Assembly (NCBI GenBank): GCA_003225295.1
Contig: QHYZ01000126.1
Span: forward strand, 1-54,065
From: Acidobacteriota bacterium
GTDB taxonomy: Bacteria; Acidobacteriota; Terriglobia; Acidiferrales; UBA7541
Reading direction: 5' to 3'
Length of the DNA: 54,065 bases
A program made the translations under genes and the position numbers. The notes under the pieces are model-generated. The model worked only from the letters and a program-made list of their open reading frames with translations, was not told the origin of the DNA and did no database searches. Of this stretch, positions 1-54,065 are shown piece by piece; within the stretch, counting starts at the first letter, position 1, and every line of letters starts with the position of its first letter.

Positions 1-1
1 A

Positions 2-250
2 TACACCTCCGTTTCACTTTCTAAGAATCTTACTGATTCGTTCCGGCTGCAGCTCTTGGGTGGACATCAGACTTTCGATTCCAGCTTTACGAACAATAAT
101 CACTCTAATTTCGTTAATGCCGTCGCCGATTGGAACGTTGGCCCGCGCTATTTCGTGGAGGGCAATTTCGGCTGGTATCGCGGCACCAACATGAATTACC
201 AGCAATGGTCCACGGTTTTCGGCTATCGCTTCGGAGGATATCGCAAATGA
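2..250 (+). CDS. C-terminal end of a probable outer-membrane beta-barrel protein (5' partial)
   Basis: The frame is open from the first bases of the window to a TGA at 248-250, so only the last ~82 residues are present and the start lies outside. The sequence alternates polar and aromatic residues in short strands (e.g. FVEGNFGWYRG, WSTVFGYRFGG), as in the last hairpins of outer-membrane barrels. It stops with GGYRK instead of the usual terminal Phe, so the assembly signal is not classical. Its stop overlaps the ATG of the next gene (ATGA), which puts it in the redox operon that follows. The family cannot be named from this piece. Confidence 0.6.
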   Translation, partial: YTSVSLSKNLTDSFRLQLLGGHQTFDSSFTNNNHSNFVNAVADWNVGPRYFVEGNFGWYRGTNMNYQQWSTVFGYRFGGYRK

Positions 251-1125
251 GAAACCGCTTCCGCCGCGAAGAGCTTCCAAGTTCCCGAACTTCGTTGACG
301 GTGATGTTTGGGTGGCTCTCCGTGGCCCTGCTGTTTTGCACGGTCACTGCGTCTGGCCAAGCACAGGTGGCGGCCCAACCCGCTAGCGAGACGCCAGCCG
401 CTCCCGTTTCGCCGCCGATGGAGGCTCTCTCACGCGCCCGCGCCACCGTCGAAAAGTTCTTTGAACAGGCTACCAATGTGGTGTGCATGGAAAATGTAAC
501 GCAGGCGGTTGTGGGAAAGAACGGGAAAGCCAATTATCGTGAGGAATCTGTCTTCGATTATCAGCTTCAGGCCAATACCAACAGCGGAGCACTGAAGCTG
601 GTCGAATCCCGAGATACGCGCAAAGCCGCCTTCCGTGATTCGGGGCGTACCCTGCTCATCACCAACGGCTTTACCAGCATGCTCCTGATCATCCACCCAT
701 CCTATGAGAGCAGCTATACGTTTGAGCCCGCAGGAGAGGAAACCGTCGACGGTGTGAGCTTTGCTAAAGTAAATTTCAAGGCCATTCCCGGTGCTTCTTC
801 GCCCGCGGCGCTGCAACTTCGTGGCAAGAACTATCCCATCCCTCTTTCAGGTACGATTTGGATCGAGCAGCAGAGCGGCTCCGTCGCTAAATTAGTCGCG
901 ACCATGGATTCCAGTCTGAGCGATGTCGGTCTTCACAACATGCGCAGTGAAATTCACTACGCCACGGTGCATTTTCATGATCCCGAGGAGGCCTATTGGA
1001 TGCCCGTATCTGCCATTATCGACGTTGAAACGGCTCGCCAGCATTGGCGCAATATTCATCGCTTCACCGGTTACAAGAGATTTAGGGCCACCATCCAGGT
1101 GGAGGAACTCGAGACAAAACGATGA
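247..1125 (+). CDS. Exported protein of unknown function
   Basis: About 292 residues. The ATG at 247 overlaps the preceding stop and was preferred to an upstream GTG inside the previous gene. A basic N-terminus (MRNRFRREEL) and a hydrophobic segment (about residues 18-33, VMFGWLSVALLFCTV) ending near ASGQA form a signal peptide, so the protein is periplasmic or outer-membrane associated. The mature part is mixed beta-rich sequence with no catalytic motif I recognise. Its stop overlaps the start of the b-type cytochrome gene (ATGA), implying translational coupling. The region around residues 85-260, with repeated strand patterns such as GTIWIEQQSGSVAKL, vaguely recalls periplasmic LolA-like lipid-binding folds; that is a guess. 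Confidence 0.75.
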   Translation: MRNRFRREELPSSRTSLTVMFGWLSVALLFCTVTASGQAQVAAQPASETPAAPVSPPMEALSRARATVEKFFEQATNVVCMENVTQAVVGKNGKANYREESVFDYQLQANTNSGALKLVESRDTRKAAFRDSGRTLLITNGFTSMLLIIHPSYESSYTFEPAGEETVDGVSFAKVNFKAIPGASSPAALQLRGKNYPIPLSGTIWIEQQSGSVAKLVATMDSSLSDVGLHNMRSEIHYATVHFHDPEEAYWMPVSAIIDVETARQHWRNIHRFTGYKRFRATIQVEELETKR

Positions 1126-2066
1126 GCGCATCCGCAAGCGTAGGCACTGCAGTCCTGACACGCGACGACCCCGAGAAAGGGCATCGCATTCGCCTGCTCC
1201 TTGCTTGGCTGCTGGCCGCTGCCGTTGTTCTGGTGATCGCCGGCTATGGCTTTAACTATTACATGCTGAGTGCCACCCAGCGTCCTTTCTCACCCAAGCA
1301 CGAACTGCTTCGGCCCAGTGGAACGATTGGCATCAAGCTCGGCATGTTCGGCGTGTTTCTGTTCTTTCTCATCTATCTCTATCCGCTGCGGAAGTACTGG
1401 GGATGGCTCGGTAAGCAGGGCAACTCCCGCCACTGGCTCGATTTTCACGTTGTTCTCGGGACCACCGCCCCGCTCATTGTGGCGTTTCATTCCTCATTTA
1501 AATTTGGAAATATTGCCGGCATGGCCTTCTATAGCATGCTGATGGTCACGCTCAGCGGTTTCGTCGGCCGCTACCTCTATTCGCAAATTCCTCGCGGCCT
1601 CAGCGCCGCGGAACTCTCCAAGAAGGAGATGGAAGAGAAGGAAGAGAATTTCCGAAAAGAGCTCGAGGAACAAAAGCAGACCTATGGTTTTTGTATAGAC
1701 GCGCTGTACCATCTGCCTTCCCCGCAGCACGTTGCCAGCACACCCTTGGTCGAGGCGCTCTTTTCCATGATTCTGATTGACTTCAAGCGTCCCTTTCAGG
1801 CGTCAATGGCGAGGCGGCAGGCCGTGGGACTCGGCCCTTGGCTGTTCTCTTTGTGCGGTCTCCTGCACACGTCCGACCGGAAACTGGAGCGTGCCATCAA
1901 GGTCGCTCAGACTCAAGCGGCGCTCTCCAAACGCATACTCTTCCTCAAGCGCACGCAGCAGGTTTTCCACCTCTGGCACGTCATCCACCGGCCTTTTAGT
2001 TATGCCTTCGCCATTCTCGCCGTTTTGCACATCGGCATCGCCTTGTTCATGGGCTACCGGCTGTAG
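1122..2066 (+). CDS. Ferric-reductase-like di-heme b-type membrane protein
   Basis: 314 residues with hydrophobic segments at about 25-48, 68-87, 105-123, 131-153 and 288-310. Two helices each carry a pair of histidines 14 residues apart: His109/His123 and His289/His303. This H-X13-H spacing is the hallmark of bis-His ligation of two stacked b hemes in ferric reductases, NADPH oxidases and related cytochromes. A charged, probably cytoplasmic, coiled-coil-like loop rich in Glu/Lys (about 165-190) separates the two heme helices. No flavin or NAD domain is fused, so electrons should come from a partner; the flavoprotein three genes downstream is the obvious candidate. Substrate and direction of electron flow are unknown. 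Confidence 0.72.
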   Translation: MSASASVGTAVLTRDDPEKGHRIRLLLAWLLAAAVVLVIAGYGFNYYMLSATQRPFSPKHELLRPSGTIGIKLGMFGVFLFFLIYLYPLRKYWGWLGKQGNSRHWLDFHVVLGTTAPLIVAFHSSFKFGNIAGMAFYSMLMVTLSGFVGRYLYSQIPRGLSAAELSKKEMEEKEENFRKELEEQKQTYGFCIDALYHLPSPQHVASTPLVEALFSMILIDFKRPFQASMARRQAVGLGPWLFSLCGLLHTSDRKLERAIKVAQTQAALSKRILFLKRTQQVFHLWHVIHRPFSYAFAILAVLHIGIALFMGYRL

Positions 2067-2179
2067 GCCCTTGCGATGAACGGCCAGTTTTGACAGGATA
2101 TGTTGGGAGCGTCTCCCACGGAAATCGATACACAAATTACCGGTAAGCCGGTCTCGATGTACCTGGAAAGGATTTTCGC

Positions 2180-2695
2180 ATGAAGCGTATTGCCCTGGCA
2201 CTGGGGTTGTTGGCCGCGTTTTTCGCCGCCAGCGGATGCAAAAAGCAGCAGAATGACAACGATGCCATTCGCTCCGGAATCATGCAGCACCTCACCGGAG
2301 TTGGCACGCTGAATATGACCGCCATGGTGATGGATATCCGAAATGTTTCCATCAATGGAAATCAGGCCCACGCCGAAGTTGAATTCCGACCGAAGAACGG
2401 CGCGCCTCAGGGTCCGGGCATGCAGGTGGCCTATAACCTGGAAAAGCGCGACGGCGCGTGGGTCGTTCTCAAGACCCAGGCGACTGGCGGCATGATCCAG
2501 CATCCGGATCCGAACCAAAACCCGCACCAGAAACAAGATGTACATGCTGGTGGCCTCCCGAGGTTCAACGATGTCTTGAATCCGCCCGCTGTCCCGGCTC
2601 AGGCGGCCCTGCCGCCGGGCCATCCCCCGGCCAACTCACCATACCCCGCTTCGCAGCCGGGCCAAGATCAAGCTTCAGCAAAAAAACCGCGCTGA
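2180..2695 (+). CDS. Putative lipoprotein with proline-rich C-terminus
   Basis: 171 residues. The start has a good Shine-Dalgarno (GGAAAGGA, 2166-2173). The signal peptide is typical of lipoproteins: MKR, a hydrophobic run, then a lipobox ending in ASGC (Cys20), followed by KKQQND. The middle (about 28-110) looks like a small mixed alpha/beta domain (VSINGNQAHAEVEF, VAYNLEKRDGAWVVLKT), similar in feel to NTF2-like or DUF4878-type lipoproteins. The last ~50 residues are rich in Pro/Gln/Ala and probably unstructured. It sits between the b-type cytochrome and the flavoprotein with only 4 bp to the latter, so it probably belongs to the same electron-transfer complex or envelope assembly. Confidence 0.7.
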   Translation: MKRIALALGLLAAFFAASGCKKQQNDNDAIRSGIMQHLTGVGTLNMTAMVMDIRNVSINGNQAHAEVEFRPKNGAPQGPGMQVAYNLEKRDGAWVVLKTQATGGMIQHPDPNQNPHQKQDVHAGGLPRFNDVLNPPAVPAQAALPPGHPPANSPYPASQPGQDQASAKKPR

Positions 2696-2699
2696 TTTT

Positions 2700-4103
2700 A
2701 TGGATACCTTTGCCGCCTTCATTGTCGCCGCCATCGTTATTGGTCTCTTCGTGCGCGGTTATTTAAAGAAGCAAAAGAAGATAGAAGCACTAGCCCACGA
2801 GGCTGAAGAAAAGGGGAAAATGCGTTCCGACGGCCCCCAATCTCAGCACCCGCATATCGACGCAAACAATTGCATTGGCTGTGCCGCTTGCACGATGGTC
2901 TGCCCCGAAGGCGATGTCCTGGTCATGTTGGGTGGCAAGGCGGTCATCGTGAATGGCTACAAATGCATCGGGCACAGCCTCTGCGCGGAGGTTTGTCCTG
3001 TCGGGGCCATAACCATGGTCATGGCCAGCCCCAGCATGGGCGGCGACATGGCCTATTTGACGCCTCAATATGAGACCAGCATTAACAACCTGTTCATTGT
3101 CGGGGAACTCGGCGGATTGGCTTTGATCAAGAACGCTATAAACCAGGGTCGGGATTGCATCGACAACATCGCCAACCGGATCGCGGCACTGGGTTCTCGC
3201 CGGTCCGTGCCGGATGTTCTCGATGTGCTGATCGTCGGAGCGGGTCCCGCGGGAATCAGCGCCTCTCTCCGTGCCATCGAGAAAAAACTCAGCTACCTCA
3301 CCGTCGACGAAGGCGAAATGGGCGGCACCGTGGCGAAGTATCCGCGCCAGAAACTGGTCATGACCAGCCCGGTGGAATTTCCGATGCACGGAAAATTCAA
3401 GAAGACCGAGCTTTCCAAGGAAGAGCTGATCGCTTTCTGGGACAAAGTCTTGCAGCGCTCGGATTTCAAGTTTCGCAAGGGAGAAAAAGTAGAGGACATC
3501 AAGAAGGGTGAAGACGGCATCTTCACCGTCATGACCACCAACACCCACCGGTATCGCGCGCACACGGTGGTCTTGGCGCTCGGCAAGAGCGGCAGCCCGC
3601 GAAAACTCGGGGTCAAAGGCGAGGAATTACAAAAGGTGATGTACCGCTTGATTGAGGCGGACCACTATATCAACAAGAAAATCCTGGTAGTGGGCGGAGG
3701 CGACAGCGCCATCGAAGCCGCCATGGGCCTTGGCCACCAAGTCGGTAATCAGGTCACCCTCTCATATCGTAAAGAGGCCTTCAGCCGCATCAAGGAGCGG
3801 AACTCGCAGCGTATACAGGAATCCATTCGCAAAGGCAAAGTCAAAGTGATCTTCAATTCCGCTCCCGTGGAGTTCAAAGAGAAATCCGTGCTCTTGGAAG
3901 TGAATGGCAAAACCGAGGAGATCCCTAACGATTACGTGTGGATCTTCGCCGGCGGCGAGCCCCCCACTGCATTCTTGAAAAAGATCGGCGTCGGTTTCGG
4001 AAACCAAGACCTCACATCGACGGGGAGCAAAGAAGCAAAACAGGCCAAAGCGGAAAAACAGGCTGCGCTCTCCGGCGTTGGCTCACTGGTTTCTGTCCAG
4101 TAA
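2700..4103 (+). CDS. Membrane-anchored FAD/NAD(P) oxidoreductase with an N-terminal two-cluster ferredoxin domain
   Basis: 467 residues in three parts. Residues 3-19 form one membrane segment. Residues 52-110 form a bacterial-ferredoxin domain: the first cluster motif is complete (Cys58, 61, 64, 68 in CIGCAACTMVCP), while the second reads CIGHSLCAEVCP, with His92 in place of the second Cys (Cys89, His92, Cys95, Cys99). From about 170 a thioredoxin-reductase-like fold follows, with an FAD Rossmann motif GAGPAG (180-185) and a second dinucleotide motif VVGGGDSAIEAA near 340. No redox-active CxxC of thioredoxin reductase is present; the arrangement resembles YpdA-like enzymes fused to ferredoxin. 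Inferred role: passing electrons from NAD(P)H via FAD and Fe-S to the di-heme protein encoded upstream. Confidence 0.82.
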   Translation: MDTFAAFIVAAIVIGLFVRGYLKKQKKIEALAHEAEEKGKMRSDGPQSQHPHIDANNCIGCAACTMVCPEGDVLVMLGGKAVIVNGYKCIGHSLCAEVCPVGAITMVMASPSMGGDMAYLTPQYETSINNLFIVGELGGLALIKNAINQGRDCIDNIANRIAALGSRRSVPDVLDVLIVGAGPAGISASLRAIEKKLSYLTVDEGEMGGTVAKYPRQKLVMTSPVEFPMHGKFKKTELSKEELIAFWDKVLQRSDFKFRKGEKVEDIKKGEDGIFTVMTTNTHRYRAHTVVLALGKSGSPRKLGVKGEELQKVMYRLIEADHYINKKILVVGGGDSAIEAAMGLGHQVGNQVTLSYRKEAFSRIKERNSQRIQESIRKGKVKVIFNSAPVEFKEKSVLLEVNGKTEEIPNDYVWIFAGGEPPTAFLKKIGVGFGNQDLTSTGSKEAKQAKAEKQAALSGVGSLVSVQ

Positions 4104-4118
4104 GCGAACTCCGAAAGC

Positions 4119-5066
4119 TCATCGATTCCGCGTTCTTTGCCTCGTTTTCCGCGCGATTGCCTGGGTGGTGTCTGGATCCGCCGCTCGAATAGCGCTTCCT
4201 TTCTTTCCTACGGGCTTCGCGGATGGTACCGGCGTGGGTGTCCAGAAATTCGGATCGCCGGCGGCAAACTCTTTTGATACGTGGGATATCTCGCGGTCGA
4301 CCGCGTAGAGGTTGCTCTCGGTGCTGGCATACGATTCGCGCGCAATCTGTTGCAGCCGTTGCATCGCCTCTCCGCCTTCCGCTTCCTGCAGATTTTCCTT
4401 CCATGAGAGTAGGTCGTCGTTTTGCTTGAGGGCGTGCATGGGCATGAAAATGAGGAAACCCGGGGACTGCATACCCAAGTTCACCTGATAGACCACCCAC
4501 GGCGAGTCTGCTTTGATCTTCTCGAACGCCTCGCCGAGGATCTTAAACGTTTCCACAAATTCGTTCTCCCGCCCCGGTGCCAGGCGCACTTCAACCACGC
4601 GCATGAAGCGCGTTTCCGACAGATCGATGCTGTCTGCCTGGTAGCCCAGGTCGTCGCGGCGTACCGCGACGATCGTGCGCTCGCTGATCAAGAGCGCGTC
4701 GATCTCCTCCTGCATCCGGGCGAGGTCGGGATGGGCCGCATAGATCTGCTTCCAGCCGTCGAAGGACTGCTCCAGCTGCTCGAACGAGTCAAACGGATCG
4801 AAAAATAGCGACTCCCGCGGACCGGTAAGGGATTCGAGGCCAATCCAGGAATTAGGGACTTCTAAGCGATTGCAGGCGCGCGCCATTGCAACCCCTAACT
4901 TCTTCCGGGCGTTTGCCTTACCGTACTGGATTTCCTGGTGCACGAGTAGCAAGAGACTTGGCGGGGCGGGAGCCGGATTCACGCCCTTGGTATCTTGCCC
5001 CGAAGAAATCGAAACGTATGCCAGTGAGAGTAAAGTGATCGCTGCCCATCGTCGGATAACAGTCAT
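4119..5066 (-). CDS. Exported protein of unknown function
   Basis: 315 residues from the ATG at 5066, chosen because GGAGGG lies 7-8 bases upstream and a signal peptide starts directly there (MTVIRRWAAITLLSLAYVSISSGQ). Longer upstream extension lacks both. The mature region contains two stretches with the pattern of an alpha/beta ferredoxin-like barrel (SETRFMRVVEVRLAPGRENE and the following helix EFVETFKILGEAFEKI), reminiscent of NIPSNAP/dimeric alpha-beta barrel proteins, and ends in a basic tail (RKTRQRTRNR). It converges on the redox operon with a 15-bp gap and is not part of it. Function not recognised. Confidence 0.72.
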   Translation of the reverse strand: MTVIRRWAAITLLSLAYVSISSGQDTKGVNPAPAPPSLLLLVHQEIQYGKANARKKLGVAMARACNRLEVPNSWIGLESLTGPRESLFFDPFDSFEQLEQSFDGWKQIYAAHPDLARMQEEIDALLISERTIVAVRRDDLGYQADSIDLSETRFMRVVEVRLAPGRENEFVETFKILGEAFEKIKADSPWVVYQVNLGMQSPGFLIFMPMHALKQNDDLLSWKENLQEAEGGEAMQRLQQIARESYASTESNLYAVDREISHVSKEFAAGDPNFWTPTPVPSAKPVGKKGSAIRAADPDTTQAIARKTRQRTRNR

Positions 5067-5521
5067 GCGGCATCCCTCCAAGAATTGAAAACCGCCACGG
5101 CGTGCCGTGTCACTTGGTGCAAAACTCAACCGCAACGAAACCTGGTTGGCCCGGTAAATGACACGCGGACCGGCGTGGCCCTCCGAAAAGATGGGTCAGC
5201 ATCGCGCTCGACGTTCTGAATCTTGTGTGAGCAGTCGGCATCGTGTTCTGAAAACGCGTGCCTTTCAAATCTGCAACTTTTTCGTTCCGTTGGATATACC
5301 TGACCGCGGTCGATGACTTCGGAACCAGTTGTCAATGGTTGCCTGCCGTTGACTTCGCCGGGACGTCACAATTCTACTCCAAGTCCTGTTTGGTACGCAG
5401 TTTGTGATGTGGCATGTACTACTGAGGGACTCTTGCTGCTAGCGAGAAGCTTCTCTATTTGTGTCCCGCTTGCAGGATGATCCAGCGAGATGGAGTACTC
5501 TCACGCCAGCGGAATAGGCCT
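5067..5521. other. 455-bp intergenic region with no convincing gene
   Basis: Open frames here are short, lack ribosome-binding sites and have no family-like composition. The segment must hold the promoter of the leftward exported-protein gene. A TTGACA on the minus strand near 5330 is the only good -35 candidate, but no -10 box follows at 16-18 bp, so no promoter is called. Confidence 0.5.
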
Positions 5522-6493
5522 TCAACGGAACCCCGAATTCAAGGAGATCCCGTACTGTGACTCTAGATGGTAATAATTTCCGTGAACCGTTCCTTCGCCG
5601 TTGGCGATGGTTAGCTTGCGGTTCTGAACATCGGCCACCCAGTGCGGATTTGCCGACGCCGCCGAGCGCGTAGCAATGATGCGCAGGCGAGCAACTTCCA
5701 GTGGCACGTCTCCGTCGCCGGACTGGTCCAACTGCTGAAAGTCGCTGAGAATTTGCGATTTCACCCAGCTCTTGATCCCGCCGGTCTGGACTTTGATGTC
5801 GAACAGGAGCGCCGCGGCGCGCTGCGAGTTCACCCCAAACTCATTGCAAAGCGCCAGCGCCTGCCGAAAAATTCCGGCAGCGCTTTCAGCTTCGATATCC
5901 TGGAATTCCCGTAGCCTGCCCAGCGTCTTGAACTGCCCCTGCCAAGGCTCAAACAATACGTGCCGGATGGGATCTTGAATGGATCTGGCCCACACCAATT
6001 GCTCTTCCTGGGTCTCCCCGAGCATCGCCACGAACGTAGCATAGTTGGGGCCGAATACCTGTCCCACAATGTCCGGATGGTTCTGGTTCATTTGCATGAG
6101 AAGCGGTTGCAGGCTGCCTTGGCCAATATTCCACTGCAGCGCGCCAAAGCTCATTCCTTGGTCATCGAAGTCGCCGGACAGCCCGGCAAAACAATCCGGA
6201 GGCGGATGGTCGGTTTCCAGGCCTCCGGTGAGCGCCAGACACTGACGGTCGAGTGACTCCTTGGTGACCGTGGGTGCCGGAACGTCCGCCCCGTTGAATA
6301 GCGCACCCCAGGTTCCCGGACCGACCTTTCCGTCCACCTGCAGTTGTTGGGACAGCTGAAAGGCGCGAACCGCTGAGTCCGTCCCGCCTCCAAAAACGCC
6401 ATCCGGCGGACCAGAGTAGAATTGCAGCTCACTCAGCTGCTGCTGAATCTTCAATACTTCCGGCCCGCGAGAGCCAAGCAGATAGACCGTCAT
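5522..6493 (-). CDS. Peptidoglycan-binding protein with a lysozyme-like domain
   Basis: 323 residues. Residues 8-68 are a PG_binding_1 domain (SRGPEVLKIQQQL, then DGVFGGGTDSAVRAFQ and VDGKVGPGTWGAL). After a short Pro/Thr linker, residues 82-290 form a helical domain with GGLETDHPPPDCF and GMSFGALQWNIGQG motifs. Glu93 followed by the Gly-rich SFGALQW segment suggests a lysozyme/chitosanase-superfamily active site, but the family is not certain. There is no signal peptide, so export would need holin-like help, a contractile system, or lysis. The upstream small membrane proteins on the same strand make an envelope-lytic cassette possible. The PG-binding assignment is firm; the catalytic one is an inference. 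Confidence 0.75.
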   Translation of the reverse strand: MTVYLLGSRGPEVLKIQQQLSELQFYSGPPDGVFGGGTDSAVRAFQLSQQLQVDGKVGPGTWGALFNGADVPAPTVTKESLDRQCLALTGGLETDHPPPDCFAGLSGDFDDQGMSFGALQWNIGQGSLQPLLMQMNQNHPDIVGQVFGPNYATFVAMLGETQEEQLVWARSIQDPIRHVLFEPWQGQFKTLGRLREFQDIEAESAAGIFRQALALCNEFGVNSQRAAALLFDIKVQTGGIKSWVKSQILSDFQQLDQSGDGDVPLEVARLRIIATRSAASANPHWVADVQNRKLTIANGEGTVHGNYYHLESQYGISLNSGFR

Positions 6494-6669
6494 AGACGCC
6501 TCTCACGCGAGTTCTGAGAAATCATATTTTGCTCCAGGAGCGGCCCCCAGAGTCTGGGCCGGCCTATGCAGTTAGCATCCGGTCAGACCATGCGGATCAT
6601 GCTCCACGATGTTCGGTTTCCCGGGAGGTGTTCCTGTTTTCCGTCTTGCATCATCCCCCAGCGCGGCAA

Positions 6670-7461
6670 TTAGGTTTTGGCCTTGTCGGGCCGAAGGGAG
6701 GCCAGAGCTTGAAGTAGATCGTGCCAGTAGGGCGCAGCAATGCTCACGAGGATCCCGGTCAGCAGCGAACCAAAGAACTCATAAACAAACACCCGGATGG
6801 GAGCCCGCTGCTTTGGATCCGCATTGTCGCTCGGAGGGTTTGCTTGCCAAATCCGGCCGATGCCAAATCCGACGTCGGTGAGAAAACCCCGCATGCTAGT
6901 TTGAAAGTTTTTGAGCTTTGCGTCCGCGTCCTTTTGATTCGCTTGTTCCTCGGCAAGTCTTGTGGCTTTCTCGGCATAGGAGCTGGAAAACGTCGCGCGC
7001 AATTGCTGATCCGTGTACAGAGACTTCCAGATCGTGAACGCGTTTATGTTCAACAAGAGGCATAGGGCTAACCCCACAGCCAGCGCCAGGTTCTTCATGC
7101 GCATTTCGAATGTGTATTTCACGCTGGCAACGTGAATCTTGAGGCGGGAATCAATGTCGGATACCCGTGCGTTTTGATCGAGTTGTTTGAGAAACCAGCT
7201 CATGTAGGCGGGAGTCAGGAACTCGTCGCCGAGCCGCTCCCAGTCGATGCTCCTCACCCAGTCGGGTGCCGTGGGATTCTGAACTAATGTCTCCCAGGAT
7301 TTCCCGGTGGTTTCGAGAGCCAGGCGTTGAACCTCATGTTTCAGGTTGTCCGAGTAATAGTCCCACTGGTTCTTAATCACCGATGTCAGCGTCTTGACCA
7401 GGAGGCTCAGCATCATCATGATGGCGGCAAATCCCGTCAGGGTCTCAATCAGGGAAAGCAT
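6670..7461 (-). CDS. Membrane protein of unknown function
   Basis: 263 residues from the ATG at 7461, which has GGGAGG about 8 bases upstream and lies one base after the stop of the preceding gene (TGAGATG). Hydrophobic segments lie at about 8-25 (GFAAIMMMLSLLV), about 126-144 (LALAVGLALCLLLNINAF) and about 225-245 (FFGSLLTGILVSIAAPYW). Between the second and third lies a charged, coiled-coil-like stretch (YAEKATRLAEEQANQKDADAKL). The C-terminus ends in DLLQALASLRPDKAKT. No family recognised. Tight coupling to the next small membrane protein suggests the two form one complex. Confidence 0.68.
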   Translation of the reverse strand: MLSLIETLTGFAAIMMMLSLLVKTLTSVIKNQWDYYSDNLKHEVQRLALETTGKSWETLVQNPTAPDWVRSIDWERLGDEFLTPAYMSWFLKQLDQNARVSDIDSRLKIHVASVKYTFEMRMKNLALAVGLALCLLLNINAFTIWKSLYTDQQLRATFSSSYAEKATRLAEEQANQKDADAKLKNFQTSMRGFLTDVGFGIGRIWQANPPSDNADPKQRAPIRVFVYEFFGSLLTGILVSIAAPYWHDLLQALASLRPDKAKT

Positions 7462-7462
7462 C

Positions 7463-7786
7463 TCAGTGACCTCCCTGCGGCGCCGGCGGTGCGCCGGGCC
7501 CTGGCCCCGGCGGTCGAGGCGCGCCACCCGTTTGCGGGGTCGAAGAAGCAGAGGAAAACCTAGGTGGCTCGAACCGCGACCAATTGCCTACTCCCCAGAT
7601 ATAGACGGCCAGCGCTATCTCCGAGGAGAGAACCGCGTATGCCACTTGGATGCCGCTCAAGGAAATTTTCCCACCCGCATAGATACCGAAAAATGGCGCT
7701 ATCAATGGCAGCACAAACGGAAGGAGAACGGCGGCGACTACAAAGCCTATTTTTAGTCTAAACCTGGTGGTCTCAAATTTGTTCAC
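7463..7786 (-). CDS. Small two-helix membrane protein with Pro-rich tail
   Basis: 107 residues. Two hydrophobic helices (about 13-35, IGFVVAAVLLPFVLPLIAPFFGI, and about 43-65) are followed by a Pro/Gly/Ala-rich tail from about residue 75 that is probably disordered. It is the first gene of a minus-strand pair; its TGA is separated from the next ATG by a single G. Size and topology are compatible with a holin-like or small-subunit membrane protein, and a peptidoglycan-targeting protein is encoded two genes downstream on the same strand, but no holin signature is recognisable. Function unassigned. Confidence 0.6.
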   Translation of the reverse strand: MNKFETTRFRLKIGFVVAAVLLPFVLPLIAPFFGIYAGGKISLSGIQVAYAVLSSEIALAVYIWGVGNWSRFEPPRFSSASSTPQTGGAPRPPGPGPGAPPAPQGGH

Positions 7787-7973
7787 GGTGAGGCCCTTTC
7801 AACCGCACGATCTTCATTGCCGATGCTCCTGGCACCCATCAAACTGGCGTAATCGATGAGCGCTGCTTGCCAGCAATCTGCCTGCCTGACAGCTGCATCT
7901 GCTTGATAGAACGGTTTGCTTCCACACTTTCAGCCAATCGTGAGGAACGGAACTTCTTCGGCGGCCCCGCAAC

Positions 7974-9080
7974 CTATTTAGCTAGGTAGCCTTCCTGCAA
8001 GTGGTGTGCGCTTTCCGCGATACTCCGCAGCTGACGGACGTGGGCGGGTCCTGTGGACTGACGAATCACAAACTCCGGTTCGATGGCGATCTCCGGCACG
8101 TATTCACCGCGCCTTTCAATTAGATCGACGACCGTCTGCGCTGCGATTTGACCCATCTTCACAAGTGGCTGCCTTACCGTAGTGAGGCCAGGATCGGCGA
8201 ACGCCGCTCCTGGAATATCGTCGAAGCCGACAACGGAAATATCTTGCGGCACACGCAGGCCCGCTTCGCGAATCGCCCAGATCGAGCCGATTGCCGAGAT
8301 GTCGTTGTAAGCAAAAAGTGCAGTGAAAGGATGTTTCCTTGCCAAGAGTTGCCTGGCGAAGGGATATCCGATGGCGGGCGTCGAATCGATGCCCTCCAGT
8401 TGGATGGTCAACTCGGGACGAATGCGAATGCCGAGCTGCTGCGCCACTTCGCAGATCGCGCTCCAACGCACGGCGGAGTCCGAGCTAATGGTCTGTCCCT
8501 TGATGAAGGCGATTTCTTCGTGACCGAGATCGCGAAGATGTTCGAGGGCCAGCCGGGCGGCGCGCTTATGATCCAGGACGATGTTGGTCAAGCCTTCGAC
8601 GCGCTCATGTCCTGCGACCGCGACGGTCGGCAGTGGAAGCTTCTCCGTCAGGGAAGTGTCAGTGGTAATGAAGCCCTCCACACCCCGCGTCAAAAGCATT
8701 TGCGCGTAGGTTTGCAGGAGCTTTGGATCGTGACGATGGATCACGGTGAGGAAGAAATAATTGTTCTTGCGCAAATATTCTTCAATGCCGCTGATCACCA
8801 TGGACCCATAGGCGTCGCCGATTTCTTCGGCGATCACGCCAATCGTGTAGGTGCGTTTCAGGCGCAGAGTGCGAGCAAAGAAGTTGGGCCGATAATTGAG
8901 CGCTTGCGCGGCTTCGATGATGCGATTCTTTGTGTGCTGGGGAATGGAACGCGCCGCGGGGGAGTTGTTCAGGGCGGCTGAGACCGTTCCCGGGGTCAGC
9001 CCGAGACGCTCCGCAATGGTCTTAAGGGTGACCTTATCCTCGTTGCGCAAACCAGATTTCTCTCTCGGCGGCGGCGTCAT
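7974..9080 (-). CDS. LacI-family transcriptional regulator
   Basis: 368 residues. The N-terminal DNA-binding domain starts at about 17 ([21 protein letters not shown]), with hinge region to about 72 ([14 protein letters not shown]). The rest is a periplasmic-binding-protein-like effector domain: [19 protein letters not shown] at about 78, [15 protein letters not shown] in the middle and the family signature [25 protein letters not shown] near 300. The effector is likely a sugar or sugar derivative. Its gene stands alone, but two TonB receptor promoters in the window carry LacI-operator-type palindromes with a central CG, making it a candidate regulator of them. That link is inference. Confidence 0.93.
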
Positions 9081-9290
9081 TCAGAGAACCCTCAGAGTAT
9101 CTTCCAAAATTGGGATATGGGAAATGGCGTATCCGAGCGCGAGAGTGCCTCCTGCCAGGTTCGCCCGACGTCCCGTGAGCCGCGATTCTAGCTCAAGTTG
9201 GGCTTTGTCAGGCGAGTTTTCTGCGCACCAACCTAGGACGAGGTTTCGCCCGAGAACCCGCATGGCGTGCCCCCCATTCTGGCCAGCCGG

Positions 9291-9316
9291 AGAATATCAC
9301 TATTTCTGCTTGACAA
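9291..9316 (+). repeat. Copy of the receptor-promoter upstream element (ends in TTGACA)
   Basis: This segment matches 12031-12055 almost base for base (9 identical bases, one indel and one mismatch, then 14 identical bases ending CTGCTTGACAA). Unlike the 12031 copy, no -10 box follows 17 bp after TTGACA (9310-9315), so this copy may be inactive, a relic, or a protein-binding site. Confidence 0.55.
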
Positions 9317-9434
9317 CCGCACGACGTGATGGCGGACGCGATCTACACCATCAGTGAAGGCGAGGGCATCAGGACACGAAGCCTCTGCCACCAGTGAACG
9401 ACAAAGAACGCCGCAAACCCGGCGAAAGGGAAGT

Positions 9435-9449
9435 GAAACTTTTCGTTTC
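9435..9449. promoter_or_regulatory. Small palindrome, possible operator
   Basis: GAAACTTTTCGTTTC has perfect 5-base arms. It lies between the divergent LacI-regulator and cytochrome genes, where an autoregulatory site could be expected. It is short enough to be chance. Confidence 0.25.
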
Positions 9450-9696
9450 GGCGCGGAACAGGGTAAGGTCGACCTCAAAATAAACCAACTCGACCGACGC
9501 GTGGATCAATTATCGAATACCGCTGGCACTCGAAGCGCACTCAGAACGACACGGGGTGCGGTTTGTGGTGCGTCGTGCGGAGCAACCCGTATTGTTGCGG
9601 ATTATTTGTGTGCACGCCGCCAACAATTGCTTGGGTTGCTTGCGCTGCTGTGGGTCGTTTTTCTTTCGCGTGCTGGAGGTGATGTAGACTCTCCCA

Positions 9697-11502
9697 ATGA
9701 ACCTCGTGCAAAAGCCCGGCTCGGTCACAGGCATGAGGTGGGTACAGACCATCAGCGCAGGTCTCTTTGCCACTTTCATGGCCTGGCCGCCCGCGGCTGC
9801 CCGAATTACTGCGGGGCAGGAACAAACGTCGGTAGAGTATAGAAATGCCCCTGCCGGAGTGGCGTACATGGGGGACGAAACATGCCGCGAGTGCCATGAG
9901 CCGCAATACAACGATTTCAAGAAAACAGGGATGGGGAGATCCCTCTCGATCCCCGGTCCCGGCAACTGGCCTGAATTTACGAAATCTGTCACTCTCCTCA
10001 ACAAAAAGTTAGGTCGCAGGTACACCGTCTCCGTAACTGGCGGCAAGATGTACCACACGGAATCGGGGATGGGTGCGGACGGCAAACAGGAATATGCCGA
10101 AAAACACGAAGTGGCTTTCACCGTCGGCTCAGGTGACCTGGGGCGAAGTTATTTGGTGGCAAAAGGCGATGCACTCTTTGTGTCACCAATCTCGTATTAT
10201 ACAGGGAGTCGCGGGTGGGACCTTTCACCGGGGTATGAATCCGGCCAGTTCTTAAGCTTCACGCGTCCCGTCTGGAATCTGTGTGCTTCCTGTCACGCCG
10301 GTCTGTCTCGTCCCGTTCTCGGCACGCGAAACCGGTATCAAGTTCCGGCCTTCCGTTTTCTTAGCGTTGGCTGTGAACGATGCCATGGGCCCGGAGAACT
10401 TCACGTCCGCGAACGTCGAGAGAATGCTCCGCTCGGTGGTGCCGTTGATTTTTCTATCGTTAATCCTGCACGCTTACCGCGGCACCTCCGCGATGATGTT
10501 TGCAAACAATGCCATCTTCTAGGGGATGCCCAGATCCTCCGGCCCGGCAAGACCTACCTGGATTTCAGGCCGGGGACGTCGCTCGATAACGTGGTTTCCA
10601 TCTTCAGCGCGCCAGTGACGGCAGATGTTGATGTCATCAGAGCGCTCAGCCATCCGGAACAGCTTGAGATGAGCCGCTGCTCAATCCAGAGCAATCGCCG
10701 ATTGGGCTGCATCACTTGCCACGACCCCCATGTTCAACTGAGAGGCGTAGAAGCGGCAGCTCACTTTCGCGGGAAATGTCTGAGTTGCCATACCCTGGAG
10801 AGCTGCAGCTTCTCTGTCAAGCGAAGACAGTCAACCATGCCACCCGACAACTGCATTCAGTGCCACATGCCGAAAAGGGCCGTGTCTAACTTGGGCCACT
10901 CCGCTCTGACAGACCATCGCATTCTGCGAATTCCCTCCCAAAGCCCGCTGATGGCTGATGCAGCGCGGGAATCCCCGGACGATTTGATCTACCACACAAA
11001 ACCTTCCCCAAAGCCAGATGCCGCACCGGATTTGCGGACACTGGCGCTCGCCTACTTTGAAGTGAGCCAGCTCTACCCAGCATTCCGGCGAAAAGGGTTC
11101 GCGCTTTTGGAACAAGCCGCCCGAGAACTTCCGGACGATGCTGAGGTTCAAGCGGCTTATGGAATGGTTCTTATGTTGGCTCGCCCCCGAGCGCTGTCTG
11201 AGGCGTCCCAAGCGCTGCAAAAGGCGATCGACGCGGGGTCTAGATCTGTCGAGGTACGCACTCGTCTCGCCAAATTGCGGCTCAGAGACGGAAAATTGGC
11301 GTCAGCGATCCAACTCTACAACGAAGCCATAGAAACCGACCCGTACTACACGCCAGCTTATTTGGGACTGGCATATCTCTACGCGGTCGCGGAGGATCGT
11401 CAAGAGGCAATCGAAACACTCCAACGAATTCTGAAGTATGACCCGGGCAATGAGACGGCACGCACAGCCATGACTGATGCCAAAGTGGACGCCAAGGAAT
11501 GA
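9697..11502 (+). CDS. Seven-heme c-type cytochrome fused to TPR repeats
   Basis: 601 residues. An N-terminal signal segment (about 13-36) is followed by seven CXXCH heme-binding motifs: CRECH (63-67), CASCH (~195), CERCH (~225), CKQCH (~268), CITCH (~338), CLSCH (~360) and CIQCH (~386). The first ~400 residues resemble cytochrome c554-type multiheme proteins. From about 430 to the end TPR-like helices appear (VQAAYGMVLMLA, YTPAYLGLAYLYAVAEDRQEAI). The protein should sit in the periplasm as an electron carrier or reductase. Start choice is uncertain: ATG at 9697 or ATG at 9733 (MRWVQTISAGLF), the latter giving a more typical signal peptide. Its TGA overlaps the ATG of a decayed SDR fragment. 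Confidence 0.85.
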   Translation: MNLVQKPGSVTGMRWVQTISAGLFATFMAWPPAAARITAGQEQTSVEYRNAPAGVAYMGDETCRECHEPQYNDFKKTGMGRSLSIPGPGNWPEFTKSVTLLNKKLGRRYTVSVTGGKMYHTESGMGADGKQEYAEKHEVAFTVGSGDLGRSYLVAKGDALFVSPISYYTGSRGWDLSPGYESGQFLSFTRPVWNLCASCHAGLSRPVLGTRNRYQVPAFRFLSVGCERCHGPGELHVRERRENAPLGGAVDFSIVNPARLPRHLRDDVCKQCHLLGDAQILRPGKTYLDFRPGTSLDNVVSIFSAPVTADVDVIRALSHPEQLEMSRCSIQSNRRLGCITCHDPHVQLRGVEAAAHFRGKCLSCHTLESCSFSVKRRQSTMPPDNCIQCHMPKRAVSNLGHSALTDHRILRIPSQSPLMADAARESPDDLIYHTKPSPKPDAAPDLRTLALAYFEVSQLYPAFRRKGFALLEQAARELPDDAEVQAAYGMVLMLARPRALSEASQALQKAIDAGSRSVEVRTRLAKLRLRDGKLASAIQLYNEAIETDPYYTPAYLGLAYLYAVAEDRQEAIETLQRILKYDPGNETARTAMTDAKVDAKE

Positions 11503-11681
11503 TTACATCCGGGGACGAAGTTGCCAAAGCGGTCTCCTTCCTCGCGTCCGACGAAAGTAGTTACGTCAATGGCATCGAGCTCATCATCGATATGCGGGCA
11601 GTCGCAATAGCTGAACGTGAAGCGTTGACAGCTTCAGGTTATGAGTCCACCTTGAATAGGCCCGTCTTTGCTTCTCGATGA
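11499..11681 (+). pseudogene. C-terminal relic of a short-chain dehydrogenase/reductase
   Basis: The first ~33 codons read EVAKAVSFLASDESSYVNGIE, then LIID, which is the conserved C-terminal stretch of SDR enzymes (normally followed by a Gly-Gly and a few residues). Nothing of the Rossmann fold, TGxxxGxG or YxxxK is present upstream; instead the segment abuts the cytochrome stop codon (ATGA). After IID the match is lost (MRAVAIAER...). This is best read as a deletion scar. Whether the remaining frame is translated by coupling is unknown. Confidence 0.7.
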
Positions 11682-11698
11682 CTCACGTACTTGTTGTT

Positions 11699-11812
11699 CT
11701 ACCTATTTCCTGCCTGTTGTTTCTTCGATAGTTCGTTCCCAATTTGTTCCCAGCTTAGTGGGGTGAGGCTGAGCTGGTCCGCGACGGTCTTGAGCGTGAC
11801 CTTACGTTCCAT
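11699..11812 (-). pseudogene. Relic of a LacI-family helix-turn-helix N-terminus
   Basis: From the ATG at 11812 the minus strand encodes MERKVTLKTVADQLSLTP, aligning with the intact regulator at 7974-9080 ([16 protein letters not shown]). Homology stops exactly in the turn, and 19 unrelated codons (LSWEQIGNELSKKQQ...) lead to TAG at 11699. Only the first helix of the DNA-binding domain survives, so it is not functional as a repressor. The sharp break marks a rearrangement joint next to the SDR relic. Confidence 0.7.
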
Positions 11813-12011
11813 TTTTGTTACGGCCTTTTTGCCTGGATTTCACAACCGCCTCTGCTTAGTTAGGTTGGGTCGGAGCGGCAGGGGCTTCGAGCAGGGTAGC
11901 CCAAGGCACTCGTTCACATGCCGGGGAGGGGACCACGCCGAAGGGGTGGAAGTTATATGGTTTAGCATGAACGAGCAAGAACTCCCCAAGGGTTCCGGAG
12001 ACAATCTTTAA
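11813..12011. other. Intergenic debris between relics and receptor 1 promoter
   Basis: No gene is recognisable. One inverted repeat, CTCGTTCA (11909-11916) and TGAACGAG (11968-11975), flanks a G-rich loop of 51 bases. It may be a remnant of a mobile element end or a long hairpin. Confidence 0.35.
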
Positions 12012-12044
12012 AATATCAATTTTTTTGAGTAGAATATCAATTTT
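12012..12044 (+). repeat. Two direct copies of AATATCAATTTT, 21 bp apart
   Basis: Copies at 12012-12023 and 12033-12044 are identical and start 21 bp apart, i.e. two helical turns, just upstream of the -35 box of receptor 1. The spacing suits binding of an activator on one DNA face, or an AT-rich UP-like element. Confidence 0.5.
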
Positions 12045-12048
12045 CTGC

Positions 12049-12077
12049 TTGACAATCCTCGAAGACAGAGCTAAATA
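12049..12077 (+). promoter_or_regulatory. Sigma-70-type promoter of TonB receptor 1
   Basis: TTGACA (12049-12054), 17-bp spacer, TAAATA (12072-12077). The predicted transcript start near 12085 leaves a leader of about 150 bases before the ATG at 12235. The -35 context (TTTCTGCTTGACAA) is shared with 9291-9316 and, with one extra base, with the promoter of receptor 2. Confidence 0.7.
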
Positions 12078-12090
12078 GGCGCTAGTATAG
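12071..12090. promoter_or_regulatory. Imperfect 20-bp palindrome over the -10 box (possible LacI-type operator)
   Basis: CTAAATAGGC|GCTAGTATAG is partly symmetric about a central CG, with outer CTA/TAG ends as in the perfect palindrome at the promoter of receptor 2 (40931-40950). Its position over the -10 box would allow repression. Symmetry is only partial, so this is tentative. Confidence 0.35.
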
Positions 12091-12234
12091 AAGCATTATT
12101 TCGATGCTTTTGGGGTCTTGTCCCTTCTGAATCTGTGGTGGGTTCAGGTCATGGGTTTTCGACGAGATCAAGAAGCTTGCCGGCCCAATTCCGTCTGGCC
12201 TCTTGAAGATGTTTCTTCTCTCGGGGGAGGTCCT

Positions 12235-15200
12235 ATGCGAGTGCGCGTCTGTGCAAGTTTTGTAACTTGCCTTCTGATTTTGGTGTCCTTTGCCTCGGCG
12301 CAGAAGACTGCGGGCACGATCACTGGGACGCTAACTGACCCGAGTGGCGCGGTCGTTCCGGGCGCGATAGTCAGCGTGGTCAACGAACGTACAGGAGCTG
12401 CTCGCGACGCAGCGACCAATGAGGAAGGTAGTTTTTCCTTCCCTGAGCTCGAGGCTGGCACATATCGCATAACTATAAATAAGGGCGGCTTCAAGAAGCT
12501 GGCGCTGAAAAATGTGGAGCTGCACGTCGCTGACGTCACCACTTTGAATTTGAAGATGGAGATGGGCGCGGCCTCGGAAACGGTGATGGTAGAAGCCTCC
12601 CCGATCACACTCAATACCTCGACGGGCGATGTTTCGAACATCATGCTCGGCGAGCAGGTTCGCGAACTGCCCATAAATGGCCGGAACTTTGTGCAGTTGA
12701 CGACGCTCGTTCCGGGCGCAGCCGTCGGCGAAAGCTTCGACAATAAGAACAAGGGCTTGTTCGCCGGTGTGGATATTTCCTTCAGCGGTTCGCCCTCCGT
12801 GGACAACCAGTGGACCGTGGATGGTGCTGCGAACAACGATATCGGCTCGCAGCGCACTATTCTTACCTATCCTTCCATTGACGGCATTGAGGAGTTCAAG
12901 ATCCAGCGCAACAGTTACGGCCCCGAATATGGGGGCGCATCCGGCGCACAGATCAATGTCGTAACCAAGGGCGGAAGCAACCAGTACCATGGCGACGTCT
13001 ACTACTTCGGCCGCAACGACGCTCTGAACGCCAAGAATTACTTCCTCCTGAGCGGGTGCAGCTCGTCGAACGACCCCAACTGCCGCAAGAACATGCTGCG
13101 CCGCAACGATTTCGGTTACACCTTGGGCGGTCCGATCAAGAAGGACAAAGTATATTTCTTCTGGTCTGAAGAATGGAACCGCGAGCGTCGCGGCAGGGTT
13201 CATACCCATTGGGTACCGACGGCGGCGGAGTTGGGCGGCGATTTCAGTGACCTGGCAGCAGCCCATAAACTTGCAACAGATTCTAGCGGGGTTGACCATT
13301 GTTTGGGTCCGGCCATTCCTGTTGACCCCGCGACGGGTAAGCGCTTTGTTGATCCTGCGACTGGCGTGACAAATGACCAAATCCCTGGAAGCCGCCTCAG
13401 CCCGGCGGGCCAGGCCTATCTTGCGGTCTTGCCTCCGCCGAATAATCCCAATCTCTGTGCTCAGAACAACTGGGTGGACCAGGTCCGAATACCGGTCGAT
13501 TGGCGCGAAGAGGCCATTCGCGGCGATTGGAATGTCACGAAGAAGACCACCTTGATGCTCAAATTTACGCAGGACTCCTGGCTTAACTCGCTGCACGCGG
13601 ATGAGGCGGCTGGGCTGTGGGGAGACAGCGACTACCCGGCGCTTTCCGACACCTGGAACCAGCCAGGCAAAATGTCCATCGCGAAACTGACCACCACCAT
13701 CAGCAACACAGCGGTCAATGATTTCCAGTTTTCCTGGTCGGGAAATCGCATCTATGTCAGCCGCGGAGGCGACGCTCCGACACTGAACGACAAAATCAAC
13801 GCGGCGATGCCGCGCCTGTTCCCCTTCAATGACAAGATCCATGGGGCCCAGGCGGCAGAGCCGGTTATGTGGGACGGCAACACGCGCTCCGGTTTGCTGG
13901 GAGTCATTTCTCCTTGGCATAACCGCCAGGACCTGTTTGCCTGGAAAGACGATTTTTCCAAGGTTGCCGGCAGGCACACGTTCAAGGTCGGGTTCCTGTA
14001 CACCCGCAACGCCAAAGATGAAGAAGTCGGCGACGAAGGCGGTGAGCTATGGGCCGGCGGCGACGCCAGTGGTCCGGCTGTTGACTACCAGGGGCCGGGC
14101 TGGACGTCGCCTGGCTTCTGCGGTGGAGGCTGGGGAGCCGGCTGCAATATTGGCACTGGCAACTACTATGGTGACTACCTGCTAAGAGGAATGACGTTCG
14201 GTTACGACGAAACTCAACTAGATCACACCGCCCCGCTTATCCGGGCACCGTACCTGGATGACAACAAACTTGCTAGTTTCTCGCCGGCCGTTTACGCAGC
14301 TGAAACCGGGTTTTCAGCTAGCGACCCTTGTCGCGGCATGGTCTTGGCCAAAGGGGCAACAAACACTTGCGCCGATATCGGCTCCTCCATTACGCCACCG
14401 CAGTTCGAGAACCGCTCGCTGGTCCGCAACAACAATCACATGATTATGCCTCGCCTCGGCATCGCTTGGGATGTATTTGGCACAGGCCGGTTCGCGCTCC
14501 GCGCAGGCGTGGGCCAGTTCGAATCCCGTGACCGGTTGCTGGCCATCAGCATGCGCGCCAACAATACTCCTTTTGGTGTAGGTACTGGAGCTTCTAGAAC
14601 CCTGGACGGGCCATTAACTATTATCAACGCTAAGAATCCCGACGGAACTCCTAATCAATTGCATGCTGGGAACGCGGCAATATGCGCCACGCAGGGTTGC
14701 GCATTTGACGTTTCTCTGGGCGGCTCTCCGCACCAGGGGCTTGATCCCAGCTCGAAGCAATCCAACAGCTGGCAATGGAACTTGACCACCGAGATGGCAA
14801 TCTGGAGGAACAGCAAGCTCGAGGTCGGATGGGTGGCAAACCGGGGTATTCACTTGCAAAATGTCTATGATGCGAACCAGATTCCCTTGGCAAATCGCTT
14901 GACGGCAGCGCAACTGGCGGTGACGGGAGGCAACACAGCTTCTTTCAAGCCCTTTCCTTATAACACCTCGGCCCAGATGCCCATCTGGAGCCACACCGGC
15001 GATTCCATTTACCATTCTCTGCAAGCGATGTATAGCAATAAGTTCCAAAACAACTCGATGCTGCAGGTCGCATATACGTTTTCCAAGAACCTGGGCGACA
15101 CGACATTTGGGTACGTCGGCACGAACACTGTCTTCGCAGACAACACCGACCACAGAGCCAATCGCGGCCCTGTGGATTTCGACCGCAGGCATGTTCTCAG

Positions 15201-15873
15201 CGCCACGCTGATCTATAATTTGCCGTCGCTAGCGCACTCGAATATGCTTTTGCGTCAAGTCGCGGGTGGTTGGGAGAGCAATACCATCGTGAACTACGCC
15301 AGCGGCAATGCGCTGACCGTCCAGGGTAGCAATGGGCTAGGAGACGGAACGGGCACCGGGACAACCAGCGGGCTGTTTGTGAACCGACCGTTACGAGTCT
15401 ATAGCCAGCCCTGTCACCTAAGCGATGCGCCACGGGACCAGTGGCTGAATCCCAAGGCGTTCACCTGGGATGGCTACAAACTGGGTACATTTGGCAACTC
15501 CGGCGCTGGTGCTTGCGCTGGTCCTCCAGTTGACAACGTGGACTTCGCCATCGTCAAGAACTGGAAGATGACCGAGAGAACAAAGCTCCAGTTCCGCGTG
15601 GAAATGTTCAACGTATTTAATCATCCCCAATTCAGGTTCAACGGTGCGACCTTGGCATTCAACGTGCCAGGCTCAACTTCCACCATTCCTGGCGCAGATG
15701 GTGGGACTTATGTCGTGGATGCTTCGGGTGCACCCTGCAAGGCCACTCCCAGTACGTGTGTGGCTATTAAGGGCGGCGGATCCCTTGTCTCGGGGAGCCT
15801 CTTCGGACAACCTCAATTCTCAAGTCAAAGCGGCAACCGGGAGATTCAGTACGCGGTGAAGTTAATCTTCTAG
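12235..15873 (+). CDS. Oar-like TonB-dependent receptor with N-terminal carboxypeptidase-regulatory domain (receptor 1)
   Basis: 1212 residues from the ATG at 12235 (GGGGGAGG upstream, signal peptide MRVRVCASFVTCLLILVSFASAQ). Upstream ATGs would put the signal peptide about 40 residues in. Residues 25-110 form a CarboxypepD_reg/Cna-B-like domain (AGTITGTLTDPSGAVVPGA). A plug follows at about 125-230 (QVRELPINGRNFVQLTTLVPG, then VDNQWTVDGAANNDIG). The remaining ~950 residues form the 22-strand-type barrel and end in a terminal Phe (YAVKLIF). Such receptors import large glycans or their fragments across the outer membrane in Acidobacteriota. It is flanked by its own promoter and a strong terminator, so it is transcribed alone. 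Confidence 0.93.
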   Translation: MRVRVCASFVTCLLILVSFASAQKTAGTITGTLTDPSGAVVPGAIVSVVNERTGAARDAATNEEGSFSFPELEAGTYRITINKGGFKKLALKNVELHVADVTTLNLKMEMGAASETVMVEASPITLNTSTGDVSNIMLGEQVRELPINGRNFVQLTTLVPGAAVGESFDNKNKGLFAGVDISFSGSPSVDNQWTVDGAANNDIGSQRTILTYPSIDGIEEFKIQRNSYGPEYGGASGAQINVVTKGGSNQYHGDVYYFGRNDALNAKNYFLLSGCSSSNDPNCRKNMLRRNDFGYTLGGPIKKDKVYFFWSEEWNRERRGRVHTHWVPTAAELGGDFSDLAAAHKLATDSSGVDHCLGPAIPVDPATGKRFVDPATGVTNDQIPGSRLSPAGQAYLAVLPPPNNPNLCAQNNWVDQVRIPVDWREEAIRGDWNVTKKTTLMLKFTQDSWLNSLHADEAAGLWGDSDYPALSDTWNQPGKMSIAKLTTTISNTAVNDFQFSWSGNRIYVSRGGDAPTLNDKINAAMPRLFPFNDKIHGAQAAEPVMWDGNTRSGLLGVISPWHNRQDLFAWKDDFSKVAGRHTFKVGFLYTRNAKDEEVGDEGGELWAGGDASGPAVDYQGPGWTSPGFCGGGWGAGCNIGTGNYYGDYLLRGMTFGYDETQLDHTAPLIRAPYLDDNKLASFSPAVYAAETGFSASDPCRGMVLAKGATNTCADIGSSITPPQFENRSLVRNNNHMIMPRLGIAWDVFGTGRFALRAGVGQFESRDRLLAISMRANNTPFGVGTGASRTLDGPLTIINAKNPDGTPNQLHAGNAAICATQGCAFDVSLGGSPHQGLDPSSKQSNSWQWNLTTEMAIWRNSKLEVGWVANRGIHLQNVYDANQIPLANRLTAAQLAVTGGNTASFKPFPYNTSAQMPIWSHTGDSIYHSLQAMYSNKFQNNSMLQVAYTFSKNLGDTTFGYVGTNTVFADNTDHRANRGPVDFDRRHVLSATLIYNLPSLAHSNMLLRQVAGGWESNTIVNYASGNALTVQGSNGLGDGTGTGTTSGLFVNRPLRVYSQPCHLSDAPRDQWLNPKAFTWDGYKLGTFGNSGAGACAGPPVDNVDFAIVKNWKMTERTKLQFRVEMFNVFNHPQFRFNGATLAFNVPGSTSTIPGADGGTYVVDASGAPCKATPSTCVAIKGGGSLVSGSLFGQPQFSSQSGNREIQYAVKLIF

Positions 15874-15902
15874 TTTTCATCTATGGCAGCAGGATTCTTG
15901 CG

Positions 15903-15935
15903 CCGGGCCTGACATCTGTCAGGCTCGGTTTTTTT
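15903..15935 (+). terminator. Rho-independent terminator of TonB receptor 1
   Basis: An 11-bp stem (15903-15913 with 15918-15928, one G-U pair) closes a four-base loop and is followed by seven T (15929-15935). It begins 30 bases after the receptor stop codon. Confidence 0.9.
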
Positions 15936-16059
15936 ATGCATCGAGATACGACCAAGATTGCAGTATGCGTCCGACTACAGCCGGGTTGCGCTACTATTGT
16001 CTTTTGGCGCAAATCTAGGTGATCAAAGCTGGTTCTTAGAAAAGGGTAAAGAGAGCGAG

Positions 16060-17676
16060 ATGCAGTTAACTTGGCGGGACACAGGTTGCGCGGGGCAGGG
16101 TAGGTTTCCGGTCCCAACAAGCTGCACTCGCGCCCGGTTGCCAGCCGGGCTTCTAATCTTCTTCATCATTTCTGCGCAGCCTCTTTGGGCGCAGACTGCG
16201 TCGCGGAGCTCCGTTTCCGCGCTCATCGCTCAGAACCGGCTCGACGATGCTGAAAAGCAGCTCTGGAGCATCTTATCGCAGCAACCCGATCAAGGCTGGG
16301 CGCTTGACCTCATGGCGGAAATTCGAATGCGCCAGAAGCGCGCGCCCGAGACCGAGGCGTTATTTCGCAGAGCTTTGACGCTTAGGCCAAATGATGTGCA
16401 AGCCTACCGTGGTTTGGGTAAGTTGTACAGTTCACTTGGGAACAGTCCGCAAGCCATTGACTCCTACTCGCATGTGGTTGCTATCGCCCCGGCCGACGTG
16501 GCGGCAAACGTGGAGTTGGCTGTCCTTTATCAGAAGGCGGGCCAATACAAGGAATCAGTAGCCGCCGCGCAGCGGGTTCCGATGGCCTCGCGTCCTGCAA
16601 GAATCCTGCCCGTCCTGGCAGCCGATTACTTTGCAACCCGTGAAGATGCCAAAGTCCCGCCATTGATACCGTCTTTACTTCGCCATGCGAACTCGCAGCC
16701 AGAAGTCCTGCGAGACTTTGTGACCGTGCTTCTCCACAATGGGTATGTTGACGATGCGGCGGGGATTATGGCGACCGTTAAGCCGGCAAAGCCCTCTGCG
16801 GGTCACCTGCAGACCCTTGCGCTTGTCCGTGCGGCTCAGGGGAAGCCTCAAGAAGCTATGGCCTTACTTTCCCAAGCACTGAAGCTGCAGCCCAAGTCTT
16901 TCGAGCTGCTCTTTGATTCCGCCGGTCTTGCCGCGCAGGAAAATCAGTTGGACAAAATGATCGATTTCCTCCACCGCGCTGACGAGGTTGAACCAAATCG
17001 TCCCGAAGTGTTGCAGAAACTGAGTTTGGCGCTACTGAAAACCGGTCATCGCGCCCCGGCAGTCGCGGTGGCACGGAGGCTGAATGCCATTCAGCCGGAT
17101 AATGCGGACAACGAGTACGTTATGGCCTTTGCTTTGATCGAAGCCGATTTGCCGGAGGAGGCCGAACCCATCGCTCGCAAGCTGGCAGCGGTGCGTCCAG
17201 ATGATGCCAATAGCCAGTTGCTGCTGGGCATCGCGGAATTCAAGACCGGCGACGCAGCCGGGGCCAAGCGCGACCTGCAGCGCTGCCTGACGATTGATTC
17301 CCATTCCGCCGACGCCCATTATTATTTGGCCTTGATGGGCCGCCGGGAAGGGAACATTGATGCAGCACGCGGGGAACTGGAAGAGGCAGTGCAGATGAAC
17401 CCGGAACACGCCTTGGCGCAAGCGGAACTCGGGACCTTGTACCTGCAAATTGGAGACTTGGAGCAAGCTCGGGCCGTGCTGGAACAAGCAGTAAAGCTTG
17501 CCCCGTCCGTTTCTCAATACCATTATCATTTGGGCCTGACCTATTCACGACTGGGAATGCTGGAACCTGCACGAAGCGAGATGGACACCTACAGCCGGCT
17601 CCGGCAGACGGAAGATGAGGAGCATAAGCGCGAACGCTCGGTTGCTCAACCTCCCGCGTCGTCGGAGCAGCCGTAA
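16060..17676 (+). CDS. Exported TPR-repeat protein
   Basis: About 538 residues from the ATG at 16060; a signal/anchor segment follows (LPAGLLIFFIISAQPLWAQ). An earlier in-frame ATG would extend the N-terminus by 34 residues without improving it. The whole mature chain consists of about a dozen 34-residue TPR units, e.g. AEALFRRALTLRPNDVQAYR-like, YYLALMGRREGNIDAARGEL and AQAELGTLYLQIGDLEQARA. These are protein-protein interaction solenoids; no catalytic domain is present. It leads an island of TPR, VWFA and CRTAC1 genes and is probably co-transcribed with the next TPR gene (41-bp gap). Function unknown. Confidence 0.85.
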   Translation: MQLTWRDTGCAGQGRFPVPTSCTRARLPAGLLIFFIISAQPLWAQTASRSSVSALIAQNRLDDAEKQLWSILSQQPDQGWALDLMAEIRMRQKRAPETEALFRRALTLRPNDVQAYRGLGKLYSSLGNSPQAIDSYSHVVAIAPADVAANVELAVLYQKAGQYKESVAAAQRVPMASRPARILPVLAADYFATREDAKVPPLIPSLLRHANSQPEVLRDFVTVLLHNGYVDDAAGIMATVKPAKPSAGHLQTLALVRAAQGKPQEAMALLSQALKLQPKSFELLFDSAGLAAQENQLDKMIDFLHRADEVEPNRPEVLQKLSLALLKTGHRAPAVAVARRLNAIQPDNADNEYVMAFALIEADLPEEAEPIARKLAAVRPDDANSQLLLGIAEFKTGDAAGAKRDLQRCLTIDSHSADAHYYLALMGRREGNIDAARGELEEAVQMNPEHALAQAELGTLYLQIGDLEQARAVLEQAVKLAPSVSQYHYHLGLTYSRLGMLEPARSEMDTYSRLRQTEDEEHKRERSVAQPPASSEQP

Positions 17677-17717
17677 ACGGAGCGAATGGTTCGCCCGAGA
17701 AATTTCGAAAGGACACA

Positions 17718-19988
17718 ATGTTTCGAACACGGATACGCGTGAAGCTCTGTTTGTGGGTGTGGTGCGGCCTGCTTCCAGTTTCTGGCACACACGCTCAGGA
17801 CAAATCCAAGGCTCCAAGCGAGGCACCTTCTCCTGAGGAGGCCTTTCAATCGGCAGAGACGTTCCAGGTCGCGGGGGACTATGAAAAGGCTGCCGCGGCG
17901 TATCGCGAAGCTGTCTCTGGAGCCTTGCAGCAGCTAGGAAACCTTCGCGTTTCCCACAAGGAGTTCGCCGAAGGAATCGATTTGTTAGCCCGAGCCGTGC
18001 AGGCCGCGCCCGCTCGGGTGACGGCGCGCGTGGACTTGACCATCGCCCACTTTGAGGCCCGTGATTTCGACAAGGCAAAGACGGAGATTGAAACAGCGCT
18101 TCAGAAGGAACCGGGAAATGCGAGCGCCTTGAACCTGGCAGGCAAAATCTATTTTATGAAAGGCGATTTCGGCGCGGCGGCTAATCGCCTGGAATCGGCG
18201 TTACGGCTGCAACCGGATTTCGATACGGGCTACCTGCTGGCTCTTGCTGATTTAGAGCTGAAGAACCCGGTTCCTGCGGGCGTCATTTTCGACGAGATGC
18301 AAGCGTCCTCCTTGCCCAGCGCCAGCATGCACGTCCTGATCGGCCTTGCCTATCGGGAAACCGGCTATCTGGATCAAGCCGCCATTCATTTTGCCAAAGC
18401 CATTGAACTTGAACCTAAAAAACCACGCGTGCATTCATCCTTCGGACTCACCTATTTCCTCCAGGGGCCTCAAAGCTACGCCAATGCCCGTGAGCAGTTC
18501 ATGGCCGAACTTTCGATAACCCCCAATGATTCTAACAGCTGCTATTACCTGGGGATGATCGCAGCAAGAGAAGCGAAAGCAGATGAGGCGGAGAAGTGGT
18601 TCGAACAGCTTGCCTCCGCTCTCCCCGATGATCCAGACGCCTACTTCCGATTGGGCCAGGCTAGTTTCAATGCGGGGCACCTGGAGAAAGCCGTGGCCGC
18701 GCTGAAGAAATCGCTCGCAGTCGCTCCGCATTCGGGAGACGATGCGGATGCAGCAGAGGCGCACGAGTTATTGGGTAAGGCGCAGGAAAAGCTGGGCCGG
18801 CATGCAGAGGCGGAGTCCGAACTGGCCCGAGCTAAACAGCTTCGCGGCGAACAGCCAGAGCCCGGTTCACGGCAGATCCCAGACGCTATCTCTGGATCTG
18901 AATCCGTCGAAGCTGCCTCATTAAGCCGTTCCGGCCAGCAAGAGCTGCGCTCCATGTTGCTGCACGCACCGCAAGAATCTGAAATCCCGGGCACTCAAGA
19001 GGCCGAATTCGTTGCGCGCGTTTCCGCGCTGTTAGGAGAGGCGTATCACAATTTAGGCGTCATTGATGCGCGGGCCTCCCGCTACGCCAACGCAGAGGAA
19101 CAATTCGCCGAAGCCGCAACGTGGAATCCCAGGATCGAAAAGTTGGATCGCAATTGGGGCCTGGCCGCTTTCCGCGCGGAACGCTACGAGCATGCGATTG
19201 GTCCTATCGAGCGCCTGCTTCGCCAGTCGCCCAAGGATAACAACCTCCGCCAGATGCTCGGCCTCAGCTACTATATGACCGACCAGTTCGCGAAAAGTGC
19301 GGAGACCTTCCGCCCGATACTGAATGATTTGCCCGACAATCCGGGGCTGCTCTACGCTGCCGGGGTCGCGTTGGTGCGCAGCGGCGATTCAGCGGCTGGC
19401 GGCCGCCTCTTTAAGCGAATGCTGGAGCATGGCGCCAATTCCCCCGAAGTTCATCTCATGGTGGGGCAGGCATACTACGGGCAGTCGCAATTTCCCGAGG
19501 CGCTTCTCGAGTTCGAGCGCGCGCTTGATCTGAATCCAAATTTGGCTGAGGCGCACTACTTCATCGGCATGGTCTATTTCAAACAGGGCAAGCTCGATCA
19601 GGCCGTGCAGGAATTGAATGCCGAATTGTCAGTGAATTCGCAGTCCGTGCCAGCGATGTATCAGCTTGCTTATGTCCATCTGGAACAGCGCCAAACGGAA
19701 GAGGCCATCCGGCTGTTAAACGCGGTACTGGCCGAAAAGCCTGCTTACGGCGATGCGCATTATCAGCTCGGAAAGGCGCTGCTGGATAAGGGCGAGACGC
19801 AAGGGGCGATCCAGCACCTCGAGACCGCGACTCAATTGCAGCCCGCCCAATCCTACGGTTATTATCAGCTGAGTCTTGCTTATCGCCGCGTCGGCCGGGT
19901 TGAGGATGCGGATAAGGCTCTCCGCACCTACCAGCAACTGAAGGAGAAAAATTCGCCGAAAAATTCAGGTGAGGGTCCTTCGAAGTAA
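17718..19988 (+). CDS. Large exported TPR-repeat protein
   Basis: 756 residues with AAAGGA before the ATG and a signal peptide (VKLCLWVWCGLLPVSGTHAQ). At least 15 TPR units fill the chain, for example YEKAAAAYREAV, YLDQAAIHFAKAIELEPKKP, FPEALLEFERALDLNPNLAEA and VEDADKALRTYQQLKEK. A linker at about 370-430, rich in Gly/Pro/Ser, splits the solenoid into two blocks. Likely a periplasmic or outer-membrane-associated scaffold. It converges with the VWFA gene with only 12 bases between stops and no visible hairpin. Confidence 0.87.
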   Translation: MFRTRIRVKLCLWVWCGLLPVSGTHAQDKSKAPSEAPSPEEAFQSAETFQVAGDYEKAAAAYREAVSGALQQLGNLRVSHKEFAEGIDLLARAVQAAPARVTARVDLTIAHFEARDFDKAKTEIETALQKEPGNASALNLAGKIYFMKGDFGAAANRLESALRLQPDFDTGYLLALADLELKNPVPAGVIFDEMQASSLPSASMHVLIGLAYRETGYLDQAAIHFAKAIELEPKKPRVHSSFGLTYFLQGPQSYANAREQFMAELSITPNDSNSCYYLGMIAAREAKADEAEKWFEQLASALPDDPDAYFRLGQASFNAGHLEKAVAALKKSLAVAPHSGDDADAAEAHELLGKAQEKLGRHAEAESELARAKQLRGEQPEPGSRQIPDAISGSESVEAASLSRSGQQELRSMLLHAPQESEIPGTQEAEFVARVSALLGEAYHNLGVIDARASRYANAEEQFAEAATWNPRIEKLDRNWGLAAFRAERYEHAIGPIERLLRQSPKDNNLRQMLGLSYYMTDQFAKSAETFRPILNDLPDNPGLLYAAGVALVRSGDSAAGGRLFKRMLEHGANSPEVHLMVGQAYYGQSQFPEALLEFERALDLNPNLAEAHYFIGMVYFKQGKLDQAVQELNAELSVNSQSVPAMYQLAYVHLEQRQTEEAIRLLNAVLAEKPAYGDAHYQLGKALLDKGETQGAIQHLETATQLQPAQSYGYYQLSLAYRRVGRVEDADKALRTYQQLKEKNSPKNSGEGPSK

Positions 19989-20000
19989 TCCGGAAAGTTT

Positions 20001-21764
20001 TTAGTGAGCAGGAGTCTCTGCGATGCTCAGCGGCAGTTCCGACGTCCCAAACTGTCCCGTCCGATTGTCGCGAACGCCGATGTGAAGCAAGTATTGACCG
20101 GGCGCTAGCTTTATGGAGACGGGCATCGGAAGACCGCTTTTCTGGATCCGGTCGTAAGTATCTTGCTTGAGCGGGGCCTCGGCTTGCTGCACCTGCGCCT
20201 TGACCAGCTTGCCGTCCGGCGTGAAAGCCTGAACCTGAAATTCCAGATTGCATTCGTGCTGGTTCTCCGATTGCGTCTCAAAAGTGATGGTGTGAGGGTC
20301 CACTAAGAACTCCACTTTCACGTCCGCATTGCCGGATGGCGGCATCGCTCGCGCGTAAAATAATACCCCGGTCGAGGCAAGGGAATCTCTTTCCAGGGCG
20401 GCCTTCATCTCTCCTGATCCGCTGCGACGCCAGCTCTCGGGATCGATGGCGTAGTATCCGCGACGATGCCGTACAGCTAACCCACTTCCCGCAACTTTCA
20501 CCTTGATCGTGTGAAACTTACCGTCCCATTGCTTATGGCTGGGATAGTACCCGACCTGGTAGAACGTGCTGCTGTCGCGGATGCTTTCGACAATGGCGCG
20601 ATCAAAGTCATTGGTGTTCAGGAACACGCGGCCGCCCGTCTCCTCGGCCACCTTGGTCAAACTCTCTTCTTTGTTGAACCGTTCGAATATTTCCTTGCTG
20701 TTTGCGTTCATATGGGCGTCGACGGTCAGTTGCATCCTGCCGTTCGCATCCCGGCCTGTCTCGCTTGGATCTGAAATCAGGTTTCCCGTCAGTCCCCGGG
20801 CATCCACGGGGTAGATCGCGATCTGGGCATCTGACAACAGGTTCGTTGTGGCCCGGAGCCGGTCGGCATAAGAGCGATAAACGTCAAAATCTTGCGGATC
20901 GACAACGGAGAGGTTCAGCGGAAAAGACGCGGAAAACCAAATGACCACCTTGCGCCCCGGGAATCCGGCCAGGTGGCGTGCAATCGCAGCGAGAGCGTCC
21001 GCCGTGTGCGCAATCCGCATCTCCATGGTATTTGCGTTGCTCTCTTTCTCAAATCGGGCCAGGGCGTATCCGATATTCATCAGCGATCGCGAGTTGGAAT
21101 CTCCTGCGCCCACGGCCGCGCCGCGGGCCTGTGGCGGAAGATTCGGTCCGTCAAACGACGGGGGTTGCAACTGTACATCCGTGCCTCCCTGCCTCCCCGC
21201 GGCGGAAGCTTGCGAACGGTACTTCTGCATGGCAGCGATCAGCAGCGCCGGATCGGACGTGAAATCTTGCAAAACCTTGAGTTCGTTCCCCAGGAGGAAC
21301 ACCGCGATGCGCATGCGAGGGTCGAAATGATCGGCCAGGAATGTGAGCATCTGCTGGCGGACAACCATCTGGTTTTCCGCCGGGGTGTTAATGCCATCGA
21401 GAAGGAGGATGATCGGCGGCCCCGAGGGGTGCTGGTACTCCGGCCGGTTGGTGGCCACGTGCGGGGGGAGCTGCGGGGGCTGTGGGATCTGGCGCTTTTC
21501 TTGCCCTTCGAGTTGCTGAAAAGAGAAGAACGAAAGCTTCTGCGGTTTTCCGTCTTCGAAGATCGAGAAGTCCTTCTCGCTGAGACGATCTTTGAGCGGA
21601 CGCCCGGAAGAGTCAGTCACCACGACATCTACTTGCACCAGCCGCGTCGTCGCCCGGATCACCGTGGAGGAGTCAGACGAGTTTTGCTGAACTTGGGCGT
21701 CAACCGCTAGCGGGCTCGCGCAAATGCTGAGAACAAGTACGCCGGCCCTAATGCTTTTGCCCAT
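20001..21764 (-). CDS. Acidobacterial VWFA-domain protein
   Basis: 587 residues with a signal peptide (AGVLVLSICASPLAVDAQ). The N-terminal pattern TTRLVQVDVVVTDSSGRPLKD, DFSIFEDGKPQKL and the following PPIILLLDGINTPAENQ are diagnostic of the acidobacterial VWFA family (TIGR03436-like). The expected MIDAS DxSxS is degenerate here (DGINT), so metal-dependent ligand binding may be weak or altered. A second half (about 420-587) is beta-rich. The family is highly expanded in Acidobacteriota and of unknown function. It is divergent from the first CRTAC1 gene, with about 50 bp between the probable starts. Confidence 0.85.
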   Translation of the reverse strand: MGKSIRAGVLVLSICASPLAVDAQVQQNSSDSSTVIRATTRLVQVDVVVTDSSGRPLKDRLSEKDFSIFEDGKPQKLSFFSFQQLEGQEKRQIPQPPQLPPHVATNRPEYQHPSGPPIILLLDGINTPAENQMVVRQQMLTFLADHFDPRMRIAVFLLGNELKVLQDFTSDPALLIAAMQKYRSQASAAGRQGGTDVQLQPPSFDGPNLPPQARGAAVGAGDSNSRSLMNIGYALARFEKESNANTMEMRIAHTADALAAIARHLAGFPGRKVVIWFSASFPLNLSVVDPQDFDVYRSYADRLRATTNLLSDAQIAIYPVDARGLTGNLISDPSETGRDANGRMQLTVDAHMNANSKEIFERFNKEESLTKVAEETGGRVFLNTNDFDRAIVESIRDSSTFYQVGYYPSHKQWDGKFHTIKVKVAGSGLAVRHRRGYYAIDPESWRRSGSGEMKAALERDSLASTGVLFYARAMPPSGNADVKVEFLVDPHTITFETQSENQHECNLEFQVQAFTPDGKLVKAQVQQAEAPLKQDTYDRIQKSGLPMPVSIKLAPGQYLLHIGVRDNRTGQFGTSELPLSIAETPAH

Positions 21765-21813
21765 ATGCGGAATCGTCTGTTTAAGATATTATTCTGAATT
21801 ACTCAAACGAGCA

Positions 21814-23634
21814 ATGATTGGTTGTTTAGGACTCAGGGTGACCGGATGGGCCCGCGTGCCACTCAACAAACCTGATCCGCAGTCCGGATCGATCCTGACC
21901 GCCACTGTCCTGGCCCTCGCCATCTGCGTTTCTCTCGTCTTTGCGATGGCCCAAACAAAAACTCCATCAGCGGCAATGGTTCCGCTATTCGAGGATGTTT
22001 CGCACCAGGCGGATTTGAGTGTGTCTCATATCTCGACGGCCGAGCAGCATTATATTATCGAGTCCATGAGCGGCGGTATTGCCCTGTTTGACTGCGACGA
22101 TGACGGCAAACTGGACATTGCCATGGTGAATGGCTCCACGGTTGAACACTATCGTAACGGCGGCGATCCTCTCGTCACGCTCTACCATCAAGATGCGAAT
22201 CTTAAGTTTAATAACATTACGCCATCGGCCGGGCTCGCGCGAAAAGGGTGGGGCATGGGAATCACGGTCGCCGACTTCGATAATGACGGCAAACTAGACC
22301 TCTTTGTCACCGGCTTCGGGGGTAGCGCGCTCTACCGCGGCCTTGGAAATTGCAAGTTCGAGGACGTGACCGAGAAAGCGGGAGTGCGGGGAACCGGGTT
22401 CATGACCGGGGCGGCCTGGGCCGACTACGATCGCGACGGCTTCGTCGACCTCTTTGTGGCGCGGTATGTCCATCTCGATATGGGCAAGCTCCCGGAATTC
22501 GGCAGCAATGAAAAATTCTGCCGCTACAAGGGAATTCTCGTGCAATGCGGTCCCTGGGGCATGGAAGGCGAAAGCGATCTGCTTTTCCACAACCGCGGCG
22601 ATGGAACCTTCGAGGAGGTCTCCAAGAAGGCAAGAGTTGACGATCCTCGGCACCGCTATGGACTTGGGGTTGTGTGGGGCGACTACGATGACGACGGCTG
22701 GCCCGATCTGTACGTAGCCAACGACGCAGGGCCTAATTTTCTCTACCACAACAAGCACGATGGGACGTTCGAGGAAGTCGGCCTTCTGACCGGGACAGCG
22801 CTAAGTGCCGATGGACAGGAATTAGGCTCGATGGGCGTTGACTTCGGTGACTATGCTCACGATGGCCGTCTGAGCATCTACGTCACCAATTTTAACGATC
22901 AACCGAATAACTTATATCGTAACTTGGGCGTTCAAGGTTTCACAGACGTTGGCTGGGCATCGAAGACTGCCCAGCCCAGTTATCCCTACGTGAAGTGGGG
23001 AACTGGATTTGTAGACTTTGACAACGACGGCTGGCTGGACATTTTCGTCGCGAACGGACACGTGTATCCTCAGGTGGACGCAATCCCCGGCGGGCCGAAA
23101 TACCGCGAGCCAATGCAGTTGTTCCGCAACTCGCGGGACGGCACATTCGAGAATATCTCCGCGGCCTCCGGGCTGGGGCAGATTCCGCTGGCGTGCCGGC
23201 GGGGCGTGGCGTTCGGCGACGTCAACAATGATGGCAACATAGACATAGCCATCCTCAATGTCAGTGAACCGCCTACGTTGCTTATCAATCAATCTAGCAA
23301 CGCCGATCACCGCGTGCTGTTCAAATTGATCGGCACCAAGAGCAATCGCGCTGCGATCGGCGCGCGCGTCACGATCGTCGCTGCGGGCGTCCGTCAGTTC
23401 AGCGAGGTTCGAGCCGGTGGAAGTTATCTCTCGCAGAACGACCTGCGCCTGCACTTTGGCCTCGGTGCTGGCATGAAGATCGATTCCGTGGAGATTCGCT
23501 GGCCTACTGGCAAAGTGGAGATGCTGGAGAATATTGCCGCCGACGCGATCTATACGATTGTAGAAGGGAAGGGAATTCGAGACACCAAGCCGCTTCCGCC
23601 TCCAGCGATCGGTGCCCCAAGTGGATCTCGTTGA
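21814..23634 (+). CDS. CRTAC1-family exported protein with FG-GAP repeats and ASPIC/UnbV domain
   Basis: About 606 residues from the ATG at 21814; longer or shorter starts (GTG 21838) are possible. A hydrophobic export segment lies at about 28-47 (TVLALAICVSLVFAMAQ). Six Ca-binding FG-GAP/VCBS repeats carry DxDxDG motifs: DCDDDGKLD, DFDNDGKLD, DYDRDGFVD, DYDDDGWPD, DFDNDGWLD and DVNNDGNID. The C-terminal ASPIC/UnbV domain runs from about 500 (IGARVTIVAAG, GGSYLSQNDLRLHFGLG, IRWPTGKVE). It is a seven-bladed-propeller type secreted protein without a known reaction. The stop overlaps the start of its paralogue, indicating an operon. Confidence 0.88.
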   Translation: MIGCLGLRVTGWARVPLNKPDPQSGSILTATVLALAICVSLVFAMAQTKTPSAAMVPLFEDVSHQADLSVSHISTAEQHYIIESMSGGIALFDCDDDGKLDIAMVNGSTVEHYRNGGDPLVTLYHQDANLKFNNITPSAGLARKGWGMGITVADFDNDGKLDLFVTGFGGSALYRGLGNCKFEDVTEKAGVRGTGFMTGAAWADYDRDGFVDLFVARYVHLDMGKLPEFGSNEKFCRYKGILVQCGPWGMEGESDLLFHNRGDGTFEEVSKKARVDDPRHRYGLGVVWGDYDDDGWPDLYVANDAGPNFLYHNKHDGTFEEVGLLTGTALSADGQELGSMGVDFGDYAHDGRLSIYVTNFNDQPNNLYRNLGVQGFTDVGWASKTAQPSYPYVKWGTGFVDFDNDGWLDIFVANGHVYPQVDAIPGGPKYREPMQLFRNSRDGTFENISAASGLGQIPLACRRGVAFGDVNNDGNIDIAILNVSEPPTLLINQSSNADHRVLFKLIGTKSNRAAIGARVTIVAAGVRQFSEVRAGGSYLSQNDLRLHFGLGAGMKIDSVEIRWPTGKVEMLENIAADAIYTIVEGKGIRDTKPLPPPAIGAPSGSR

Positions 23635-25528
23635 TCGCTTCACGGAGTTCTTGGCGATACGTGGGAACGCCCATTTTGGAGAGACGAATCTGCCGAAGAA
23701 GGGTTTAACGCGTCAGCCCGCTCAAATTTTGCTCATTCTGCTTCTCCTTGTCCGCCTCGCAAATGCCCAGGGTGGGCACCCGCAGGCGCCTCCCCCGCCA
23801 CCGGGAGCAAAATCCGCCAAGTGCAGCGGACGGCCGATTCCTCAACTTGAAGACATCACTGCGAAAGCGGGAATCACCTTCAAGCACACGGCCGATCCTG
23901 CGAAGAAATATATCGTTGAGTCCATGAGCGGAGGCGTGATCCTCTTGGACTACGATCGTGACGGATGGCTGGACATCTATTTCACGAACGCGCCAACCGT
24001 CGAAATGGCCGTCAAAGGCCAGCAGAGCCGCGGCGCCCTTTATCACAACAATCAAAATGGAACGTTTACCGATGTCACGGAGAAATCCGGCTTGACCTCA
24101 CCCTGCTTTGCGATGGGTGGAGCAGTCGGTGACTACGACAACGACGGCTGGCCTGATCTCTACGTGACCTGCCTCGGTGGCAACATTCTTTACCACAACA
24201 ACGGCGACGGCACTTTCACCGACGTGACCACCAAGGCCGGCGTTGCCGACGGACGCTGGTCCGCCGGCGCCGCGTTTGGCGATTACGATGGCGATGGTTT
24301 CCTCGACTTGATGGTCACGAATTATGTCGATTTTCACCTCGATGATCTTCCCGGCTTCGGCAAATCTCCCAACTGCAAGTATCGTGGAATTGATGTGCAG
24401 TGCGGCCCCCGCGGATTGAAAGGCGCGGGTGATGCGCTCTTCCACAATAACGGTGACGGGACATTCAGGGACGTCGCAAGAAGCGCCGGTGTCGATGATC
24501 CGAACGGTTACTACGGCTTGGGTGTTGTCTGGGCGGATTTCAACAACATCGGGCGGCCGGATATTTATGTCGCCAACGATTCGACTCCAAAATTCCTATA
24601 CAAGAACTTAGGTAACGGAAAATTTGCCGACATCGGACTCGAATCCGGAACGGCTGTCAGCGAAGACGGCTCCGAGCAAGCTTCCATGGGCATCGCCATC
24701 GGCGATTACCTCCACACCGGCCGGCCATCGCTCTACGTCACCAACTTTTCTGACGAGAACGATCTTCTTTACCGCAACGACGGCAATTGGAATTTCACCG
24801 ACGTATCTTACGCCTCGGGCGTGGCCCTGCCGTCCTTGCCGTTCGTCAAATGGGGCACCGCCTTCGCCGACTTGGATAACGATGGATGGCTGGATCTGAT
24901 TACCGTAACGGGCCACGTTTACCCGCAGGTGGATGCGCTGCCTTCCGGCGCCGGTTATCGCGAGCCGAAGCTGCTCCGCATGAATCAGAAGGACGGAACG
25001 TTTTGTGATGCCAGCGGCCAGGCGGGGCCGGCGCTCCTCCAGAAGCGCGTATCCCGCGGACTCGCCGTCGGTGATCTTTTCAACACCGGGAATATCGACG
25101 TGGTGATCAGCGATATCGACGGCGCCCCTATGATCTTGAAGAATCAGGGCGTCCCTGGCCGCCACTGGGTCAGTTTCGAATTGGCGGGAACGAAGAGCAA
25201 CCGCCTGGCGATCGGCGCCAGAGTCAAAGTCATCGCCGGGGGAATGACGCAAAGTGACGAGGTCCACAGTGGCGGTAGTTACCTGTCGCAGAACGATCTT
25301 CGTTTGCATGTTGGTTTGAGCACCGCCGCCAAAATCGATCGCGTCGAAATTCGCTGGCCCTCTGGGAAACAGGATACCCTCACGGATTTGGCCGTGGACC
25401 AGTTCTATTCCGGGCTGGAAGGCGCCGGCATCGTTCCACCTGAACGCATCCGCCCTACTTCCCCCGCCAAGTTCAAGCCCGCAGCAAGACCGCAATCGTT
25501 GCCCCAACCCCTCGCGGGCCGTCCATAA
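23612..25528 (+). CDS. Second CRTAC1-family protein (tandem paralogue)
   Basis: Up to 638 residues. The GTG at 23612 overlaps the previous gene by 23 bases; a later TTG (about 23651) would give a more normal signal peptide (QILLILLLLVRLANAQ). The layout matches its neighbour: FG-GAP repeats (DYDRDGWLD, DYDNDGWPD, DYDGDGFLD, DFNNIGRPD, DLDNDGWLD, DLFNTGNID) and an ASPIC/UnbV domain (IGARVKVIAGG, GGSYLSQNDLRLHVGL). Two repeats have lost key Asp residues (NNIG, FNTG), so fewer Ca sites are expected than in the first copy. An N-terminal Pro-rich linker (PQAPPPPPG) is extra. The pair is an old tandem duplication. Confidence 0.87.
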   Translation: MPQVDLVDRFTEFLAIRGNAHFGETNLPKKGLTRQPAQILLILLLLVRLANAQGGHPQAPPPPPGAKSAKCSGRPIPQLEDITAKAGITFKHTADPAKKYIVESMSGGVILLDYDRDGWLDIYFTNAPTVEMAVKGQQSRGALYHNNQNGTFTDVTEKSGLTSPCFAMGGAVGDYDNDGWPDLYVTCLGGNILYHNNGDGTFTDVTTKAGVADGRWSAGAAFGDYDGDGFLDLMVTNYVDFHLDDLPGFGKSPNCKYRGIDVQCGPRGLKGAGDALFHNNGDGTFRDVARSAGVDDPNGYYGLGVVWADFNNIGRPDIYVANDSTPKFLYKNLGNGKFADIGLESGTAVSEDGSEQASMGIAIGDYLHTGRPSLYVTNFSDENDLLYRNDGNWNFTDVSYASGVALPSLPFVKWGTAFADLDNDGWLDLITVTGHVYPQVDALPSGAGYREPKLLRMNQKDGTFCDASGQAGPALLQKRVSRGLAVGDLFNTGNIDVVISDIDGAPMILKNQGVPGRHWVSFELAGTKSNRLAIGARVKVIAGGMTQSDEVHSGGSYLSQNDLRLHVGLSTAAKIDRVEIRWPSGKQDTLTDLAVDQFYSGLEGAGIVPPERIRPTSPAKFKPAARPQSLPQPLAGRP

Positions 25529-25698
25529 CGCCTATGCCCTCTTTACCATGAATCTCACGCTGCTCCTCGCTCTCCAAAAGAGTAAGATATCCGGCGAGAA
25601 GCATTTGCTCTGGAGACGCGTTTGTTGACCTCTCTTTTCGTTGCGTCCGAACCCGATGTATGGTTAGCATGGGGTTCAATGAGGGACTTCGAGCTGCC

Positions 25699-26601
25699 AT
25701 GAAAAAGTTGCACTTTTTGGTTGCCCTTACGACCAATGACAACGATTACCAGATCGAACAGGCGCAATCCGCGCAGCAGATGGCCCGCAAACTGGGGGCG
25801 GAAGTCCAGATCGTTTATGCGGATAATGACGCGATTACCCAGAGCACCCAGATCCTGAAAGCCATTCAGGTTGCCGAGGATAAGAGGCCGGACGCCGTTG
25901 TTTTTGAGCCCGTCGGTGGCACAGCTCTGCCCCAAGTCGCCCGCGCGGCCGCATCCGTCGGTATCGGATGGGCCGTGCTGAATCGCGATGCCAGCTACAT
26001 TCCAGAAATGCGCAAGTCGTCTTCCGCCCCCATTTTCGGAGTGAGCTCCGACCATCTCGAAATTGGCCGGATCCAGGGCCGTCAGTTTGCAGCCCTCCTG
26101 CCCCATGGCGGTGCGATCCTCTATATTCAAGGACCGGCGGAGAATTCCGCGGCCAAGGAGCGTGCCCTTGGGATGCAGGAGACAAAACCATCCAACATTC
26201 ACGTCACCGCGCTGCGAGCGCAATGGACAGAGGAGAGCGCCCAGCGAGCCGTCCGTTCCTGGCTGAAACTGATCACATCGCAAAGGGCCGCCATCGACTT
26301 GATTGGCGCACAGGATGATTCGATGGCCCTCGGTGCCAGGAAAGCCTTTGAAGAATTGGCGAACGAATCGGAACGGGAGCGCTGGCTGAAACTGCCCTTC
26401 ACCGGCTGTGACGGCTTACCCAAGACAGGTGAGGCCTGGGTGCGCAGTGGACTGTTGGCCGCGACCGTCTTTGTTCCTCCCAATACCGGGCAGGCCATCG
26501 AGATGATCTTCCAGGCCATTCAGAACGGGAAAAAGGCCCCTGAGCGCGCCCTAACCGTACCCGTCTCCATCCCCGCCCTGAATGAGTTGAAGAAGCGCTA
26601 G
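25699..26601 (+). CDS. Sugar-binding-fold protein (Peripla_BP_4 type) without signal peptide
   Basis: 300 residues from the ATG at 25699 (MKKLHFLVALTTNDNDYQ); ATGs at 25660 and 25669 are alternatives. The fold is that of ribose/galactose-binding proteins and LacI effector domains: FLVALTTNDNDYQIEQAQSA, a middle DAVVFEPVGGTALP, and the hinge-like SSDHLEIGRIQGRQFAALLP. No signal peptide or lipobox precedes the fold and no DNA-binding domain is attached, so it is probably cytoplasmic. No ABC permease or ATPase gene lies nearby. It could be a ligand sensor or a domesticated binding protein heading the sugar-oxidation cluster. Role uncertain. Confidence 0.78.
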   Translation: MKKLHFLVALTTNDNDYQIEQAQSAQQMARKLGAEVQIVYADNDAITQSTQILKAIQVAEDKRPDAVVFEPVGGTALPQVARAAASVGIGWAVLNRDASYIPEMRKSSSAPIFGVSSDHLEIGRIQGRQFAALLPHGGAILYIQGPAENSAAKERALGMQETKPSNIHVTALRAQWTEESAQRAVRSWLKLITSQRAAIDLIGAQDDSMALGARKAFEELANESERERWLKLPFTGCDGLPKTGEAWVRSGLLAATVFVPPNTGQAIEMIFQAIQNGKKAPERALTVPVSIPALNELKKR

Positions 26602-26684
26602 CCGTGGTTCCCGATTTTATACTTTTTGCTTGTCCACCCTTCCCCAGTTCCGGATCAAGTTCAATAGAAAAACGATTTGCCTGC

Positions 26685-26712
26685 TTGCCGAGGCCATACA
26701 TCGTCGTATAAT
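26685..26712 (+). promoter_or_regulatory. Promoter of the sugar isomerase / GMC operon
   Basis: TTGCCG (26685-26690), 16-bp spacer and a perfect TATAAT (26707-26712). The predicted start near 26719 gives a 46-base leader before the ATG at 26765. A weak palindrome with central CG (26696-26709) overlaps the -10 box. Confidence 0.6.
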
Positions 26713-26764
26713 ACTGCCCACTCAAAGGGGGCTCACTCGATTGCTGCGTTTGCCGAGGAGACGC

Positions 26765-27895
26765 ATGATGAAACAACCCAAGAACTCGGCCATCGGCCGG
26801 AGGGAGTTTTTGGCTGCCACCAGCGGCCTGCTGGCGGTCACAGTTCCAGGGGCTGAAATGATCGCCCACGCGGCAAATACCGAGAGCCCGCTTCCAAGCT
26901 TTCCCGTACCCCAGCCTGCCGGTAACTTACATAAGATTCCCATCGGCGTGTTTGACCCGGTCTATGACCACCTCTCCCTCGACGCCATGCTGGACAAGGT
27001 CAGCGCCCTGGGCCTGGAAGCCATGGAGATCGGCACGGGAGGCTATCCGAACAATCCCCACTGCCCCCTGGACGACCTCATCGACGACCGGGGTAAGGCC
27101 AAAGCTTGGTTGAAAAAGTTTGAAGACCGGGGAATTCACGTCGCTACTCTCAGTTGTCATGGGAACCCCATCCATCCTGATGCCAAGCATGCCCAGAGAG
27201 ACATCGATACGTTCCACAAGACCGTTCGCCTCGCCGAAATTCTCGATGTAAGAGTCATCGTCGGCTTTTCCGGCTGCCCGGGCGGAACTCCACAGGATAC
27301 CCAGCCGAATTGGATCACCTATCGCTGGCCTCCCGAATATGCCAAGATGCAAGATTGGCAGTGGAAAGAGAAGGTCGTTCCGTACTGGAGGGATGCCGCG
27401 AAGTTCGCCCGCGAGCACGGCGTCAAGCGCCTCGCCCTGGAGATGCACCCGAACTTCGTGGTCTATAATCCTCGCACCCTCATGAAGCTCCGCGAGGCCG
27501 CCGGCGAAGAAATCGGTGCAAACTGCGATTTGAGCCACCTCTTTTGGCAGGGCTGTGATCCTGTCGAAGTCATCCACTTTCTGGGCAAACAGGGCGCCCT
27601 TTTCCACGCGCACATGAAGGACACCGTTTTCTTTGCCGAGAACGTCAATAAGTACGGAGTGCTGAACTTTGCGTTTGAAACCAGTGAACTTGACCTGGCC
27701 TCGGAGACTTTCCGTGCCGTCGGCTATGGCCACAGCGCCAGCCTCTGGAAGTCGATCATCAAAGCGTACATGGACGTTGGCTTCGAAGGCATTCTTAGTA
27801 TTGAAAATGAAGATCCCATTCTCGCGGGAGAGGTGGGGGTCGAGCGCGCCGCTTATGTTTTGAAAAACGTGCGTAAAGAGCTTTTGGGTGAATAA
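26765..27895 (+). CDS. Tat-exported sugar phosphate isomerase/epimerase-like TIM-barrel protein
   Basis: 376 residues from the ATG at 26765 (GGAG upstream). The N-terminus has a Tat-like signal (GRREFLAATSGLLAVTV). The body is an AP-endonuclease-2/xylose-isomerase-like TIM barrel. Metal-ligand motifs appear in order: LEMH (Glu, His), NCDLSH (Asp, His), FHAHMKD (His) and SIENED (Glu). Family members isomerise or epimerise sugars, including 3-keto sugars. It is the first gene after the TATAAT promoter and precedes the subunit-3/GMC genes by 73 bp, so it probably acts on products of sugar oxidation in the periplasm. The exact substrate is not inferable. Confidence 0.87.
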   Translation: MMKQPKNSAIGRREFLAATSGLLAVTVPGAEMIAHAANTESPLPSFPVPQPAGNLHKIPIGVFDPVYDHLSLDAMLDKVSALGLEAMEIGTGGYPNNPHCPLDDLIDDRGKAKAWLKKFEDRGIHVATLSCHGNPIHPDAKHAQRDIDTFHKTVRLAEILDVRVIVGFSGCPGGTPQDTQPNWITYRWPPEYAKMQDWQWKEKVVPYWRDAAKFAREHGVKRLALEMHPNFVVYNPRTLMKLREAAGEEIGANCDLSHLFWQGCDPVEVIHFLGKQGALFHAHMKDTVFFAENVNKYGVLNFAFETSELDLASETFRAVGYGHSASLWKSIIKAYMDVGFEGILSIENEDPILAGEVGVERAAYVLKNVRKELLGE

Positions 27896-27968
27896 TATGC
27901 TTTGCCGCCCTGAAGTTCGGCGGCCCGAACAAAATAATCTGTATGTAAGAACAGGTCGGGGAGGATCT

Positions 27969-28568
27969 ATGCAACGGCGTGAAGCGCTGAAGTTGCTTTT
28001 GGCCGGCGGCGTGTTGCCGGGACTACGCACTGATCTTTTTGGCTTCTTCCGCGATGCCCATCCCGCTTCCGGATACGCGTTGCGCACCCTGAGTCCCAAT
28101 CAGAACGACATGGTCGTCGCGATGATCGATCACATTATTCCTGCCACGGATACGCCCGGTGCCCGAGCGGCGCGCGTCAATGAATTCATCGACGTCATCC
28201 TCAGCGAATGGGCCACTGCCGACGAACGCCAGAATTTTCTCTCCGGTCTCGCCGATGTTGACAAGCGGAGCAACGAGCTTTTTGGAAAAGACTTCGTCGT
28301 TGCGTCCCCGGCGCAACAGCTGACCCTTCTGCTCGCCATGGACGACGCCGTCTCCGCCGAGCGCAGCCGCCGGACGCGTCACTCTTCCGATTCTTCGGAC
28401 GAGCGGGATACACAGCTGAAGGGCAGCTTCTTCTCCGTCTTCAAGAACATTACCCTCCACGGTTATTACACTTCCGAAATCGGATTCACTCAAGAATTGA
28501 AGCTCCAGATCATTCCCGGTGCGCAGCATGGTTGTTTGCAGGTTGGCCCCGGACTTGGGGACGCCTGA
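27969..28568 (+). CDS. Gluconate 2-dehydrogenase subunit 3 family protein (copy 1)
   Basis: 199 residues from the ATG at 27969 (GGAGGA upstream). The N-terminus is Tat-like (MQRREALKLLLAGGVLPGL). The core matches the small subunit of membrane flavoprotein dehydrogenases: MVVAMIDHIIPATDTPGA, the spacer with FIDVILSEW, and the terminal FKNITLHGYYTSEIGF. Known relatives bind the GMC catalytic subunit and assist its Tat export and maturation, as in glucose 3-dehydrogenase. It lies 15 bp upstream of GMC 1, its likely partner. Confidence 0.87.
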   Translation: MQRREALKLLLAGGVLPGLRTDLFGFFRDAHPASGYALRTLSPNQNDMVVAMIDHIIPATDTPGARAARVNEFIDVILSEWATADERQNFLSGLADVDKRSNELFGKDFVVASPAQQLTLLLAMDDAVSAERSRRTRHSSDSSDERDTQLKGSFFSVFKNITLHGYYTSEIGFTQELKLQIIPGAQHGCLQVGPGLGDA

Positions 28569-28583
28569 AAGCGAGGAGCGACT

Positions 28584-30269
28584 ATGCCGACTGCACCCTA
28601 CGACGCGATTATTGTTGGCTCGGGAATTACCGGGGGCTGGGCCGCGAAAGAACTTACTGAAAAAGGCCTGAACACGCTGGTCCTCGAAGCTGGCCGCACC
28701 ATCGTTCCGGAGCGCGACTACGTCGAGCACGTTCCCATCTGGGAGCTGAAGTATCGCGACTGGGACAATCGCGCCGAACGCGAGCGCACCCAGCACATCC
28801 AGCGCGAGTGCTACTACGCATGCGACGAATACTCCCATCAGTTTTTTGTTAGCGACGCGGACAATCCCTATTCCTCGGCCCCCGGAAAACACTTTTCCTG
28901 GATTCGCGGCCGCCAGGTGGGCGGCAAATCCATCACCTGGGGACGGCAGAGCTATCGCTGGAGCGATCTCGACTTTGAGGCCAACCTGAAAGAGGGAATC
29001 GGAGCGGATTGGCCTATCCGCTATGCGGATCTCGCGCCCTGGTACGACTACGTCGAAGAGTTTGCCGGCATCAGCGGCCAGGCCGAAGGCTTGCCGCAAC
29101 TCCCTGACGGAAAATTCCTCCCGCCGATGGAGATGACTTGCGTGGAATTGGATCTCCGCGATGCCCTCGCCAAACATTTCGACGACCGCATGATGACCAT
29201 CGGCCGCTCTGCGGTGCTCACGCGCGTCCACAAGGGACGCGCCGCATGCCACTACTGCGGGGTTTGCCATCGTGGGTGCATCACCCAGTCTTACTTCAGC
29301 AGCCTGAATTCGACGCTACCCGCCGCGCAAAAAACTGGCCGCCTCACCATCCGCCCATACAGCGTCGTTCACAGCCTCAACTTCGATCCTCAAACGCGCC
29401 GCGTTAGCAGTGTGCGGGTCATCGATGCGCAATCCAAGAACGCGCTTGAATTCAAGGGCCGCATCTTTTTCATTTGCGGTTCGACGCTGGAATCCACTCG
29501 CATTCTTCTCAATTCCGCCACACCGGAATTTCCCAACGGCCTTGCTAACTCCAGCGGCGAACTCGGCCACAATCTGATGGATCACCACATGGGCAGCGGC
29601 GCTAGCGGCGAAATGCCCGGCCACGAAGACAAAATGCCCTTTGGTAATCGCCCCAACGGCATCTATATCCCCCGCTTTCGAAACGTGAAAACAAAACACC
29701 GCGATTTTCTCCGCGGCTACGGCTACCAGGGCGGCGGGAGCCGCGAAGGCTGGACTCGCGGCATGCATATGACCGGCCTGGGGGCCGAGTTTAAAAATTC
29801 TCTGAAGATGCCCGGCCCGTGGCACGTGAGTATCGGCGGTTTCGGCGAGTGCCTGCCCAATCACAATAATTACGTCGAAGTCGACAAGGAAAAACTCGAC
29901 GCCTGGGACATCCCCACACTGAAAATTCACTGCGATTGGAGCGACAACGAACGGGCCATGTCCAAGGATATTGCCAGCCAGGCTGCGGAGATGCTGGCCG
30001 CCGCCGGCGCCAAGGGCATCGACGTTAGGCAGAAAATCACTCCGCCTGGTCTGGCCATCCACGAAATGGGCACGGCGCGGATGGGCCGCGATCCGAAAAC
30101 TTCCGTGCTCAACGAGCACAATCAAGCGCACGAGGCGAAGAATCTATTTCTCACCGATGGTGCCTGCATGGCGTCTTCCTCCTGTGTTAACCCTTCGCTC
30201 ACTTACATGGCTTTGACCGCGCGCGCTTGTGATTTCGCCGTTTCTGAAATTAAGAAGAACAATCTGTAA
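28584..30269 (+). CDS. GMC-family flavoprotein dehydrogenase with Fe-S motif (GMC 1)
   Basis: 561 residues. FAD-binding Rossmann motif GSGITG (12-17) sits in DAIIVGSGITGGWAAKEL. The GMC active-site pair is His493 (IHEMGTARMG) and Asn536 (CVNPSLTYM). A cysteine cluster, CHYCGVCHRGC, places Cys222, 225, 228 and 232 in CX2CX2CX3C spacing, as in ferredoxins; related FAD dehydrogenases carry a Fe-S cluster in this position. No signal peptide of its own, so export would be by hitch-hiking with the Tat-borne subunit 3. The family includes glucoside 3-dehydrogenases, which oxidise C3 of sugars and pass electrons to cytochrome c. Substrate inferred from context only. Confidence 0.88.
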   Translation: MPTAPYDAIIVGSGITGGWAAKELTEKGLNTLVLEAGRTIVPERDYVEHVPIWELKYRDWDNRAERERTQHIQRECYYACDEYSHQFFVSDADNPYSSAPGKHFSWIRGRQVGGKSITWGRQSYRWSDLDFEANLKEGIGADWPIRYADLAPWYDYVEEFAGISGQAEGLPQLPDGKFLPPMEMTCVELDLRDALAKHFDDRMMTIGRSAVLTRVHKGRAACHYCGVCHRGCITQSYFSSLNSTLPAAQKTGRLTIRPYSVVHSLNFDPQTRRVSSVRVIDAQSKNALEFKGRIFFICGSTLESTRILLNSATPEFPNGLANSSGELGHNLMDHHMGSGASGEMPGHEDKMPFGNRPNGIYIPRFRNVKTKHRDFLRGYGYQGGGSREGWTRGMHMTGLGAEFKNSLKMPGPWHVSIGGFGECLPNHNNYVEVDKEKLDAWDIPTLKIHCDWSDNERAMSKDIASQAAEMLAAAGAKGIDVRQKITPPGLAIHEMGTARMGRDPKTSVLNEHNQAHEAKNLFLTDGACMASSSCVNPSLTYMALTARACDFAVSEIKKNNL

Positions 30270-30283
30270 GGAGAAAGCGTCGA

Positions 30284-31987
30284 ATGCCCCAAGTGATCCG
30301 GTCTCCAAAACTGTACGATGTATGCATCATCGGCTCCGGCGCCGGCGGAGGCATGGCGGCGAAGATTCTCACCGAGGGCGGCCTGAACTGCGCCCTGCTG
30401 GAAGCCGGGCCGAACGTCACTCCCGAAAAAGATTTCAAGATGCTCATGTGGCCGTACGAATTGCCGCACCGCGGCGCCGGGGTGGGCGGAACCGCACGGG
30501 AGAATTTCAGCGAGTTCCTCGCACCCAACGGGGCCTGGGAGATTGATGGCGAGCCCTATACTTCGGCGCCGGGCGCAAATTTCCAGTGGTTCCGCTCGCG
30601 CATCGTCGGTGGCCGTACCAATCATTGGGGCCGCATTGCCTTGCGGTTTGCTCCCATCGACTTCAAATCCGGCTCGCGCGACGGTCTCGGCGACGACTGG
30701 CCGATTACCTACGAAGACCTCGCGCCTTATTACGACAAAACCGAAGCTTACATTGGCGTATTTGGAACAAAAGAAAATGTTTCGAGCGCACCCGATGGTG
30801 TTTTTCTCCCGCCGCCTAAGCCGCGCTGTACGGACATCCTGGTCAAGAAAGCGTGTGACAAGCTCAACATTACTTGCATTCCGGCGCGGCTCGCGATTTT
30901 GACGAAATCGGTGAATGGCAGACTGCCATGTCACTACTGCGGGCAATGCGGGCGCGGCTGCATTACCGCGTCGAATTTCAGCTCGAGCCAGGTGCTGCTT
31001 CCTCCGGCCCTGAAAACGGGGAAGCTGACGCTGATTACCGGGGCGATGGCCCGCGAGATTCTTGTCAGCAAAGACGGCAGAGCCGAGGGCGTCTCCTACA
31101 TTGACAAAGCGACGCGTTCGGAGAAGCGCGTAAACGCGCGCGCGATTGTCGTGGCCGCAAGCGCCTGCGAATCCGCGCGCCTCTTGCTGAACTCCAAATC
31201 CTCCGCCTTTCCAAACGGTATCGCTAACTCCTCCGGCACTGTCGGCAGATATCTCACCGACTCCGTCGGTAGTGACGGCCACGGCCACATCCCTGCGCTG
31301 GAGAAAATTCCACCGCACAATCACGACGGCGTCGGCGGAATGCACATGTACGTACCATGGTGGAAATTTGACCGCAAGAACGATTTCCCGCGCGGATACC
31401 ACATCGAATTCGGGGGTGGCCCGAACATGCCCGGCGTGGGCATGTTTGATGGACTCTGTCACGACGAAGAGGGTTACGGCGCAAAGCTGAAGAAGCGCGC
31501 CCGCCAGGTTTACGGCACATACATCGGCTTCTCTGGCCGCGGCGAAATGCTGCCCAATCCGGATACCTACTGCGAGATCGATCCTGACGTCGTGGACCAG
31601 TGGGGGATTCCGGTGCTGCGCTTCCACTTCAGGTGGACCGATTACGAGTTGCTCCAGGCCAAGGATATGCAGGAAACCTTCCGCGCCATTGTTGAAGCCA
31701 TGGGCGGCGAATACCGGACCAAAAGTTCCATCCACGGGGAGTATCCCTTCGGCATTCAGATGGGTGGAAAAATCATTCATGAAGTTGGCACCGCCCGCAT
31801 GGGTGCCGATCCGAAGACGTCCGTGCTCAACGGCTTTTGCCAGGCCCACGACCTGAAGAATTTGTTTGTCACCGATGGCGCACCGCTGGTAACCAATCCG
31901 GACAAAAATCCGACGCTGACAATCATGGCCCTCGCCTGGCGCGCTTCCGAGTATCTTTTGGAGGAGGCCAAGAAAGGCAACTTGTAG
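30284..31987 (+). CDS. GMC-family flavoprotein dehydrogenase with Fe-S motif (GMC 2)
   Basis: 567 residues, AAGGAG upstream, 14 bp after GMC 1. FAD motif GSGAGG near residue 14 in DVCIIGSGAGGGMAAKIL. Active-site pair His499 (IHEVGTARMG) and Asn542 (DKNPTLTIM). The cysteine cluster CHYCGQCGRGC gives Cys216, 219, 222 and 226 with the same CX2CX2CX3C spacing as GMC 1. The two proteins are diverged paralogues; the middle part, which shapes the substrate pocket, is least alike. A second subunit-3 gene follows, so each GMC probably has its own small subunit. Confidence 0.88.
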   Translation: MPQVIRSPKLYDVCIIGSGAGGGMAAKILTEGGLNCALLEAGPNVTPEKDFKMLMWPYELPHRGAGVGGTARENFSEFLAPNGAWEIDGEPYTSAPGANFQWFRSRIVGGRTNHWGRIALRFAPIDFKSGSRDGLGDDWPITYEDLAPYYDKTEAYIGVFGTKENVSSAPDGVFLPPPKPRCTDILVKKACDKLNITCIPARLAILTKSVNGRLPCHYCGQCGRGCITASNFSSSQVLLPPALKTGKLTLITGAMAREILVSKDGRAEGVSYIDKATRSEKRVNARAIVVAASACESARLLLNSKSSAFPNGIANSSGTVGRYLTDSVGSDGHGHIPALEKIPPHNHDGVGGMHMYVPWWKFDRKNDFPRGYHIEFGGGPNMPGVGMFDGLCHDEEGYGAKLKKRARQVYGTYIGFSGRGEMLPNPDTYCEIDPDVVDQWGIPVLRFHFRWTDYELLQAKDMQETFRAIVEAMGGEYRTKSSIHGEYPFGIQMGGKIIHEVGTARMGADPKTSVLNGFCQAHDLKNLFVTDGAPLVTNPDKNPTLTIMALAWRASEYLLEEAKKGNL

Positions 31988-32090
31988 CGTCGGGAATCGA
32001 AGAAGAAGAGAAAATAACCTCGAGGCGCAGAGCTCGCAGAGAAGAGAAGCCAAGAACAGAGACGAAGAGAGAAGAGGGAGCGGGCAGGAC
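31988..32090 (+). other. Purine-rich 103-bp leader
   Basis: The gap between GMC 2 and subunit 3 copy 2 is largely A and G on the + strand, with repeated GAGAAG/GCAGAG units. It includes the ribosome-binding region (GGGAGCGGGCAGG). It looks like a low-complexity interspersed spacer repeat inserted in an otherwise tight operon. Confidence 0.5.
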
Positions 32091-32687
32091 ATGGTGAATG
32101 AAGGCATAACACGACGCGATATCTTGAGGACACTGGCGGTGGGAGCGGTGGGTGGGTCGGTGCTGCAGGTGATTCCGGCGAAGGCCGCCGAGTACATCCA
32201 CCAGATGGTGCACAAAGAGAAGGCTGCGGCGCCGGCAGGGAAGTATAGTCCGAAATATTTTTCCGCCCCGCACTACGCCACGCTGATCGCTTTGTGCGAC
32301 TTCATCATTCCCAAGGACGAAAAATCCGGCGGCGCGGTCGAGGCCGGCGCGCCGGAATTCATTGATCTGCTCACCAGCGAGAACCCCGAATATCAATTGA
32401 AGCTCGGCGGCGGGCTCTTCTGGCTCGATGGTTTCTGCACCGACCGTCACGCCAACGTCTTTGTGGAGTGCACGCCGGAACAGAAGAAAGAAGTTCTGGA
32501 TCTGATCGCCTTCCGGAAAAACGCGAAGCAGGATGCTGCACTCAGCCAGGGCGTGGCGTTCTTCTCTTTTCTCCGCCGCCTTACCTGCGACGGCTTCTAC
32601 ACCAGCAAGATCGGTATCGCCGACCTTGGCTATATCGGCAACACGTCGGTCCGCGAATTCCCCGGCTGCCCACCTGTGCCGGACTGA
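32091..32687 (+). CDS. Gluconate 2-dehydrogenase subunit 3 family protein (copy 2)
   Basis: 198 residues with a clear twin-arginine signal (ITRRDILRTLAVGAVGGSVLQ). Core motifs: LIALCDFIIPKDEKSGGAVEAG, PEFIDLLTSENPEY and the terminal TCDGFYTSKIGIADLGYIGN. It is the natural partner of GMC 2, though a purine-rich gap separates them. The Tat signal here is more canonical (RRD) than in copy 1 (RRE). Acts as export escort and structural subunit in characterised relatives. Confidence 0.9.
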   Translation: MVNEGITRRDILRTLAVGAVGGSVLQVIPAKAAEYIHQMVHKEKAAAPAGKYSPKYFSAPHYATLIALCDFIIPKDEKSGGAVEAGAPEFIDLLTSENPEYQLKLGGGLFWLDGFCTDRHANVFVECTPEQKKEVLDLIAFRKNAKQDAALSQGVAFFSFLRRLTCDGFYTSKIGIADLGYIGNTSVREFPGCPPVPD

Positions 32688-33017
32688 GGGCCGTCATCCG
32701 CACGGTCTGACCCGTAAGATGTGATCTCTCCAAAGAAACAAGGGGAATGGCTGCGCCACTCGATGTAGATCCCTCTAGCGGTATGCTCCTGGGAACGGAT
32801 TTCCCTCTTCGGAAATCTGGTTAACGGCAACACTCATGTTCCTTGTAAGTGCTGATTCTAAATGGCCTAGGGGAGGGCCGGATTTCGAAAGAGTTGTGGA
32901 AATCTGTTGAAAAGTCGAACGCCACCTGGTGCGGTTCCGCTCATCACAAGTTCCTTTTGAAAAACGAGCCGCAATATCCGCCACGCTTATCTTTTTTGCC
33001 AAGCAGGTGCCCGGGTT
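32688..33017. other. 330-bp stretch without an intact gene
   Basis: Frames are short and no family is recognisable. A minus-strand ATG near 33002 begins MAKKISVADIAARFSKGT, slightly like a LacI-type DNA-binding N-terminus, but without continuation. The segment runs directly into the serine-hydrolase relic and probably is rearranged DNA. Confidence 0.4.
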
Positions 33018-33473
33018 CTATTTGCGTTTCACTGGAGCCAGGCACTGTCTGAGGGCGGCTCCGTGCCCAAGGAAATCCGCGATCAGATGTTCAAGCCGGG
33101 AATGAACCATTGGGGATACGGATGGTTCGTGACGAAAATGGCGCCGGGCGAGCCAGGCGCGGGCACCACGCTCGAGGAAATGTGTGGCGACATGCCGGGA
33201 AATTATTTTTCCTGGATCCTCCGGTATCCGGAGCGAAACGTCTATGGGTCCACGGAACGATTGGAACAAAACATTCAGGCGATACTTTACGACATGGAAC
33301 CAAAGATGCCACGACGAAGCGCGAAGGATCTGGCGGCGCAGGCATGGTTGGTGCCGGAGGCATGGGCCGAGTCACATCGCATGCAGAGTGCGCTTGTCGG
33401 TCTTTTCGCCGTAGCGGTGATCCGGCAGGCGGCGCGCCGAAGGAGAAGAACCGGAATTCCAAACCAGGCTTGA
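33018..33473 (+). pseudogene. C-terminal fragment of a serine hydrolase (beta-lactamase/PBP-like)
   Basis: From about 33018 the frame reads WSQALSEGGSVPKEIRDQMF, then GYGWFVTK, and later GDMPGNYFSWILRYPERNVY, all typical of the last third of class-C beta-lactamase-like serine hydrolases. The N-terminal SxxK and YxN active-site elements are missing and no upstream frame supplies them. Past about residue 85 the sequence changes to a basic, unlike tail (RRSAKDL, RRRRRTG). A GTG at 33063 could still start translation, but the product could not be a hydrolase. Confidence 0.7.
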
Positions 33474-33709
33474 ATCGAGAGCGCGATTCGCCTTCTGCCG
33501 CGAGGCGGATTCAGATCGCGTCACGTCCCCCTTACGCTTGTCAGGCATCTGCGTTCCAACCGGGGCTTCCATCGAGGAGAAGAAATCATGATCCAGCGGC
33601 TTTTCCTGTTGATGGGGTTGGGTATGGCTCTTCGCGTTGCGGCGCGCGCACAGGAATCTCCGAAGGCGGAATTGTTCCCTACATAAGAAGTGGACGACTT
33701 GAAGACGCC

Positions 33710-35062
33710 CTACGACTTGATCGTGTTGGAGTTCGCGTCCCAATTGACGGCGCTCTTGCGGAAATAGGATTCGTTGGCCATGTGGCAGGCCAGCGCGGCG
33801 TGGTGACCGAAGACAGTGTCTTCGGTGACTTGCTGATGGTTGCGCGCGCCTTGGAAGAATCTCCAGAGGTGAGGTTTTTCTTCGTCCCAGGAAGCGCCGC
33901 GATAGTGGACGCCCTCGGTGATGGGCTCCTTGCCGGGCTTGGGATCGTGCTCCTCGTGCCATTTCTTGAGATAGACTTCGCGCAATGCGCCCGGATAGCC
34001 TGAGACGTAATAGCTGGGCGACTCGTCTTCGCCGGATTGTGGGAAGTAGTTGATGGCGTATTCGGTGACTTCGAGGATGCCTTTGGAGCCCTGGAAGCGG
34101 TAAATTTCCGGCGTATCGCAACCGAGATTGAGGCGCAGATAGACCGGAGCGCGACCGTAGTCGAAGAGCGTGCAATGAACGTCGGGCATGTTGCGTCCGT
34201 CTTTGAAGCGCAGGATATCGCCAAGGGCCATGGCGCGCTTGGGCGGCTCGTTCCAACCGAGCATGAAGTTCATCCCGCTGACGAGATGGACCAGAAGATC
34301 CCCGGCGAGGCCAGTGCCGTATTCCTTCCAGCAGCGCCAGCGCGCGAAATATTTGGGAGAGGTGTCCGGATCCCAGGGTCGCTTGGTGGCGTCGCCTTGC
34401 CAGGTGCCCCAATCAAAATTGCTGAGGGAGAGATCGGGAGGCGGCGGATATTCCCACGCGCCAGTCGGATCGTTCCGGCCGAGCGAGCCTTCGACGAGAG
34501 TGAGAGTGCCGACGATGCCGTTGGCGAGAAGCTCTTTGGCTTTGGCGCAGATGACGGAGCTGACGCGCTGCGAACCGATCTGCACGACGCGTCCGGTTTT
34601 TTGCGCGGCGGCGACCATGGCGACACCGTCGGCAGCCGAATGGGACATGGGCTTCTCGCAGTAGATGTCTTTTCCAGCGCTGACGGCGTCAACGACGACT
34701 TGCTTGTGCCAATGGTCGGGGACGGCGGCGATGAGGCAGTCGATTTCTTTGTTATCCAGGAGATCCTTGTAGCGGCGTGTGGTGGGGATTTTCTTGCCGA
34801 CAATTTCCTGGGCGAGAGTGTGGCGGCCGTCGTAGAGGTCGCAAGCGGCAACGCATTCGACGCCGGGCAATTGAATGGCATCGCGGAGCAGGCCGGAACC
34901 CTGCATGCCGATGCCGATGATGCCGAAACGGAGACGGTCGCTCGGCGCCGTGGATTGCATCGGCAGCGGGATGTGCTCCGGCTCCAGAAAAATCGCCGAC
35001 GAAGCCGCGAGGGCGCCGGCAGTGCGATGGAGAAATTGACGGCGGGAAAGATCTTTTTTCAT
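33710..35062 (-). CDS. Tat-exported Gfo/Idh/MocA-family oxidoreductase
   Basis: 450 residues, AAGGAG before the ATG. Twin-arginine signal at 5-25 (LSRRQFLHRTAGALAASSAIF). NAD(P)-binding motif GIIGIGMQGSGLL near 47-58, catalytic-site element CEKPMSH, and the C-terminal sandwich domain (DWGTWQGDATKRPWDPD, EITRFQ-like EIYRFQGSKGILEV). Secreted members of this family work with tightly bound NAD(H) on glycosides, and some oxidise sugar C3. It sits downstream of the DUF1080 gene on the same strand (141-bp gap), the arrangement known from 3-keto-glycoside pathways. Substrate inferred. Confidence 0.9.
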   Translation of the reverse strand: MKKDLSRRQFLHRTAGALAASSAIFLEPEHIPLPMQSTAPSDRLRFGIIGIGMQGSGLLRDAIQLPGVECVAACDLYDGRHTLAQEIVGKKIPTTRRYKDLLDNKEIDCLIAAVPDHWHKQVVVDAVSAGKDIYCEKPMSHSAADGVAMVAAAQKTGRVVQIGSQRVSSVICAKAKELLANGIVGTLTLVEGSLGRNDPTGAWEYPPPPDLSLSNFDWGTWQGDATKRPWDPDTSPKYFARWRCWKEYGTGLAGDLLVHLVSGMNFMLGWNEPPKRAMALGDILRFKDGRNMPDVHCTLFDYGRAPVYLRLNLGCDTPEIYRFQGSKGILEVTEYAINYFPQSGEDESPSYYVSGYPGALREVYLKKWHEEHDPKPGKEPITEGVHYRGASWDEEKPHLWRFFQGARNHQQVTEDTVFGHHAALACHMANESYFRKSAVNWDANSNTIKS

Positions 35063-35203
35063 GGTGCGCTCCTTGAGAGAGTTAACAGTTTCAGTTGACC
35101 ATCAGACGCAAAGAGTTGGAACAAGACCGTTCTACTCCGTTCAGTTAGGCTGTGAAACGGAGAGTGACCGAAAAAGTGGCGGCCGAGCTGCCGAACTCCA
35201 AGA

Positions 35204-35878
35204 CTATTTCAACGGCTGAACGCTTACTTCCTTGAAAAAGACGATGTCGTTGTCACTGTGATTCTGCAGGCCGATGTAGCCCTCGTTGGGGCGAGGGCCA
35301 TGCTGCGGCTCGAAATCGAATTTGCGCTCAGGAACGGGCTGGCCTTCGGTGTAGTCGGTGACCGTGACGTCGTTAAGGACGACGATGGTGCGCGGACCAT
35401 CGAGCGTGATGAGCATGGTATTCCACTCCGGACCGGGTTTACCAGGCTTGGCGAGAGGCTTGGTCAGCGAATAGAGCGTGCCAGTGATGTGATAGTCGTC
35501 TTCATTGGACGTTTCGGGGTGATTGTCAATCTGGACTTCGTAGCCGTAGTGGACAGGCATCCATTCCTCGCGCGGTTCGAGGGGGATGCGAATGAAGACG
35601 CCGGAATTATCGTTGAAGTCGCGCATCTTGTAGACCACGCGGATGCGGCAATTGGAGAGCTTGCCGCCGGTCCAGTACAGAAGTCCCATGCCGCCGTGCG
35701 TGCGAATGAGTCCGTCTTCCACTGTCATGTTGCCGGGGCCGACGTGTTTCCAGCCGGTGAGATCCTTGCCGTCGAACAGCGGCTTCCAGGCCGGAGCTTG
35801 CGGCCGCGCGGCGGCCAACGCGAACAGAGTCGAGACCGAGACGACCATCAACGTTGTTACCCATTTGCGCGGAGTCAT
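35204..35878 (-). CDS. DUF1080 / 3-keto-disaccharide hydrolase family protein
   Basis: 224 residues from the ATG at 35878, which has GAGGAGA upstream and starts a signal peptide (MTPRKWVTTLMVVSVSTLFALAAA). Family hallmarks: WKPLFDGKDLTGWKHVG at the N-terminus of the jelly-roll, YKMRDFNDNSGVFIRIP, YEVQIDNHP and the C-terminal GYIGLQNHSDNDIVFFKEVSV. Members characterised from gut Bacteroides cleave 3-keto-glycosides formed by Gfo/Idh oxidoreductases. Here the gene lies between an isomerase/epimerase and a Gfo/Idh gene on the same strand, and opposite the GMC dehydrogenase operon, strongly suggesting that activity. Confidence 0.9.
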   Translation of the reverse strand: MTPRKWVTTLMVVSVSTLFALAAARPQAPAWKPLFDGKDLTGWKHVGPGNMTVEDGLIRTHGGMGLLYWTGGKLSNCRIRVVYKMRDFNDNSGVFIRIPLEPREEWMPVHYGYEVQIDNHPETSNEDDYHITGTLYSLTKPLAKPGKPGPEWNTMLITLDGPRTIVVLNDVTVTDYTEGQPVPERKFDFEPQHGPRPNEGYIGLQNHSDNDIVFFKEVSVQPLK

Positions 35879-35947
35879 GGCGCGTTTCTCCTCGGAAAGA
35901 TCAACCAAGCAGGAGGCTCCGACCGGCCGGAGCCCCTACGAAGAAAA

Positions 35948-36847
35948 TCAAAACTGCAAGTTGTGAAGATAGTCGTAGCTGATCTTGATGTCGTCGAAGG
36001 CGGATTTCGGGTCGTCGTTTTCGACGAAATAATGTTTAATTCCGGCCTTACCGGAGTGTGCAAAAAGATTTTTCCAGTTGATGGAACCTCGCCCGACATC
36101 CGCCATGCGACCACCATATTTGACGGACTGACCCATCGCGCCCTGGTATCCGCTCGAAGAGGAGGCGTCCTTCACCCAGTCTTTTACGTGAACTAGAGGG
36201 AAACGGCCGGAATGCCTTTCGAAATAGGCCAGAGGATCCTGGCCGGCGACACTGATCCAGCAGAGATCCATTTCCATGGCGACTAGTTTGGGATCCGTCT
36301 CGGCGAGGAGAAAATCGTAAGGGAGTTTGCCGCCGAGCGAATCGGCGGGATCGAATTCGAATGAGTGATTGTGGTAGCCGAACTGGATGCCTGCCTTCTT
36401 GCTGGCTTCGCCGGCACGATTGAACAGATCCGCGGCGCGCTTCCAGCCGTCCGGTTCCTTGCGCTGCTTCTCGTCAATCCACGGGCAAATGATGTAGCCG
36501 TGGCCGACGATTTTCGCGGCGTCCAGAGCTTCGGACCACTTTTTCTCGACGACGTCATAGCCCACGTGGCACGAAGGCGCGGCTAAGCCATTCTTATCGA
36601 GGATCGCGCGAACGTCTTTCGGAGAATGGTCGAAGTAGCCAGCGAATTCGACTTCCTTGTAGCCAGTGGCAGCGACTTTCGCAATGGTGCCTTCGAAGTC
36701 GGACTTCATGGCGCCGCGCACGGTGTAGAGCTGCACGCCGACGCGGTCAATATGATGTGCGGGGTCCGCAGCCAAGGAAGTGCGTGAGGTCGTCAGAGCG
36801 GCTGCGATGGAAGTACTGATAAATGTGCGTCGATTCATGAGCCGCAT
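35948..36847 (-). CDS. Exported sugar phosphate isomerase/epimerase-like TIM-barrel protein
   Basis: 299 residues from the ATG at 36847 (AAGGAG five bases upstream; a second ATG at 36838 is less well placed). Tat-like signal MNRRTFISTSIAAALTTS. TIM-barrel landmarks: VGVQLYTVRGAM, GYKEVEFAGY, FGYHNHSFEF (His ligand), AMEMDLCWI (Glu, Asp) and VHVKDW (His). The C-terminus YFVENDDP carries the last Glu. First gene of the minus-strand trio isomerase - DUF1080 - Gfo/Idh. It likely processes a 3-keto sugar or equivalent in the periplasm. Confidence 0.88.
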   Translation of the reverse strand: MRLMNRRTFISTSIAAALTTSRTSLAADPAHHIDRVGVQLYTVRGAMKSDFEGTIAKVAATGYKEVEFAGYFDHSPKDVRAILDKNGLAAPSCHVGYDVVEKKWSEALDAAKIVGHGYIICPWIDEKQRKEPDGWKRAADLFNRAGEASKKAGIQFGYHNHSFEFDPADSLGGKLPYDFLLAETDPKLVAMEMDLCWISVAGQDPLAYFERHSGRFPLVHVKDWVKDASSSSGYQGAMGQSVKYGGRMADVGRGSINWKNLFAHSGKAGIKHYFVENDDPKSAFDDIKISYDYLHNLQF

Positions 36848-36943
36848 TTTACTCCTTCCGGGAGAAAAGGGAACCGAGATTCGCGGAGAAAAACAAGAGC
36901 CGTGGCTTTTCACGTGCCGCCCTTCTTAGCCTAGTTGTTTGTG

Positions 36944-37062
36944 CTAGAAACGGAATTTCGCCGCGACCTGCATGATGGGAGGATAGCGGCACCGGTGATG
37001 ATTCTAAAAGTACTGGTAGAATCAATGCTGCCACCTGGACTGGTGAATTGCGCAATCGTCGC
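36944..37062 (-). pseudogene. C-terminal relic of a TonB-dependent receptor, frameshifted
   Basis: On the minus strand one frame reads FTSPGGSIDSTSTFRIITG, the usual loop before the last barrel strand in Oar-like receptors. Near 36985 the match moves to another frame, YPPIMQVAAKFRF followed by TAG (36944-36946), the typical last strand with terminal Phe. A frameshift and the absence of the rest of the gene mark it as a remnant. It lies directly downstream of intact receptor 2, so it may be what is left of a second tandem receptor. Confidence 0.6.
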
Positions 37063-37124
37063 TTTGCTTCCTGCTGATGCCCGCAACGTCCGGGCGCGCG
37101 TTTCGCGAAGTGTCCGCGATGACT

Positions 37125-37161
37125 TGAAAAATAGAGGGTGGCGTTTTTTAAGACGCCGCCC
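37125..37161 (-). terminator. Terminator of TonB receptor 2
   Basis: On the minus strand GGGCGGCGT (37161-37153) pairs with ACGCCACCC (37144-37136), one mismatch, 8-base A-rich loop, then a short interrupted T run. It begins 17 bases after the receptor stop codon. Confidence 0.65.
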
Positions 37162-37178
37162 TTCTGGGCTCAAGGTTG

Positions 37179-40100
37179 TTAAAACTGGAACCGCAGACCG
37201 AACTGCATGCGGCGCGGAGCATGGGCACCAGTCGCATGGAGGAAGGTCGAAGATCCCAGAGAAGAATCGATACCCGTAAATTGCGTATGGTTGAAAAGGT
37301 TGTAGTTCTCCCAGCGGAAATCGAACGCCTTGTGTTCTCCGATCGGGAAACGTTTAAACAAACCGAAGTCGAAGTTCAAGCGGCCCGGGGAGTACAAAGT
37401 GTTACGCCCCACATTGCCGAAGGTCAGGCCCCTGGGTGTTGCAAAGGCCGCTGGATCAAAGAAGAGCGGCCCGAACACACCGGGTACCTCGGTTTTCGCG
37501 ATATGTGGGTTTCCGACTATGTCGGGGCGCGAGCCTGTGCCGACGCCGTTGCCCACGCCAGCGCTGTCGCCAAAGTCCGTCCCATTCGTGACGCTGAAGG
37601 GGTTGCCGGTCTGGGCGATCGTGATCCCAGAGAGCTGCCAGCCGCCGAGGAGTTTGTTCTGCAGGTTGCTGCCCCTGAAAAGCGGCAAGGCGTAAACGTA
37701 GCTGACCGCAAGATTGTGGCGTTGATCGAAACTCGAACTGGCGCGATTGACGGCGGTGTTGTAAGAATCCACGAACGCGCCGTCATAGCGGTCGGAGGAA
37801 TCGTCAATGGAATGGCTGTAGGTGTAGGCGACGCTTAGCTGGAGATCGCCGAGCGTACGCCGCGCAGAGAATTGCAGGGCATGATAGATCGAATTGGCCG
37901 TATCCTCGAGACGAGTGATGTTGCCGAACCCAGTGAGTGGCCGCTCGGGGTTGGGGTCATTGCCACAAGCAACGCTAAGATTGGCAGCCACCTGGCCAGA
38001 GACCGGCTGGCCGTTTACCGTGCCACCACTCAGCAAGACATCCGGGCAGACAGTATTGAAGGGCGCCGAAGGGTTCGTGGGATCCTGCACGATGATGGGC
38101 TCGCCTGCCGTGTAGGGATCTGCCGAGGCAGCGATGGGGTGCAGCTGATTAATATTTCGTTGTAGCGTTAGGTGCGTCCCTTTGCTGCCAACGTAAGAGA
38201 GAGTCGCCACGAAGTGCCCGGGCAATTCCCTCTGAACGTCCAGATGCCACTGCTGGACGTATGGCCAAATGGCCTTGCTGGGGATGGAATTCACGGAGAG
38301 TGGAAAGAAGGGAACAACCCCACCGCTGCCACCGATGTTCCCGTAGCCAGTGATGTTAAATTGCGATGCATTGAGCGCGAATGGGGCAGAGCCTTCGAGC
38401 GACTCGGTGTTGCCCTCGTTGCCGTTCGTGTGTTCGAAGAAAATGCCATAGCCGCCGCGGATAGCCATCTTGCCGTCATTCTTGGGATCGAAAGCGAAGC
38501 CGATCCGCGGCGCCGGGTTGAAGAGATGCCCCTTGACGCAGCCGGCGTTCGAACTGGAGCCAGCGGCGGCATTGGGGAATCCATCCACAGGGAAGGTCCC
38601 GCCTGCGCCGCCGCATTGGACGATGCCGTTAAACGGATTGCCGGTACCTGGCTCAAACGAGCCCGCGAATGTAGTGACCGAACCGTCGGCATCGATGATG
38701 GGCGCGTTGGCGGCAGTGAAGGCATTCGGATCAAAATTAAAAGCATGTCGGTACCGCTCTCGGTAAGTTCCGTAGAGGCTGAGCCGGAGACCAAGGTTGA
38801 GGGTCAGGCGTTTGGTGACTCTCCAGTCGTCCTGGAGATAGGGCTCAACAATTCTGTAGCGGTTGTAATACTTGGGCTCGAGATTCCACTGTTGGTATTG
38901 CGCGATGTTTCCCAGCAGCAAGTCAGCGAAGGCGTTTCCCGAGCTGACCGTAGAATTGCTGGAATCGAATGTGAGGATGCCCTGCAGGTTCGCAGAGCTT
39001 TGCTCGTTTTTCTGAGCAAACACCAAATAGGCTCCAAACGTCATCGTATGGTTACCGAGAATTTTGGTTAGGTTATCCCGATAGGTAAACGTAGGATTGG
39101 CGTTGTTCCAGGGAAAATACCCGGTGTCTTGAGCAAGACCGTCACCACCGCCATAAGCGGTGTTGTTCCCCAGAGCAATGGAAGGAAGCTTTCCACCAAA
39201 ACCATTACCGAAAATGGAGCCCATCGCGAAGCCCGCCGGTAGCGTAGTCTCAGAGGCTGGGCCGACGGCTGTCAGGAAGATGTGGTCTCCCGTATAACTG
39301 GCAACGAATTCATTGAGCAGTGTGGGGGAAATGTTGGCGTTAAGACGTGCGACGAAGCTTGTCCCAGGGCCCACAAATTTGGTGTGGATGTCCTGGAAAT
39401 TGGAACTGCCAACGCCCCAGAGCGGGTTCGGCACCTCGGTTTGCCAGGAATCATGAATGTAGCGAAACGTGAGGCGATAATTGTTCGTGAGGTTGTGATC
39501 AATGCGAACCAGCTCTTCGCGCCAAGTTGTGGGCGTCGAGATAATCTGCGAGACGGCTGGAATCGCTGTTCCGTCGTCGAAAAGACCCTTCGTCGTGTTG
39601 GCTTTGGGAATGAGATTAAGGAGCGCGGCGGCCACAGGATCAATGGGTACGGCAGCAGGGTTCGGGACATTTGGACAATCACCGGGCTGGTGAGAGCAGA
39701 GAACAGAGAAATCTCCAGTACGTTCCAGGTCAGAAGGAACGTTTTGAAGAATCGAGGAAGGATTCTTTTCGCGACGCCATTCTTCAGACCAGAAGAAAAA
39801 GGTCTTTTTCTTGTCGGCGTTGTAGTGGTTGGGTAGGTAAACAGGACCACCGACGGTGTAGCCAAAATCATGCTTCTTGTACGGCGGATTGGGATGGGCC
39901 GGGTCATTGCCGGATTCCCAAGGCCGGGCATTGAACACATCATTGCGCAGGTATTCGAAGGCGCTGCCGTGGAAGCTGCTGCCTCCACTCTTGGTTTCGA
40001 CTTCGACGGTGCCTGAGCCGTTGCGGCCGTACTGGGCGCCGTAGTTGGACGTGAGAACTTTGAACTCAGCGATGGCTTCGGGATTCGGATAGACGTTCAG

Positions 40101-40769
40101 AGTGGCATTGCTGCCGTTATCCATGTTGTCGCCACCGTCAAGTTCCCAGTTGTTGTACTCGGTTCGGCCACCGTTCATGCTGAAAGCGACGTTGCCATAG
40201 ATGCCCACGGTGCCCTCGTCTTGACCCGTCTGGTTGACGACGCCGGGTACAAGATTCACGAGCTGAGTGAAATTGCGCCCATTAAGGACGAGTTGATCAA
40301 TTTGCTTGCCGGTGACCGTGCCGCTCAGCTCAGAAGACTGCGTCTCGACTTGAACGACGCTCTCACCGGTCACCTCGATTACTTCATTGATCTCGCCCAC
40401 GGTCAACTGCACGTCGACGCGGATCTTTTGAGCCACGTCCAGCACGACTTTCGTTGCCGAGAATTTCTGGAATCCTTTTGCTGTGACAGCCAGGTTATAG
40501 GTGCCACCAGGCAGAGCAGCCACGACATAGGCGCCGTCTGCATTCGTTGCCGTTGATCGTGTCAAGCTTCCGTCTGCACTGGTAATCACGATGTCCGCTC
40601 CGACGATAGAGGCACCGGACTTGTCGGTGACCGTGCCGCTAATATACCCGGTGTCTTGCGCTGGCAAAGCGAGGGGAAGGGCCAGCGCCATGAGCAGCAC
40701 TCCGAGCCACAGCCACGCGACTCCCAAAATATTCTTTCGAAGATTGGAAAGGTTTGAGTTTTCCTTCAC
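37179..40769 (-). CDS. Oar-like TonB-dependent receptor with N-terminal carboxypeptidase-regulatory domain (receptor 2)
   Basis: 1196 residues from the GTG at 40769, chosen because GGAGG lies 8 bases upstream and a signal peptide (GVAWLWLGVLLMALALPLALPAQ) follows. Residues 40-125 are a CarboxypepD_reg domain (DTGYISGTVTDKSGASIVGAD). The plug at about 135-250 contains GKQIDQLVLNGRNFTQLVNL and NNWELDGGDNMDNGS. The barrel follows and ends in terminal Phe (MQFGLRFQF). Glycan or glycan-fragment uptake is the probable role. It precedes the isomerase/DUF1080/Gfo trio on the same strand, but a terminator separates them. Only distantly similar to receptor 1. Confidence 0.93.
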   Translation of the reverse strand: MKENSNLSNLRKNILGVAWLWLGVLLMALALPLALPAQDTGYISGTVTDKSGASIVGADIVITSADGSLTRSTATNADGAYVVAALPGGTYNLAVTAKGFQKFSATKVVLDVAQKIRVDVQLTVGEINEVIEVTGESVVQVETQSSELSGTVTGKQIDQLVLNGRNFTQLVNLVPGVVNQTGQDEGTVGIYGNVAFSMNGGRTEYNNWELDGGDNMDNGSNATLNVYPNPEAIAEFKVLTSNYGAQYGRNGSGTVEVETKSGGSSFHGSAFEYLRNDVFNARPWESGNDPAHPNPPYKKHDFGYTVGGPVYLPNHYNADKKKTFFFWSEEWRREKNPSSILQNVPSDLERTGDFSVLCSHQPGDCPNVPNPAAVPIDPVAAALLNLIPKANTTKGLFDDGTAIPAVSQIISTPTTWREELVRIDHNLTNNYRLTFRYIHDSWQTEVPNPLWGVGSSNFQDIHTKFVGPGTSFVARLNANISPTLLNEFVASYTGDHIFLTAVGPASETTLPAGFAMGSIFGNGFGGKLPSIALGNNTAYGGGDGLAQDTGYFPWNNANPTFTYRDNLTKILGNHTMTFGAYLVFAQKNEQSSANLQGILTFDSSNSTVSSGNAFADLLLGNIAQYQQWNLEPKYYNRYRIVEPYLQDDWRVTKRLTLNLGLRLSLYGTYRERYRHAFNFDPNAFTAANAPIIDADGSVTTFAGSFEPGTGNPFNGIVQCGGAGGTFPVDGFPNAAAGSSSNAGCVKGHLFNPAPRIGFAFDPKNDGKMAIRGGYGIFFEHTNGNEGNTESLEGSAPFALNASQFNITGYGNIGGSGGVVPFFPLSVNSIPSKAIWPYVQQWHLDVQRELPGHFVATLSYVGSKGTHLTLQRNINQLHPIAASADPYTAGEPIIVQDPTNPSAPFNTVCPDVLLSGGTVNGQPVSGQVAANLSVACGNDPNPERPLTGFGNITRLEDTANSIYHALQFSARRTLGDLQLSVAYTYSHSIDDSSDRYDGAFVDSYNTAVNRASSSFDQRHNLAVSYVYALPLFRGSNLQNKLLGGWQLSGITIAQTGNPFSVTNGTDFGDSAGVGNGVGTGSRPDIVGNPHIAKTEVPGVFGPLFFDPAAFATPRGLTFGNVGRNTLYSPGRLNFDFGLFKRFPIGEHKAFDFRWENYNLFNHTQFTGIDSSLGSSTFLHATGAHAPRRMQFGLRFQF

Positions 40770-40930
40770 GTTAAGACCTCCAAGAAAGATTCGAATTTGG
40801 GGAGACATGACATGCAAGGGCCCAGCGCGCAGGGTTAGAGCGGCTACCCCTGAAGTCACCCCGCGCAGAAAGCTCCTGATCGGACACAGCCTCCACCACT
40901 CGACGACCGCAGGCAACGCACCAAAGGTGT

Positions 40931-40950
40931 CTATTAAAACGAGTTAATAG
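40931..40950. promoter_or_regulatory. Perfect 20-bp interrupted palindrome over the -10 box (LacI-type operator candidate)
   Basis: CTATTAAAACGAGTTAATAG has perfect 7-base arms around a 6-base centre with a central C|G step, as in LacI-family operators. It covers the -10 box of the receptor 2 promoter and extends downstream of it, an ideal repression position. Confidence 0.65.
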
Positions 40951-40972
40951 TGCATTTAAAGGTTGTTGTCAA
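40944..40972 (-). promoter_or_regulatory. Sigma-70-type promoter of TonB receptor 2
   Basis: On the minus strand TTGACA (40972-40967), 17-bp spacer, TATTAA (40949-40944). The leader to the GTG at 40769 is about 165 bases. The -35 context TTTCTCGCTTGACAA parallels that of receptor 1. Confidence 0.72.
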
Positions 40973-41114
40973 GCGAGAAATTTGTGCCGAGAATTTGTGT
41001 CGAGGTGAGATAGAGCAGGTGGCCGCGCAAGGGAGCCAAGGGACGGCGTTTTTACGGGGCCAAACCGCAGAGGCTTCTTGAAATCTCACGGGGACTGCCG
41101 GACACTGTTTGCGG

Positions 41115-42365
41115 ATGCGCCCACGATTCTTGAACTGCCACACCCCGGCATGTCTTCTGGCGATCAGTATCCCCCTGGTTGCCGCCAGGCCCGCTTGTGC
41201 CAGGCCTGCAGCGGAAGGAGTCTCAGAGCGGCACTCCCGTCCCTCGCCAGCCGGTGCGAAACAGCGCATGGATCCCCGAAGCTGGTTCGCTAGAGGGCAA
41301 ACGGCGCTTCAGTCCGGGGACCTCGACGCGGCAGAAGCGGCCTTTCGTCAAGTGCTCGCTGCCGACCCGCGTGCCGGCTCCGCCTATGCCAATCTCGGTG
41401 TCATCGCCATGCGCCGCAAAGAGTGGGACCACGCCATCACACTGCTGCAGAAGGCCGAGAAACTCGAACCGAACATGGCTGGAATCCGGCTGAATATCGG
41501 TCTTGTGGAGTACCGGCGCGGCAATTATGCCGCCGCGATCGCACCACTGGCCTCCGTCTTGCGCGACCAGCCCGACTCGCAACAAGCGCGTTACCTTCTG
41601 GGACTCTGCCAGGTCTTTACGAAGAAATTCGCTCAGGCCGTGACGGTGCTCGAACCTCTGTGGCCCCAAAAGTCAGATGACGTGTTGTATCTGTACCTGA
41701 TCGATATCGCCGCGGTGGAGTCCGGCCAAAAAGAGCTCGACGAGAAAATCCTCAGCCGCATGATCGCTGTCGGCGGAGGAACGCCGGAATTTCATCTCAT
41801 CATGGGAAAAGCATTTCTGAACCGCTACGAAGTCGGCGAAGCCAAGGCCGAACTGGAACGGGCCGGTGAGGGGAATCCCGACCTTCCCTATCTGCATCTC
41901 AATCTCGGTATCGCCTATATGCGTCTGGGTGAAAACGACCGGGCCGAAGCCGAATTTCGCCGTGATATCGCGCTGGAACCGGATCTCGCCGACAATTACG
42001 AACAGCTCGGCGTGCTCTATTCGCGTATGCAAAGGGACGAGGACGCGGAGAAATCATTCCGCGAAGCGCTGAACCGGGATGCCAAGAGCGCGGGCGCATA
42101 TCTTGGGCTCGCAAAACTTTGCCAGAAACAGAATAAGCCGGAACGGGGTTTGAAAATGATTGATACCGCGCTGCGTCTCTCAGCGGATATCCATGGGGGG
42201 CACTTCGTGCGAGGACGAATCCTGATGCAACTGGGACGGCAAAAGGAAGCGCGCTCGGAATTCGCGGCCGCGCAGAAGAACATGGAAGGCCAGCTGAATA
42301 AGGAACGCCAGTCGCAAGAGGATGATCGCGTGCCCAACCCTGAGCTGACTCGGCAGCCGCAGTGA
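41115..42365 (+). CDS. Exported TPR-repeat protein
   Basis: 416 residues from the ATG at 41115; signal-like segment LNCHTPACLLAISIPLVAARPACA. About ten TPR units follow from residue ~58: WFARGQTALQSGDLDAAEAAF, AYANLGVIAMRRKEWDHAI, YLLGLCQVFTKKFAQAV, LNLGIAYMRLGENDRAEAEF, and YEQLGVLYSRMQRDEDAEKSF. The C-terminus is charged and Gln-rich. No strong ribosome-binding site is visible, so the exact start is uncertain. Divergent from TonB receptor 2 and convergent with the amidase gene (13-bp gap). Probably a periplasmic scaffold; function unknown. Confidence 0.83.
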   Translation: MRPRFLNCHTPACLLAISIPLVAARPACARPAAEGVSERHSRPSPAGAKQRMDPRSWFARGQTALQSGDLDAAEAAFRQVLAADPRAGSAYANLGVIAMRRKEWDHAITLLQKAEKLEPNMAGIRLNIGLVEYRRGNYAAAIAPLASVLRDQPDSQQARYLLGLCQVFTKKFAQAVTVLEPLWPQKSDDVLYLYLIDIAAVESGQKELDEKILSRMIAVGGGTPEFHLIMGKAFLNRYEVGEAKAELERAGEGNPDLPYLHLNLGIAYMRLGENDRAEAEFRRDIALEPDLADNYEQLGVLYSRMQRDEDAEKSFREALNRDAKSAGAYLGLAKLCQKQNKPERGLKMIDTALRLSADIHGGHFVRGRILMQLGRQKEARSEFAAAQKNMEGQLNKERQSQEDDRVPNPELTRQPQ

Positions 42366-42378
42366 GAGGCAAGTCTGT

Positions 42379-43791
42379 TCACGCAAAGTCGGAGGGCGGT
42401 GCTGGCCAGGGGCCGCGCCCCTGCTCGATGGCCTCTGCGACGGCCAAGACCAGTTCGTCTTCAAACGGCCGGCCGACGACTTGGACACCAATGGGCAGTC
42501 CTTCCTTTGAAACCCCGGCCGGGACCGAGACGCCGGGAAAGCCGGTCAAGTTCAGCCATTGGGAAAACCGCATGGTGTGGCGGTACCCCACGCCGGGGAG
42601 GTAATTTCCCTGCCCGTGACGAAACGCGGGACTTGTGGAAACGGGGGAGAGCAGAACCGCCGTGTCCTGCATTTGGCGCAGAATTTCGGCGCGGAGAAGA
42701 TCCCGATCCGCACAGGCTTTCGTGAATCGCTGGAGCGTTATCGGACCTTCCGAGGTTGCGTAAGCGAGATACTCGCGAAACATTGGGCTGATTTTATCTT
42801 CATAGCCGTCGACACTGTGCCGGAACAAATTGCCGATCACCGGACCAAAGAAGAACCACCAAAGATCGAGCGCGCGATCGAGTCCATCCAGCCGGAAGGG
42901 TTCGACGGTGAGGCCTCGCTCGTCGAGTGATTTTGCGGCTCGCTCGACCGTCGCGCGCGTCTCCGCAGTTGCGACCCCCAGCGTGTCGCTCTCCAGAATT
43001 CCGATGCGCATCTTCAGCAGTTCATCCTCTAAGCAGGCGCGCAAGGGAACCGGGGCGGAGAGCGCATCGCCTGCGTCCGGCCCGGCCATCACTTCGACAA
43101 GCGAACGCACATCCGCGATAGTGCGGGCCATGGGTCCGACAACGCCGATCCAGGAAAAAGCGCCGGCACCCGGTGGAAAATGCCCGGTGGCAGGTATGCG
43201 GCCGGGGGTGGGTTTTAGTCCGCAAATGCCGCAAAAATGCGCAGGCACGCGAATCGAGCCGCCACCATCACTGCCAACACCGCCTGCCGAGCACCCTGTA
43301 GCAATCGCCGCCGCTTCGCCTCCGCTCGAGCCGCCCGCGGAGTGTGTCAAATCCCACGGGTTGCTCGTTTTTCCAGTGAGCAGGTTGTCAGCTTCGTAAG
43401 CCATCAAAAATTCGGGAGTGTTGGTATTCCCGAGGAGGATGGCGCCGGCCGCTTTCAACCGCGAAACAAGCGGAGCATCCTGTTTGGGAAGGTAGTCCTT
43501 GCGGAGCAGGGAACCGGCGGGGCAGGGCCAACCGGCGACATCAATACAACTCTTGATGGTGAGCGGCACGCCATGAAGAGGCCCGAGATGATCGCCGAGC
43601 AAAACAGAATTCTCCGCCGCGCGAGCCTGCTGGCGGGCTCCCTCGGCATCCAGATGGACAAACGCATTCAGTTTCGGTTGCAGCGTCTCGATGCGTTTAA
43701 GATGGAGTTCGACGATCTCCACGGGGGAGACCTTCTTGGAGCGAATTTGCCGCGCGATTTCCGCTAATGTCCAGTAAGGGAAGAAGCTCAT
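42379..43791 (-). CDS. Amidase-signature-family amidase
   Basis: 470 residues from the ATG at 43791; a TTG further up would add 14 residues without benefit. The Ser-cisSer-Lys triad of the amidase signature family is intact: Lys80 (PLTIKSC), Ser155 (HSAGGSSGGE) and Ser179 (GSDGGGSIRVPA). Total length is typical. No signal peptide, hence cytoplasmic. Substrate is not predictable; members hydrolyse amides, carbamates or, as GatA, Gln-tRNA. Residues around LKPTPGRIPATGHFPP are not GatA-like and no gatB/gatC is adjacent, so GatA is unlikely. It stands alone between convergent TPR and divergent CRTAC1 genes. Confidence 0.92.
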   Translation of the reverse strand: MSFFPYWTLAEIARQIRSKKVSPVEIVELHLKRIETLQPKLNAFVHLDAEGARQQARAAENSVLLGDHLGPLHGVPLTIKSCIDVAGWPCPAGSLLRKDYLPKQDAPLVSRLKAAGAILLGNTNTPEFLMAYEADNLLTGKTSNPWDLTHSAGGSSGGEAAAIATGCSAGGVGSDGGGSIRVPAHFCGICGLKPTPGRIPATGHFPPGAGAFSWIGVVGPMARTIADVRSLVEVMAGPDAGDALSAPVPLRACLEDELLKMRIGILESDTLGVATAETRATVERAAKSLDERGLTVEPFRLDGLDRALDLWWFFFGPVIGNLFRHSVDGYEDKISPMFREYLAYATSEGPITLQRFTKACADRDLLRAEILRQMQDTAVLLSPVSTSPAFRHGQGNYLPGVGYRHTMRFSQWLNLTGFPGVSVPAGVSKEGLPIGVQVVGRPFEDELVLAVAEAIEQGRGPWPAPPSDFA

Positions 43792-43970
43792 GGCCCGATG
43801 CGCGAGAGTAAGCGTACATGCGGCAGAGGTCAAGCATCCGGGGCAAAACGCAACTCGGGGAGCATAAAAACGGTTGACGATGTGAATGGCAGCCGGGAGA
43901 ATTCCAATTGCGCCCGGTCGGGCAGTACATGGAATTCGAGCATCCCGCGCGGACAGGAAGAAACATTTTC

Positions 43971-46900
43971 ATGCGTGCAACTCAGCGGCGTGCAGTGGGC
44001 ATAATTTCAGTTTGCTCAATCTTGATTTGCTGTGCCGCGATATTGGTGCGTTCCAGCGCGCCGGCTGCGCAGGAGAAGTCTGCGGCCACAAAGAAGTCCG
44101 GGTCGTCGGGCGGCGGAATCGCGGACGCCTATCGTTTCAATACGCTCGGCGTTGCCTACATGAATCAGCAGCGCCCCGCTGACGCGCAAAAATATTTTGA
44201 ACAAGCCTGCGAGGCCGACCCCAAGTTTGCGGTGGCCCGGTTAAACCTGGGTGTCTCTCTGCTCGGCCAGCAGAAATTGGAGTCCGCGCGCGCGGCACTC
44301 GAAGCCGCTGCGCAGCAGCTTCCTAAGGACGCTTACGCTTGGTACAACCTCGGACTTGCCTACAAGGACCTCGGAGAATCGGAGAAGGGCATCGTGGCTT
44401 TTCAGCACGTCACGGAGATCGCTCCTAACGAACCTGACGCCTATTATTTTGTCGGATACCTGAACGCCCAGCTGCAGAAATATGACCAAGCTATCGCCGC
44501 ATTTCAGAAAGGGTTGGCTCTTTATCCGTTTCACGCTTCGTCGGAATTCGGCTTGGCACGCGCATTTCAGAGGAAAGGCGATGCTGCTTCGGCGCGCGAA
44601 CACTTGGCACGTTTTCAGAAAATCACGGCGGAGCATCTCGGAGCGCCGTTCGGCGCGGGCTATGGCGATCAAGGCCGCTACTCACTTGCGGAGCTGCCGC
44701 TGAGCTCAGTTGCGGATGTGCCGGCGGCGATTCCGGTGCGATTTACTGCGCAAGCGAATGCGTTTGTCTCGAGGAGTGCAGCTGGAAGCCGCGTCGAAAT
44801 CGGACCGAGCACCGGCGCCTGCTGGTTCGACTACGATGGGGATGGCAAGCCGGATCTTTTTCTGGTAAGCGGCGCGGCGGACGGCACGAGCCGTTTGCTG
44901 CGCAATCTGGGCGATGGACGCTTCGCGGATGTGACCCAAGAGACTGGAATTCGCTTGAACGGGAGCGGCTTCGGATGTGCGGCCGGGGATTTCGACAATG
45001 ACGGCCATACGGATCTGGCGGTTTGTTTGAGTGACGGTGTCCGGTTACTTGGCAACAAGGGAGACGGCAAGTTCGAGGACGTGACCCAAGCGGCGGGAAT
45101 CCGCAGAGAAAAAGGCTGCGTGGGCCTCACTTTTGTGGATTATGACCATGATGGCGACCTGGATCTCTACATCACAACGGCGCCCGATTCAGCTGCGCCG
45201 GGCACGCCGCCCCACAATGTTCTTTGGCGCAACAATGGGAATAACAAATTCACGGATGTGTCTGCGGAAACGGGGCTCGGTTTTGCAGCTACAGGTGCCG
45301 GCATGGTAACCACCGATTTCAACAATGACCGCGCCATTGACTTCGTCATCGCGGGCGGTCAGGCGGGAGCTGCGATCTATCTCAATCCGCGCGACGGGGA
45401 ATTCAGGCCGCTCGGCGCCATCGATTTCAACAAGGAGAAGTTGCCACCGGCGGTGGGCGTAGTGGCTTTCGACTTCAATAAAGACGGCTGGATGGATCTG
45501 GCCTTCACGCACGCGGGCGCCCCGGGAATCAGCTTGTGGCGGAATGTGGAAGGGAAGCGACTAGAACGTGTTGCGCTCCCCGATTTAGGGTGGCAGCACG
45601 GCTGGGGAATTGCCGCGCTCGATTACGACAATGACGGCTGGCTCGATCTTATCGCCGCGGGAGAATCGAGCAGCGGAGCGGAGTTGCGGTTGCTGCGAAA
45701 TCTGGGGAGCCAAGGGTGGGCCAACGTCAGCAAGGAAGTGCGCCTCGATGCGTTCAAGCTGAGTCAACCGCGTGCGATTGCGGTCGCGGACATCGATGGA
45801 AACGGGGATGCGGATCTAGTCGTGACACAGCTAGGGGGAGGGCCGATTGTTCTGCGCAATGAGGGCGGCAATCAGCATGACTGGATGAGCATCGACCTCA
45901 AGGCGCTCAATGACAACAAAAGCGGGATCGGAACGAAAGTCGAACTCTATGCAGGCATGCTGTATCAAAAGTGGGAAGTGGCCGGCGCGGCGGGGTATTT
46001 GGGACAGAGCGCCGCTCCGATTCTGGCCGGCCTCGGCTCGGAGCACAACGCCGAAGTGGTGCGGCTGCTGTGGCCTACGGGCGTCCCACAGGACGAAATA
46101 AACCTGACCACGAAGAAAGTGCAGAGCATCACCGAACTCGATCGTCGCGGGAGCTCGTGCCCCGTTTTGTTTTCGTGGAATGGCCGCGAGTATGAATTCA
46201 TCGCGGACATGATCGGACCAGGCGTGGTGGGCCACTGGGTCGCGCCCGGGGAAAGGGACGTTCCCGATCCCGACGAGTACTTAAAGGTGCCTGCGCGTAG
46301 CGTGATGGCTCGGAACGGTCTGCTCAGCTTCCGCTTCATGGAGCCGATGGAAGAAACGGTGTATCTCGACCGGGTGCGGCTGCTGGCCATCGATCATCCG
46401 GCGCCGTACGAAGTTTTTCCAAATGAACGATTCGTGAGCGCGCCCCCTTTTCCGGAGTTCCGCGTGATCGCCAGCAGCGACGCGCACCCGCCAATCGGCG
46501 CGTGGGACGACCGCGGGAATGATGTGCTGCCGCTGATCTCCAAGCGCGACCGCAAGTACGTCACGAGTTTCGAAGCGTTGCCGTTTGCGGGATTCGCCAA
46601 GTTGCACTGGATCGACCTCGACCTCGGTGAATGGGATAGGCAAAAACCATTGCGATTGATCATCGATGGTTACACGGATTACTTCACCGCGACTTCGATG
46701 TACGCGGCGGATCAAGCCGGAATCAAAGTGATTCCGCCGTATGTGGAAGCCCTCGATGCGCAAGGCAAGTGGACGCGTGTCGTCGAAGACATGGGTTTTC
46801 CGGCGGGGCTCGAACGGACCATGGTTGCGGACCTGACCGGCAACCTTCCCGCAGGAACGCGGCGGATTCGCATCGTCAACAATCTGAAAGTGTATTGGGA

Positions 46901-47450
46901 CGCAATTCGAATTGACCAGACACCCGGCGCACCGGATATGCGCGTGGCGCAAGTGCCTCTCGCAAGGGCGGCGCTCGATTTCGTCGGCTATCCTCGCGAG
47001 ACGCGTCTGCAGCCGGCGAGCGACACGGTCTATTCGTACTCGCAGCGGAGCATGACCGGCCCCTACGCGCGCGCCGCTGGAAATTACACGCGCTACGGCG
47101 ATGTGTATGGTTTGCTATGCGCCTCCGACGATCGCTTTGTCGTCTTTGGCTCCGGCGAGGGGCTGAAGCTCGATTTTGATCCCCAGCAGCTTCCGGCGCT
47201 GCCGGCCGGATGGGTTCGCGATTATTTCTTTTACGCCGACGGCTTCGAAAAGGATCTCGATTTCTACGCAGCCCACGCGTTTACTGTCGAGCCGCTACCG
47301 CGGCATTCGCTGCTGCCGTATCCGTATCCCGAGGGTCGAGATTATCCGGCCGACGCGGAACATCTGGGCTACCAGTTGGAGTACAATACGCGATCACGCT
47401 CGGAACGCATGCCGCCGAGCCTGCGCTACCAGTATTCTTCGCCGCGCTGA
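43971..47450 (+). CDS. Giant exported fusion: TPR + FG-GAP/CRTAC1 + ASPIC/UnbV + C-terminal beta domain
   Basis: 1159 residues from the ATG at 43971 (signal segment GIISVCSILICCAAILV); an ATG at 43929 is an alternative. Residues 50-210 hold four to five TPRs (FNTLGVAYMNQQRPADAQKYFEQA). From about 270 come FG-GAP repeats with DYDGDGKPD, DFDNDGHTD, DYDHDGDLD, DFNNDRAID, DFNKDGWMD, DYDNDGWLD and DIDGNGDAD. ASPIC/UnbV-like sequence at about 640-720 (IGTKVELYAG, VVRLLWPTGVPQDEI). The last ~420 residues start with CPVLFSWNGREYEFIADM and form a domain also seen behind TPRs in other phyla, of unknown function. Combines in one chain what the 16060-25528 island encodes as separate proteins. Confidence 0.87.
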   Translation: MRATQRRAVGIISVCSILICCAAILVRSSAPAAQEKSAATKKSGSSGGGIADAYRFNTLGVAYMNQQRPADAQKYFEQACEADPKFAVARLNLGVSLLGQQKLESARAALEAAAQQLPKDAYAWYNLGLAYKDLGESEKGIVAFQHVTEIAPNEPDAYYFVGYLNAQLQKYDQAIAAFQKGLALYPFHASSEFGLARAFQRKGDAASAREHLARFQKITAEHLGAPFGAGYGDQGRYSLAELPLSSVADVPAAIPVRFTAQANAFVSRSAAGSRVEIGPSTGACWFDYDGDGKPDLFLVSGAADGTSRLLRNLGDGRFADVTQETGIRLNGSGFGCAAGDFDNDGHTDLAVCLSDGVRLLGNKGDGKFEDVTQAAGIRREKGCVGLTFVDYDHDGDLDLYITTAPDSAAPGTPPHNVLWRNNGNNKFTDVSAETGLGFAATGAGMVTTDFNNDRAIDFVIAGGQAGAAIYLNPRDGEFRPLGAIDFNKEKLPPAVGVVAFDFNKDGWMDLAFTHAGAPGISLWRNVEGKRLERVALPDLGWQHGWGIAALDYDNDGWLDLIAAGESSSGAELRLLRNLGSQGWANVSKEVRLDAFKLSQPRAIAVADIDGNGDADLVVTQLGGGPIVLRNEGGNQHDWMSIDLKALNDNKSGIGTKVELYAGMLYQKWEVAGAAGYLGQSAAPILAGLGSEHNAEVVRLLWPTGVPQDEINLTTKKVQSITELDRRGSSCPVLFSWNGREYEFIADMIGPGVVGHWVAPGERDVPDPDEYLKVPARSVMARNGLLSFRFMEPMEETVYLDRVRLLAIDHPAPYEVFPNERFVSAPPFPEFRVIASSDAHPPIGAWDDRGNDVLPLISKRDRKYVTSFEALPFAGFAKLHWIDLDLGEWDRQKPLRLIIDGYTDYFTATSMYAADQAGIKVIPPYVEALDAQGKWTRVVEDMGFPAGLERTMVADLTGNLPAGTRRIRIVNNLKVYWDAIRIDQTPGAPDMRVAQVPLARAALDFVGYPRETRLQPASDTVYSYSQRSMTGPYARAAGNYTRYGDVYGLLCASDDRFVVFGSGEGLKLDFDPQQLPALPAGWVRDYFFYADGFEKDLDFYAAHAFTVEPLPRHSLLPYPYPEGRDYPADAEHLGYQLEYNTRSRSERMPPSLRYQYSSPR

Positions 47451-47461
47451 AGCGGGCGCAC

Positions 47462-48607
47462 TCAGCCCCAAAGCACCGGTACCCAGGCGCGATCCCGCGC
47501 ACTCTGTCCGATGGCTTCGCAGAGCAGCAACTCGTGGTTCCCGTTTGCAAATGTCGGGAAGGGCCGGCGCGCGTCGAAGTCTCCCGCATCCAGGTATCCG
47601 TAAAAATCACGGAAGAGCTGCACGAAGGTATCCGGGTATCCCTCGGGGTGCCCGCCGGGATACGCCGCGAAGCCCCGGGCGGCCGGACTCAGCAAAGCGG
47701 GATCTTTGGGAAGTACCTCGTTGGCGCGGTCGCGACGTCCGATCCAAAGCGTATTCGGGGACTCGGAGTTCCAAGCGAGTGAGCCTTTGCTGCCGTCGAT
47801 TTCGAACCACAGTCTGGCCTTGCGGCCGGCGCTGACCTGCGAGACGGTCATCACGCCGCGCAAGTCCTCTTCGAAGTGCAAGAGGACGGAGGCATAGTCA
47901 TCCGTGGTGATCGGAACATCATCGTGTTCGGCATTCGAGGCTTTCTGAAATGTTTCGACGCGCCCCCGCGGCCGATGACGAATGGGCAAGACGGTTGCCA
48001 GGTCCGCGCATACTTCCGTAATTTTCCGCCCAGTAATCCACATCATCAGGTCCAGCCAATGCGTGCCGATGTCGGAGACGGCGCGAAGCTCGCCGCCAAG
48101 TTTTGGATCCAGCCGCCAGTTCCAGTCAGTCGGGAAGAGCAGCCAATCCTGTAGAAAACTTCCATGAACAAGACGCGGCTGCCCGATCACGCCGCTCGTC
48201 ACAGCGGCCTTTGCTTCATGGCATAGCGGGTAGTAACGGATGTTGTAAGCGACACCTCCCACGCACCGGCGCTCTCTTGCAAGCTTTACCAGCATTTCCG
48301 ATTCGCGCGAATCCATGGCCAGAGGTTTTTCGCAAAGGACATGTTTTCCGGCACGAAGCATGCGGCTGGCCTGCTCGAAGTGCGCGTGATTCGGTGTGCA
48401 AATGTGCACCACGCTGACGTCGTGATCTTCGGCCAGTTCGTCGAGCGAAACATAGGCGCGCTCGAGGCCCAATGACTCGCTAAGCATTTCGCTGCGCTCG
48501 CGGGAACTGCCGAGCATTCCGCGCACGGAAACGCCAATTCTTCGCAAAGAATCGAGATGCGCTTTGCCCACGAATCCCAAACCGATCACCGCTGCAGTTT
48601 GCTTCAT
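47462..48607 (-). CDS. Gfo/Idh/MocA-family oxidoreductase (cytosolic)
   Basis: 381 residues. The N-terminus starts directly with the NAD(P)-binding fold ([21 protein letters not shown]), so it is cytoplasmic, unlike the Tat-exported relative at 33710-35062. Other family marks: [27 protein letters not shown] (catalytic EKP), a sandwich domain with [22 protein letters not shown] (His near the active site). Probable role: oxidation or reduction of a sugar or inositol derivative imported after periplasmic processing. Divergent from the GH3 gene with about 150 bp between starts, which suggests shared control. Confidence 0.9.
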
Positions 48608-48757
48608 ACTCAGGACTCCCGCGTATTCAGCTCCGTCGTTTTCTCCGCAGGTTGCAAGGTATCAGCTTTCAGAAGGTCCGCAATCGGAATCTTAGGAAAG
48701 CCGAAATTTGGACATCGCCGGCCTCCAGGGGGTAGGATGCTCGGAAAGGAGATACCC

Positions 48758-51076
48758 GTGTCCACACCGCAAAGAAGGCTCTGGCATATCGTTATTGTAC
48801 TGGCTGTTTGCACGGTAGTGGCAGTACCGTCCGGCGCCGATGACGCTGCTTCCCGGATGGTTGATAGCGAAGCGTTTTTGCGACAAAACTTGACTCCCGC
48901 GGGGCCTCCGGCAAGCGCTTCCGCCGCAGCTGTCGAGAAACTTCTCGCCCAAATGACGCTGAAGGAAAAAATTGGCCAGATGACGCAGCTGGAAATCGGC
49001 ATGATCAGCGATGGACAGGGCCAGTCCATTCGAATCAATTCTGAAAAATTACAGAAAGCCGTGGGCGAATACGGTGTGGGCTCCATTCTTAACGTGAATG
49101 ACGAAGCCTTGCCCGCAGAGAAGTGGCACGAGATTATCCGTGCCATCCAGGAAGAAGCGAAGAAATCCCGCTTGCAGATTCCCGTGCTCTACGGCATCGA
49201 TACCATCCACGGGGGGAATTACATCGTTGGGAGTACTCTTTTTCCCCAGCCGCTCGCGATGGCCGCCACGTGGAATCCGGAGCTGATGCTCCACGGCAGC
49301 CAGATCGCAGCTGCCGAGACGCGCAAGGCCGGCATTCCATGGTCTTTTTCACCCGTGCTCGATGCCGGGCGGCAGCCGCTGTGGTCGCGCTTGTGGGAGA
49401 CGTTCGGAGAGGATACTTATCTCGCCACGGTGATGGGTGTGGCCACGGTTCGCGGTTACGAAGGCAGCGATCTTTCGAGCCTCGGCAGCGTTGCTGCTTC
49501 GCTGAAACACTATGTGGGTTACAGCTATCCCGGCACCGGCGGTGACCGCAGCCCTGCGCTCATCCCGGAAAATACTTTGCGTGAATACTTTCTTCCCACG
49601 TTTGGCGCGGCTCTGAAAGCGGGCGCTCACACGGTGATGGTGAACTCCAGCGAAGTGAACGGAATCCCCGGCCACGCCAACGGCTATTTGCTCAAAGATG
49701 TTTTGCGAGGCGAACTCGGCTTGCAGGGATTCGTGGTCTCTGACTGGATGGATATCAAGAAACTTGTTGGCGTGCACCACATCGCGGCAAATGAGAAGGA
49801 AGCCACGCGCATCGCGATCCTTGCTGGAATCGACATGAGTATGGTGCCGAGCGATTACAGCTTTAGCAATCTATTGCTCGAGCTGGCGCAGGAAAGGAAA
49901 GTGCCTGCGAGCCGCATCGATGAAGCGGTGCGAAGGATTCTCAGGGTGAAGTACCAGCTCGGGCTCTTCGACGATCCGCTGCGCGGGATCGATTCGAAAA
50001 CGGTGATCGGCTCACCGGAATCACGCCAGGTTAGCCTCGAAGCCGCGCGCGAGTCCATCACTCTTCTGAAAAACGAGAACCACACTCTGCCGCTTGCAAA
50101 GACGGCGCACGTTCTCGTGACCGGGCCGGACGCCGATTCCCTGATTCCGCTGAATAACGGCTGGAGTTATACGTGGCAGGGTGACCGCGCGAGCATGTAT
50201 CCCCAGGACCGCGCGACGATTCTCAAAGCCATTCAGGAAAAAATCGGCGCCGCCAACGTGAGCTATGCTCCCGGCGTCACCTACAACAAGGAGGTTGACA
50301 TCGCCAAGGCTGCGGAAGCGGCGTCAAAGGTAGATGCCATTGTGATTTGCATCGGAGAATGGGCCTATGCGGAAACACCGGGCAACATCCCCGATCTCAC
50401 GTTACCAGACGCGCAGCTCCACCTTGCCCTGAAAATCATGGAAACGAAGAAGCCCGTGATCCTGGTGCTGACCGAAGGCCGCCCGCGCATCATCAGCCGC
50501 ATTGCAGAAGCCGCCAAAGCCATCGTGATGGCCTATAACCCCAGCAATGAAGGCGGGCCGGCCATTGCCGATGTTCTTTTCGGCGATGTGAATCCCAGCG
50601 GCAAGCTGCCCATTACCTATCCCCGCTCGACGAACCACCTCTTCACCTACGACCACAAAGTATTTGAAGGAGAGGATGGGGGAGAAGGCCAGGCGCTGGC
50701 TGCGCCGCAATTCGAATTTGGATCCGGGTTGAGCTATACGACTTTCTCGTATTCCGATTTGCGCGTTGTTCCGGCCTCGGCTTCGGGGAGCCAGTCCGTG
50801 CGCGTGGACGTGACGGTGAAGAACAGCGGCGACCGCGCTGGCAAGGAAGTCGTTCAACTGTTCCTGAACGAGCGCTTTGCGAGCGTGACGCCGCCATTAA
50901 AGCGGCTCAAGCGCTTCGCGAAAGTCCTGCTCCAACCTGGCGAGAGCCGCCACGTCTTTTTCGAGTTGGCGTCCGACGACTTGTCCTTTATCGGCGCCGA
51001 TAACAAACGCGTCGTCGAGCCCGGCGTCTTCGACGTGAAAATCGGCGGACTCCAGCAAAGTTTCGAATGGAAGTGA
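48758..51076 (+). CDS. Exported GH3-family beta-glucosidase
   Basis: 772 residues from the GTG at 48758 (AAGGAG six bases upstream; ATG at 48737 is an alternative). Signal peptide WHIVIVLAVCTVVAVPSGA. GH3 N-terminal TIM barrel (LKEKIGQMTQLEIGM, GIDTIHGGNYIVG, LKHYVGYSYP); the nucleophile is Asp329 in GFVVSDWMD. The C-terminal alpha/beta sandwich (ESITLLKNENHTLPLAK, LVTGPDADSL) and a fibronectin-III-like cap (VTVKNSGDRAGKEVVQLFL, LKRFAKVLLQPGES) complete the BglX-like layout. It removes terminal beta-linked glucose (or related) units in the periplasm and offers a hydrolytic alternative to the oxidative cleavage route nearby. Confidence 0.94.
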   Translation: MSTPQRRLWHIVIVLAVCTVVAVPSGADDAASRMVDSEAFLRQNLTPAGPPASASAAAVEKLLAQMTLKEKIGQMTQLEIGMISDGQGQSIRINSEKLQKAVGEYGVGSILNVNDEALPAEKWHEIIRAIQEEAKKSRLQIPVLYGIDTIHGGNYIVGSTLFPQPLAMAATWNPELMLHGSQIAAAETRKAGIPWSFSPVLDAGRQPLWSRLWETFGEDTYLATVMGVATVRGYEGSDLSSLGSVAASLKHYVGYSYPGTGGDRSPALIPENTLREYFLPTFGAALKAGAHTVMVNSSEVNGIPGHANGYLLKDVLRGELGLQGFVVSDWMDIKKLVGVHHIAANEKEATRIAILAGIDMSMVPSDYSFSNLLLELAQERKVPASRIDEAVRRILRVKYQLGLFDDPLRGIDSKTVIGSPESRQVSLEAARESITLLKNENHTLPLAKTAHVLVTGPDADSLIPLNNGWSYTWQGDRASMYPQDRATILKAIQEKIGAANVSYAPGVTYNKEVDIAKAAEAASKVDAIVICIGEWAYAETPGNIPDLTLPDAQLHLALKIMETKKPVILVLTEGRPRIISRIAEAAKAIVMAYNPSNEGGPAIADVLFGDVNPSGKLPITYPRSTNHLFTYDHKVFEGEDGGEGQALAAPQFEFGSGLSYTTFSYSDLRVVPASASGSQSVRVDVTVKNSGDRAGKEVVQLFLNERFASVTPPLKRLKRFAKVLLQPGESRHVFFELASDDLSFIGADNKRVVEPGVFDVKIGGLQQSFEWK

Positions 51077-51095
51077 GAGCGGCGAAGCCCCAGCG

Positions 51096-52385
51096 CTAAG
51101 GCTTGCGGGATTCCTGGAACGCATCCGGCGGATCGCGGTAGCACTCCTTCCAGAAGTCTTCAAGAGAAAGTGCGCCGGCGGTGAGCTGCTTCAAGGTCGC
51201 CAGGGTGACCCCGGCGATGCCGCCGTCTGCCGAATCGAAGATTACCACGACACCCTCGACTGCCAGAGTCGACGCGGGGTTATCCGTCGCGTACTTCTGA
51301 AAAACGGAGCTTGCGAAAGCGAGTTTTGCGCGTGCGCTGGTTTCTTTGGGGTTCTGCGAATCGGGCTGCACGGTAAAAATTTTCACGGCCTTTCCCTTCA
51401 GGGGCGCCCAATCTCCGGGAAAAGAACTATTCTCTTCGCGCACGATGCGGAACGCCGCTGGTTTTTCCACCGGAACTGCCGCGCCCTCGGGACTGAGCCG
51501 CGCGGCGACGAATTCCGACAACTCCAGATTGTTTCGGCGGATGTAACCGCGCGAAGGGCCGGAGATCTGCACGTGAATCCACTCGCGTTCCGCGTCGATG
51601 AACTCGAACTCATCCTCGGCGGCAGCGTTAAACAGGATGCGGGACCCTTCCGCAGGCTTGGCCAGCACCGGGGCGCCCGGTTTTTTCACGGCCACTAGGT
51701 TCAGAGGGTGCGCCTGGTTTTTCTGGATTTCCCGCAAGCTCTGAAGTTCCGCGTTCAATTCAGTCATGCGTTTTTCCTCGGCTTCACGGTTGGATCGCAA
51801 AGAGCCCAATTCATCGGCCGTGGTTCCGGGTTTTGCCGCAGGATTCGCCCCCGTGGAAATTCTAACACCAGGGAGGCCACCAAGATCGAGCTTCGGTCTC
51901 GGAGCGGAGATAGTAGCGCTCGAAAGCGAGCGCGCCGCGGAGGGCGTTGGCTTGCCGCCGAATTTCTCTTCCAAGCGGTCCAAAAGATCGAGCTCCAGAC
52001 GTCCGTTCGAGGGCAGCACCTGATAACCGGATTTCGCAGGATCTTTGTCTGCATACCACGCCGTAATTTTGGCGGTGACGCGCACGATTGTGCCGCCCGC
52101 CGTTCCCGGCAGCAAGTCAATGGAGAATTGATAAAAGGCGCGCTCGTATTGATTGAGCGGCTGGTCTCCGGTGGCCACGAAGCCGTCCACAATCGGGAGC
52201 TTTTGGCCGGAATACGCCTGCAGGTCCTTTAGCGCGCCCTCGACTTCTTCCGGGGGCTGCGGAAACGCGCGAGCGTAAGGCACAGCTTGAGGAAAAACCG
52301 CGGTCGCCAACAGCATGCCGAGGACGCCACCAAGTCCTCCCATTCGAATCGTGGAAATGAGGAATTTCTGTCCAGGTCTTTTCAC
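51096..52385 (-). CDS. Exported protein with coiled coil and SH3-like domain
   Basis: About 429 residues from the GTG at 52385, whose GTGA overlaps the stop of the preceding gene; an ATG at 52418 is possible. Signal peptide MGGLGGVLGMLLATAVFPQA after a basic start. A helical Glu/Arg-rich segment (EAEEKRMTELNAELQSLREIQKN) precedes an SH3-like stretch (APVLAKPAEGSRILFNAAAEDEF, EREWIHVQISGPSRGYIRR) of the kind that binds cell-wall or peptide ligands. The C-terminal third has no known fold. Coupled to the next gene, which ends in a similar SH3-like motif, so the two probably form a pair. Function unknown. Confidence 0.75.
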   Translation of the reverse strand: MKRPGQKFLISTIRMGGLGGVLGMLLATAVFPQAVPYARAFPQPPEEVEGALKDLQAYSGQKLPIVDGFVATGDQPLNQYERAFYQFSIDLLPGTAGGTIVRVTAKITAWYADKDPAKSGYQVLPSNGRLELDLLDRLEEKFGGKPTPSAARSLSSATISAPRPKLDLGGLPGVRISTGANPAAKPGTTADELGSLRSNREAEEKRMTELNAELQSLREIQKNQAHPLNLVAVKKPGAPVLAKPAEGSRILFNAAAEDEFEFIDAEREWIHVQISGPSRGYIRRNNLELSEFVAARLSPEGAAVPVEKPAAFRIVREENSSFPGDWAPLKGKAVKIFTVQPDSQNPKETSARAKLAFASSVFQKYATDNPASTLAVEGVVVIFDSADGGIAGVTLATLKQLTAGALSLEDFWKECYRDPPDAFQESRKP

Positions 52386-53263
52386 GGAAGAGCTTCCAAT
52401 TGATCCACGGGCATCCATCCGCGCTGGCCGTCTGGTGTTTCCACGCCATACCAGTGCGGTGTGACGATCACGATGACGACTTCCGTATACGCCGCGATGG
52501 TTTTCACCTTGGCGGCCGCACGGAAGGGAGCGGACTTGAGGTCCGCACCCGGGGCCTTCACTCTGCGCTCCACTTCATGCCGCATTGCACTGATACGCTG
52601 TTCCAGGTCTTGTACGGAAGATTGCGCCGCTGCCAGACGAGTGGTTTCGTCCTCCCGCTGGCGGATCGCCGTTTGCCGTACGAGGTCCGCACTGTCGCGT
52701 CGGCGCCTCGCGTCGGCGGCCTCCTGTGCGGCAAATTGAATGGCCTGAAGATGTTCTTGAATTGCTTTGAACTCGCTGGATTCTACCGTGCCGTCCGACG
52801 CATGCAGTCTGCGATGGGCGGTCTCGACAAAAATCGCATCGATGCGGATTCGTGTGTGAACCTCACCCGCGCTAGTCACCACATAGCGAACGGCTATCGT
52901 TCCCATATCTTCGCTCTCGCGAAAATGCCGAGGCGCAACCACATCCTTGCGAATCTTATAGAAAACCCGGCCCGGCCCGGCCCACGGCTCGAACAAAGAA
53001 GTCGAGGCCGCCACCGTGGCACCGGTCAGCGTCGGTTCCTTGTCAAAGACATGAGTCCCGTGAATGATCTGATCTTCCAGGACTTCATTGAGGGCTTGAA
53101 CAACCTCAGTGGAAGAGCCTGAAAGTTCGGCCGCGAAACCAGGGCTCGGACCTTGATCGTGGGGTGGGCGATGGGCACGGGAGGAGACTGCCGCTAGGCA
53201 AATCAATAGAAAATGGCAAATGAAAATACGCCAATGTCCATGGTTGCGGTTCGCGCTTCGCAA
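52382..53263 (-). CDS. Exported coiled-coil protein with C-terminal SH3-like domain
   Basis: About 293 residues from a TTG at 53263 with AGGGGAC upstream; an ATG at 53374 would add 37 residues that cover a 17-bp tandem repeat and look non-coding. An export segment follows (WRIFICHFLLICLAAVSSRA). A long helical region (AIQEHLQAIQFAAQEAADARRRRD to LEQRISAMRHEVERRV) is coiled coil. The C-terminal ~50 residues are SH3-like (VKTIAAYTEVVIVIVTPHWYGVE, GQRGWMPVDQLEAL). Its stop overlaps the start of the following gene. Likely envelope-associated; function unknown. Confidence 0.68.
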   Translation of the reverse strand: MRSANRNHGHWRIFICHFLLICLAAVSSRAHRPPHDQGPSPGFAAELSGSSTEVVQALNEVLEDQIIHGTHVFDKEPTLTGATVAASTSLFEPWAGPGRVFYKIRKDVVAPRHFRESEDMGTIAVRYVVTSAGEVHTRIRIDAIFVETAHRRLHASDGTVESSEFKAIQEHLQAIQFAAQEAADARRRRDSADLVRQTAIRQREDETTRLAAAQSSVQDLEQRISAMRHEVERRVKAPGADLKSAPFRAAAKVKTIAAYTEVVIVIVTPHWYGVETPDGQRGWMPVDQLEALP

Positions 53264-53336
53264 CTTAGTCCCCTGCTGTTTCAAACCCGCTCCTTGGGAA
53301 TCCTCTTTTGGGATTCCTATTTGGTTTTGCGACGAA

Positions 53337-53380
53337 GCAAACTTTGCGGAAGAGCAAACTTTGCGGAAGAGCAAACTCTG
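53337..53380. repeat. 17-bp tandem repeat, about 2.5 copies
   Basis: GCAAACTTTGCGGAAGA recurs at 53337, 53354 and 53371 (last copy diverging). It lies upstream of the probable TTG start of the minus-strand SH3-type gene. Just below, 53297-53317 forms a hairpin (GGAATCC tcttttg GGATTCC). Confidence 0.8.
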
Positions 53381-53384
53381 TTGC

Positions 53385-53890
53385 TGCGCCGCTCCGCGAG
53401 AGTAGCACTTTTTCTTACTTCTATCCGCCCATCACTGTCAAATCTAGCGTCTCACGCTTTGCACATTTCAGACCGAGCAATTCCAAAGAGAGAATTCGGA
53501 TGTTGCCATCATTCACGGCTATCCCGGAATTGATTTGCAGTGTCAAGATGGCAGGAAAGGGCCCGAATGGGTGCACGGAGTTAGTACCAGAACCATAAAT
53601 TATAAGAATTCTGGCAATAAGAACAAGAAAACTCTTGCATTCGAATTCTTGTCGGAGTAGCATCCGCCCCGGTTCAGGGACTTGAGGATTAGGCACTCTT
53701 TTCGTGGCGGAGAAAAGGGACCAGTTCTCTATGGGCGCATGTTTAGAAGTTGTTTTCATTTGCCGAACGCCGGCGCAGCGCTAGACGCACACGTCGGTGG
53801 CAGTGTGCCTGCTCCTCATCCCTTCCAAGCCGTTCGAAGTGGCATCGTCCCGGCCATAACACAAAACAATCGTCATGCTGAGGAGGCGGT
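53385..53890. other. Intergenic region before the cytochrome gene
   Basis: No gene is supported in about 500 bp. It includes AT-rich sequence near 53595-53650 with an inverted repeat (AAGAATTC near 53607, GAATTCTT near 53641) that could be regulatory. No convincing -35/-10 pair was found. Confidence 0.4.
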
Positions 53891-54065
53891 ATGTTCCACT
53901 GGGCTTCATCGTCGATGAACAGAAGGATGCCCTGGCTTGCATCCTTGCTTGTCTGTGGTTCGCTGGTTCTGGCCATCCTATTAATGGACAGCCGTTCCGC
54001 TTCGGCACTGCCCATCCCGGCGGGCAAGGTTTATGCCATCCCGGCTTTCGCACGGAAATACGGCA
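53891..54065 (+). CDS. N-terminus of an exported c-type cytochrome (3' partial)
   Basis: The ATG at 53891 follows an excellent AGGAGG (53881-53886). The 58 residues inside the window form a signal peptide (MPWLASLLVCGSLVLAILLM) and the sequence GKVYAIPAFARKYG, which runs off the edge. In many c-type cytochromes of Acidobacteriota and Deltaproteobacteria the motif PxFARKYG is followed within a few residues by the first CXXCH; that position lies just beyond the window. The assignment rests on this motif and is therefore tentative. Confidence 0.65.
   Translation, partial: MFHWASSSMNRRMPWLASLLVCGSLVLAILLMDSRSASALPIPAGKVYAIPAFARKYG

Follow-up and report, generated by a model that had tools for sequence, protein, structure and literature searches.

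A candidate locus for extracytoplasmic, non-hydrolytic glycoside cleavage joining GMC dehydrogenases and an exported Gfo/Idh oxidoreductase in an acidobacterium

A cluster of genes in a 54,065-nucleotide stretch of DNA (the window) from a host described as a soil-type acidobacterium is proposed to encode an extracytoplasmic, non-hydrolytic pathway of glycoside cleavage by oxidation, elimination and hydration, organized as two joined modules (Table 1). We give this reading a probability of about 60%, based on gene content, export-type signals, motifs and ligands, folds and neighbourhood. In the first step, GMC1/S3a and GMC2/S3b would oxidise the C3 of the glycoside, with the two flavoenzymes hitchhiking across the membrane on their twin-arginine small subunits and their electrons passing via a 3Fe-4S cluster towards respiration. 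The 3-keto-glycoside would then be opened by beta-elimination by the AtOGE-like iso2, the BT2157-like DUF1080 protein, or both, to give the aglycone and 2-hydroxy-3-keto-glucal, to which the AtHYD-like iso1 or DUF1080 itself would add water to generate a 3-keto-sugar. The fourth step is the least certain. Here the exported Gfo, which like DgpA-type enzymes would keep its NAD(H) locked inside, may oxidise further glycosides while reducing the 3-keto-sugar in a redox-neutral reaction, or it may only reduce the 3-keto-sugar.

Table 1. Genes of the proposed glycoside cleavage locus and its surroundings, with positions in the window.
Feature	Position	Strand	Basis
Peripla_BP_4 sugar-binding protein, without evident signal peptide	25660-26601	+	Pfam E 1.5e-30; N-termini of window protein and orthologues
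iso1, TIM barrel, twin-Arg signal, AtHYD-like fold	26765-27895	+	Pfam AP_endonuc_2; predicted model
S3a, Gluconate_2-dh3 hitchhiker subunit, twin-Arg signal, putative GMC1 partner	27969-28568	+	Pfam E 3.5e-31
GMC1, FAD dehydrogenase	28584-30269	+	Pfam GMC; Cys222/228/232
GMC2, FAD dehydrogenase, second clade	30284-31987	+	Pfam GMC; Cys216/222/226
S3b, Gluconate_2-dh3 hitchhiker subunit, putative GMC2 partner	32091-32687	+	Pfam E 1.8e-28
Gfo, twin-Arg Gfo/Idh/MocA oxidoreductase	33710-35062	-	Pfam GFO_IDH_MocA
DUF1080 (3keto-disac_hyd), signal-like N-terminus	35204-35878	-	Pfam E 6.8e-42; profile, alignment
iso2, TIM barrel, twin-Arg signal, AtOGE/BT2156-like	about 35948-36847	-	Pfam AP_endonuc_2; ligand alignment
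TonB-type outer-membrane receptor, adjoins iso2	37179-40916	-	Pfam OMP_b-brl_4, Plug
Gfo_cyt, Gfo/Idh without signal	47462-48607	-	Sequence comparison
GH3 glycosidase, divergent from Gfo_cyt, outside core cluster	48557-51076	+	Pfam E 1e-65

Typing of the genes by Pfam across the stretch confirmed the content of the + and - halves given in a preliminary description of this DNA. The gene for the sugar-binding protein is the first of the + operon, as it is in 12 of the 15 same-genus loci fetched. Five proteins (iso1, S3a, S3b, Gfo and iso2) have N-termini of the twin-arginine type, and the Arg-Arg and Phe of this signal are invariant in all 15 aligned Gfo proteins and in 12 of 12 close orthologues of iso1. 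TatC is encoded in the host genome. The same description had linked the cluster to TonB receptors and GH3. The receptor follows iso2, as it does in five relatives' loci (L046, L047, L049, L053 and L121). The GH3 gene is not part of the cluster and lies some 12 kb from the core cluster beside the second, cytoplasmic Gfo.

The two TIM-barrel proteins had been labeled isomerases, and this label must be revised, as they are probably a beta-eliminase (iso2) and a hydratase (iso1). All four metal ligands of AtOGE (His132, Asp163, His189 and Glu233) and its catalytic His134 are kept in iso2, for which the list of matching structures is headed by 8tct. Residues matching the AtOGE ligands are also found in BT2156-like structures and, because they are common to such proteins, iso2 may be either an eliminase or a hydratase. 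The predicted model of iso1 (mean pLDDT 71.7) has AtHYD (8ro4) at the top of its fold search (Z 29.0, rmsd 2.7, 292 aligned, 18% identity), tied at the same Z with a protein of unknown function (2zds) and followed by a row at 25.2. By fold, iso1 is therefore probably an AtHYD-like 2-hydroxy-3-keto-glucal hydratase. The iso1 profile matched 8ro4 with an E value of 1e-23 when the bridging relative L150 was included, and the match was gone once L150 was omitted.

The DUF1080 protein scores 144.1 bits against PF06439 (curated cut-off 26.8), and its profile matches 8tda (E 2.9e-34), 8rr2 and 3osd. The His of the LQ-x-H motif is kept (LQNH, which the profile alignment places opposite MQDH of 3osd), and it is not kept in two paralogues of the same genome, L085 and L087. 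An H275N variant of the B. thetaiotaomicron lyase is described as hydration deficient (PMC13273386, in part), and the LQNH His would be the equivalent of H275 provided that the 290-residue BT2157 is the precursor of 3osd, as the lengths suggest. The protein is not the fixed centre of the cluster, in contrast to the preliminary description, which arranged the two oxidation routes around a 3-keto-glycoside hydrolase. Four genomes of the same genus (G150, G058, G166 and G244) retain a Gfo of 82-86% identity and have no DUF1080 match at E 1e-40, in a fifth (G142) the match is only partial and on a different contig, and in two relatives (L045 and L047) Gfo directly adjoins iso2 with no DUF1080 between them, indicating that the protein is dispensable at this place in some. 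In B. thetaiotaomicron, deletions of BT2157 and BT2158 are reported, in the portion of PMC11501099 consulted, to leave growth on raffinose-family sugars unaffected, a result that we count against the proposed pathway.

The exported Gfo is only a distant relative of the BT2158 glycoside 3-dehydrogenases, scoring 115 bits against NF058561 (BT_2158_fam; cut-off 750). Three twin-arginine Gfo proteins of Bacteroidota reach 470-499, likewise under the cut-off. Between the window-type Gfo and the Bacteroidota Gfo the identity is only 24-25%. The structure list for the exported Gfo is headed by 8tdf, and DgpA1 is on top of its fold list, tied with others at Z 32.3. Of the second oxidation route that had been assigned to this enzyme, there remains the distant homology to BT2158, and the Gfo in the comparable operon of Agrobacterium tumefaciens is the reductase (PMC10628242, in part). 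It is possible, although the odds are against it, that the locus encodes one linear pathway in which the exported Gfo performs the last step, the reduction of the 3-keto-sugar, on the model of the A. tumefaciens GlycDH-OGE-HYD-Gfo operon, which unites a GMC enzyme, an eliminase, a hydratase (on preliminary evidence there) and a 3-keto-glucose-reducing Gfo (PMC10628242, in part); the low BT_2158_fam score also fits such a role. Against this, the Gfo proteins of the Xanthomonas, Hymenobacter, Ketogulonicigenium and Novosphingobium GMC clusters are without signal and have Gfo_cyt as their best match in the window (29-40%; 40% for that of the Xanthomonas sacchari GMC-DUF1080 cluster) rather than the exported Gfo, and an exported enzyme would presumably lack a supply of free NADH. 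Moreover, seven of 80 named GMC1-type loci hold both a twin-arginine and a signal-less Gfo, which suggests two different jobs. In favour of the proposed pathway, a twin-arginine Gfo occurs in eight of these 80 loci, six of which also have DUF1080. Bacteroidota loci with a GMC and both Gfo types include those of Pedobacter metabolipauper (L172), Flavisolibacter ginsengisoli (L201) and Paraflavisolibacter caeni (L163), and in G018 (L109) a Gfo_cyt relative of 66% identity is grouped with iso2-GMC2-S3b-iso1.

The clustering of these genes is real and exceeds chance. Within 15 kb, GMC1 is adjacent to the exported Gfo in 10 of the 18 genomes having both (0.12 expected), two of the 10 being of another family, and to DUF1080 in 8 of 13 (0.09 expected), where the genomes are related and not independent. 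Across the 25 loci that flank GMC1 orthologues, DUF1080 profile matches number 1.95 per 100 kb, compared to 0.061 per 100 kb (5 in 8134 kb) in the own-genome background. The two-halved convergent layout, for which a search of other genomes had been suggested, was found in seven further genomes of the same genus; G018, G077 and G158 show it with one GMC half. Gfo and DUF1080 recur together in 13 of 17 genomes, and the GMC1 kind is found beside DUF1080 elsewhere, in support of the earlier view of an oxidative, 3-keto-type deglycosylation cluster. A second and rather doubtful alternative is that the + operon (iso1 and two GMCs) and the - operon (Gfo, DUF1080 and iso2) are independent neighbouring systems for different glycosides. 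The modules do occur apart, as G138 and G196 have Gfo-DUF1080 but lack a GMC1 orthologue, GMC1 and Gfo are unlinked in G154 and G166, and in several relatives other genes intervene between the halves. Against the proposed pathway itself stands the absence of a GMC1 orthologue of at least 70% identity from 7 of 22 other same-genus genomes. The GMC1-Gfo linkage argues against independence, as does the position of iso2, which directly adjoins GMC1 or GMC2 in L058, L061, L068, L107 and L109. GMC1-S3a directly adjoins iso2 and a DUF1080 both in L061, from another genus (order S3a-GMC1-iso2-DUF1080), and in L068, from another family (order DUF1080-S3a-GMC1-iso2). Two further acidobacterial MAGs, L128 and L135, carry iso1, GMC1, iso2 (57 and 61% identity) and GMC2 in this order on a single strand, and iso2 is therefore part of the + operon there.

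Both GMC proteins carry three Cys with the spacing of 6 and 4 known from BcGDH (Cys212/218/222), where they ligate the 3Fe-4S cluster through which electrons leave, and on this basis they are more likely dehydrogenases than oxidases. In GMC1 these Cys and the catalytic pair His493 and Asn536 are invariant in all 15 aligned proteins. For the respiratory route previously ascribed to the GMCs, the stretch yielded no cytochrome subunit: none of the ten genes scanned with Pfam (25660-40916) belongs to a cytochrome family, and there is no CxxCH in open frames of at least 60 residues (25.5-41 kb) except within GMC1's own Cys cluster, so that "respiratory" is a matter of inference, although such a subunit may be encoded elsewhere in the genome. 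The cytochrome of the Hymenobacter cluster had no match in the host genome, a weak negative as it was without positive control. GMC1 shares 45-52% identity with the GMC enzymes of seven plasmid loci, four of which have an annotated DUF1080 within 8 kb, and Xanthomonas and Hymenobacter clusters with a GMC of about 50% identity hold DUF1080, isomerases, cytochrome c and Gfo. Against the proposed link, DUF1080 is absent from all 15 loci of GMC1-clade members of 49-57% identity in the class, and only 16 of the 80 named GMC1-type loci carry one. GMC2 forms a separate clade, and its tie to DUF1080 is weak, with none in 19 GMC2 loci (L103-L121) and one supporting case in Pseudoalteromonas (47% identical). 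An S3 gene is found in 18 of these 19 loci, and an S3 profile match in 73 of the 80 named GMC1-type loci. That the GMCs oxidise glucose C1, fructose C5 or an alcohol, like their best PDB matches (fructose dehydrogenase and BcGDH), is improbable given GMC1-type neighbourhoods with isomerase (45 of the 80 loci), Gfo (22) and DUF1080 (16), and since no protein named glucoside 3-dehydrogenase is in either match list, the ranking may only mirror what has been solved.

Glycoside cleavage routes by oxidation and elimination are recent discoveries, and the literature found describes one oxidant per pathway. In the acidobacterial lineage with two GMCs and an exported Gfo, and in the Bacteroidota loci, the flavin and NAD branches can be tested as alternatives, as a linear chain or as coupled by 3-keto-sugar, with separate tests for the two groups because of the low identity of their Gfo proteins. 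By analogy with DgpA, which uses 3-oxo-glucose in this manner, a diffusible 3-keto-sugar made by the GMCs might even recharge the NAD locked in the exported Gfo, in one redox machine where respiration drives the oxidation by Gfo of glycosides that the GMCs cannot take. We consider this a long shot; if true, the 3-keto-sugar would be an extracytoplasmic electron shuttle besides a product.

Four known systems are related to the proposed pathway. The DgpA-type enzymes (PMC11239390) share the Gfo/Idh fold, but DgpA acts together with a distinct C-glycosidase complex, of which no component was seen in this DNA, and the Gfo of the window carries an export signal. The B. thetaiotaomicron BT2156-BT2160 system is named in PMC9007349 and PMC11501099 (both in part). 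It likewise brings together a Gfo, a DUF1080 and a TIM-barrel protein, and differs in that the window Gfo falls far below the family cut-off and is adjoined by a GMC operon. That system is reportedly described in a Nature 2024 paper, and the 8tdf and 8tct structures are presumably products of the same work. Clusters of LacABC with DUF1080 for lactose and salicin oxidation are described in Caulobacter and Pedobacter, with oxidation and cleavage proposed to take place in the periplasm (PMC9007349, in part). They resemble the locus in gene content, having a dehydrogenase complex of the GMC type, DUF1080, proteins like sugar epimerases and a sugar reductase (PMC9007349, in part), whereas in the stretch analysed here no cytochrome gene was found, there are two pairs of GMC and small subunit, from different clades, and a Gfo has a twin-arginine signal. 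The A. tumefaciens GlycDH-AtOGE-AtHYD-Gfo operon also combines a GMC dehydrogenase, eliminase-like and hydratase-like TIM barrels and a Gfo (PMC10628242, in part), while here DUF1080 is added, there are two GMC pairs, the genes are on two strands, and the TIM-barrel proteins and Gfo carry twin-arginine signals. Each gene set belongs to a pathway of known kind, while joining the two, with flavin enzymes of two different types, looks like a new arrangement.

The cluster is best read as a two-module oxidation-elimination-hydration pathway, proposed to operate outside the cytoplasm. Pfam agrees, gene by gene and position by position, with the gene set claimed in the preliminary description (see table), in which iso1 and iso2 are TIM-barrel proteins of the AP_endonuc_2 family, GMC1 and GMC2 are FAD enzymes, S3a and S3b are Gluconate_2-dh3 small subunits, Gfo is a Gfo/Idh/MocA protein and DUF1080 is a 3keto-disac_hyd protein. 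Twin-arginine-type signals start iso1, S3a, S3b, Gfo and iso2, and GMC1 and GMC2, which are without a signal of their own, would be carried across by the small subunits, in the way that PMC6719666 proposes for BcGDH. The genome (8.1 Mb assembly, 385 contigs) contains TatC and four COX1-family genes.

Features of the cluster and their positions
Feature	Position	Strand	Remarks
Peripla_BP_4 gene	25660-26601	+	Heads the + operon
iso1	26765-27895	+	Pfam; followed by S3a, GMC1, GMC2
S3b	ends at 32687	+	Pfam; last gene of the + operon
Gfo	ends at 33710	-	Pfam; downstream end of the - half
iso2	from about 36847	-	Pfam; followed by DUF1080
TonB-type receptor	upstream of iso2	-	

The fold of the Peripla_BP_4 protein begins almost at its N-terminus and no signal peptide is evident, yet in 12 of 15 same-genus loci its gene comes first in an operon for exported enzymes. 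Upstream of the operon lie two tandem FG-GAP/ASPIC-UnbV proteins (21724-25528), which adjoin it in some of these loci. Within the 1 kb between the halves, an open + strand stretch of 170 codons (32961-33470) has no good start and no Pfam match, and may be what is left of a gene; in relatives other genes stand at this position, L045, a same-genus locus, having one for a PMT_2 protein and one for a Trans_reg_C-TPR protein. Promoter-like patterns numbered 3, against 4.5 in shuffled sequence, and terminator-like patterns 18, against 13.1, differences too small to be informative.

Across 250 genomes of the class, GMC1 and Gfo orthologues are ≤15 kb apart in 10 of the 18 genomes with both (0.12 expected), as are GMC1 and DUF1080 in 8/13 (0.09 expected), Gfo and DUF1080 in 13/17 (0.13 expected) and GMC1 and GMC2 in 12/16 (0.09 expected), these being genomes that are related and not independent, with G018 and G236 belonging to another family. 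The counts take in matches to GMC1 and Gfo from about 60% identity upwards, 32 of the GMC2 matches at that level, and for DUF1080 the listing down to G113 plus G142 and G174, the rows left out being genomes without a listed GMC1; five contig-edge genomes (G174, G194, G244, G106 and G232) were scored as unlinked. Profile HMM matches to DUF1080, counted per 100 kb, number 1.95 across the 25 loci that surround GMC1 orthologues, 1.39 across 80 named GMC1-type loci (the best 80 of 591) and 0.061 in the own genome. Three comparison sets have no DUF1080 match, namely 15 loci around members of the GMC1 clade with 49-57% identity, 19 GMC2 loci and 8 further small-subunit loci from the own genome.

In the same genus, 22 further genomes were searched, and 15 of them carry a GMC1 orthologue at the 70% level or above. 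The order iso1-S3a-GMC1-GMC2-S3b is complete in 11 of these 15 loci, the rest being cut by a contig end (L051, L057), reduced to S3a-GMC1 (L056) or without GMC2 (L059). The two-halved layout was looked for elsewhere, as the preliminary description had suggested, and it recurs: a convergent Gfo-DUF1080-iso2 stands beside the operon in L046, L049 and L053, as in the window, while the contig of L050 ends after DUF1080 and only Gfo is visible, at the stretch end, in L052. In L045 and L047, Gfo directly adjoins iso2 with no DUF1080 between, an arrangement that provides a natural test of DUF1080's role. Because these same-genus relatives have Gfo and iso2 without it, DUF1080 can be done without at this position, which makes iso2 a candidate for the cleaving step. 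Of the earlier proposal of a respiratory GMC route and an NAD-linked Gfo route around one DUF1080 3-keto-glycoside hydrolase, the genes observed stand, the interpretation stands in part, and the fixed role of DUF1080 does not. At E 1e-40, DUF1080 has no match in G150, G058, G166 and G244, where weaker relatives may exist, and in G142 the match is partial and elsewhere in the genome.

Other combinations occur further afield, such as S3a-GMC1-iso2-DUF1080 in another genus (L061) and DUF1080-S3a-GMC1-iso2 in another family (L068). In L064, from G018, S3a-GMC1 converges on Gfo-DUF1080 with one Melibiase-family gene between (10622-12808), which hints at the substrate in that genome. GMC2-S3b converges on Gfo in L104 and L120; a DUF1080 beside GMC2 in L104 (G077) was not counted, being a BLAST label for which the DUF1080 profile gave no backing. 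Locus L109 has iso2-GMC2-S3b-iso1-Gfo_cyt in a single row, and the Gfo_cyt of the window (47462-48607), a second, cytoplasmic Gfo, without a signal, that lies beside GH3, is therefore tied to this pathway. The divergent reading frames of GH3 and Gfo_cyt overlap at their 5' ends (48557-48607), so one of the two start codons probably lies further downstream.

When iso2 is aligned with AtOGE (8bvk), the metal residues His132, Asp163, His189 and Glu233 and the catalytic His134 are identical, and the H134A variant of AtOGE has no activity (PMC10628242). Residues matching this set are present in BT2156-like structures too, so that iso2 may be either an eliminase or a hydratase. The top fold matches of iso1 (model mean pLDDT 71.7) are AtHYD (8ro4) and 2zds, a Streptomyces protein with no assigned function, tied at Z 29.0, with the next about four Z units lower, and its profile reaches AtHYD at E 1e-23 with one 27%-identical relative included and has no match without that relative. 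A profile built from DUF1080 proteins of the window type and others hits three structures, 8tda, 8rr2 and 3osd, at E about 3e-34, the last of which would, from its length, be BT2157, given as 290 residues in PMC11003636. The window DUF1080 keeps the His of an LQ-x-H motif. Judged by construct length, the counterpart of this His in the B. thetaiotaomicron lyase is H275, and the H275N variant of that enzyme is hydration-deficient (PMC13273386). The DUF1080 proteins of two own-genome loci, L087 (C224) and L085 (C110), are without that His; these loci also have a twin-Arg Gfo, 67% and 43% identical to the window Gfo, respectively, and their fetched stretches gave no GMC match.

The closest solved relatives of the exported Gfo by sequence are 8tdf, then 3ec7 and 8tdh. 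By fold, DgpA1 comes first, tied with many (model mean pLDDT 65.8), and with the top rows within 1 Z, fold comparison was rejected as a way to tell a dehydrogenase from a reductase; BT2158-type entries are absent among the 50 fold matches listed, which excludes nothing. Against the NCBIfam BT_2158 family (cut-off 750), Gfo scores 115 bits over its N-terminal half, and three Bacteroidota twin-Arg Gfo proteins score 470-499 bits over most of their length. In all 15 aligned Gfo proteins, three residues that are catalytic in the superfamily are unchanged: Lys of the EKP-type motif, and Asp and His of GDxxxH. An exported Gfo would need internal NAD(H) recycling like that of DgpA-type enzymes, which, according to PMC11239390, retain their NAD(H) and take 3-oxo-glucose as the acceptor. 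The exported Gfo may oxidise glycosides or may only reduce 3-keto-sugar.

In a tree of 192 GMC sequences, GMC1 and GMC2 fall in separate clades, the GMC1 side having 149 leaves and support of 0.995, and the GMC2 side 41 leaves and support of only 0.458. The two types are ≤3 kb apart in the gp2 genus, L128 and L135, and more distant in L139 and L145. Bacteroidota loci hold GMC1-clade genes in tandem (six in L183, four in L165, three each in L176 and L180). Since the Cys spacing of GMC1 and GMC2 is that which binds 3Fe-4S in BcGDH, their sequences favour dehydrogenases over oxygen-using oxidases. Among the open frames between 25.5 and 41 kb, no CxxCH was found beyond GMC1's own Cys cluster, and an own-genome search for a Hymenobacter-like cytochrome c, run without a positive control, had no match. 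Distant from the cluster, a TPR protein (9697-11502) with weak multihaem cytochrome matches is a possible electron carrier.

It is possible that one pathway has two electron routes, through GMC and through Gfo. A single linear pathway would be simpler, and this is the reading offered by published relatives. That two independent systems merely lie side by side was already doubtful and has become slightly more so, because in L128 and L135 the GMC operon includes iso2, in the one-strand order iso1, GMC1, iso2, GMC2.

Loci related to the proposed two-module pathway were also compared outside the genus. The closest named GMC1 matches are acidobacterial 'gp2' MAGs. Of the best 80 named GMC1-type loci, 73 include S3, 45 a TIM-barrel isomerase, 22 a Gfo and 16 DUF1080, and 13 combine the last three. 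A twin-Arg Gfo occurs in eight of the 80, and GMC with an exported Gfo is therefore not confined to this lineage; six of these eight also have DUF1080, and seven a Gfo without a signal (one a fragment at a contig end). GMC1 is 50-52% identical to plasmid-locus GMCs of Xanthomonas sacchari, Hymenobacter volaticus, Ketogulonicigenium robustum, Spirosoma oryzicola and Catenovulum adriaticum, 47% to that of Novosphingobium capsulatum and 45% to that of Haliscomenobacter hydrossis, the plasmid loci inspected being 8 of 40 listed matches and 3 of 20 in a second listing. An annotated DUF1080 is ≤8 kb away in 4 of the seven plasmid loci just named, and those of Xanthomonas and Hymenobacter also carry isomerases, cytochrome c and a Gfo. 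Two candidates were set aside. One, considered as a PBP counterpart, is a 'substrate-binding domain' gene next to a Hymenobacter GMC2-type gene (L124); its product appears to start like a LacI-type regulator. The other, considered as a GlycDH stand-in, is a Rhizobium plasmid GMC (31%) whose neighbours include a single isomerase, an ABC transporter and a LacI regulator but no annotated DUF1080 or Gfo.

A literature search, which most subscription papers fell outside, found nothing on a 3-keto-glycoside pathway in Acidobacteria. The GMC1-type plasmid loci resemble the LacABC-DUF1080 clusters that Price et al. describe (PMC9007349). The gene arrangement looks new, and the type of pathway is already known.
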